From Halichondria panicea (Eukaryota > Porifera > Demospongiae > Suberitida > Halichondriidae), in assembly GCF_963675165.1 (NCBI RefSeq), contig NC_087391.1:639001-703000 (forward strand): 64,000 nt of DNA. Direction: 5' to 3'. A model generated the notes under the pieces. That model ran no database searches, was not told the DNA's origin, and saw only the letters and a program-made list of their open reading frames with translations. This document shows positions 1 to 64,000 of this stretch, piece after piece. Position 1 is the stretch's first letter. Each line of letters opens with the position of its first letter. Made by a program: the position numbers and the translations under genes.

Positions 1-120
1 CCGCCCACACACACACCATCACTTGTTACACAGTACGCATGCACACACCCCACCCACACACACACCATCACTTATTACACAGTAAGCACACACGCACGCT
101 ATCACTCATTATACACACAG
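1..120 (+). repeat. CA-rich intron end with ~50-bp tandem duplication
   Basis: This is the 3' end of a HEATR5 intron. A block of about 50 bp (CA tract, then ACCATCACTTGTTACACAGTA) is present twice, with a degenerate third copy, before the acceptor ending in ACACACAG at 120. Confidence 0.6.
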
Positions 121-2858
<2,738 letters not shown>

Positions 2859-3010
2859 AAACTGAGTGCACACATTACTTTGATTGTGGTTTTTAACTGT
2901 GGTAAAATGTTGATTGTTTAATGACATTCATAGAGTACATGCTGGGGAATTCCCCTCTTTAGATGGACTGCACTGCTGAATCATAACTGATCAGCACAAT
3001 AATTATAATT

Positions 3011-4903
3011 ATGGCATCTTTGATGGCCTGTATAGAGGAGAACGGTCCTCACCTCTACTCGTTTGAGTGTCACAGCTCTCTATTACCCAAGAGTGGGAAG
3101 GTCTCAGCCAGCTACACCATCCATGACAACCACCTTCAATACTCGAGTGCCAAAAAGGTCCGTTTGATAATTATATGATCTGAAACGCATACTGTGATCA
3201 TGATATGCATGTGAGCATGTGAACATTGTGTGTGCATTCGATGAGTATACCTCTAATAGTATCAGTAGAGGTGGCCCGGTATACTATACACATGCCCTCA
3301 GGCGTTCCATGCAGCCCCTCCCCTTTAATTACTGTAGGAGTTTACCGAGGCTGACAGTGAGAGACTGTTCCAGTACATTGCTGACCTCGACTACAAGGAG
3401 GGGGGCGTAGCACCTGTCAGAAAAGAGGGCGTGACAGACGACTCCGAGGAGGAGGAGAGTGATGTAGAGGATGAACGAGAGTCCTCAGAACCTTTTGCCT
3501 TCAAGATACACTATACTGACAGTACATCCCCTGCCGTATGGAGTCACCATGCTAGTGAGTGTACCGTAATCGTTCTAAATTTAAGAACTAGTAAAGAATA
3601 ATTATTTTTCTAGAAACAATGTACGAAAAAAATTAATTTTATATATGGGTGTTATAAAAGAGGGCGTCCTAACTGAGGCTGGTTCTATAATTAGAACGTT
3701 TACGGTACCTATATATTCCGCACCGCACCCATAACCCCGCCCCCTCTATAGGTGCGTGTAGCGGTGTGGTGGAGAGACTAGTATGCCTACAACAGTTGAC
3801 GGAGCTCCACCTCTCAGAATGTCCTCTCACCAACGACTCAGTCTACCGGATACAGGTGTGCATGGGTGGTATTGTGTCTTAGCCTCAACTTTCAGTCTTT
3901 TGTGTATAATTGATATAAATTTTATAACCCCCTCGTTTTGTCTCACTTCAGTTTGGACCAGCGTACAATCTCAAGGTGCTGAGACTGGAGAGGTTGTGTC
4001 TACGTCGACTCCACCCTTCCATTGGCCGTCTACGCAGTCTACAAGAGCTCTCTCTCTCTTACAACCGACTCACTGACCTTCCCCTCACCATTAGACTGCT
4101 AAGGAACCTACGACGATTAGACATCACTGGCAACCCATTCTCTCGACTACCAGGAGCAGTCTACCACTTAAAACTGGAGTCTATTATCGGCCTTAACGAG
4201 TGTCCGCTTAAGAAAGATCGACCCTCAGGTTGGTGCTCGAGTATGAACTTGGAGATCTCGTGGAGGAAGCCGCTGAGTATTCGTACTCCTCCCAGAGAGG
4301 AGGTAGCCAGTCTGCAAGAGTGTTGTGTTCAAATGGCTGTAGGTATGGATTGCTGGCAGCTGGAACTGCAGGAGAGGTACACACAGAGGTTGACTGACAT
4401 GGCTGAGACGCAGGGTCTCTGTCAGAACTGCCTCAAATCAGTCAGGAAACTTACCATTCAACACGAATCATTAGGTGTGGGAATATCAGATGTAGATCTA
4501 TGTGTCATAATTATAAGCTAGAATATTTCTGCCTGTCTACATTTCTAATTCCTTTCTGTGCAAGTTCCTTACTAACTATAATTTGCCTGCAGGCTACACA
4601 ATTTATGCACAGGTGGCTCTGTTCTGCAATATCCGTGATGTTCCCTTCAGCTTTATGGCTTGCTCCTCTGACTGCCTGTGGGCTACTGTGTCCACTCTAG
4701 AGAGACTAAACGAGTCCCAGAAAGCTGCTAAGAACTTCTCCAAGCTCCCAAATTGCCACTACAAGCTCAAGTTTGTGCAGGACCTGGAAGAGTTCAGGAA
4801 ATTGCGAGCTCAGAACGTATTGCCCAACACGTTTAAGAAGGCACAAGGCAATCGGCCAGCCTCCCAACTACCAGCTGAACGGTCAAAGTGCACACTTTCG
4901 TGA
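3011..4903 (+). CDS. LRR1: Leucine-rich repeat protein, LRR1-like
   Basis: Five exons (3011-3157, 3338-3554, 3752-3855, 3952-4474, 4593-4903) give a 433-residue protein. The N-terminal half has an acidic stretch (SEEEESDVEDE). The middle holds leucine-rich repeats (LRLERLCLRRLHPSIGRL, then LQELSLSYNRLTDLP, then LRRLDITGNPFSRLP). The C-terminus has paired cysteines (CQNC, then a later SSDC segment). That layout resembles human LRR1 (414 residues), a CRL2 substrate receptor that unloads the CMG helicase, whose tail also has a Cys-rich module. The N-terminus is not obviously similar, so the assignment is moderate; another LRR protein remains possible. The start is the first ATG of the first exon, about 150 bp after HEATR5. 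Intron 2 contains a small inverted-repeat transposon. Confidence 0.72.
3561..3708. mobile_element. TIR element (MITE) in LRR1-like intron 2
   Basis: Ends are inverted repeats of about 20 bp: GTACCGTAATCGTTCTAAAT at the left and the reverse complement GTACCGTAAACGTTCTAATT at the right. It is about 148 bp with no coding capacity. Ends of the form TA|CCGTA match the other short elements in this window, suggesting a TA target duplication. Confidence 0.7.
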
Positions 4904-5325
4904 TATTTTATTTGTATGACATTCTATGCGTGTGTACGTGTGTGTGTAGTGTTTGTGTTTTTTATCTCAATCATAACTAATTTCAATTCTTTTGAATGGT
5001 TTGCTAATAATGAATTGTGTACATGAGAACAGTGTGTACTATGAGCAATTGTTTTTCTCATATGAATAAGGAGTGTACGATTACAAAACGTATTCATTCT
5101 GCAAGCCTAGCTACAAGGGAGTTGCATTGCAGAGATAAATGCTCCCATTGGAATGCTGATTTTGTTCGTGTAATTGGAGAAGGGAGGTTACAATTGTACA
5201 AGTTTTTACCTTTTAAGGAATTTAGAAATTTCAGAGCATGCGTTGTAATCTTGTCAGTGGAAGAACAGCGACACACGCACACTTTTGCAAAGCACCCTGT
5301 ACAGCGAAAGACTGCAGATTGAATC

Positions 5326-11696
<6,371 letters not shown>

Positions 11697-12391
11697 TTCA
11701 ACAAACAAACATTGCCCTCTTGTGTTGGCTTGTGAACTTGTAGTTTTATGAAGTATAATTCGCTCTTAGATTGAACTTGTAGATTGTTATAATTATTGTA
11801 GCTACGTATATTAATTTTCTAGTGTGTGTGCCTGTTTGATTCACTGTGATATTTTCCTTTGGTTTGTGATGCAGAAAGTTATTTTGCCCCCTAAAAATTA
11901 ATTATTGTAACAATACAGACAGTAAATTATAATAATCTTTCAGCTCTTTAATTTACAGAACTTTAATTGTAGGCATAAATATAAATAAGTGTAAAAAATT
12001 TTTAGCTGTTACATGCATGTACACACCTAGTCTGTGCGCTATGGGAATTTCCCTTAAAATCAAATTTAGCACATATCATTACGTAATGATGACATCACTC
12101 TAAAGGGGCTTTTCTCAGAGAGTATACGGATAAATACGGAGGGTATCCAGGTTGCAAAATTAAAAATGGCTGTTACATTTGAATGTCTGTGAACTAATCT
12201 AAAGCTAGCTAACTTGTGTCTACTTGAACAAAGACAACCACGCACCATAGAACACTATTGCTGAAGCCTGGGCGTGTGATTTTCGAAACTGCTGAGTATT
12301 ACTGACCAAGCAAATTTCAGGATTGCGTAACCTTATTCTTAGTTAATTATCTCATGAACACTTGACTTTTGAAACATAGCTACTGAGAAAG
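11697..12391. other. Intergenic, alpha-actinin to PPM1
   Basis: AT-rich spacer. It holds the 3' UTR of alpha-actinin and the upstream region of the phosphatase gene. No coding exon or repeat was recognised. Confidence 0.5.
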
Positions 12392-14493
12392 ATGGGAGCC
12401 TTTTTAGAGAAACCTATAACCGAGAAGAAAACAGACGAAGGAGTGGGCAAAGGCCTCAAGTATGGAGTGTCAGCCATGCAGGGTTGGAGAAAAGAAATGG
12501 AGGACAAGCATGTGTGCTCAACAAACTTCAGTCTACCAGAGCATGCCTTTTTTGGAGTGTTTGATGGTCACGCAGGAGTTGGAGCTTCAACGTACTGTTC
12601 TGAAAACCTATTAATCCGTGTTGTCGAACTCCTCAAGGACAAACCTACTCCTAGCATAGAAGAAATAAAAACTGCCTTGAGTGCAGGATTTCTTGCTCTT
12701 GACGTGGACCTCAGAAAAGTACCTGGTTGGTCATCAGGGGAGATTCGTGGCGGAACTACGGCAGTCACAGTCATGATCACACCGGACAAGATAATCTGGG
12801 GCAATTGCGGCGACTCTCGAGGGATTTTGTGTCGATCTGGCGAAGTCCATTTTGTAACTCAAGACCACAAGCCCAGCAACGACGGAGAGAGAAAAAGAAT
12901 CGAAAAAGCCGGTGGTTCGGTTATGATGCAACGTGTTAACGGATCTCTTGCCGTCTCAAGAGCTTTGGGGGACTTTGAGTTTAAGATGGTCGATGACTTG
13001 GGGCCAACAGAGCAGCTGGTATCCCCCGAGCCAGAGATGACTGTCCTGGACCGAGATAACGAACACGATGAGTTTTTGTTACTCGCCTGTGATGGTGTGT
13101 ATGATGTCATGTCAAATGAAGAAGTAATTAAATTTGTTGGTAACAAGCTCAAGCTAACGTCTAATCTTCCTCAAATTTGCAGTGACTTGATTGATTTGTG
13201 TCTGCACAAGGTAATCTAATTATAAATGTCATTTGGTGCTTTATTAACTTATTTATTTTCGTTTTACAGAACAGCCGTGACAACATGAGTGTGATCCTGA
13301 TCACCTTTGAGGGGGCACCCCAGGTGTCGGAGGAGGCTATTGCAGAGGTTTGTACGGTTATGTCTTCGCAAACGTTTACTTTTGTTCTCACAGGATAAGA
13401 AGCTACAAGAGAAAGTTCACGCTTTCATCAGGGAAGTGATTAAAAGTGAGTGTGTGTGTGTATGGTGGGTGGGTCGTGTATAGGGGGTGTAACTTGTACA
13501 ATCCGCCCGTTTTAGTACCACTAACAAAACGTTATTCAATGACTAACTTCCACCCCTCCACAGAGCTAGTAGAAGTTGCCAGTGACCCTCTAGAGTTGGA
13601 GGAAAACGAAGTTCTCATGAGAGTGGGGGAGGCAGCCAAAACTGATGAAGTGCTATTAGAGTATGACTTCTCCTCACAGTAAGAACCATAACCATGTGGC
13701 AACTATGACATACCGTTCTGTTTTCACAGGAGACCATTTGTGGTGGATGTTCTGGCAGAAAAGAAAAAAGAGAAATTTGGGGAGCCACGAAATTATGACG
13801 GCCCTACTGACGCCTCAGAGGCTCCATCCGACTTCTTTTTTCGACATCCAGCAGATGATATTTTCCCTTCTCAACCCCCACCTACTGTACCGGTGAGCTC
13901 TACACTGGAATGTGTCACTGCTATATACTAGTGTTATCAACTATGTACTGAATGAACGTAACATCTAGATATTGCCTAGCAATTAAAATGCTGAATGCTA
14001 ATTGTTGCCTAGCAGTTAGACACCCACAATGTACATACGCCTGTATAGCTAATTATTGTGTAATACTACATGTAGCATACCGTATAGCGGCATGAGTTTC
14101 GTGGGGTAAAAAATTCGTTCAACTCGAGAAACGGTGGTTTTCGTGAGTAAAAATTTCGTTTAGTCTTGTTGCCTGCACTACGTTCCGGTAAGCCACGCCT
14201 ACGTTAAAATTTTGTTGAGCTCAGCTTGCCCACAAAAATAACGAATATATTTTACCCCACGAAAATTACCCGCTATACGGTATTCTTACACACAAAAAAC
14301 TTTTCATGGTAATCGCCGACACTTTAGTGTCGTATTCTCTGGTAAAACTTAGACGTTATGTGTATGTTTCTTTCGCTCTCTTGTTCAGATGGAAGAGGGT
14401 GGTAGCGATTCGCCGCTGATTACAGAGAACCCCCCAACAACAGACGGCCTATCTTCTCCTCTACAAACTGATAGCAGTACTAACTCGGTGTAA
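12392..14493 (+). CDS. PPM1A: PP2C-family serine/threonine phosphatase, PPM1A/PPM1B type
   Basis: Six exons (12392-13210, 13270-13347, 13394-13445, 13564-13678, 13730-13892, 14389-14493) give 443 residues. The catalytic domain is almost all in exon 1. It has the PP2C metal-binding motifs: MEDKH, FDGHAG, RGGTTAV, GNCGDSRG, SRALGD, CDGVYDVM and DNMSVI. The start MGAFLEKP matches the N-myristoylated start of PPM1A/B (MGAFLDKP in human), so membrane anchoring is likely. The family dephosphorylates Mn/Mg-dependently and turns down stress MAPK, AMPK and Smad signalling. The region after DNMSVI is longer and more acidic or proline-rich than in vertebrate PPM1A and ends in a low-complexity Ser/Thr tail. 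Intron 5 contains a MITE. Whether this is the single ancestor of PPM1A and PPM1B cannot be decided here. Confidence 0.93.
14080..14280. mobile_element. TIR element, CCGTATAGCGG family
   Basis: Terminal inverted repeat CCGTATAGCGG, flanked on both sides by TA (target duplication). The second tier of the inverted repeat is TTTCGTGGGGTAAAA. The interior matches, in opposite orientation, the element at 58135-58294. It lies in intron 5 of the PPM1 gene and is non-coding. Confidence 0.88.
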
Positions 14494-15164
14494 TTTGTTC
14501 ACCTCTACTAGCTCTAGAGTATGTCTTTAAAAGTGTACGTATGCTAGTGTTTATTAAGATAACGAGTTTCAGCCTGGTTGTGTTTGTGTTGTGTGTTGTG
14601 CTTGAACTGGGCATTGGTACTTACTGGATTTTACATTGCTGATCGTGTGTGACTGTAGTCAGTTTATATAATTTCTGTGATAAATGTGCACACACTTATA
14701 TTAATACTTATATGCAACTTTCATAGACTCCACTGATTTTCTGAAATGCTACATGTAACAAAAAATGCTAGCTCTTAGGTAAATCTGATGTGTCTCTTTC
14801 AGTTAATTGTTTGTGTAATAGTATTTGCTCTTCTAAAAGCGTCTTGTTCTCTTTCTTTTTCTGCTGTCGCTCCAAGTCTCTCTGTACCCCTTGTCGCATT
14901 CGCTGTGTGCGTGTGTACGTGTGCATGGTGGTGCAGAGTGTGAATGCATGTATGTGTGCAGTTAGTAAGTTAGTAGAGTTACCTGTCTGTCAGCCTGTTG
15001 GCTGTGATGAACTACGTATATGATCCCTACAGCCAGGCCTAGAGCTCCTACCAAGCTGAGGTTAGCGCCGTTCATCTCTTGTCTCGAGTAACAAGCTCCT
15101 TTTGCACTAAGTAATATTGTAGTTGGCTTGAAATTCGTTTAAATAGGGACTGTACACATGTGTG
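14494..15164. other. Intergenic, PPM1 to LYR-motif gene
   Basis: AT-rich spacer with pyrimidine-rich and TG-rich patches near 14840-14960. No exon, RNA gene or mobile element could be supported. Confidence 0.45.
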
Positions 15165-15443
15165 ATGGAAGTGTTGAGGCTGTACAGAAGAGGACTAAGG
15201 ATTGCCAAGACCGTTCCACTTGTGCAGATAAGAAATAAGCTGAGGTTAGATATAATTATACTCTGATGACATTTCTACTAAATCAGCTAAATCTGCAGGC
15301 ACACAATCAGGGAGTTTATTGAGGTGCATCATTATGAAAAGGACCCAGTGAAAATCAAGGAACTGTTGTGCACTGGAGAGAAGAATCTGCAAGCATTGGA
15401 ACAGTTAGGAACGTTGGACAATAGTAAATGGCTTAGATTATGA
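15165..15443 (+). CDS. Small LYR-motif (Complex1_LYR) mitochondrial protein
   Basis: Two exons (15165-15244, 15299-15443) give a 74-residue protein starting MEVLRLYRRGLR. The N-terminal LYR tripeptide followed by a basic helix, then a second helix of the form DPVKIKELLCTGEKNL, is the pattern of the Complex1_LYR family (LYRM1/2/4, ETFRF1 and others). Members are small, mostly mitochondrial adaptors that bind acyl-carrier protein or Fe-S assembly factors. The intron is 54 bp with a GTTAGA donor and TGCAG acceptor; phase 2 closes correctly (AG|G, giving R). Which paralogue it is cannot be told; the spacing after LYR is closest to LYRM4/ETFRF1-like members by eye. Confidence 0.7.
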
Positions 15444-15552
15444 TATTGCGCATGTGCAAAAAAGTTAATTTTACATGTAAGGCTTCGATGTGGAGCCGCA
15501 CTGTGATCTCAAAGTAAAACAGTAACCATGACAATAAGAAGATAGAAAGAAC

Positions 15553-15824
15553 ATGAACATTGAGTCTTGGTGTCAAGTGGAGAGCAGCTCTAAGGAGAGG
15601 TGGACTCGTACTCAACGCAGACACGATGAGAATGCCTTAAAGAGCACTGTGTTTGATGCTAGGAGTGAGAGCATACCAGAAGGCACAAGCAAACCAAAAG
15701 AGACAGAGCTAGACAAATTGGCCAGGAGAAAAAATTTCAAGCAGAAATGTATGGTTCACATGAAGTATTCATTCAATTTAACATATTGTTTTTCACGCTT
15801 ACAGATGAGACGACATTGCAATGA
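15553..15824 (+). CDS. Possible small gene, unrecognised
   Basis: An ATG at 15553 opens a basic, charged frame beginning MNIESWCQVESSSKERWTR with a later KETELDKLARRKNFKQK segment. It can be read unspliced to 15867 (104 residues). It can also be spliced through a 56-bp intron (15749-15804, GTATGG...TTACAG), ending YETTLQ after 71 residues. Composition looks coding, but I recognise no family and either end may be wrong. It follows the LYR gene by about 110 bp on the same strand, so it could also belong to that transcript's 3' UTR. Confidence 0.35.
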
Positions 15825-16284
<460 letters not shown>

Positions 16285-16931
16285 TCAATAACTTATTACT
16301 AAAGGCTCCTCTTCACAGTCACTAGACTCATCACTGTCTTCATCCTCAGCTAGGGGAGACGGAGACGCCCAGAACCAAGGTATAGTGGGTATACTTTGAC
16401 CCAACTCCTTATCAAGCTGCTCACATGCTTGCTGACTGTGTCTGAAATCTCCCTCCATCCTCATGACTATTTGAGATTGCTGCTTCCGTTGAATAAAGTC
16501 AGTGAGTGTCTGCGTCTGTTGTTCATGTTTCTGGGCCGTCTTTACTGCTTCTTTTTCCTTTAAAAATGAGCTTCTTCCAAGTCCACCTCTACCATCCTTG
16601 AGGACGAGCGGAATCAAATTAGTTTCTCCAGCACCTATGCAACGTAATAAATCAATAAAACATTGTCTGTACACTTCACACCTGATTTGCCAATGCCTGC
16701 TCCTTGTTTGTAGCCCATTTTCTGAAGCAGAGCGAACCCCTTGTTCTCCAAAGAGAGAGGTGTGGCCAGTCCTAGTTTTCTCTTCTCATCCTCAACCACC
16801 TTCTTCTTTTTAGCCTGGGGTCTACCTTTTCCTCCATCATTGATCTTTCTCTTTTGCGACTTTGTGAGGAGTCCTGGTTTAACTTGAGCACTTTGGCTGA
16901 GGAAAACGTCGGACATGTAATCTTCCTCCAT
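16285..16931 (-). CDS. GPATCH11: G-patch domain-containing protein 11
   Basis: Two exons on the minus strand (16931-16682, then 16634-16285) give about 199 residues. It begins MEEDYMSD, as the vertebrate protein does after its first residues. A G-patch follows: ENKGFALLQKMGYKQGAGIGKSG, with the aromatic and glycine positions conserved. Then come a charged coiled region and the conserved MEGDFRHSQQACEQLD segment, and an acidic end. GPATCH11 (CCDC75) is a nuclear and kinetochore-associated protein; G-patches typically activate DEAH helicases. The vertebrate C-terminal zinc-finger-like tail is absent, so this form is shorter. The start codon is 111 bp from the divergent ATG at 17043. Confidence 0.92.
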
Positions 16932-17042
16932 ACTAGTAGGCGTGGTTATTTACTTCTGGGATACTGGAGACCACGCCTTTAAATCTTTTAATTGAGTCAC
17001 GTGCTCTATGTGTTGTCATGTGGTGTAAACTAATTCAAAAAA
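16932..17042. promoter_or_regulatory. Divergent promoter, GPATCH11 / unknown gene
   Basis: Only 111 bp separates two start codons on opposite strands, so both promoters must lie here or overlap 5' UTRs. It contains a CACGTG E-box in the sequence GTCACGTGCTC near 16997 and a similar TCATGTGG. This is inferred from layout only. Confidence 0.55.
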
Positions 17043-19046
17043 ATGGCGGCTGAAAATAGTCAAGACGTTCCTATGGAGGAAATAGCTAGTTTAAAGGAAC
17101 AGATACAGAGCCTTGTGTCACTCAGACTACCAGGATGTAATGTGAATCCACTGTGTGCAGAAAGTTTAAACAAGAGAAAAAGAAAATGGAGAAAAAGGCA
17201 CAAGACAAATGCAGTTGATTTAAAGGAAGGTGAGAGAAGTTATCCACCATAATAAGGCCAGGAAAGTCGATTCCTTGTTTCTCATCAGCCCCTGCTTGTG
17301 GTAAAAGTATGCTTCCTTAACTTTCATTATTGTTCTAAAGCATTGACACACCCCTTAATTGTGCTCTTGAGTGATGTGCCATGTGCTAATTGTTTTTCCT
17401 GTGTAATTTTGAACAATGACCTCCTCCGGCTCCCCTCATGCAAATTGAGGAAGTGGCTGATGAGAAACAAGGCATTCTCGCAATAGTTTTAATGTGTTTA
17501 ATACGATTTAAAGCATTTGGTTATTATTGAAATGCGTACAGTGTACTTAAGGCTCTAATGGTCCTCCTTTGCAGACGCAGTTAGGGGCGATGAAGAGGTT
17601 CGTTGTGAGATGGAGGGCTTACTGAGTGCTGGTTGGGAGGTACAGAATCAATTGGCCTCTGCCCGGAAGGAAGGACTAAATACTACAAGCCAACTACGTG
17701 CTGAAAAGTGGGAGCATTGTCTACTAGCAATTGTGAGTACTCTTTGTTACACGTGTGTACAGTAACACATTTAGCTATTTTCCTCACTCCCTGCAGAACT
17801 ATCGTTTGGGTCAATCTAAGCTGTCTCTGGAAGATGTTCAGCATCTGGCCCCCCGCCACGCTCCCTCTGTGCTCACTTCACAGCCTGTCAACAATTACCA
17901 AGGGATAATATTAGTAAGTTAGTATTTAATGTTGTCTCTGAAGTGAGTACATCTGTTGATTACCTGATTTTTTCTCTCTAGGACTTGCAAGCTGCCCTTG
18001 CTAAAGCTCAGTCGCTCAGAACTGTTGGAAACATGAAGCTTGCAGAGACGCCTCGAGTCCCCATCATCTCTCAGTCCTCCAAGACACCACTCACACCCCT
18101 CCAATCGATAGATGTGCCACCTCTAGAAGAACCCCCTCTGGCACCACCCCTACCCCTTCAGTCAATAGATGTGCCACCTTTTGAAGACCCTCCTGTAACA
18201 CTGCGCTCACTTCTCAAGCCAATAGATGTGACACCTCTAAAAAACAACCCTACAGAACCACAAATACACCTTCAGTCAATAGACGTTCCGCTTTTTGAAC
18301 AATCCCCTGTGGCACCACTAATACCCCTTCAGCCAATAGATGTGCCACCTCTAGAAACCTCCATCATCTCTCAACAAGATACACTACCCATTCATGTACC
18401 TCAACTTATTGAAGAGGCAACTGTCACGGTAATCACTACTCTGCCCATTGTGCCTCAAGATCCGATCAGAATGCCGATTTCTTTTATGCCAGCTAACCCC
18501 TCGTTGACCCCAATCACCTCTACAGACATAACAACAGACTATTCTCGCACCTCAGACACGGATACTTCTCCTCAAATAGGCATGGAGGTTGTGTGTGGTG
18601 GAGTGGAGGAACTTGCAGCCCCTTCAATTGCCATGGACAATGATATCGTGGTTGGAAGCTCAGCCAGTTGTGTATCTCTACAGCAGGAGCAAACCTCTGA
18701 CAGTGATGCTTCTAAAACCCCTGTAAGCAAGAAATCTCGTACCCCTACCTCTAAAACAAGACGTCGTTCTAAAAAAGGCAGTGTTCCACGACGATCGAGC
18801 AAGAGACTATCGAGCAAGTCTCCCCATCCAGAGAACGGTGCATCAGATACCGATACAGACAGTGACTCTCAAATGAGGAAAATGTTGGAGGTTTTAGAGC
18901 GTGCTCCCTATAATCTACGAATACCCCAAAACAACAACCTTGGAGAGAATATACGTTACAGTTTCAAGAATGGAGTCAGTGTGACTGCAGTTGCTAAGAA
19001 AAAAAAGAGACAATCTATCAGCACTCCTAGAGACAAGCACTTGTAG
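17043..19046 (+). CDS. Unrecognised proline-rich basic protein with 19-residue repeats
   Basis: Four exons (17043-17229, 17575-17732, 17797-17913, 17982-19046) give 508 residues with correct phases. The N-terminal 150 residues are predicted helical (LKEQIQSLVSLRL; WEVQNQLASARKEG). Residues about 190-285 hold five copies of a 19-residue repeat around LQSIDVPPLEEPP. A Ser/Thr-rich stretch follows, then a basic patch rich in KKSRTPTSKTRRRSKKG. The C-terminus has a distinct block, RAPYNLRIPQNNNLGENI. The basic patches suggest a nuclear protein. The GVSVTAV segment near the end weakly resembles a PP1-docking RVxF motif. I do not recognise the family and assign no function. It is transcribed divergently from GPATCH11. 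Confidence 0.75.
18099..18360 (+). repeat. 57-bp coding tandem repeat (five copies)
   Basis: Five consecutive 57-bp units encode variants of LQSIDVPPLEEPPLAPPLP with a fixed IDV core. The copies have diverged at protein level (LKPIDVTPLKNNP, LQSIDVPLFEQSP), so the array is old rather than a recent expansion. Confidence 0.8.
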
Positions 19047-19370
19047 CTATATGTATGTACTCATTGGCATTATTATTTAGCTCATTGCATTACCTGCTCC
19101 CTTTTTTTTTCAGATTCGTATTTGCCATTTTTAGATCAAACTTTAATTAAGCCAATCTCCTGATAATAATACTCCAACTACATGTATTAAACACTCAGAC
19201 AATATGTAGATGACCATCAGATCCTCACAGCAGACTTTCCCCTCTGCATGCTCGCGAGACTACATGACTAGCTCAAAGAAGACTAACCTTGTGCACGTGT
19301 AGGTTTTTCACTGTTTCTAACGGTTTAATTAATAGTCTGTAGTGTATTAAAAGACACATGGTGACAAGGG
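19047..19370. other. Intergenic, unknown gene to TRAF
   Basis: 324 bp of AT-rich spacer with the upstream region of the TRAF gene. No feature was recognised. Confidence 0.4.
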
Positions 19371-20822
19371 ATGAGTACGAGTTCGAGTCTAGACAACCCT
19401 ATTGATCAATACAGTCATCACGATGGATTTGAGATCTCTTTTGTGGAACCCCCGAAAGAGCTGCCACTAAAGTGCTCTATTTGCCTGGAGCTTCTCACTG
19501 ACCCCTGTATCCTCGATTGTGACTGTGGAAGCAACTTCTGTAAAATGTGTATTGAGACGGTCAAGAAAAAACGCTATCCTTGTCCCCTATGCCAGCAGCA
19601 ATTTACGACTATTTTCCCCAACAAGCAGCTACAGCGCACCCTCAATGGGCTAACGATCCACTGTCCCCACAAGGCAGATGGCTGCTCCTGGATGGACGAA
19701 CTTGGCAAGCTTAAGAAGCACCTCAATCGAATGCCATCCAGCGAGACAAGACTAGAAGGCTGTGGGCACACTGATGTGTTGTGTCAGTACTGCAAGACGT
19801 TCATTTCTCGTAAAGACATCCCTACACACGAAACTGAGACATGTCCAAAGAAGCCGCACACTTGTCAGTATTGCGGTCATTCCTCCGTCCTCGATGACAT
19901 CAGAGAGAACCACTGGCTCGTCTGCCCCCAGTTTCCTGTCCCCTGTCCATACGAGTGTGGAGAGAGACCCCAACGTCAGGGCCTCAAGATTCATGTTAAG
20001 AAAAAGTGTTTGTTGATCCCTGTACAGTGCAATTTTCAGTACGCTGGTTGTAAGGTGGAGATATCCCGACGAGACATGGCCAATCATCTGAAGGATAACG
20101 TCGTTGATCACATGACCTTGATGTCCATCAAACACAGAGAGGAAGTTAGCTCATTGAAAGAAACGAACAAACTTGTACAGAAAGAATGTGCTGATTTGAA
20201 GGGGGAGAACAAACGTTTGCAGTCCCAGTTGACTGGTGTTAATGGCGCAACTCAAAACTTGACATCTATAATGGTAAAATTGGAGATGCAATTAAAGCAC
20301 AAAGCTAGCGCTATTGTCCCTGTGCAACCACCTTCTTCTGAAGTACCTCCAGTGAGATTTGTGGTTACTGACGCAAAACATCTAAGACAACAGGAAAAAG
20401 AATGGAATTCTAAGCCATTTTTCTCAAAAAGTGGCTACAGTATGGTGTTAAATGTTCATTTATGTGGTAATAAGGATGGCTATGGTTCACATCTTTCTGT
20501 GTACACCTATATCGTTAAAGGGAAGTACGATCATCTGTTGATTTGGCCTTTCTTTGGTTCGGTGACCATTACACTAGAGGACCAGGAACTGGGAAACCAC
20601 TATACGTATTCACTGCTCTACACGCATGAACAGACTAACGGAGAAGGGGGTGCACGTGAACAAACTAACGGAGAAGAGGGTGCACGAAGATACCACGACA
20701 CTCTTACGAGCGGATGGGGATGGAGCAAGTTTATTGAGTTAAAGCACCTCAATCCTAACTTTTTGAAAGACGATTGCCTTGTGTTTCAAATTGATAATAT
20801 CAGCTTTTCCTATGATTTATAG
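19371..20822 (+). CDS. TRAF-type protein: RING, TRAF zinc fingers, coiled coil, MATH
   Basis: An intronless 483-residue frame. A RING lies at about 35-74 (C35-SI-C38, C50, C52, C57-KM-C60, C71-PL-C74). TRAF-type zinc fingers occupy about 95-235 (CPHKADGC, CQYCGHSS, CPYECGE). A coiled coil spans about 250-310. The C-terminus (about 325-483) is a MATH/TRAF-C domain (FFSKSGYSMVLNVHLCG; HLLIWPFFGSVTI). TRAFs are adaptor E3 ligases that link TNF-receptor, Toll/IL-1 or death-fold receptors to NF-kB and JNK signalling. The RING has no histidine: the usual CGH is CGS, with an extra nearby cysteine, so it may be an all-cysteine RING or a weak ligase. A 30-bp tandem duplication (EQTNGEGGAR/EQTNGEEGAR) lies inside the MATH domain. 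Orthology to a specific vertebrate TRAF is not clear. Confidence 0.92.
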   Translation: MSTSSSLDNPIDQYSHHDGFEISFVEPPKELPLKCSICLELLTDPCILDCDCGSNFCKMCIETVKKKRYPCPLCQQQFTTIFPNKQLQRTLNGLTIHCPHKADGCSWMDELGKLKKHLNRMPSSETRLEGCGHTDVLCQYCKTFISRKDIPTHETETCPKKPHTCQYCGHSSVLDDIRENHWLVCPQFPVPCPYECGERPQRQGLKIHVKKKCLLIPVQCNFQYAGCKVEISRRDMANHLKDNVVDHMTLMSIKHREEVSSLKETNKLVQKECADLKGENKRLQSQLTGVNGATQNLTSIMVKLEMQLKHKASAIVPVQPPSSEVPPVRFVVTDAKHLRQQEKEWNSKPFFSKSGYSMVLNVHLCGNKDGYGSHLSVYTYIVKGKYDHLLIWPFFGSVTITLEDQELGNHYTYSLLYTHEQTNGEGGAREQTNGEEGARRYHDTLTSGWGWSKFIELKHLNPNFLKDDCLVFQIDNISFSYDL

Positions 20823-21196
20823 TGAATTGTGTGATTGTGTGTATTTATAATTATGATTAATGGTCACGTTATTAATATTCCTATTCTGCTAATGTCCTTC
20901 CTTTTTCTGTTTTTTGTCACTACATTTGTAGTATTTTTGAAGAGGAATTGGAGGAACAAAGAAAGAAAGAAGGCCTGCGTAGCGGCTTGTACGTTAGTCG
21001 CGTGATTCCCAACAACTGCTTGTACTATCATGACGTCACAAAAAGATGTGGTTTTATTTCCATACCAACGCATTTCATTATCACTTGTTCTAATTGATGC
21101 CCACCTCAGCACCTCGGGGTACAAAGCAAACGATCAAAGCGATCACACCAACTACACAATTACACAAGACAAGCTAAGACACAGAGACTCTACAAG
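20823..21196. other. Intergenic, TRAF to CDC20
   Basis: 374-bp spacer containing the upstream region of CDC20, including CGCGTGATT and a TGACGTCA CRE-like octamer near 21030. No gene seen. Confidence 0.45.
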
Positions 21197-22799
21197 ATGA
21201 CAGCCATGACTCCTACTCGCTTCGAGCTCAGGACAACTCCCACACGCACTCCTTGTTTGACTGGAGGCAGATATACCCGACACAAGACCCCATCTCAGAG
21301 GAGCACCCCAGGCGATCGCTTCATCCCCAGCAGAGCCTCCACTGACCTCCAGTTTGCTCGGTTCAAGATGAGCAATCGTTTGACAGATGAGAACAGTCCA
21401 CCAGACAAGCAGATGCTTGACCAACTGCTGGGGTTGCAAGGCTTGAGCTCCTCCAGTAAAACCTTGGGCTTTAGCAGCACTCCTCAGCAAGGACGTCAAC
21501 AGAAACAATGTAAGTTACAACTAGTCAACGAATCATATATTCACTGGTTGTTTCACTTTGCAGATTGGCAGCAGTACACACCCAAGCGTCGAGTGTCCAC
21601 CAAGAAATCCAGACCTCGCAAGCTACCCAAGAGCGCTGATCGTGTTCTGGATGCCCCCAACTTACTCAATGACTTCTGTGAGTGGAGAAGCTATAATGTG
21701 TGCTTGTGTTTCATTGCCCCCCCCCTCCCTACAGACTTGAATGTACTCGATTGGAGCAGTACTGGAGTATTGGCCGTGGCATTGCGTGATACTGTCTACC
21801 TCCTCAACAAAGCTAGTGGAGCCATCGACCAGTTGAGTGTGTCCTCAAGTGAATACGTCTCCTCTTTGGCCTGGAACAAGACGGGCAAATATCTTGCCCT
21901 TGGTACCAGCAATGCAGAGATACAGGTAATACCTCTACCACTCACTGTGTGTATGTATCTCATCACCTTCTTTCCTCTCTCCTCTCCCAGCTGTGGGACG
22001 TGGCTGCCTCTAAGATGGTGAGGGGGGTCAAGAACCACACCTCTCGAATTAACAGTCTGGCCTGGAACACAACCAAAGGCCTCCTGTCCAGTGGCTCTCA
22101 AAAAGGCCTCGTACAGAACATGGACCCTCGACTGGCCCAGAGTCTTGTCTCATCCACTCAGGCCCACTCTCTGGATGTGTGTGGGCTAACGTGGGGCTCG
22201 GGGGGACGACTGTTGGCTAGCGGAGGCAATGACAATCTAGTCAAGATCTGGGACATGTACAACAAGGACCCTTGGACCCAACCAACCCACTCCCTCAAGC
22301 AACACTCAGCTGCAGTCAAGGTAACTAAGCTCTCCTGTGTGTACTGCTCCCCTTTTAATACTTGCTCTCTTTGTAGGCACTGAGCTGGTGTCCGTGGGAC
22401 TCTAGTACCCTCGCTACCGGAGGGGGCTCGGCTGACAAGACTATCTGTGTCTGGAACGCTTGTACTGGTGAACTCAAGAGCTCACGTGAGACGGGGGCAC
22501 AAGTCAGTGGACTAATATGGGCACCACAACACAAGGAGATCCTCTCGGCACACGGGAATCCAACCAATGAGCTTGCAGTTTGGTCATGTGACCCTTCTTC
22601 GTTTGAGCTGACATGTACTGGTCATCTGAGTGGGCACGAAGACAGAGTGTTACATATGGTAGCATCTCCAGGAGGGGAGACCGTCGTGAGTGCCGGGGCT
22701 GACGAGACTCTGAGGTTCTGGAAGATCTTTACCAACAACAAAGCCAAAGCCATCTCGAGCAAAACAGACTCTCTAGCTCTCACTAACTTTATTAGGTAG
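21197..22799 (+). CDS. CDC20: Cell division cycle protein 20 (APC/C activator)
   Basis: Five exons (21197-21509, 21564-21677, 21735-21925, 21991-22320, 22377-22799) give 456 residues. The N-terminal tail contains the C-box DRFIP at residues 40-44, which docks on the anaphase-promoting complex. A seven-bladed WD40 propeller follows (LNVLDWSSTGVLAVAL; ASGGNDNLVKIWD; ADETLRFWKIF). The protein ends FIR, the Ile-Arg tail that binds APC3. The blade signature LATGGGSADKTICVWN and the sequence between C-box and propeller favour Cdc20 over Cdh1/FZR1. No KEN box was noticed in the N-terminal tail. The start ATG opens MTAMTPTRFEL; a second ATG follows three codons later. The gene converges on DHTKD1, with 168 bp between stop codons. 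Confidence 0.96.
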
Positions 22800-22967
22800 C
22801 GTTTTATACCTGATCATTCCATAATTATTATCTTAATTTGTATTAATTGATTCTTTTATAATTATTATATTTCTTGTGTTTGTTTATCAAGATTGGAATT
22901 GCTGAAAAAATATCTTATTTTCCGATAATAAATATTCTATATAAATTCTAGCTACATGTAGCTACAG

Positions 22968-23589
22968 CTATGACTGTTTGTTGGGGAAAGTGTCTGTTAA
23001 CAATTGCTTTGCCTCGTCAGCATGTGTTTTGGCCACACCCACTGCAGTGGCTGGACACACTTTCCTACTAACCAGCGACAACTGAGAGGGGGGGGGGGGT
23101 ATGATCACATGATACAGTCAAAAGATCACATGACTGTACTTACATCAACTCCTAGCAGTTTTCTAAACCTTGGAGCAACAAACGCCCACGGCCCCATATT
23201 CTCAGGCTCCTCTTGACTCCACACAAACTCTACATGTGTGTAAAGTGTAAAGTGTGAGGTGTGTGTGTGTGGGTGTGTGTGGGTGTGAGAGGTGTGGGTG
23301 TGTGTGTGTGTGTGTGTGTGTGGGTGATGTACGTACCTTTAGCTTTGGGGAACTTGGACAGTTGCTGTGCCAGCAGGCCTCCGGGGAATGGACAGAGGAG
23401 CTGCAGAGTGAGGAGGGGAGGGGGTAGTACACATGAGAGAGAGTGGGTCAACATGATAAGTACCTCTAGTCTGATAATAGCAGTATCTGTGAGACCAGCC
23501 TCAGCCCTGTGCTTGTCCAGAGTGTAGTAATGCTTCCCTGAGCAGAACACCAGTCTATGCACCCTGTCAACACGTGCGTGTGTGTGTGT

Positions 23590-23660
<71 letters not shown>

Positions 23661-26600
23661 AGAAAGGTGAGGGATGGATAGTGGGTGTGAGAGTACAGAG
23701 CACTTACTTGCCAGGATCTACTACTGTACTGTCTGTCAGCACTGGCTCAAATGTTGTACCAGGTCCCATCTCAGATAAGCTGGATACAGCAGCCTACAAG
23801 GTCACATGACACACAGTATCACACGAGGACACACAGACTCACTGGTAGTCTGAGGAGAGTCTTGGGGGACTGAACAATCAAAGGCTTCCGGAAGTTGCGA
23901 ACCATCTGTATAAAATATTGATCATACATCTTAAGAACTGTACATGCATGTTTCACATGTAATATGAATTTAACCACCTGATTACTATTTGAAGCCTAGG
24001 TATGTAAAATAGCTAACTGTAAGTACCGTAAACGTTGAAATTTTCGACGGGTGTTTAATTTCGTTTTTTTCGTCCTTGGACTCAACGCACGAAATTAAAT
24101 ATATACGTGGGTGTACGTGTACGTGGTAGCCACACCTACGTTAATATAACGGACGAAAATTTATGCGCACGAAATTTAAGAATTGTGGGCCTAGTGCAGA
24201 AAGTGCGAAATTTTGATGCGTCGAAAATTTCAACGTTTACGGTAGTGAAATGTTCAATGAGCTGAAGTACATGTACAACATAGAAAATGTTGTGGCTTTG
24301 GTTAATTCTCTGTTGAGAGCCATGAATTATTTATGTGCACCTGTCTCCTCAGCAGATGGAAGTATTGTGCTGGTGTGGTAGGGTGGGCCACGTGCATGTT
24401 GACACTATCACCATCTCCACTCCCCTCACAACTGTCACAGAGTTGCAAGAACCGCTCCACATGAGAGGACGAGTGATCAGGGCCGGCACCATCAAAGCCA
24501 TGAGGTAGCAGCATCACAAGACCACTCTGTAGCAACCACTTGCTCTCTCCACTGCATATAAAAGTGTCTATGATCGTCTGAGCTCCATTGAAGAAATCTC
24601 CAAACTGAGCCTCCCACAGCACGAGGTGTTGAGGGCTCTCTATACTCACACCGTACTCATATCCCAGGACAGCCTCCTCACTCAGAGGACTGTTGGCCAC
24701 CTGGTGGGGGAGGGGGTGGTTAGAATGGGGAAAGAGTACGGGATATTGGTCGGGGAGAGGTAAGAGTGATGGGGCTACCTTACTACACTAGCTCTTACCT
24801 CGAGGAAGGCTGCTTGATCTGGAGAAAGGTCATTGAGAGGGATATACGCTGACTCAGACTCCTGACACACTATCATAGCATGGCGATGACTAAACGTTCC
24901 CCTGCCAACATCTTGGCCACTCAAGCGCACATTAAACCCTGTTGATAAACACAGTAATTAGCGTACACAGTTGTAGGTACATGTATATAAGGTACTTACC
25001 TTGGAGCAGTAGAGTGCCCATAGCCAGAGCTTCAGCAGTCGCCCAGTCCAACCCATTTCCCGAGGTCAGTCGCCGCAGTCTCTCCTCTACATGAGAGCTG
25101 ACCAGTCGAGGGTGAACACTCTGTAGAAACAGAGGTCAGGGAGGTCATCATACACGTACACAGAGGTCAGGGAGGTCATCATACACGTACACAGAGGTCA
25201 GGGAAGTCACCATACACATACACAGAAGGCACACTCACCAGTCTCTCTGGATATTGAACAGACTTTGAACCCACAAACTTAAGCAGATCAGTTGGACAGC
25301 CAGTGTCCCAGCGTGTGATGCTGGAGGGGGCGTCGACCATTCCCTGCCACACCCCCTTCAAATGCCTTTGCTGGGGGAGGGAGAGTGTTACTATAGTGAC
25401 AGATGATAGCTAGATAAGTATTACCTGTGGATGGTGGGAGGAGCTCTTCATTAGACACTGATCGAGGTGGGCGTGGCACTTACTTAATATCTCATCTCTC
25501 TCCTCTTTGGTCAGCACTCCTTCGTTCTGAGAGGTCAAAGGTTAAACATCACCACCCCAGAGGAGCAGGTGCTTACCTCCAATGCATGAGCGTATGTGTC
25601 AGGGACGGTGGGACGAGACTCAATGACCTTGTACATGCCAGGTTGTGTGAGGGAAGGGTTGTCCAACTCATTGTGACCCCTGTGAACTCGGACACTAATA
25701 AGAGCTGACAATGAATGTTAGCCTCTCACCATCTCCTGAAACACACCATATTGATTATCACATCCTTCTCAAACTGTCTCCGATAATCCATCGCTATGTT
25801 AGTTGCTCTGGCAACCTCCTGCAACATCAATTGAATATAAATTATCACGACAATGTACAATCAAACACAAAATTTAATACTGCACCAGTAATAATACCAA
25901 GTGCAGTGCACATAACACATGTAATTATAGAGCATGCATACACTATCGAAATGGAGCATTTTGATCCAAGAGCATCACTGATATACATTAGATATAGGCT
26001 TTTCAAAGTGCTACAAAACGCATTTTTAATTGTAGAAGTACATGTAATTCAAGTTATGGGCAGTCAAAGATAGCTCTCGAAACAGGCTCATTTCAAATAT
26101 AATGGCCACAGCATCTTTGAACAGTCATAACTTTAGCTCTGTCGGTACAATCACATGAATTTTACGATTTTCTAAAAACTTACAATGAGCTCATTAAGAT
26201 GGTGTCATAAGTCTATTTGGGGCCTGTTTTTGACAAATACCATAGGTTATAGTCCATAGTATTTTTCCGAAAATGAAAAATGATGGCCCATTCCAAATTT
26301 GAGATTTGAGCATATATACCATCTGAACAGGCTCCTTCTAAGCTTTCAGGACTATCAAACCGACTCTAGTACTCAGTAATTCTACAAATCCAGGAGACCA
26401 TATAATACATGATACAGGGGTTATGTTACTTGCCTCAGGATGATCTCCATTCACGTGGAGGATGGGTGCTCCGATGACACGCCCAACATCTGACGGCTGT
26501 TGCCACGAGCGACCATACGTAGCATCTGTAGTGAAACCTAACTGGTTGTTGACTATAAGATGTATGCTGCCGCCGAGGTCAAAGTGCGGATGAGCGTTGA

Positions 26601-28700
26601 GAGAAAAGGTCTCTAGTACAATACCCTGTGCTGCAAACGAAGCATCTCCATGCACTTGCACGGTCATCACCTATGTTAGGTGTGAGGGTGTGCGAGGTGT
26701 GAGGTGTGAGATGTGAGGGTGTGAGATGTGAGGGAGTGTGAGTAGCCTCGATTCCAGGCCGCACTTCCCGCTAGGGAAGTGGGCCTGGTATCGACTGCTT
26801 GCGCATGCGCTAATATCCCCCCGGTATCTGGGGGCTTTGGATAACATCGTTTATGCTCAGTAAAACTATGACATCACAACGAAAGGAAGTGGATTGAAGG
26901 AAGTAGATAGAAAGTTCGATGAAGGTTTCTAGCCCATCGGATAGCATTCTCTGATAGCTACCCTTAGCCTGCTATGTTAACAAAAGACTCACAGCCTGCA
27001 ACAGTGTGGATGACGATCGTCTGAAAGGAGTGACGGCTGATAAGAGCCTATATGGACAGGCCACGCCCATTTAACACTAACTTTGGTGAAAGTCTACTAT
27101 ACTACTGCTACTGATTCTATCAGAAGAAAATAGCAGCTAGTACAACAAACCTACACAGCTCTGTTTCTAGCTAGCTAGCTATATAGCTCTGTGTATGACT
27201 TTTAGGATATTTTCTCTGATGTATCCAGTATTATAGAAATATTTACGGGAAAAAATCCAATAATTTGGCGCATGCGCAAGCAGTCGATAGCAGGCCTTCT
27301 TTCAAAGGCCGGTGAAGGAGGCTAGAGTGTGAGATGTGAGGGTAATGACTCACCTCTGAGGACTGAACGTCAGGTGAGTAAGGTCCTGTCTTACTAGAGA
27401 GATCTCTTCCTCTTGCCTTGCCCATGGCCACTGGATTAACAGCTTCCAGATGAGAGGGATTGGGTAGCAAGGACACGTGGAGTGGTCCAGGTAGGTTCAC
27501 ACTAGATACTAGAGGGAAGAGGGGGGCAGTAGGGAGTGTTAGAGCTATGGGGAGGGAGGGCAGTAGGGAGTGTTAGAGCTAGGGGGAGGGAGGGCAGTAG
27601 GGAGTGTTAGAGCTATGGGGAGGGGGGCAGTATAGTGTGCCAGGCAGTCAGAGCTAGCCTAAGGGCTTACCAAGATGAGAGACAACATCTCCAGTACAGG
27701 GGGCACCCTCAGGGAAATCTGCATTGCCCTGTAGCTGTACACACATACACAAAGAATATCAAGGAATATTCCTACAATGTTCCACACCCTGCTTGTGTGT
27801 GGGCTATTAACAAATTCGAAGTAGATACCTTATGGAAGAGAGCCTCCGGAGGAAGACCTAGTAGACCAGTGAGGAGGTTAAGCCGTCCTCTGTGAGGCAT
27901 ACACACCATCACATCCCTCACACCTCTCCCACCCGCCCCCGCAAACAACCATTCAAAGAAAACCATCATAGACTCCGCCCCCTCACCACTGTAACGCTTG
28001 ACTGACCCAAATCTCTTCCCCAGGAACGAATCAAACGCTTGAGACGTGAGGAGAAGCTCCGATATACGATGTTGTTGACTGAGGGTCAAAGGTGAATGAC
28101 GAGAACTCTCATAGTGACGAACCATCCACTCTCTCTCAGCTTCATTCTGAGGTCAGAGGTCAGAGGTTAAACGAAAAAGGTTACATAGTAACAGGGACTC
28201 ACTGTCATGGCGCTAGCGTCCAATGACATTGGACCACTGTACATGTCTCTGAGGTAATCAACTGCCTCCGTTACAGTCGCAGTGGAGGCAGGAAAAGAGA
28301 AGAGGATGTCTTGTGTGTGTACGCTGTCCTGTGGGTCAAGTCCATAGCTCTCAGGGAGTAAGGAGGTGGGGAAGGTGGGTGTGGTCAGTCCAAGGGGGTC
28401 CAATGAGGCAACAGAGTGACCGAGTGACTGATAAGCAGTTGCTAATCGCCAGAGGTTGCCCTCAGCAACACGAGACTTGAGAGACTCTGAACTAGGGAGA
28501 CCTACAGAAATATGGAGTAGAGATAATTTTATACAACACTGCACTGGGTCACATGCACTAGCTGGATCATCACATGCGCCCTGCTCCAGCTCACCATGAC
28601 TGGACTCGAGAGATGGTCTCCTTCTGTGCCCAAAGCATTGCTTGGTATGATAGCTCCGTGTGCGTGTGTAGCCTCCTCTGTGCAGCAATGCTCGCAGCAT
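22968..28700 (-). CDS. DHTKD1: 2-oxoadipate dehydrogenase E1 component
   Basis: Nineteen minus-strand exons give 910 residues (human 919): 28700-28595, 28501-28203, 28146-27829, 27728-27671, 27508-27354, 26670-26434, 25818-25730, 25679-25577, 25526-25425, 25370-25239, 25120-25000, 24938-24799, 24700-24341, 23905-23843, 23793-23708, 23563-23464, 23400-23337, 23229-23144, 23081-22968. It decarboxylates 2-oxoadipate in mitochondrial Lys/Trp/hydroxylysine breakdown with thiamine diphosphate. The arginine-rich start [19 protein letters not shown] looks like a mitochondrial presequence. E1 motifs are [24 protein letters not shown] with VNNQLGF (ThDP/Mg), [23 protein letters not shown] and [12 protein letters not shown]. 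The N-terminal region is short, as in DHTKD1 and unlike OGDH. The intron at 25819-26433 has a GC donor. Several introns hold repeats. Confidence 0.96.
23257..23657 (+). repeat. TG-rich microsatellites in DHTKD1 introns
   Basis: Two tracts (about 23257-23324 and 23577-23657) are TG on the + strand, that is CA in the DHTKD1 transcript. They lie directly upstream of splice acceptors (exons ending at 23229 and 23563). Confidence 0.85.
24026..24242. mobile_element. TIR element, CCGTAAACGTTGAAA family
   Basis: About 217 bp with 24-bp perfect terminal inverted repeats beginning CCGTAAACGTTGAAATTTTC, flanked by TA on both sides. It lies in a DHTKD1 intron and is non-coding. It shares the terminal CCGTA with the other families here but differs internally. 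Confidence 0.9.
25131..25226. repeat. 31-bp minisatellite, three copies
   Basis: The unit AGAGGTCAGGGAGGTCATCA... (31 bp) is repeated three times, the last slightly diverged, in a DHTKD1 intron between the exons at 25000-25120 and 25239-25370. Confidence 0.85.
26270..26350. repeat. Dispersed repeat fragment shared with 55970-56035 and 58790-58860
   Basis: The phrase GGC(C/G)CATTCCAAATTT, then AGATTTGAGC, then ACCATCTGAA, then GGCTC and TTCTAAG occurs here, inside the GC-AG intron of DHTKD1, and in both PARP/SNX units downstream. It is an interspersed repeat of unknown type; a related piece may lie near 31730-31870. Confidence 0.6.
26743..27324. mobile_element. Foldback element, TAGCCTCGATTCCAGGCC ends
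   Basis: About 580 bp. The left end is TAGCCTCGATTCCAGGCC and the right end GGAGGCTA. A subterminal 19-bp perfect inverted repeat (CGACTGCTTGCGCATGCGC near 26793 and its complement near 27268) closes the fold. The flanks carry a 9-bp direct repeat GAGTGTGAG. It lies in a DHTKD1 intron and is non-coding. Related ends occur at 48454-49188 and 30866-30899. Confidence 0.75.
27526..27630. repeat. 34-35-bp minisatellite, three copies
   Basis: Three near-identical units of GCAGTAGGGAGTGTTAGAGC plus a G-rich end lie in the DHTKD1 intron between 27508 and 27671 (TC-rich in the transcript, before the acceptor). Confidence 0.85.
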
Positions 28701-28850
28701 TCTTGTATTTGCTGCTTTATTCTATATAGAGCGCACCGTGGTGGGAGTTGCTCCTTGGAGAATCCTCTCCTCTTATGTCAAACTATTAGTGGGCGTGTCC
28801 CTCAAGGCCCAGGATCATGTGATCACAGCCCACCTCCCTTCACTGTGAGT
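28701..28850. promoter_or_regulatory. L2HGDH/DHTKD1: Divergent promoter, DHTKD1 / L2HGDH
   Basis: About 150 bp between the DHTKD1 start (28700, minus) and the preferred L2HGDH start (28851, plus). The L2HGDH frame is open upstream to 28596, so part of this interval could instead be coding or 5' UTR. Shared control of two mitochondrial 2-oxoacid enzymes is inferred. Confidence 0.5.
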
Positions 28851-31196
<2,346 letters not shown>

Positions 31197-31382
31197 CTAT
31201 AAGACAGACTGTATATAATAATATAATTATGGTATCATGTTGTCGTTATGTTTCAAGAAAATTAATAGTTATTGTTTTTTAATAATTGGAATTTTTTATT
31301 AATTTCAGGTAGTGACAAAAAATAATTATAAATTTATTGAGAAGTATAACATGAGTCAGTGATGAATCTTAGGTACATGTAA

Positions 31383-33040
31383 CTATGGTGGTTTGTTCAA
31401 TATCTTGAACCCTTTCATTCTGAACAGGTAGTTCACTCCAGAGCTGATGGTAGCCACTCCTGTCAACACCCTGTATATAACAATACTAGTAACCGTGATC
31501 ATAAGAATAGCTAACACCGTACCATAGAGTCTGTAGCAGGGGTGTGGTCGTTGCCTGACACATGGCGGACAAGAGGGGTGCTCCTACACTCATTAGTTGC
31601 AGACCAGTCGTCACCTACACACACACACAGACACACACACACACACAGACAGTGGGAGATGGGATCAATGTATTCAGGGAAGATCTGCCATTGGGTTACT
31701 AATTTGATTTCAACCAAAGCAAACTTCATAGTCTGAACATTTGGACCCAAAAAAGTAATTTGTTAGAACTTTCACAAGAGCTACAAAATGCAATCTTACA
31801 GATTTAAAATTGGACAATCCCACGTACAGCCTGAGTACTCCGTAACTAGAGTTCTGATGGCAACAATTTTCACACAATAATTATGCTTAGCAGGGCTGCA
31901 TTGAGGGGGGGGGGGCGAGGGGGGTAATTCGCCCCTCCTAGGATCTGGCAGATTCATTTGTACTGCAATCTATAATTCTGATGACTTCGCCCCTCCTACA
32001 TTTTTAAATTGCCCAATTCGCCCCCCCTGATCCAAAATTCTGGATGCAGCCCTGCTTTGGCTATAGTCAAATTTTCAAAACAAAAAAGAGTGAATTTATC
32101 GAACTTGTATAACTTACTTTCCCGAGGGTATTGGGGGTGACTTGCACAGTGGACCTCTGAATGTCCCAATACCTCCTCCATGTACGCTGGAGTCAATAGT
32201 CACTCATAACAACACAAGGAGAGTGGGTGGAGCTTACTGGTGGGGGGAGGGTGGTGTAGCGAAGGTAGAAGCTGGCCCCTATCAACAGAACATCTCGTCC
32301 CAGGACCAACACCACGAGAGGGACTAGATAGTACAAAGGTTAATAGTACGAGGGTTAATTAGAGGGTGTGTGATATATAGACTGTGTACCAGGTAGTAGT
32401 CCAGCGTAGGTCATGCTTACACACACTACACTCATAAACACTTTGTCAGCCAGAGGGTCCAGTACAGAGCCTAGATTTGAAGACTGACCCTTGAACTTTC
32501 GAGCAATATAACCATCTAACTGTGAGAGAGAGAGGGGAGTAAGATTATTGATTATTACAGTCAGTGACATTCTCACAATATCAGTGACTCCGACGATAGC
32601 AAATAAGCTGATAGCCCAAGAGTAGTTTCCCTCCACCACCAGGTAGCCAGTCACTGGGGACAAGGCAATGCGAGCCACTGACAGCAAGTTAGGTACAGTC
32701 AGTATGTTCTCCTACACACACAGTACAAGATATGGTACATGGTATATATATACATGGTATAGGGAATAAGTAACAGTACCTTTTCCAGCCTCTCCCAGTC
32801 GTGTCTGGGCTGTGAGTAGCTCCTGCTGACTTGTCCATGACCTCTCACTGATAGCAACCCTCCAGATCTTGTCAGACAGCAAGCACTTCTCTGAGTGCAT
32901 CTCCAGCAGCACAGCATGACTCCACGTGGGTACGATACGTGTGTATGAAGCCAGCAAAGCATCTGCAAGAAGAGGCTGTACATTAGGGGGAGGGGCTGAA
33001 AATAAGGGCTGCAAACTGGGGAGGGGCTGCCATTACACAT
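31383..33040 (-). CDS. CRLS1: Cardiolipin synthase (CMP-forming)
   Basis: Seven minus-strand exons: 33040-32780, 32711-32577, 32519-32390, 32323-32238, 32186-32118, 31614-31523, 31470-31383. They give 286 residues (260 if the internal ATG at 32962 is used). The enzyme joins CDP-diacylglycerol and phosphatidylglycerol in the inner mitochondrial membrane. The CDP-alcohol phosphotransferase signature is present: DG-YI-AR-(9)-G-SVL-D-PLA-D. The preceding segment LSVARIALSPVTGYLVVEG matches CRLS1, and hydrophobic helices follow (VVLVLGRDVLLIGASFYLRY). The N-terminus is rich in Arg, Ser and Cys with few acidic residues, as expected of a mitochondrial presequence. A second reading frame of exon 1 is also open but is out of phase with exon 2. 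Confidence 0.93.
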
Positions 33041-33266
33041 TAGAGAAAAATCGGCTTAGTGACATGGAATAAAATTCCCACCCAATATGTACCAAAAAAG
33101 TAGTTTATTCATCTCAACTAATGTCTTATATACACTATACACACTGAACATTCACAGGTTGAAAGAAGCATTAGAGCAACTACACACAACACAATCACAC
33201 AAAGAGTTCACACCAAATACTTATACAGTTAAAAACATGTGTGTGAGTTTTGAAGGAAATGAGTTT

Positions 33267-34137
33267 CTATGCTGAGATTGCCTCTTTTATTGCATCAACC
33301 CATTCTTGAGACATTTCCTTCGTGTCTGTGTGTGTGGGGGTGGAGGACTGTGTATACTAGGCCATAACATATCATCACTCACCACCACGTATGTCGTACA
33401 CTCTGTCTGGAGTTTTTATCTACACAGGGAGTAGTTGATTTAATAGGAGAGATGGTGACTGAGTGTACGTACCTGAAAGGTCCCGTCTTCTACAATATCC
33501 GTAACATTTCTTATATCCTTCAGCTCAACTGTACCTGCCGGACTGTGGTTCTGTGCATAGTAAAAGTTACACGTTATTATTAATGGTGCTCGTGCTGGTG
33601 TTGAGACAAAATAAATAAGGTGACTTTTTGCACGCGAAAAAGAGACTAGGCAAACTCAGTGTAGAGACTCTTGCAATGTTTGCCACGATATTTGTGGCAA
33701 CTCAAGTGGCTAGATCGCACAAGATCATTGATAGTGACGTAGCACTAGGTATCACATGCAGTATACTGACGTCCCGAAATCGCAGCCACTTAGAATCTTA
33801 TCTGATATGTTGACTGTGCAACACGAGTCTCTACACGGAATTTGACTAGTCTACTGTTGCCGTGCAACATGACAGTGATGGCTTGCGAGTCTAAGCTAGG
33901 CGGGTGTGGTGATCTTAGGCTTTATACATCAACGACCAATGCAATCAGTACAGAGCTAGTTTTATACACACTCACCCCTCCTTTGAAGTAAGAGAGCCTC
34001 TTTCCATTGAGCACAAACAATCTCTGTCTCCAGTCTTTGTTAATCTTGCCTTTCTTGTAGAGGTGACCTTCCTTGATGGTCTGGAGGGACATGATGACTG
34101 TACGGGACCTGTAGCGAGCGGGCATTACCTTGAGCAT
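33267..34137 (-). CDS. Small single-PH-domain protein
   Basis: Four exons (34137-33976, 33550-33473, 33419-33383, 33325-33267) give 111 residues, or 96 if the second ATG at 34092 is used. Nearly the whole protein is one pleckstrin-homology domain: KEGHLYKKGKINKDWRQRLFVLNGKRLSYF (strands 1-3), GTVELKDIRNVTDIVEDG, then the final helix EMSQEWVDAIKEAI with the invariant Trp. The basic KKGKxxKDWRQR loop is the usual phosphoinositide-binding pattern. The stop codon (TAG) is followed by AT-rich sequence towards CRLS1. The orthologue is not recognised. It is divergently arranged with AK7. Confidence 0.85.
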
Positions 34138-34370
34138 TACTTAGAACCCTTGGGCAATACAACAACATACTTAATATTGAGCTACTTACCTACTACAAGC
34201 ATCAGACAAGCTGAAGTACAAGCTGAAGGTACACTAATGAGGCGTGGTCTTACTCTTTCTGTGAAACAAAAGTTCTATTAGAAAACAATCGGCCCAATCT
34301 GTGCCTCCCACGCATTTAGTTTCCATGGTGACAGTAGAGCTAAGAGGCTGGCTCATAGTAAATTGAAGAG
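34138..34370. promoter_or_regulatory. Divergent promoter, PH-domain gene / AK7
   Basis: 233 bp between start codons on opposite strands. It includes the X-box-like GTTTCCATGGTGAC near 34318, which is notable because AK7 is a ciliary gene and RFX factors bind imperfect palindromes of this form. The RFX link is inference. Confidence 0.5.
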
Positions 34371-37300
34371 ATGGTGCGAGTGTTTATCAACCATGTTGAC
34401 TCCTACACAGGAAGAGCTCTCAGCAAGGTCAGGCAACACTGCAGAGTCAGTACATGAGGCTATATTTTGACCACCCTCCCCCCTCTAGGTGGTGGGCAAG
34501 GCTGTTGTAGGATCTACGCTGCAAAGGGAAGGGGAGGAAGAAGAAGGAGAAGAAGATCCATCGACGGTGGATACATACGAGGTGATGGGAACTCTCACTA
34601 AACCTGACGCCACTAAACCTGACACTGTCACTCAAATCATACCTGTAAGATATAATTATTACTACATTGTGGTTGTATACTGATCCTTCCTTGTGGCCGG
34701 CTGTAGGAATGTGGTCGTGATGAGCTGCTAGCTACTCTGCTCGACTGTGATATCATTGTCTACCACATGACAGAGAATACAGCACAAGTAGAGGAGGCCG
34801 GTTGGGTAGCTCAAGGTGAGAGGCTTTTTGGTCTCTGTTGTTGTTACCATCCCCTCATTGCAGCACTACATGACCGACTGTCAGGGTTCATAGCTCAGAA
34901 AGTATTCATCTGTGTCTCGTCTGTCATGACCTGGGCTCGCAGTAAACCACTAGACCCTGTAAGCCTCCCCCCCCCCACACACGCAGTTAGTGAATGATGG
35001 TATCCCTCACAGGATGAGCCAGACGTTCCTCTGATGGAGGAGGACTATCGACGCAGGAAGCACCACCCAAACTATCATGACCACATTGCTGTCGAGAAAC
35101 TAGTCACCAAACTAGGCAAAACTGACAAGACAAAATTCAGCAGTTACGTTGTGGCAGCAGGACTCACTTATGGAGAGGGGGAGGGTATATTCCACCATCT
35201 GTTCAAGGTGATGACTGAGGCTGTAACATTAGTGTTATGAGTGTGTGCTCCTTCCTCCAGGCTGCCTGGCAAGGTGACCTCCTCTTACCTGTGTTTGGAG
35301 AGGGAGAGAACGTACTGCCCACTATTCATGTTCTGGACCTAGCTGCTATCATCCTCAACCTGGCTGACAACCGACCTAAGGGCCGCTATATTCTAGCTCT
35401 GGATGAATCGCACTCGACACTAGCTGAACTGGTGAGCGCCATCAGTAGCAACCTTGGCACTGGGCGTACCAAACGAGTGCCTAAAGAAGAGGCACTACTG
35501 TACAGAGATGTATCGGTGAGCACGGCTATAATCCATTGATCTGGTTCACTGTCTCTCTTATAGCAACTGGAGTTTGATCAGCTACAAGTGAACCTTCAGA
35601 TGGAGGCAGGGGTAGCAAAGGAAAACATGAGGATCGAGTGGAAGTCCGAGGTAACTTCTTGTCCACTATTATAGCCTCCTGTGTTAGTGTGTCGTTGCTG
35701 CAGGCTGGACTGGTTGAGAACATATTGAGTGTGATCAAAGAGTACAAGGAGACCCGAGGACTCTTGCCTGTAAGAGCCTGTATCCTAGGGCCACCTACCT
35801 CGGGTAAAACACTCCACATAGGTCAACTGTGTCAGCACTACAAGCTGCACCACATCAAGATAGAGACTGTCATCAAAGAGGCCATACAAGAACAGGTGAG
35901 ACCCTCCCCCCCGGTTACATACTGGTCCCCCTTACCCTGCCCCGCCCCTCCCTTGTAGGAGCGTCTGGTGGCACGTGTGGATGAACCCACTGAGGAGGAC
36001 GATGGGGAGACTGACGCTCTAGCACAGGAAGCACAGGAATTATTGGACCTGCTCAAAGAGGACCTAGAGGCCAACAATGGACGCTACAGTGAACAGTATC
36101 TATTGCAGTTCTACAAGAGCAAGCTCCTCTCGATGCCCTGTCAGAACCAGGGCTTCATTCTTGATGGCTTCCCTAAAACGTATGAACAAGCCAAGCAACT
36201 GTTTTTTGGTAAGTGTACAATCAGCTAGCTAGTGCATAGGAGCATCTTATTTTATAAATACTGGCCAAAATAATCTAGTATACATGTCCTTGTTGACCAT
36301 GTTTGTCCTTTCAGCTGAAGATAACGATGATGATGATGAGGTGGGTTTAGATGAGACCTTTGAGACCAAAGCTCCATACAACAAGCTCATCATGCCCGGT
36401 GAGTGACTGACAGAGTTATAGGGACACACACATTATAGCCCCCGCTCCCCTTATAGAGATGGTGGTGTGTCTGGATGCCAGTGATGGCTTCCTCAAGCAG
36501 AGGGTGATGAATCTCCCCCAGAGTGAAGTGGAGGGAACACACAACACAGAGGAAGGTATGTGCTCATAGTAGCTGTGAGTAGCTATCATGTGTTGTGTGT
36601 ACAGGCCTCACACGGAGACTCAAGTTGTACCGTGAGCAAAACGAAGACGACGTGACAGTGCTTAACTATTTTGATGAGCTTGAGATCCACCCAGTGCACA
36701 TCAGTAAGCCCCCACTGTGTACTGACCTCTATGACCTTGTGTGTGTGTGTATAGATGTGGAGGGTGACAGCGGCCCTCTGACTGTTGGTAAAGTGAAGGA
36801 GATCCTTGGAGAGCCTCGTAACTACGGCCCCAGTCCAGAGGAGAAGGCAGAGGCTGAAAAAAGACGAAAGGAGGAGGAGGTGCCCATTCAAATGACCAAT
36901 ACTGTAACTTAATTGTATTGCATGTAGGAAGCTGCAGAGTTGATATCACGTGAAGAGAGGAATCGTCAGGAGGAAGAGGAGAAGTTCCAGAGAGCCAGGA
37001 GAGAGTCAGAGTGGGTACGTGACGTGGGTGCATGTCTTGCGTGTGTGGATGACTCCCCCCATCTCTATCCCACTAACTTCAAAATTATGCCCCACCATAA
37101 AGTCGTTCAAAACCTCCCTGAAAACCCTACAAACATTCAGAAACACGTTTTTTTTTAGATTGAATATTAATTTTATATAAGACCTGCATGAAACCTACCG
37201 TTATAGTGGATGTAGCATTCTTGAAAAATTTATCATCTATCTATCTTATTGCAGGCAACTCAATTAGCTCAAGTTCAGGCTGAGGAGCAGGAGATGTTAG

Positions 37301-37510
37301 AGGCGCAATCCACCCCTCTGCGTAACTACCTGATGCAGCACGTGATGCCCACTCTCACCCAGGGTCTCATTGAAGTGTGTAAAGTCAAGCCAGAGGATGC
37401 TGTTGATTATCTGGTATGTGTACCAAAGATGGGGTCTTTAACTGTGTGCATTTATCTACCCATTACTGCAGGCTGAGTACTTGTTCAAACACAACCCACA
37501 GATCGATTGA
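34371..37510 (+). CDS. AK7: Adenylate kinase 7
   Basis: Sixteen exons (first 34371-34427, last 37472-37510; others 34489-34644, 34707-34815, 34864-34958, 35013-35207, 35261-35515, 35564-35650, 35704-35895, 35959-36208, 36315-36398, 36457-36555, 36605-36703, 36755-36879, 36928-37014, 37255-37413) give 695 residues; human AK7 has 723. An N-terminal Rossmann-like domain opens [19 protein letters not shown] and includes [13 protein letters not shown] nucleotide kinase follows with P-loop GPPTSGKT at about 347-354, [14 protein letters not shown] and a degenerate lid. Then come a charged coiled coil and a C-terminal Dpy-30 motif ([32 protein letters not shown]). AK7 maintains nucleotide balance in motile cilia and flagella, where the Dpy-30 motif docks on radial-spoke or AKAP proteins. 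Confidence 0.96.
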
Positions 37511-37938
37511 CATTATATAAAAGACAAGACACTGACTCATTGTACATTTTAGCTGCTAAGTATTCCTTACATGATTGCATGTGTATGTATACATGTATGC
37601 ATAATTTTTGTTATCGTGCAATGTGTTTATGGGTGACGTCAATCTTCTAAAGCGCAGCGTAACTTGTACAGTGTACACAGGCTCGGCGTCATGGAATCGA
37701 TGCTACTTGTCTTGGAAACTCAGAGGAAGTACACGTAGGGCCATGCTAATTATGCATGTGATCTACAGTAAAACTCCGAACCCTTCCAATTACCCGTCAC
37801 ATAATAATTATTATGACATCATTCAATTGAATTGAAGTATACAGAGAATGAGATAAAAGATAAAATTAATTTCAACTAGCTGAGACACGTACGTATACAT
37901 GTACAGTAGTACCGACACATTAAAACAGATTACAATAG
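37511..37938. other. Intergenic, AK7 to SNX13-like (convergent)
   Basis: 428 bp of AT-rich spacer holding both 3' UTRs. No gene or repeat was recognised. Confidence 0.45.
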
Positions 37939-40900
37939 CTAAGAGAGTGAGCCAGTTCTCTGGCCGGCTGCTATCTCAGTTCTGAGTATGAGAAACGTCT
38001 GCTTGAGGTTCCTGTTGGGGAAGAGAGTGTCCAACAGTCCCTCCAGTAGCAATAGGACCAGTCGAATGTTGAGGGCATCACTCTGGAACATACCAAACAA
38101 CCTGCCAGGGGAGAGGGAGGGTATTTAGCAATGTCACGAGTATAGCTAACAGTATAGTCAAACAGAGTACTGTACTGTAGATACACTGCCATTAGAATAA
38201 GTTGCAGTCCACCAGTAAATCCAAAAGTATAACAATTAGTACACTATTCACTCACTTAGCCATTCCCTTAGTGGAAGTGTCAGTCCCGATAAACCGTTTC
38301 ATCTCATCTGCACAGTACGTAATGTATTAAAGTTGAAAAAAAATGTGATCAGGAATTTGAGTACATGTACATGTATGTCTCTATAATGCTCTCCAACCCA
38401 CAAGTAGTTGCACTGTCAACTCCCTATAAATACCGTATATGCTTGATCAGAGGCCGCTCTTGTATAAAGGCCGCACTCAAATAGTAGCCTCCCTTGCTAG
38501 CAAAATGAAACATTTAGTAGCCGCTCTCAAATAGTAGCCTCAGGGAACTTTGACTCTAGCATTTCTGCACGAGGCAGCAAAAAAATTATCAGCTAGCTAC
38601 ATGTACGTAGCTTCTGGGTACAAGTAGCAGCTTGTTAGTGCTTCACAAAGATTTTCTCATGGCAGATTGAAGTTTATGCAGGTGAAAAGAACTTTTGATG
38701 ACAAACTAAAGGTTGTTGAATTAGCTGGAGCTAATAAACGCCGCTCTTAAACAGTGGCCTCTCTCGAATTGTAGCCTCCTCTTCCAGCAAAATGAAACGT
38801 TTAGTAGCCGCGGCTCCTGATCAAGCATATACGGTAGGTACAGAAAAGACTAGCTTTCACATCAGAGCAAACTCCCCATCATGAATAATAATGATGGATT
38901 TTTGGATGGACAACCCAAGGGGGGGGAAGTCCAAAAACAATACTAACATTTAACACATCCATCTATTAATACCTGGTATACTGCCAATCAGTTTAGCCCT
39001 TGCCATTAATGACCTCAGGGCTTTCAACTCTACACTCTGTTGAGGTTTGGACGGAGCTAATTGTCCGTTGGGCCACATAGTCGCTCGGAAGTCCCTCAGA
39101 TAACATGCCACTTGCTCCGAGGATACGAACCAATCACTATACCCGACCACTTTCCGACTGAGTTTGTCCCCTACCAACTGTTTGAGGAGGGTGGGCAGTT
39201 GCCGCCGTAGCCACTGACTGTCGGCTCGGAGGTCAAATAGTTCATCGAGGAGAATAAGCATGATGTCCACAGGGAGACTGTCCTCATCCTGTGGAGGCAA
39301 CAAAGAGGGAGAGAGGATCAGATCACATACATGTACATGACTTATGCTGAAGCACAATAATGTTGTTGGAGAGTGTACACTTCCTTACAAAATAATGTTA
39401 TGGGAGAGCACACTTCATTACAAAATAATAATTATAAAAATTAATCGTTGAATTTCGACCATCAGTTACAGAGCTGACACTAGTTATTTGGGACTTAAAA
39501 ACTCAACAATTAATTGTATGACTTCACCTCTTCTCCTGGTGGTTTGGGTGTCTCTGATGATGGCTGCTTCTTGACTGTCACTGGAGACATCTTGGAACTC
39601 GACTGGCCAGAGGACTTGAGTGCACCTCGGGTCAATGTGGCCACACGTTTTAGAGGGTTGAGGAGAGTGTTCGCCTGTGAGGGTGGGGAGTGTGTGTGTG
39701 TGTGTGTGTGTGTGTGGTGGGTGGGGAGTGTGTGTATGTGTGTGTGTGGGTGGGTGTGTGTGTGTGTGTGTGTGTGAAGGGCGTGATACTTACCATTCTC
39801 TTTAGCTCGGTGCTCTGTCGTTCGTACTCTCCTTCTGACAGGAACAAGATGACCTGACCCAACACGTCGAGGTGATCTGATAGGAATTCCTCTGAGGTGA
39901 TAGTTTTGAGGTAGCCCTCCAGCTGAATTCGTCTCACGTCCAACCGCTGGGGGTCCAATTTGTGGAACGAGGGAAGAGTGGGTAGCACGAGATTAGCCGG
40001 GAAGTTATCAATCTGGGAGGAGGGAGAAAATTGCTATTTTGGAATTCAAGAGCTTAAGTAATAAAAAATGAAAATGCAGCTAAGTCTGTACCAAAGACCT
40101 TACTAGTATTGCAACCATGAAGGGGACGTAATGATAGATTGAGAGCTGTGTGTTTGTATGCTTTTTGTATAGTACCCCGCCCCCTCCTTTCAGCTACTAC
40201 CCACCTGTGCCCTGAGTGAGAGGTGGAGGTCGTGGAAGTCTCTATAGCGACGATCAATGATCCACTTCTCAGTGACAGAGACATGGCTGTGTTTGCAGGA
40301 GACGTTGACGTGAAACACACAATGCTTGGTGGTACCCTCACTCTGAATGGTGTAGTCGGGAATGGCGGCTGAGAGGGCAATGAGACTATCACTGGACACA
40401 TTCGCAGGGACACTCTTGGCCTGTGGAGTGTGTGGAGTGGGTGGGAGTGGGGTAAGGGATGTGTGTGTGGAGGATGGTTGGCAAGGAGAGGCATATATAC
40501 ACTTATGGAATGAACAAACAGTTACTGTAGCTTACACTGAGTACTGCTTTAGCAGTGGCCAGAACTGATTCCAGAGCACTTTTCTTCAGTCGATCATAAT
40601 CTAGAAACAGAGTTACAGACAATAAAACAAGAGCATTACAATTTTAGACGAGACCCAACAAAAGGAAGTAATCAACATAACACACCTGTGACTCCGGTCT
40701 TCTGCAGGTGTGAGATGTGAGAGTTGACGTTGTACCTGAGTGATCGTACCTCGGTCTCGTTGGCCCCCTCACTCAGAGCAGCCATAAAACTGTCAGTGTT
40801 CAGAGAGCTCTCCTTGCACTGGACACGGGGGAACACATACAAGTGAGAGGAACAACAATGGGAGGATATTGAAAATACTTTTATGATCAAAGCCATTCAG

Positions 40901-41125
40901 CATGCACGAAGTTAACAGACATAGTTCTGAAACACGTACACCATTCCCTCACCATTGATATGAAGGTGGTGTTGATGTTGTCTGGTAGAGCTAGTGTCTT
41001 GAGCAATGGTGTCCAGACCTTCCAGACCAACACATCGGTGAGGAGGGCCTGGAGGGACGGAGAAGAGAACTCGTCCTCTGGGAGCACAATACACAGCAGC
41101 AGCTCAGAGAGACGATACAGGTAGG

Positions 41126-41199
<74 letters not shown>

Positions 41200-42120
41200 T
41201 AGGTTTGACAACATTGGATGAATTTCATACACTTTCCACACTAATACAAACGGAAATATTTTCAATAGATATTCTATAAGAACTACACAGTGATACTAAG
41301 TACAATGCTCGTACCTATCCTGGCTTCCCTGTCACAGCAGACGGCCCTCCACGGGTCCTCCCCACTCTCACACTTGAAGAACTCTGTCTCCACCGCCTCG
41401 TTCCATATTGCTGCACTTTGACCTGTAACTACACCCACTGATGCAGTTCCACACGCCACCTTGTACGCCCTCAGGTGATCCATAAAATCATTCATGAGTG
41501 TCTCTATGAAGAAGGCCAGATAGTCAACCTCTCTGCCAGCCGCGGCTACTTCTTGAATCACATTGTGGGCCAGTTTTAGGGCTTCTTGGGAACACACTGG
41601 GTCGGGACTGACGTGGGTGTGATACCAGCTCTCGAAAAGGTCTCGTAGTCCGAGGGACAACAGCTGTTAGGGTGTGGGTGGAGAAGATAATAGCTTTAGG
41701 TGTGTGTTTAGGGGAGGGGGTGGTTGTGTGTGTGGTGTGAGATTGTGATCACCTTTTCTAGTTCTTCATCAATGCTCCTCACTCCAGTGAGTTGACTGTT
41801 GAACTGGAGGGGGCGTGGCTCAACAGAGGGTGCCAACACCTGGGGAGGTAGCAAACAATGAGACAATGACAGCAGCGAGGATTGACGAGGTTACCTTGTG
41901 ACAGCCGACTTGTGTCCATTGAGGGCTGCTCTCTGTCCACAGCTTCCTCACATGACAGGCCTGCTGCCAACTGACGTACAGTGCAACAGAGAGGAACCTG
42001 AAGTCAAACAGTTGTACTGACTGTATAGACTAGTGTAGTATATAGTGTGTGCATGGTGATGCATTCTTACCCTAGAATGAAGGACAAGACACAGAGAACC
42101 AGGAGTAGGCCACCATCCAT
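37939..42120 (-). CDS. SNX13: Sorting nexin, SNX13/SNX14-like: TM, PXA, PX, nexin-C
   Basis: Thirteen exons (42120-42071, 41997-41895, 41839-41753, 41663-41315, 41125-40953, 40818-40686, 40600-40536, 40420-40205, 40012-39794, 39674-39528, 39288-38973, 38307-38256, 38101-37939) give 690 residues. An N-terminal hydrophobic anchor (GLLLVLCVLSFILGFLSVAL) is followed by a PXA domain (GLRDLFESWYHTHV; LLCIVLPEDEF). Next come a PX domain (DRRYRDFHDLH, LPTLPS) and a nexin-C domain (LLDELFDLRADSQWLRRQL; RATMWPNGQLA). SNX13/14 proteins sit in ER and endolysosomal membranes and bridge organelles and lipid droplets. The RGS domain between PXA and PX of human SNX13 is absent; only about 65 residues separate them. 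All exons are intact, unlike the copy at 58.9-61.9 kb. Confidence 0.9.
38433..38834. mobile_element. TIR element, CCGTATATGCTTGATCAG family
   Basis: About 402 bp. Ends CCGTATATGCTTGATCAG and the complement CTGATCAAGCATATACGG are flanked by TA. Internal GCCGC and TAGTAGCC motifs are repeated in direct and inverted form. It lies in an SNX13-like intron and is non-coding. Confidence 0.88.
39691..39776 (+). repeat. TG microsatellite, SNX13-like intron
   Basis: TG-rich tract between exons 39528-39674 and 39794-40012. It is CA in the transcript and leads into the acceptor at 39674. Confidence 0.85.
41126..41198 (+). repeat. TG microsatellite abutting SNX13-like acceptor
   Basis: A perfect dinucleotide run. 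In the minus-strand transcript it is (CA)n ending CAG at the exon starting 41125. The duplicated copy at 60831-60896 is interrupted by GGTG and GCG. Confidence 0.92.
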
Positions 42121-42267
42121 TGTATAACGCCGAGTCAGCAGAGTGTATGACATGCATGTGACATAATGATATTCATGCCTATAAATCCTGTAGCCACATG
42201 TAAATCACATGTCACATATCACATGTACATGTACATATTGATGTACATTGTACATCTATTAATAAAC
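42121..42267. promoter_or_regulatory. Divergent promoter, SNX13-like / ankyrin-Death-kinase gene 1
   Basis: 147 bp between start codons. A block GTCAGCAGAG...TATGACATGCATGTGACATAATGA is conserved with the duplicated promoter at 61927-61962. It contains CATGCATG and a TGACATAA element. Retention in both copies supports, but does not prove, regulatory function. Confidence 0.55.
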
Positions 42268-45200
42268 ATGGCAGAACAAGATCCTCTTCATCTTGCTTGT
42301 AAGATTGGTCACTATCAGACTGTGGAAGCTCTCCTGAACCATGGATACAATGTGAACGGAACAGATGATAAAGGAATCACCCCTCTCGTGTATGCATGTG
42401 GATATCGCCACACTGACATTGCGATACTGCTGCTGAGTAGAGGATCTAGAGCACAAGTGAACATGCAAGATAATGATGGGTGGTCTGCTCTGAACGTAGC
42501 AAGTCAAAATAGACATAGCGATGTCGTCAAAGTATTGATAGAAAAAGGAGCACAAGTGAACATACAATTGAATGATGGGCGGTCTGCTCTGATGATAGCA
42601 AGTCAATATGGACATAGCGATGTCGTCAAAATATTGATAGAAAAAGGAGCACAAGTGAACATACAATTGAATGATGGGCGGTCTGCTCTAATGATAGCAA
42701 GTCAAAATGGACATAGCGATGTCGTCAAAATATTGATAGAAAAAGGAGCACAAGTGAACATGCAAAAGAATGATGGGTGGTCTGCTCTGATGATAGCAAG
42801 TGAAAATGGACATAGCGATGTCATTAAAATATTGATAGAAAAAGGAGCACAAGTGAACATGCAAAATAATGATGGGTGGTCTGCTCTGATGATAGCAAGT
42901 CAAAATGGACATAGCGATGTCGTTAAAATATTGATAGAAAAAAGAGCACAAGTAAACATGCAAAATAATGATGGGTTCTCTGCTCTGATGATAGCCGCAA
43001 GTCAAAATGGACATAGCGATGTCGTTAAAGTATTGATAGAAAAAGGAGCACAAGTAAACATGCAAGATAATAATGGGCGGTCTGCTCTGATGATAGCAAG
43101 TCATAATGGACATAGCGATGTCGTTAAATTATTGATAGAAAAAGGAGCACAAGTGAACATGCAAACGAATAATGGGTGGTCTGCTCTGATGATAGCAAGT
43201 CAAAATGGACATAGCGATGTCGTTAAAGTATTCATAGAAAAAGGAGCACAAGTGAACATGCAAAATAATAATGGGTGGTCTGCTCTGATGACAGCAAGTC
43301 GAAATGGACATAGCGATGTTGTTAAAGTATTCATAGAAAAAGGAGCACAAGTGAACATGCAAAACAATGATGGGTGGTCTGCTCTGATGATAGCAAGTCG
43401 AAATGGACATAGCGACGTCGTTAAATTATTGATAGAAAAAGGAGCAGAAGTGAACATGCAAGATAATGATGGATGGCCTGCTCTGATGATAGCGTGTTAT
43501 AATGGGAGAAAGGAAGTAGCTCGGATATTGCTTGACCATCACGCTGATACAAATATTCGAGATAGAAATGGTAAAACTGCACTTAGTATGGCAATTGAAG
43601 CAAAGCATGCTGAAATAGTTGAGTTGTTACTACCCTACGAGCACAGAGACACTACCTCAAGCAGCAGTACATCCACAGATGAACCTCCAGTGAAGCGGAT
43701 GAAGATTGAAAAAGGTGAGTGTATTTTCTATAGATAACTTAGTATAGCCACAATTATCGTTACTGACTAATTTTTTTTTAGGAGAAGACGATATTTCACT
43801 GTCTAAAGAGGTAGCAGCAGTCACTAACACGGATGCTTTTCCCACACAAGATGTGCAGCCTGCATCTCCATCCAAACAAGTCAACATATACATTAAACTA
43901 AGTGAACACTAATGCAACCATTATTATGTATACAAGCACTTACGTTTCTATACAGAGTCTCCCGAGCTGTCTCTGAAGGTGTTGTCTATGGAACTGAAGA
44001 CGGTGACTGACCCGATACAACTGGGTGTCGGCCTGGGAGTGGCACAGCATCACCTGGAGATAATAAGGAAAAACAACCCTCAAGGTTTGTGTGTAAAGTG
44101 GTGAACTGTTTATCATCGTACTCACATGTGTATACTCACAGACATAGGACAACAACAGTTCGACCTTTTCTCGTTCATTGCCAAGAACAACATAGTGCTG
44201 GGGATCACATGGGAGAGGATTGCTGACACTCTGGAGGAGTTGGTGGGCATGGGAGATTTGGCACAGGAAATCAGGAAAAAATTCATCAACTTTACCCAAC
44301 CTGGGCTTAGTGTCGTTGAAGGTATAATTATGTGCTAATCTGAAATTTAAAATAAACCTTTTTTTATGCAGCTGAACTTGTTGAAGTTGACTTTTTTAAG
44401 GAACGTATATCGGAAGGCTTATTTATTTTCAAAGATAAGCCCATCGGAAGTGGTGCATTTGGCACAGTATTTAGAGGTGAACTGAATGGTGGTTGTTGTG
44501 CCGTCAAGGTCCTTCGCTCAGTTGCTGATGAAATCCAAACACAGTTACCAACAGCGAGTCTCGCCTCAACAGATTCTGTTGAGAGGTTTCGGAAAGAATG
44601 TGAATTTTTTGAATCATTTCGCCACCCCAACATTGTTCGTCACCTAGCAACCAAGAAATATCCCAAGACGAACCACCTCGTCCTTGCTCTAGAACTGATG
44701 GACTGTAACCTGCGACAATACTTCACTCCTCAGGCTGACAAAGAACCCATCAAGCTCTCGCTAGCAATCCAGACTAGCCTTTGTCATGACATAGCCTCGG
44801 CACTCGAATACATCCACTCACGAGGGGTGGTACACAGGGACCTCTGTGGAGAGAACATTCTGCTGTCCTGTGGAGGGGAAACCCCCGTTGCTAAAGTGTG
44901 CGATTTCGGAATGTCTAAAATCACCAAGAATGATACTCGAAGTGTATCACTGCAAGCATTCGCTCACAAAGGATTCATGCCACCAGAAGCTACTGACATG
45001 GAGTCATCGTCCTATAACTCGAAATTTGACATCTTCTCATTTGGTGCTCTAATGGTTCAAATTGTCCGCCATCTTCCCACTATTAAAGACGGAAAATATC
45101 GTAAATATGAATTGAAACTGATCAATGAAACTCACCCCATCAAGGAACTTATAATAGATTGTTTGAATGAGAACAGAGACGATCGACCATTAGCTGCTCA

Positions 45201-48200
45201 GCTAAAGAGGAGACTGGAAATCAGGAGCAAGTATAGCAGTATCAATCAAACAGTTTCTGAAGGTATTATATATATAATTATAATAACCAAAATGGTACAT
45301 GTCCATGCATGCTATTATATACACGGTATGTTTTTACAGGTACATGTAGTGTAAAGCTTTTTACTAGGGGGCCACTTGGGAATTTTAGCTCCTACGTAGG
45401 TCTATATGATTGAATAGCTTGACCGTAACATTGTGTAATGAAGTGGTACTCTTGTGCATGACTGTTATATTGTCATATTCTCCTCACAGGTAATGCAGTG
45501 ACTCCACTAGCCACTCCACACACAACCACTCAGTCAGGTAGCAGATACTGTGCATTGGTTTGACTGTAGTATTAATTTTGTAAATTTGTACAGTACTGTA
45601 CATTTTATAGAGGAAATGATGTCACTTAATTAACTGTCAATGTATATGTTTTATCTGTACAGTTCAACAACGATCAAGGGCCTATATAATTATGCTGTTG
45701 TGTGACCTCTAATAATGATTTTATAGTGTACATTTGCTTCAGCTAATAAATATATACAGCAGATATGGTGCTAGGAACCAAAGACCATTGTACGTATAAT
45801 GTTTCTCATGTGGTTTTCCTCTCAATTGATAATAAATACTATTCTGATTCATGGTTTACTCTGGGGTCTAATCTCTTTGTGTTCAATGTAGAGCACTTAT
45901 TGTTATTATAGTTTGATGTCCTTCATTTCCGTGGAAAATGACATGTTTTCGTATATCTAGAACACATTGGAGAATCTGTTGTGGAGATCACTAACAAATC
46001 TAAAAAGTTCAGCAATTTTGGAATTAAGATTTCTGTCCCGGAAAATTCGCTACCTGAAGGTATTGGTACGTGTGTCCTACACATATCCTTCGAGTTATCC
46101 ACTGACCTTGAGACTCCCGCTAACTTCGAACTACTCAGCTCAATTTATCGTGTGAAATGTGAGCCCAAAGTACAATTTAAGAAGCCTCTCACCTTGGAAA
46201 TACAACACTGTGCGAGTTTAAGCTCTGACCATCAACAAAAGCTCGTGTTTGCTCGAGCAACAGATCAGAGCAAAAAGTTTGAGATCCTGGAGGGTGGACA
46301 CTTTCCTATTGGTGAACGCTATGGATCCATCCAGCTTACTCGTTTCAGTCGCCTCGGTGTTTTCATTCGTAAATTATTAGGCTTTCCAACTGAGAAGATG
46401 TACAGTGCATTGCTGTTCAGAAAGAACTTACCCTGTCACACAATTGATGTGAAATGTGTGATATGTCGGGATCTAGCAACTCATGTACAGGTAGGTTTCC
46501 CAGTAATAGATAAGGAAGCATAATTATAGCCTATAGCTACCATGCAGTGTTACATAATTATGAGCTTTTATTATTACAGGTAATTAGAGAGGAGTTAGAA
46601 GAAAAAGATAGATTCACAAAAGAAATGGATCTAGGTCAAATTCGATTTGAAAATGCAGTAGAGATGGAGCTGCATTCAGAGAATCCCGAGCTTTGGACTG
46701 TTGATAGAGTATTATCCACTGTGAGTTATTATATATAGACATACAGGCGGTAATAATAATAAGCGTACACTCTTGGGGATCGAGGATAACATGCAACAAA
46801 ACAATGGACTGGTGTGACTATTACATGTACATATGCTTGCTTGTAGCTGTCCAGAGATCAAATTGAGGGATACTCAAGAGTGTTGAATTCTAATAGACGA
46901 CTTGGAGTTGTTCCAGCCATCCATTATAGATTTAACCTGAAGGAAATGTTTTTTTCTGAATCAGTAAACTTTTTGCTGACGAAAACCGATTTAGATGAAG
47001 AGAACCATCATTTGACCCTACACATTTGTTGTAAGTAATCTACAGGTATACGTACTACAATTATTGTAGAAAATAACTTTTCCTATACAATGCATCCAGC
47101 TTAGAGAGTAGATTACCACACATTTGTGAGTAGCTGTACTTAAATGTAAATATCTTTTGATTGGAACATTTCTAAGAAATGGTGTTGATACCAATGTGTA
47201 GGTGAATGACCAAGCTACAACATATCCAAAAATATTTCCATGGAAACATAAGGTGGTACAACAGCAAATTGTTATAGTGGGTAATCGGTTGTAATCTTGT
47301 ACAGCTAAGGTCCTAGACTTCATCACATAATTGTTCAATGGTTTAGGTATCCTGACCATATCCCTTTATATGGGTCTTACATAAATTATGTTCACAGTGT
47401 TTATAATTCATGATTTACTGGTTTTCACTTTTGTTAGAGTAATAACTTCTGAAAAATTAATAGCTTAGCTTTCAAATTTCTGTAGTAAGTTTACAGATAA
47501 ATGGGCTACATTTTGCAAGAACATCCCATTGCTGAGATAACACTGAAAAGCTACATAATTTACTATTTTCTACTGTTTTGATGACATCAGCAGCTGCAAA
47601 CCACAAACCAATGCCGCTTTAATCAACCACAAACGTAATTAAAAGTGGGCGTACAGTTATTGTACGCCCACTTACGTGGTGTCATCGATTTGTGGTTAGC
47701 AGCTTGTGATGTCATCAAAACGGTAGAAAATAGTAGTTTTTCAAACGTTAGAAAATAATTATAATTAAATAATAATTATTTAGAAATAAACGGTAGAAAA
47801 TAGTAGTTTTTCAAAAAATGTAGTTTTTCGGTGATATCTCAACAATGGAATAAGCATAGAGGATGTTCTTGGTATCAAAATGTAGCCCATTGGTTTGTAA
47901 ACTTACCAGAGAACTTTTAAAGCTAAGCTAAAAAATTTCCAGAAGATATTACTCTAACCAAAAGTGTACCTAAAAACCGGTAAATCATGAATTATAGACA
48001 CTGTGAACATAATTTATGGTAATACCCCTTTATGGTCAGGATACCTAAACCACTGAACAATTATGTGAAGAAGTCTAGGACCTTAGCTGTACAAAATTAC
48101 TGTTCTATTACTCCAACCGATTACCCACTATAACTGTTGTTCTACTAATCACCACAAACCCACCACCTTATGTTTCCATGGAAACATTGTAGCTTGGTCA

Positions 48201-50626
48201 TTCACCTACACATTGGTGTCAACAGCATTTCTTAGAAATGTTCCAATCGAAAGATATGTACACTTAAGTACAGCTACTCACAAATTTGTGGTAATCTACT
48301 CTCTAAGCTGGACGCACTGTACATGTATATCAGGAGCACATTACAGAAGGAGCGTCTAACTGGTCTAACTGTGCATGGATTTGGAAATCGCATCTCGTGT
48401 GCTTTCCTAAACGCCGCATTGCCTTATAACATGCAGCTGTACCTCCACACCGTTAGCCTCGAATCCAGGCCTAGCCTGTATGAATCGGTGAGGCACTATG
48501 TAGAACGTTTGCTGTGCAGGCCATGGTCATGAGGGATACAGTAAACGTAGAGCAAGCTAGCTGGCTATACCGGCTTGTCTCTTGATTCCTTTTTCTTTCC
48601 TCTTATTGTCGATAGGTGTGGTCAATAATACTGAACATGCCTACTATTCATAAATTTTCGTGGGTATACATTTTCCGCGGTACAGGCTCAATCCGCGAAA
48701 ACCGAGAACATTTTTATACCCTCGAAATATACCCGCTATACGGTACTGTCCTGATACTTGTGTGCACAAACCTTAACAACTTATTTTTTCCTCAGTACCC
48801 CGTATTCTGGGAAGGAGTGACTCAACCACACAGAGAGGTCAGTTCAAGTGTATAGCCAACGTATTTTGTGTATATTTTTAAGTGCACCTTCAGTTGTTGA
48901 CCCAAACAAATCTGGAAGTGATTTCCTGATAACATCTGTAGCCTTACAGTGTAGGGTGCCGTTAAGTAGAGACTTGGCTTGATACAATAAAGGGCGTAAG
49001 AACTCAGTCATCTTTGCACAATACTTCTATGTAACGGACTCTAATTTCAGAATACAAATAGTATACGGTTTATTTTACTGACAGTATCCACAAATACACG
49101 GATTACCCCCTTTTTGGGGTAATGTACGCGCATGCGCATACAAGGTATACCAGGCCGCCTTTCTTGTCGCGGCCTGGAATTGAGGCTAGTCAGTTTCGTG
49201 CAAATCCAATGGTTTCCTGCTGCTGCTAAACGTTTTTTCTTTCTTTTATTATGTTGAATCCTCAGTTTTGACAAATGTACAATACAACAAGAGATAATTT
49301 TTTGGTTACGAAGTACTGCTGAAAAAAGATTATTTATGATCGACGTCAATGTGGGGCATAATAATTATGTTTTTTTAACAATGCTGAAATTAGGGAAGCT
49401 AGTGCTCAAAAGCATAATAGGCAGAAAAAGAGCATAATTTGCCAGGGCCTAGTCTTAGGGCAGGCTGTATTACCAGTGTACATGTACACAGTGTTCACTG
49501 TCTCTGCCCCACAATGACAACAGAACTCTTACAACTGCCCAATTCATTTACCATACATTTTTTAGTTGAGCTGCTTCAGCATTACACAATTAAAAGGTGA
49601 TGGAAGTGATGGAAGCTTCGGACAAAAATATTAGCTCGTAGGTCTAAGAGTAGCTTGACCGTAACATTGTGTAATGAAGGTGGTACTCTTGTGCATGACT
49701 GTTATATTGTCATATCCTCCTCGCAGTGACTCCACTAGCCACTCCACACACAACCACTCAGTCAGGTAGCACATACTGTGCATTGGTTTGCATTGTGAAT
49801 TTGGTCAACATTACATCTACAGTCTATGATGTCTCAATAATGTGTGTTTTATCTAACCCCAAGTAACTATAATAGTGTCTATGTTGGTGGTAATTCTCTA
49901 TCAGATCATAGTTTCATTACCATTGTCTTCATTCCTACCATTCATTACCCCAACCACACATATTTATCAGATGGCTTGTATATGCAATGTCATTAGCGCA
50001 CTTTAAACTTTGCTTGATCCCATAATAAATATTAAGGCCTGCCCTAAACTTGATTCTTTGAGACTGATGTCCCGTGATGTCATCATCCTTTGTTACAAGC
50101 GTACCTTTTCTATTTAAGTGAATTTGAAAAAAGGCTTACATATTTATTATGGGATCAAGCATGTTTGTAATCTTGTGTTATTGTATAAGCTGGTCACTTT
50201 CCCTAAAAATAACGAATAACATTATGTTCACATGTGTGTACAGGAGGATTGTCAGCAGAGGAGCATCCTAGCAAAACCGATCAAACAGTAGAAATTTCAA
50301 AACTGTTTCTGACTGGAGCTGATATCCAAACAATTCGCGATAGTCTCAAAAATGCAAGCAAAGATTGGTTTGATTTAGGATTGGCTCTCGGAATGAATAT
50401 TACTGACTTGAAAGACATTGAAGACCAACACGCTAATAACAAACGCCGCCTAACAGAGATGGTGGGCAAGCGTCTTGAAGTCACTGATCCAGAACATCCG
50501 ATGACATGGCCTTACATATGTGATTGTCTAAGGAGGCCTACCGTTGCGCGTAACGATGTAGCCAAGGAAATTGAAGACAAGTATGTGAGGACAGCAACTG
50601 CAGTTGCTCATAGTGCCACCAATTGA
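42268..50626 (+). CDS. ANK(14)-Death-protein kinase-ZU5-UPA-Death protein
   Basis: Eleven exons (42268-43714, 43782-43901, 43956-44084, 44142-44321, 44372-45262, 45490-45537, 45961-46490, 46580-46720, 46847-47030, 49727-49765, 50244-50626) give 1363 residues with consistent phases. Fourteen ankyrin repeats occupy 1-460. A Death-fold domain lies at about 525-610 (LGVGLGVAQHHLEIIRKNNPQ; WERIADTLEELVGMGDLAQEI). The kinase spans about 638-890: IGSGAFGTVFRG, CAVKVL, HRDLCGENIL, CDFGMSK. ZU5 is at about 940-1060 (FGIKISVPENSLPEGI), then a UPA-like region and a C-terminal Death domain (WFDLGLALGMNITDLKDIE). It joins RIPK/IRAK-like Death-kinase features to the ZU5-UPA-Death tail of PIDD, UNC5 and ankyrins, so a cytoplasmic danger-sensing or death-signalling role is inferred. 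No signal peptide or TM segment is seen. The weakest calls are the exon 2 donor and exons 6 and 10. Confidence 0.85.
42463..43490 (+). repeat. 99-bp tandem repeat array encoding ankyrin repeats
   Basis: Ten near-identical 99-bp units (ankyrin repeats 3-12) encode WSALMIASQNGHSDVVKVLIEKG-type repeats, shown in part. One unit has an extra codon (IAAS). The low divergence at silent sites suggests recent unequal crossing-over or gene conversion. Antisense frames through the array are by-products. Confidence 0.9.
47086..48320. mobile_element. 1.2-kb near-palindromic foldback element
   Basis: The left arm (from about 47091, TGCATCCAGCTTAGAGAGTA) and the right arm (ending about 48316, the complement of TGCGTCCAGCTTAGAGAGTA) are imperfect inverted copies over 550-640 bp. 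They meet at a tight hairpin, AAGTGGGCGTAC and GTACGCCCACTT (47643-47673). The right arm has an extra AT-rich block of about 80 bp. No transposase frame is present. It lies in intron 9 of the ankyrin-Death-kinase gene. Confidence 0.9.
48454..49188. mobile_element. Element with TAGCCTCGAATCCAGGCC ends, nested MITE
   Basis: The left end TAGCCTCGAATCCAGGCC and right end GGCCTGGAATTGAGGCTA are inverted repeats of 18 bp with one mismatch. The interior includes GCGCATGCGC near the right end, as in the element at 26743-27324. A partial CCGTATAGCGG-family element is nested at 48649-48746. No target duplication was found. Confidence 0.75.
48649..48746. mobile_element. Partial CCGTATAGCGG-family MITE
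   Basis: The right terminus is ACCCGCTATACGGTA. Internal AATTTTCGTGGGTATA and GAAATATACCC form the inverted repeat, but the left CCGTATAGC terminus is missing, so the copy is 5'-truncated. Confidence 0.65.
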
Positions 50627-51098
50627 TCATGAGAACCTGATAAGGTAGTGTGTTTGTAATCTGATTGTAGTCTAATCTTGTGTCATGTTGCTTAAGACTC
50701 TGAGGTGACCCCAAAGCATTCCACTTTATTTGTTCCTGTATAATTAGGTAGTGCGGTGATAGAGTTGCTGACTCAGCGATTATCAGCCATCACTCGACTG
50801 AGACAACATGAAGTATCTTCTCTGACGTTGCTAAGGCCGTTGCTAGGCTACACCATCGAACAAAACCCATCATACATCGTGACCTTTTGCTGAATTCCAT
50901 AGTAAAATTTAGGTTTTCTTCCCACTAGTGGTTATAAAAGTAGTAGCCTATAAAAGGGACCAAATGAGTTATTGGTTGGGATGGTGGGGCATAAGTCCCA
51001 AATGGATATCTCTTAAAGAAATCTCACAATGAGACCAATCCAATGATACTCGTATCATCACATCCTCACACAACACACACCCGCCCACATGCACACAG
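50627..51098. other. Spacer after ankyrin-Death-kinase gene 1
   Basis: 472 bp. A short open stretch at 50751-50892 reads AVIELLTQRLSAITRLR then GYTIEQNPSYIVTFC, ending in TGA; it has no recognised relative. Nothing else could be supported. Confidence 0.4.
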
Positions 51099-51590
51099 GC
51101 ACTGGGCATACTACTGTTCAAGCTGTGCTTCATGGATACTCCATTTGGTGACAACCCTCTAGCCATAGTTAGTGCTCAGTACAGCATTCCTGAAGACTCT
51201 CCCTACACACAAGACCTGCACACCTTGAGAGGTACATGTACACACACACACACCCCACCCCCTCACACACATACACACATAAATCCTATAGTAAATGTAA
51301 CCAGCACCACTGGGTATACATATAAAACCGAGTTATTATAATAGTGGGGCTTTTCTTTGTGAACTGGGCCTGTTTTTTCAGAGCTAATTATATTTAAGAA
51401 CACACACTAGCTACAGGTGCTATGATACTCTGCCATCCTTAAGTGTATTGCTCTAATGATACGTGTATTCTCCCCCTCCCTTGTAGGCTACCTGTTGACC
51501 TCTGACCCTGAGCTGTGTCCCAGTATCTGGCAAGTGTGTGAGGTGGTGTCCATGATCACAGGAACCACCAACCATGTCACTAATGTCTGT
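51099..51590 (+). pseudogene. Two exons of an AAK1/BIKE-type (NAK family) kinase C-lobe
   Basis: Two consecutive exon-like pieces (51099-51231, 51487-51590) with proper acceptor and donor sites and phase-1 junction. They read ALGILLFKLCFMDTPFGD, YSIPEDSPYTQDLHTLR, then GYLLTSDPELCPSIWQV. This matches the kinase C-lobe of AAK1 (recalled as ALGCLLYKLCYFTLPFGE and IRYMLEPDPDKRPDIYQV). No exons for the N-lobe, catalytic loop or DFG segment were found nearby, so it is a gene fragment. The sequence itself has no stop, so it could be captured as exons of another transcript. Confidence 0.7.
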
Positions 51591-51722
51591 GTGAGTACCT
51601 TACTATTAGTATACCCTGTGTATGTATAGTGGTGGGTAGACCAACAGTGGCTGTATTATAGAGGGTGGTCTGCTAACACAGGTCCATGCAAACATATTCA
51701 CCCAATGTGTTATATTCTGCAG

Positions 51723-52400
51723 GCAAACCAACTGATGCAGCTAACAAGGAGTATATATCAGAGGATTTGGTTCTGTTTAAAGATAAGCCCATCGGAAGTG
51801 GTGCATTCGGTTCAGTATTTAAAGGAGAACTGAATGGACAGCCTTGTGCCATCAAATTGCTACATGCAGTTGCCAGTGAAATACGAACCCAAATACCAAC
51901 TGCGAGTCTCGCCTCAACAGATTCTACTGAGAGGTTTCGTAAAGAATGTGAATTCTTTGAGTTGTTTCAACACCCCAATATTGTCCGTCACCTAGCAACC
52001 AAGAAACATCCCAAGACGAACCACCTCGTCCTTGCTCTAGAACTGATGGACTGCAACCTGCGACAATACTTCACTCCTCAGACTGACAAAGAACCCGTCA
52101 AGCTCTCACTAGCTATCCAGACCAGCCTCTGTGCAAGCATTCGCTCACAAAGGATACATGCCACCAGAAGCTACTGACATGGAGTCATCGTCCTATAACT
52201 CGAAATTTGACATCTTCTCATTTGGTGTTCTAATAGTTCAAATTGTCCGCCACCTTCCCACCATTAAAGACGGAAAATATCGTAAATATGAATTGAAACT
52301 GATCAAAGATGCTCACCCCATCAAGGAACTTATAATAGATTGTTTGAATGAGAACAGAGACAATCGACATTAGCTGCTCAGCTAAAGAGGAGACTGGCCT
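51723..52400 (+). pseudogene. Decayed ankyrin-Death-kinase family kinase domain
   Basis: This is a third copy of the kinase exon, starting after an AG acceptor with GKPTDAANKEYISEDLVLFKDK, very close to the copy at 63776. The G-loop (GSGAFGSVFKGE) and the lysine (CAIKLL) are intact up to TSLC. Then, relative to 44785-44951, about 167 bp are missing at 52131. This removes the HRD and DFG motifs and shifts the frame to a stop. The C-lobe resumes (AFAHKGYMPPEATDMESSSYN), but a 1-bp deletion near 52369 (CGACCA to CGACA) ends it at NRH. No ankyrin, Death or ZU5 exons accompany it. Confidence 0.88.
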
Positions 52401-52412
52401 AGTGTTATGACT

Positions 52413-52968
52413 GTCATCTTTGTCTTGTTATTATAGTCACGCTATTTACGATGAATATTCCACTTTCACAATGTACATACATGCATGTGTGTAGTGTATC
52501 ATTTGTGGGAGAGAGTGAAGATCAAATTACCTTTACAGCCCTTACAGTGATCATAGCAACAGATGTCATCTCACCAATGGCTATGATAAGTCTAACCCAC
52601 ACATCCTGTATACCTTGTATGGTAACCACAGCAATAGAGCATTATAAGGTATCAGGAGTACTTGTATCAAAAAAGTGACCTCAAAGGAATACAAGATAAG
52701 ATATTAAAATGTACTGTATAGAGCAAAAAGATAAATTTCGTGCTCTCTAAAAGCGTTTCGTTGAATTTGTGGGTGACTGCTTACCAGAAACAATGCCTTA
52801 ATATAATCTTTGCACGTTATAGCACATAGTAATTCTGAAAAATCGTGTATTTCGTAGGATGAGAAGCAAAAAATTCACGCTATACGGTATCAAATATATA
52901 AATGACCTCAAGGGAACACAGAACACAACAAAAACATAACATTAGTAACAGAGTTCAACAGTCTCTAG
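52413..52968. other. Intergenic, kinase pseudogene to PARP remnant
   Basis: 556 bp. It contains a diverged CCG/CTGTATAG-type TIR element at about 52712-52889 (left TACTGTATAGAGC, right GCTATACGGTA) and otherwise no recognised feature. Confidence 0.55.
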
Positions 52969-55777
52969 CTACCACTTGTACTTGAAGTTCATTTTGAGCA
53001 GGCACTTGATTCTTATCTGGCTCACATCATACAATGAACCTGTGATAAAGATTAACAAACTAGCCGATTAGATATTATATTAATATACATGTAGTCTGTA
53101 CAAAGTGTTTAACATCCTACACAACACACACACACACACCCACACACACCCACACGCACACCCACACACTGACACTGAATAGGATACTCATTATAGAGTA
53201 GTGAGGTATTGTCGACGGCTGTGGAGGAGCCCTTGCCCATGGGGATGACCACACCCTCCTCAGTGGTCTTGTGGCCGTCAGTAGTGGGGGCGGTCCGACC
53301 CAGACCCTTGGTACTGTGCTTACCAGCTGGCAGCTTGTCTACATACTTGGAGTGGGTCAGCTCACACCTGCACACACACACACACACACACAGCATTTGA
53401 GTATAATTGATGAAAATATGAAATTCAAGGTTACTTATCACACACACAGTAAGAGAATATGCAGGGTCAGCAGATATTAATAAACAACACACAAAATCCA
53501 CACAACCATAATGACCAAAGCAGGCTCAGGGTCCCAAAACAACAAAGAACTATTGTTACACAGGTTGCCATGATATCTAATCAAGATCCTAAACAAAACC
53601 ATGGAAACCAACTAAGTCATCAGTACACAGTGGTTCAAGTATTGGGAGATGGTACAGTAATTATAAAATTACTCTCTTTATTTCCAAAGCCCCACCCACT
53701 GAAGCACAACCCTCACACCTTACACACCACTCACATGTCTCCGAGGGCAACCTCACAGAGGAGCATGAGTCCCTCGTTGTCAGAGCGAGAGGTGTTACAG
53801 TAATTGGCACTCTTGGAGACCATGTCTGCAAAGTACACCCCCTTCCCAAACATGTAGCCAGTCACTGGCGCCTCTGGTGGAGCTATTCGAAGACCCTGGG
53901 ACAAATTAAACAGTGAGTAAAAATTTACAAGTCATCATTGTGAAGACTTCAACTGCATACATGTACATGTAGACATTGACACACACCAAATGTTATAACT
54001 GAATGTGCATACACAACATACCTGAGATAGTATTCCCACAAAGTTGGTCTTCCTGGAGCCGTGCCAGAGCAACTGTCTGTTGTGGAGCTTTGAGAATGGT
54101 TTGTATTTCTTCCCCTCCCCTTCTCTGTCCACTTTGAACACCTCCAGCACCTCCAGTGAGTACTGAGAGTGGGTGACCGCATGAGTGTTGGACACGTACT
54201 CCTGCAGCATTGAGAACTCATCAGAGCTCTTGGGCAGCACCTGACGTGGTGGGGAGGGTAATAAAGGAAGTAAAAAGGATGAACTTATTAATAATTGTTT
54301 GTTTGGGTGATTTTTGTATGGAGGAAATTTTCGTACATTTCGTATTGAAGAGTAGCACTGCAATAGATTTAACATCACTATCCTGAGCTTTACGAATATT
54401 TAAAATACATATTTAAATGGGTAACACATACAAAAATGACCCGCTATACGGTACTGAATAACAGCCAGCTTGCATGTTTACGTTCACCTTTGTGTATACA
54501 TATAAACAAACAGCAAAAACATAATTAATTTTAGCATACCTGCAAAAAGAATCGACAGGTTTGTTGGCTGGAAACAGGAGTGACATCTTGAGCTGCTCAT
54601 AATGCAGGTCCAATGGATCCTTCCCTCCACTCACACCATCCTCCTGTTTCAGTAGCGAGTAGGCCACCTCAATCTCCAGTAGATTATCCAACATTTGTGT
54701 CTTTATCTTTATAACCTCCTCTGAGTTCAGTGGGGGTGGTTTCGTCATGCCAAAGTCATGTGGTACTAGAGTGTAGAATCTGTTAGTACAGTCCAGGATT
54801 TTGCTCGGATTCTGAGTCCCAACAATCTCTCGTTGTAGCTCAGAGAGGACAGAATATGCACTCTCTATCTGTCGCCGTGACAACTTTCCCAAAGGCATCT
54901 TCTTTATATCAATCTGTGGCAAACAGAGTGTGCAGAATTGAATTGCTGTTGCACAATTCATATAAAACTAGCTTGTAATAAGACAATCCCTAGCTAAGAC
55001 ATGGCTTGTGCATGTACCTATACGAGATCTTGTATGGGAAATCGAGTGGCTAGTGTACTCTCTTATATTAAAGACCCACCTCAAACTCCAGCATAGCTTT
55101 CTTCATGCTCTCCACATCAAATATCATTCGAATGAGATCTTGTATCTCAGGGGCCAGTGTGGACTTTGAACCAGGAGCAATTCCAAGCTGTTGCCCAGTG
55201 TCCTCATCACCACCATAGTCTATCTCCAGGGGGTAGAACTTGCTAGGTCTCTTAACAAAGCTCTCTTTACTGGTGCCCCATGAATTGCCTGTCTTGTCTT
55301 GGTAGAGGAACTCAAAGTGCTTCTTGGCAGCAGGTTTGGAGGCTCCAAAACTCTGTGAAGGATAATTAACAAACAATTATTCTCTGTATCATAAAAAAAA
55401 AGTGTTCCATTCAGAAACAAATTTGCAGTACCTAACCTTCAACAAAATATTGCTTATACAAAGTATCCTGTATCTAAAGCTACTTTCTTCCCCCTCCCTC
55501 CCCCCCCTCTCAGTGGTTTAGCTCACCTCTGTCTTTGAGCCTCCTATGGTGGTCCCCACACGACCCCATGACCTGAACACATAGTAGTTCTTGCTGGAGT
55601 CTCCTTCGAGCAGCTGCAGCTTGTAGTACGAGTTAGTGCCTCTTATGACATCGACCAATCCAAGTACAGCATTCCAGACCACACCCCTCTCCTCCAGTAC
55701 GTGGTGTGACCCCTCCAGCTCTGAATCAGGGTCCACTGCAGCACCACCCTTTACCATCACCTTGACCTTGCTGGGAC
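52969..55777 (-). pseudogene. PARP1: PARP1-like remnant: WGR, regulatory and catalytic exons (unit B)
   Basis: Minus-strand exons 55777-55527 and 55352-55080 ([28 protein letters not shown]), 54913-54540 (helical regulatory domain), 54240-54022, 53895-53735 and 53367-53188 (ADP-ribosyltransferase fold) and 53039-52969 (tail). The catalytic H-Y-E triad is present in LLWHGS, KGVYFAD and LLYNE. The zinc-finger, BRCT and other 5' exons of PARP1 are absent; sorting-nexin exons lie upstream instead. Lesions: the regulatory exon's 3' end is replaced (after HYEQLK), putting it out of phase with the catalytic exon; the last exon lacks two bases (GTATGATGTG where V-Y-D-V needs GTATATGATGTG), ending the frame early. 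A functional PARP from this unit alone is unlikely. The final intron has a U12-like donor. Confidence 0.8.
54431..54452. mobile_element. Solo right TIR of CCGTATAGCGG family
   Basis: GACCCGCTATACGGTA in the intron between the unit B regulatory exon and the first catalytic exon. No matching left end was found within 200 bp. It lies close to the unit B breakpoint at about 54587. Confidence 0.55.
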
Positions 55778-56083
55778 CTGGGTGGAGGGAGGGGTGTGTC
55801 TACAGGTACGTATATATACAGTCCGGAGGCACTAATAACATAAATTTATGTACATCTCAAATTAGGTGGTCAACAAAGACCAAAGGAAAGTGATTTACAA
55901 AGAAAATACCTTGAAAATATGTGGGTTAAAATCAAAAGTCTATTATGGACAAAATATCGAGAAATTATGGCGCATTCCAAATTTTAGATTTGAGCGCTAC
56001 CATCTGAATCGGCTCTTTCTAAGGTTGAAATTGGACCACCAGAACTCTAGTTATCGTAACTTGAATTAATTGCATGACTTTAC

Positions 56084-56885
56084 CTCTTCTCCTGGTGGTT
56101 TGGGTGTCTCTGATGATGGCTTGTTCTTGACTGTCACTGGAGACATCTTGGAACTCGACTGGCCGGAGGACTTGAGTGCACCTCGGGTCAACGTGGCCAC
56201 ACGTTTTAGAGGGTTGAGGAGAGTGTTCGCCTGTGAGGGTGGGGAGTGAGTGTGAGTGTGTGTGTGTGTGTGTGAGTGTGTGTGTGGGTGTGGGTGTGGG
56301 TGTGGAGGGTGGGGAGTGTTTGATTGAAGATTATACAAAGGTATTGGGGTGGGCAAGGATTGTCAGTCGCACACCCTCCCAATCTTACGGAAAGCTTTTA
56401 AAAAGTTTTTTATTTACGGTGTTGGAATCCAGTCTTCACTGCTAGCAGAGGATTATTATTGTATGGAATGTACACTATTTTGATGGGCATCAATTACTAG
56501 GAAAATGTAAAATCCTCATAATAATAGTAAACAAAAAAGAACAAAAGAGCAGACAACATAAAACCATACAGCAATAGAAAAGCAAACAGATGCCCGACCT
56601 TGAGAGCCGAGAATGATGGGTTAAAGAGTCTTTAACAGTACACCAACACTCCCCATTCATCTGTTGCATTCAGAGTCACTAGTACTGAATAATTATTGTA
56701 AGGTATTTACATTGAGGTCATGCTGATATAAAGAGGGCGTGATACTTACCATTCTCTTTAGCTCGGTGCTCTGTCGTTCGTACTCTCCTTCTGACAGGAA
56801 CAAGATGACCTGACCCAACACGTGGAGGTGATCTGATAGGAATTCCTCTGAGGTGATAGTTTTGAGGTAGCCCTCCAGCTGAATT
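56084..56885 (-). pseudogene. Sorting-nexin exon fragments of unit B
   Basis: The 147-bp exon at 56230-56084 (ANTLLNPLKRVATLTRGALK) is intact. The upstream PX-end exon is cut: only its 3' part (to 56750) remains, ending at about 56885 after CAGCTGAATT, where sequence changes to a TG microsatellite. These are a second copy of SNX exons 9 and 10 of the pseudogene at 58906-61865. Confidence 0.82.
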
Positions 56886-56892
56886 TGGGCAA

Positions 56893-56896
<4 letters not shown>

Positions 56897-56955
<59 letters not shown>
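56897..56955 (+). repeat. TG microsatellite at duplication breakpoint
   Basis: A perfect TG run immediately beyond the truncated sorting-nexin exon of unit B. It marks the junction between duplicated and non-duplicated sequence. Confidence 0.85.
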
Positions 56956-56957
<2 letters not shown>

Positions 56958-57115
56958 GGGGGGGAGGTAACATTGTTATTACAACCACAGGTGCAGGAAT
57001 ATGAATATTATATATTCATCCTACTGAACAACATGTCTATGTTTATGTCTTGTTGACACAAGTTATTATAGATTCTGTGACATGATAAGGTACAGTACAC
57101 AGAGATTACAATCAA

Positions 57116-57249
57116 TGCAGAGGTGGTCCGACAGGCGCGGTGCAGCTCAAGCTGATTAATTATCCGCCCACATCGTATGTTTTTGCTGAGTGTAATCAGA
57201 GGCTAGTTGCTTGAGCTGCACCGCGCCTGTCTGTCGGACCACCTCTGCA
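57116..57249. mobile_element. 134-bp palindromic element with 5-bp target duplication
   Basis: Ends TGCAGAGGTGGTCCGACAG and the complement CTGTCGGACCACCTCTGCA. The inverted repeat runs about 40 bp inwards (GGCGCGGTGCAGCTCAAG and complement). Both flanks carry ATCAA. It is non-coding and sits just downstream (minus strand) of the unit A regulatory exon. Confidence 0.85.
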
Positions 57250-57273
57250 ATCAATGAATGTACACATACTCAC

Positions 57274-58601
57274 ATCCATCTTGGTCTTGAGCTGCTCATA
57301 ATGCAGGTCCAATGGATCCTTCCCTCCACTCACACCATCCTCCTGTTTCAGTAGCGAGTAGGCCACCTCAATCTCCAATAGATTATCCAACATTTGTGTC
57401 TTTATCTTTATAACCTCCTCTGAGTTCAGTGGGGGTGGTTTCGTCATGCCAAAGTCATGTGGTACTAGAGTGTAGAATTTGTTAGTATAGTCGAGGATTT
57501 TGCTCGGATTCTGAGTCCCAACAATCTCTCGTTGTAGCTCAGAAAGGACAGAATATGCACTCTCTATCTGACGCCGTGACAACTTGCCCAAAGGCATCTT
57601 CTTTATATCAATCTGTAGCAAACAGAGTGTACAGAATTGCAGTTCATATAAAACTAGCTTGTAATAGGACAATCCCTAGCTAAGACATGGCTTGCATTGT
57701 GTATGTGTACCTATACGAGATCTTGTATGGGGAAATCGAGCGCTAGTTTATACTCTTTTAAGACCCACCTCAAACTCCAGCATAGCTTTCTTCATGCTCT
57801 CCACATCAAATATCATTCGAATGAGATCTTGTATCTCAGGGGCCAGTGTGGACTTTGAACCAGGGGCAATTCCAAGCTGTTGCCCAGTGTCCTCATCACC
57901 ACCATAGTCTATCTCCAGGGGGTAGAACTTGCTAGGCCTCTTAACAAAGCTCTCTTTACTGGTGCCCCATGAATTACCTGTCTTGTCTTGGTAGAGGAAC
58001 TCAAAGTGCTTCTTGGCAGCAGGTTTGGAGGCTCCAAAACTCTGTGTACGATAAACAAACAGTTATTTTCTACCATCGAGAAACAAATTTGCAGTAAGTA
58101 TGCTGTCCTAAACCTTAAACAAAATATTGCTTACCGTATAGCGGGTAATTTTCGTGGGTAAGCTGACTTCCACAAAATTTTAACGCAGGCGTGGAATGCA
58201 GTGCAGGCAACAAGACTAAACGAAACTTGTACTCATGAAAACCACCGTTTTCCAGATCAACGAATTTACCCCATGAAAATTACCTGCTATACGGTATACT
58301 GAATCTTAAAGCTACTTTCTTCCCCCTCCCTCCCCTCTCAGTGGTTTAGCTCACCTCTGTCTTTGAGCCTCCTATGGTGGTCCCCACACGACCCCATGAT
58401 CTGAACACATAGTAGTTCTTGCTGGAGTCTCCTTCGAGCAGCTGCAGCTTGTAGTACGAGTTAGTGCCTCTTATGACATCGACCAATCCAAGTACAGCAT
58501 TCCAGATCACACCTCCTCCAGTACGTGGTGTGACCCCTCCAGCTCTGAATCAGGATCCACTGCAGCACCACCCTTTACCATCACCTTGACCTTGCTCGGA
58601 T
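57274..58601 (-). pseudogene. PARP1: PARP1-like WGR and regulatory exons (unit A)
   Basis: Exons 58601-58355, 58041-57769 and 57612-57274 duplicate the PARP exons of unit B. The first (WGR) exon has lost 4 bp at about 58510, so the frame reads VLEEV then TGA (58507-58509). The second exon is intact. The regulatory exon keeps the probable original end LKTKMD before a GTGAGT donor. That end joins in phase with the first catalytic exon of unit B (VLPKSSDEF). Units A and B thus carry complementary damage. Unit A also contains a MITE (58135-58294) absent from unit B. Confidence 0.85.
58135..58294. mobile_element. TIR element, CCGTATAGCGG family, with visible empty site
   Basis: 160 bp, ends CCGTATAGCGGGTAATTTTC and complement of CCGTATAGCAGGTAATTTTC, flanked by TA. 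The paralogous unit B sequence (AATATTGCTTATACAAAG, about 55446) lacks it, giving a direct before/after comparison and a TA target duplication. The interior matches the element at 14080-14280 in reverse. Confidence 0.92.
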
Positions 58602-58905
58602 CTGGGTGGAGGGAGGGGTGTGTCTACAGGTACGTATATATACAGTCCGGAGGCACTAATAACATAAATTTATGTACATCTCAAATTAGGTGGTCTGTAC
58701 ATACAACAAAGACCAAAGGAAAGTGATTTACAAAGAAAATACCTTGAAAATATGTGGGTTAAAATCAAAAGTCTATTATGGACGAAATTATGGCGCATTC
58801 CAAATTTTAGATTTGAGCGCATACCATCTGAATCGGCTCTTTCTAAGGTTGAAATTGGACCACCAGAACTCTAGTTATCGTAACCAATTCATTACATGAC
58901 TTCAC

Positions 58906-61865
58906 CTCTTCTCCTGGTGGTTTGGGTGTCTCTGATGATGGCTGCTTCTTGACTGTCACTGGAGACATCTTGGAACTTGACTGGCCAGAGGACTTGAGTG
59001 CACCTCGGGTCAATGTGGCCACACGTTTTAGAGGGTTGAGGAGAGTGTTCGCCTGTGAGGGTGGGGAGTATGGAGTATGTGTGTGTGGAGGGTGGGGAGT
59101 GAGTGTGTTTGATTGAAGATTATACAAAGGTATTGGGGTGGGCAAGGATTGTCAGTCGCACACCGGCCCTCCCAATCTTACGGAAAGCTTTTAAAAAGTT
59201 TTTTATTTACGGTGTTGGAATCCAGTCTTCACTGCTAGCAGAGGATTACTAATGTATGGAATGTACACTATTTTGATGGGCATCAATTACTAGGAAAATG
59301 TAAAATCCTCATAATAATAGTAAACAAAAAAGAACAAAAGAGCAGACAACATAAAACCATACAGCAATAGAAAAAGCAAACAGATGCCCGACCTTGAGAG
59401 CCGAGAATGATGGGTTAAAGAGTCTTTAACAGTGCACCAACACTCCCCATTCATCTGTTGCATTCAGAGTCACTAGTACTGAATAATTATTGTACATTGA
59501 GGTCATGCTGATATAAAGAGGGTGTGATACTTACCATTCTCTTTAGCTCGGTGCTCTGTCGTTCGTACTCTCCTTCTGACAGGAACAAGATGACCTGACC
59601 CAACACGTGGAGGTGATCTGATAGGAATTCCTCTGAGATGATAGTTTTGAGGTAGCCCTCCAGCTGAATTCGTCTCACGTCCAACCGCTGGGGGTCCAAT
59701 TTGTGGAACGAGGGAAGAGTGGGTAGCACGAGATTAACAGGGAAGTTATCAATCTGGGAGGAGGGAGAAAATTGATACCCAAGAGCTTACTAGTAATGGC
59801 AATGCAGCTACAGTCTGTACCAAAGAGCCGACTAGTATTGCAACCATGAAGGGGACGTAATGATACATTGAGAGCTGTGTGTTTGTATGATTTTGTATAG
59901 TACACCAATGTCCCCGCCCCCTCCTTTCGGCTACTACCCACCTGTGCCCTGAGTGAGAGGTGGAGGTCGTGGAAGTCTCTATAGCGACGATCAATGATCC
60001 ACTTCTCAGTGACAGAGACATGGCTGTGTTTGCAGGAGACGTTGACGTGAAACACACAGTGCTTGGTGGTACCCTCGTTCAGAATGTCATAGTCGGGAAT
60101 GGCGGCCGAGAGGGCAATGAGACTATCACTGGACACATTCGCAGGGACACTCTTGGCCTGTGGAGTGGGTGGAGATGGGGTGTGGGATGTGTGTGTGGAG
60201 TGTGGTTGGCAAGGAGAGGCATTCACTTATGGAATGAACAAACAGTTACTGTAGCTTACACTGAGTACTGCTTTAGCAGTGGCCAGAACTGATTCCAGAG
60301 CACTTTTCTTCAGTCGATCATAATTTAGAAACAGAGTTACAGACAATAAAACAAGAGCATTACAATTTTAGACGAGACCCAACAAAAGGAAGTAATCAAC
60401 ATAACACACCTGTGACTCCGGTCTTCTGCAGGTGTGAGAGTTGACGTTGTACCTGAGTGATCGTACCTCGGTCTCATTGGCCCCCTCACTCAGAGCAGCC
60501 ATAAAACTGTCAGTGTTCAGAGAGCTCTCCTTGCACTGGACACAGGGGAATACATACAAGTGAGAGGAACAACATTGGGAGGATATTGAAAACAATTTTA
60601 TATAAAGTTAACGGACATAGTAAATAATATTCTGAAACACGTATACCATTCACTCACCATTGATATGAAGGTGGCGTTGATGTTGTCTGGTAGAGCTAAT
60701 GTCTTGAGCAATGGCGTCCAGACCTTCCAGACCAACACATCGGTGAGGAGGGCCTGGAGGGACGGAGAAGAGAACTCGTCCTCTGGGAGCACAATACACA
60801 GCAGCAGCTCAGAGAGACGGTACAGGTAGGCTGTGTGTGTGGGTGTGGGTGTGGGTGTGTGTGTGGGTGTGCGTGCGTGTGTGCGTGTGTGTGTGGTAGG
60901 TTTGACAAATTGGATGAGAAAAAGACATTTCTTTCTTCACTTCAATAATACACTTTACATTAATGAAATTGCACCATCCACACTATAAACAACACAGGCA
61001 AATCCATGCTAGCAGGAGTAGATTAATACTCGTGATAAAAGGTACAGCTGTACAATGCTGGTTCCTATCTTGGCTTCCCTGTCACATCAGACGGCCCTCC
61101 ACGGGTTCTCCCCACTCTCACACTTGAAGAACTCTGTCTCCACCGCCTCGTTCCATATTGCTGCACTTTGACCTGTGACCACACCCACTGATGCAGTCCC
61201 ACACGCCACCTTGTACGCCCTCATGTGATCCATAAAATCATTCATGAGTGTCTCTATGAAGAAGGCAAGATAGTCGACCTCTCTGCCAGCCGCGGTTACT
61301 TCTTGAATCACATTATGGGCCAGTTCTAGGGCTTCTTGGGAACACACTGGGTCAGGACTGACGTGGGTGTGATACCAGCTCTCGAAAAGGTCTCGTAGTC
61401 CGAGGGACAACAGCTGTTAGGGTGGAGAGGATAATAGCTTTAGGTGTGTGTTTAGGGGAGGGGGTGGTTGTGTGTGCGGTGTGAGGTTGTGATCACCTTT
61501 TCTAGTTCTTCATCAATGTTCCTCACTCCAGTGAGTTGACTGTTGAACTGGAGGGGGCATGGCTCAACGGAGGGTGCCAACACCTGGGGAGGTAGCAAAC
61601 AATGAGACAATGACAACAGCGAGATTGACGAGGTTACCTTGTGACAGCCGACTTGTGTCCATTGAGGGCTGCTCTCTGTCCACACCTTCCTCACATGACG
61701 GGCCTGCTGCCAACTGACGTACAGTGCAACAGAGAGGAACCTGAAGTCAAACAGTTGTACTGACTGTATAGACTAGTGTAGTATATAGTGTGTGTGCATG
61801 GTGATGCATTCTTACCCTAGAATGAAGGACAAGACACAGAGAACCAGGAGTAGGCCACCATCCAT
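58906..61865 (-). pseudogene. SNX13-like pseudogene (5' ten exons)
   Basis: Copies of exons 1-10 of the intact gene at 37939-42120: 61865-61816, 61740-61638, 61583-61497, 61413-61076, 60830-60658, 60535-60410, 60324-60260, 60157-59942, 59753-59535, 59052-58906. Lesions: a TGC to TGA stop in exon 4 (61087-61089); loss of the exon 4 donor (GATAG then GAACC where the parent has GTACG); a 7-bp deletion in exon 6 near 60435; loss of the exon 7 acceptor (CTAA for CTAG). The last three exons (nexin-C) are missing; PARP1-like exons follow instead. A direct splice from exon 10 (phase 0) into the WGR exon (phase 1) would be out of frame. Confidence 0.9.
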
Positions 61866-62015
61866 TGTATCAAGAGTGCACTCTTGATTGTATCATGTCA
61901 GGAGTGCATGAACATGCCATATGCCAAGTCAGCAGAGTATGACATGCATGTGACATAATGACTTCATTGCATTGTGAAATAACATCACTTGTAAATCACT
62001 AGTACATCGATAAAC
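61866..62015. promoter_or_regulatory. Divergent promoter, SNX pseudogene / ankyrin-Death-kinase gene 2
   Basis: 150 bp. It holds a perfect 20-bp palindrome ATCAAGAGTGCACTCTTGAT at 61869-61888 that is absent from the copy 1 promoter, then the block AGTCAGCAGAGTATGACATG...TGACATAATGA shared with copy 1. Confidence 0.5.
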
Positions 62016-64000
62016 ATGGCAGAATTAGAACCAGGTCCTCTGCATCTTGCTTGTAAGAATGGTCACTATCAGACTGTGGAAACTCTCCTGAACCATGGAT
62101 ACAATGTGAATGGAACAGATAATGATGGAACCACCCCTCTCATGTTGGCATGTGCATATGGCCACACTGACATTGCGATACTGCTGCTGAGTAGAGGAGC
62201 ACAAGTACACATGCAAAATAATGATGGGCGGTCTGCTCTGATGCTAGCAAGTCATAATGGACATAGCGATGTCGCTAAAATATTGATAGAAAAAGGAGCA
62301 CAAGTGAACATCCAAGAGAATGATGGGTGGTCTGCTCTGATGATAGCAAGTGAAAATGGACATAGCGATGTCGCTAAAGTATTAATAGAAAAAGGAGCAC
62401 AAGTGAACATCCAAAATAATAATGGGTGGTCTGCTCTGATGATAGCAAGTCAAAATGGACATAGCGATGTCGCTAAAATATTGATAGAAAAAGGAGCACA
62501 AGTGAACATGCAATTAAATAATGGGTGGTCTGCTCTGATGATAGCAAGTAAAAATGGACATAGCGATGTCGTCAAAGTTTTGATAGAAAAAGGAGCACAA
62601 GTGAACATGCAAAAGAATGATAAATGGTCTGCTCTGATGATAGCAAGTCTTAATGGACGTAGCGATGTCGTTAAAGTATTGATAGAAAAAGGAGCACAAG
62701 TTAACATGCAAAAGAATGATGGGCGGTCTGCTCTAATGTCAGCGAGTAAAAATGGGAGAAAGGAAGTAGCTCAGATATTACTCGATCATAACGCTGATAC
62801 AAGTATCCGAGATACTAACGGTAAAACTGCACTAAGTTGGGCATGTGAGACAGGGCATGCTGAAATAGTGGAGTTGTTGCTATCTTTTGAGAGCAAAGAC
62901 GCTACCTCAGGCAGCACAGATCAATTTTCAGAACTCCAATCTCTAGCGGAACGGATACAGATCGAAAAAGGTGAGGTTATCATAATTATATACCTATTTT
63001 TCTGAGCCCAAGCAATTCTTTTAATTGTTTCTCTTTCGTCGTACAGGACAAGATGTAGAAGCTGCCATAAGCACAGTACAAGGGAATGATTTGGATGCAT
63101 TTCACCACACACAAGATATGCAGAAAACTGAACAAAGTAAACACATGTACTATAATAATTATGGCATACTGTGCATGTATCAGATGACTTCCTGTATCTG
63201 TCATGGGCTTTTACATCACCCACATTGGTCAGTGTTCAAATTCCAAGCTTGTGACAGATACACAGTTACGTTACTCTCCGCATACAGTCATTTGATACAT
63301 GTATACTCTTGCCAGGTATTTACTAATACTTGACCGTCAATTGTGTGTGCTCATGCATGGCAGAATCCCCGGAGCTGTCTCTGAAAGTGTTGTCTATGGA
63401 ACTGAAGACGGTGACTGACCCGATACAACTGGGCGTCGGCCTGGGAGTGGCACAGTATCACCTGGAGATAATAAGGAAAAACAACCCTCAAGGTTTGTGT
63501 GTAAAGTGGTAAACATGATTGTATTCACATGTGTACTCACAGACATAGGACAGCAACAGTTCGACCTTTTCTCGTTTATTGCCAAGAACTACATGGTGCT
63601 GGGGATCACATGGGAGAGGATTGCTGACACTCTGGAGGAGTTGGTGGGCATGGGAGATTTGGCACAGGAAATTAGGAGCAAGTATAACATTGTCAAACCT
63701 CAAAAGGTTACAGGTGAAGGTAAAAAACAAAATGGTTAGTTTACATATTCACCCGAATGTGTTATATTTTTGCAGGCAAACCAACTACTGAATCAGCCAA
63801 CAAGGAGTATATATCAGATGACCTGGTTCTGTTCAAAGATAAGCCCATCGGAAGTGGTGCATTCGGTGAAGTATTCAAAGGAGAAGTGAATGGACAGCCT
63901 TGTGCCATCAAATTGCTACATGCAGTCGCCAGTGAAATACAAACAAGGATACCAACTGCGGGTCTCGCCTCAACAGATTCTGTTGAGAGGTTTTGTAAAG
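62016..64000 (+). CDS. ANK(9)-Death-protein kinase protein, paralogue 2 (cut by window end)
   Basis: Exons 62016-62970, 63047-63136, 63364-63492, 63543-63713 and 63776 to the window end. Nine ankyrin repeats (fourteen in paralogue 1) are followed by the same Death-fold domain (LGVGLGVAQYHLEIIRKNNPQ; WERIADTLEELVGMGDLAQEI) and the start of the kinase (IGSGAFGEVFKGE, CAIKLL). The start ATG (MAELEPGPLHLACK) aligns with that of paralogue 1 and is preceded by the same ATAAAC. The exon between the Death domain and ankyrins differs in sequence between paralogues, while Death and kinase exons are highly similar. No lesion is visible up to base 64000. Whether ZU5-UPA-Death exons follow cannot be seen. 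Confidence 0.85.

Follow-up and report, generated by a model that had tools for sequence, protein, structure and literature searches.

The question raised by this locus is whether a single sponge gene encodes ankyrin repeats, a protein kinase, a ZU5 domain, and two Death-like domains, and if so, how such a gene was assembled. The locus occupies positions 42268 to 50626 of the window, which is the 64-kb stretch of Halichondria panicea DNA that was analysed (coordinates without a prefix refer to this stretch, and all exons lie on its plus strand). Joining 11 exons yields a protein of 1364 amino acids with no internal stop codons, and every exon junction conforms to GT-AG. An earlier note had proposed that both domain sets, Death plus kinase and ZU5-UPA-Death, reside in one gene model. 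An independent NCBI model, apparently RefSeq, agrees: isoform X9 of LOC135348400 (P0001, 1352 amino acids) carries ankyrin repeats, kinase, and ZU5 in a single protein. NCBI gene models are usually based in part on RNA-seq. Compared with our model, isoform X9 starts 15 residues upstream (at an in-frame ATG 45 nucleotides before the start of exon 1), lacks exon 2, and has an additional 39-nucleotide mini-exon. Furthermore, exon 7, which encodes ZU5, has no in-frame ATG upstream of this domain. A separate gene therefore could not begin in exon 7, and this candidate was dropped.

The Pfam matches on the 1364-residue model comprise 14 ankyrin stretches (PF00023), the number originally proposed, along with one kinase and one ZU5 domain. 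The ankyrin repeats are encoded by exon 1 (42268-43714), whose central 99-bp units are near-identical and vary mainly at codons 2 and 14. A linker (exon 2, 43782-43901) is followed by the two halves of the first Death-like region (exon 3, 43956-44084, and exon 4, 44142-44321) and then by the kinase exon (exon 5, 44372-45262). The kinase match spans residues 647-904 (44434-45207; 6.7e-35), and the motifs of an active kinase are intact (GSGAFG at 651; the VAIK lysine K671, within AVK; HRD at 780; DFG at 803), as expected for the full kinase described previously. Exon 6 (copy A, 45490-45537) has 48 nucleotides, is of phase 1-1, and includes the piece NAVTPLATPHTTTQS, which also sits before the terminal Death domain of P0004, a protein encoded on contig C1. 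The ZU5 domain is encoded at 46011-46238 within exon 7 (45961-46490), and the region in the UPA position begins after it and continues through exons 8 (46580-46720) and 9 (46847-47030). A linker exon (exon 10, 48796-48837) and the mini-exon of isoform X9 (exon 6 copy B, or exon 6', 49727-49765; VTPLATPHTTTQS) precede exon 11 (50244-50626), which encodes the terminal Death-like domain and the stop codon.

The Death and UPA assignments of the earlier note fared less well in profile searches, which recovered Ank, Pkinase, and ZU5. The terminal Death domain falls below the Pfam cut-off (E of 0.0084 in the full model and 0.005 when cut out), and the first Death-like region in exons 3 and 4 has no Pfam match. 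These two regions are 26-27% identical to each other in alignment. A five-sequence profile of both gave nine PDB matches (E of 0.33-1.6), eight of which are FADD or PIDD chains, and the top match (E of 0.33) is an amylase. Scoring 150 of 446 candidates gave at least 150 genome matches to the terminal Death exon; most of these are on C1 and C14, and among the matches listed the nearest copies are on C1 (94% and 92% identical in amino acids). UPA gave no matches by Pfam, PDB sequence search, or whole-genome family search, and the control of one search also failed to match. The best 25 of 30 NCBIfam families for the query were all under the cut-off, and Rfam gave no matches in the 64-kb window at the gathering score. 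Judged from its sequence, the ANK-Death-kinase-ZU5-Death architecture is real, with Death-like domains that are sub-threshold or unmatched and a UPA part that is unsupported.

Precomputed Pfam labels place kinase and ZU5 together only in P0001, whether among the 12 matches of one protein search, among the best 120 of 873 matches of a second search, or among 31 length-limited relatives. No description of this sponge architecture was found among the literature matches listed. The lack of a vertebrate counterpart says little, because the genome is that of a sponge. The novelty is the domain combination; its parts are known, and this genome shuffles such parts widely. In RIPK1, RIPK4/ANKK1, and IRAK, a kinase is likewise combined with ankyrin repeats or a Death domain. 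However, the solved structures that score best against the window kinase include CTR1, EGFR, ALK, and roco4, and no RIPK or IRAK appears in the best 60 of 2534 PDB sequence matches.

Our model has a maximum 19-residue hydropathy of 1.08, and Pfam finds no UNC5-type extracellular domain in it. The upstream NCBI start adds a hydrophobic N-terminus of 15 residues (42223-42267) that could be a membrane anchor. Because they are hydrophobic and missing in the paralogue P0013, these residues may be leader sequence that the NCBI model translates.

The ZU5 domain claimed earlier is confirmed by a single Pfam stretch above the cut-off (residues 956-1031, 6.3e-7). It ends in Phe1067-Ser1068 (codons at 46344-46349), a candidate self-cleavage site as in self-cleaving ZU5 and FIIND domains. 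We aligned 32 proteins, comprising 30 of 31 relatives together with P0002 and P0001 (P0154 was left out at 17% coverage). The Phe position is Phe in 31 of 32 and Tyr in one, and the Ser position is Ser, Cys, or Thr in 31 of 32, including the window gene. The preceding residue is Arg in the window gene and His in 8 of the 32 proteins; His is not obligatory there, because CARD8 is reported to use SFS (PMC3210808). The Phe-Ser pair would fit PIDD/FIIND-type self-cleavage at least as well as an UNC5-style closed Death domain. We consider it somewhat unlikely that ZU5 and UPA stay closed on the Death domain without cleavage, an arrangement that would be compatible with a chimeric gene. Reportedly, UNC5b has Leu-677 (PMC3210808) at the position where Phe or Tyr, followed in nearly all proteins by Ser, Cys, or Thr, is found here, and the UPA partner lacks a sequence match.

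PIDD1 and the FIIND proteins NLRP1 and CARD8 share with the window gene a ZU5 domain that ends in Phe-Ser and a C-terminal Death-fold domain; in PIDD1 and NLRP1, a repeat sensor is a further shared feature. The window gene differs in having a kinase, in having Arg before Phe-Ser (PIDD has HFS), in that its cleavage site is a candidate, and in its unmatched UPA region. A weak FIIND match (E of 0.031) occurred in one of nine relatives. Fold modelling of P0002 with P0001 gave a mean pLDDT of 31, too low to be of use. A model of the relative P0132 (431 residues, 32 rows) had a mean pLDDT of 54.8; ten-residue blocks of its ZU5 part (131-250) reached 71-94, the Phe-Ser loop was below 50, and the UPA part was mostly low. 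Foldseek with this model gave no match at E 0.001 (best 0.04).

The earlier note had also taken a paralogue and a dead third copy as signs of an expanding family. Both copies are real. The paralogue is the next array member (61995-63999, plus strand), an ANK-Death-kinase gene that extends beyond the window, and the dead kinase copy (51677-52373, plus strand) is missing 166 bp, including the catalytic loop. An expanding family with the architecture of the window gene is contradicted by the remaining copies. A genome search for the kinase (104 of 790 candidates scored) revealed at least seven full-length copies, including the window gene, and at least two partial copies at 683k-768k on contig C15. 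All six of the other full-length array kinases found have a stop 1-8 residues past LKRRL (3 residues in the next array member, locus L057). Among 59 ZU5 relatives in the genome, the only one on C15 is the window gene, and a ZU5 domain common to the whole array was therefore dropped. The tandem family on C15 is, by its predicted domains, ANK-Death-kinase. One NCBI protein from this array, P0013, has an additional Death-like region ahead of the kinase and terminates there.

Related parts also occur elsewhere in the genome. Beyond the 11 kinase matches on C15 there are at least 95 others, many of them densely clustered on C1 (15.5-17.9 Mb) and C6 (0-0.8 Mb). Three ZU5 relatives (L022, L024, and L026) lie behind open frames that look Death-like by eye, and another (L029) lies behind an open frame that looks like ankyrin repeats and has a stop in ZU5; L029 was left out of a separate alignment (A1) because of this stop and missing exons. 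At L044 (C10:5509103-5512276), a frame that looks kinase-like by eye, with DMG for DFG, is followed by a ZU5 relative that contains a stop and by a piece of a Death-like exon.

The origin of the window gene can be read at its kinase end. DNA homology to six array paralogues breaks off at 45217-45220, and the segment at 45213-45275 shares 81% identity with C15:766238-766304, which is the tail of an array Death exon plus its splice donor. At this junction, the Death-exon tail and its 5' splice site replace the kinase end. Farther downstream, 45344-50694 shares the order exon 6-ZU5-exon 10-exon 6'-Death with a gene at C1:2364-2369k, in which extra sequence separates exon 6 from ZU5 and upstream open frames resemble the middle of P0004. 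All internal modules are of phase 1-1, and therefore such swaps are permitted. We propose that, in an array ANK-Death-kinase gene, the kinase exon became fused to a Death-exon tail from the array, by which the stop codon would have been lost and a phase-1 splice donor gained. The fused gene would then splice into the C1-related cassette of exon 6, ZU5, a putative UPA region, exon 6', and Death. This cassette is present in the sequence. The gene is real and probably transcribed, with joint transcription resting on the NCBI model, and it is apparently a recently assembled chimera. The best explanation as a whole, which we judge fairly probable, is that the window gene is a one-off product of phase-1 exon shuffling that works by the receptor mechanism proposed below.

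An unlikely alternative reading is that annotation has fused two things, such that the actual product is an ANK-Death-kinase protein that ends at 45354 through intron retention, and the ZU5-Death cassette is an insertion that is rarely spliced in or is decaying. Unspliced exon 5 indeed reads to an in-frame stop at 45354, and therefore a kinase-only isoform is possible. The other six full-length copies found in the array lack ZU5 and are nonetheless complete, intron 9 contains a fold-back (palindromic) element of about 1.24 kb (47086-48321, arms 85-96% complementary), and the terminal Death exon is under little constraint (omega of 0.912 against the C1 copy, from few changes). However, the NCBI model links the parts and includes an alternative small exon, and the frame and splice sites are kept in all six cassette exons (6 to 11). 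The ZU5 exon has a dN/dS of 0.356-0.449, a value that spans the time since duplication and thus more than the time since fusion. The lack of an in-frame ATG ahead of ZU5 in exon 7 also argues against this reading.

Parts of this region recur elsewhere on C15. The dead kinase copies at 51677-52373 and C15:735213-735626 have the identical 166-bp deletion and a Death exon upstream of each, and therefore a multi-part block was duplicated. At C15:732.9-734.1k, exon 6 and Death occur with no ZU5 match and are followed by the dead kinase with the same deletion. The DNA of this remnant is 92.8-96% like the 3' part of the window, and its Death exon is 73% identical in protein. The cassette is therefore not limited to one place in the array, and its history there is longer than a single event. 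This remnant would also suit an ancestral array gene that had ZU5-Death and whose other copies lost it, but we consider this very unlikely because C15 has no second ZU5 match, the junction is a kinase end fused to a Death-exon tail, and the relatives of exon 6, ZU5, and Death are mainly off C15 among the matches listed.

The ankyrin units have a distinctive pattern of variation. Only in-register units were compared (14 from two genes; 9 from the window gene), and a pattern search, which misses units with other residues, matched at least 21 units. The nine in-register central units of the window gene are 73-94% identical (mean 82%) and differ by a minimum of 29 base changes, with six at codon 2 (P of 0.007 that any codon reaches six). 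Twelve of the 29 changes fall in six presumed binding-face codons versus 5.3 expected (p 0.003, with the set picked post hoc). These codons are canonical ankyrin positions 1, 2, 3, 5, 13, and 14, which we take to be those at the binding face. Nonsynonymous and synonymous changes (23:6 versus 4.2:1 at random) are near random, and therefore the units show a clustering of change and no excess. Among 11 units of P0013, variation is highest at places such as 2, 4, 6, 14, and 15, and more than one unit also deviates at 11, 13, 23, and 30.

Ankyrin repeats of fungal NLRs are reported to have the same variation pattern, backed by positive-selection tests (PMC4986451). Those receptors resemble the window gene in their near-identical repeats, concave-surface variation, and combinatorial architectures. 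In contrast, they carry NACHT or NB-ARC where the window gene has a kinase, there is no whole-protein homology, and the mean unit identity of 82% here is less than the 85% criterion given in that study.

The mechanism that we propose for the chimera is that of an intracellular receptor, in which the diversified ankyrin surface would bind a microbial or non-self ligand and the kinase would serve as the N-terminal output. The ZU5 segment, which would probably cleave itself at Phe1067-Ser1068 in the manner of PIDD and FIIND proteins, may hold the terminal Death domain in an inactive state. Ankyrin engagement would free this domain, which would nucleate a Death assembly. The gene cluster is fast-changing and probably immune. 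In its most specific form, a non-self receptor with concertedly evolving, surface-diversified ankyrins, an active kinase, and a ZU5 domain whose self-cleavage frees Death, all brought together by a recent exon-shuffling fusion, the proposal is quite unlikely. If true, one sensor would have two separable outputs, and a strategy like that of fungal NLRs would operate in an animal. The locus offers a base-level view of how phase-1 exon shuffling in a sponge can remove a stop codon and add a signalling tail. It also suggests that, in an early-branching animal, ankyrin arrays may act as diversified surfaces for recognition, and it opens ZU5 self-cleavage in sponges to direct testing.

Several known systems share parts of this architecture. 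Ankyrins (e.g., ankyrin-B, PDB 4d8o) have ankyrin repeats, the ZU5 fold, and a terminal Death-like domain. However, their order is ANK-ZU5-ZU5-UPA-Death with a tandem ZU5 pair, whereas the window gene has one ZU5 by Pfam, 14 repeats, an internal kinase, an extra Death-like region, and an unmatched UPA region. An amphioxus RIPK-like protein (XP_035662392.1), given as LRR-ZU5-kinase in Table 3 of PMC9573974, is a partial precedent, since it has ZU5, a kinase, and a repeat sensor within one protein. It differs in having LRR rather than ankyrin repeats and ZU5 ahead of the kinase, and Death is not among the domains that the table lists for it. In the sponge Amphimedon, a single TRADD-N clade is reported to comprise 357 proteins. 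Death-like domains occur in most of them and ankyrin repeats or kinases in some, and as many as half have a unique architecture; ZU5-UPA fusions are reported in another TRADD-N clade (PMC8195603). These Amphimedon proteins resemble the window gene in their sponge origin, Death-like domains, and variable ankyrin or kinase parts, but they are built on TRADD-N, for which our model has no Pfam match. NACHT-ZU5 and NACHT-Ank proteins are reported from early animals (PMC12909245), and the LPS response of H. panicea is reported to include kinase-activity genes, some with DEATH or LRR domains (PMC8242945).

Other genes in the window are duplicated as well. Two tandem PARP-like stretches lie on the minus strand at 53935-57675; PARP_reg was found in both and the PARP catalytic domain in the one piece tested. 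Duplicated sorting-nexin-like pieces on the minus strand (38950-41666 and approximately 58840-61416; PXA at both, and Nexin_C at 38950-39384) are interspersed among the PARP copies and the array kinases.
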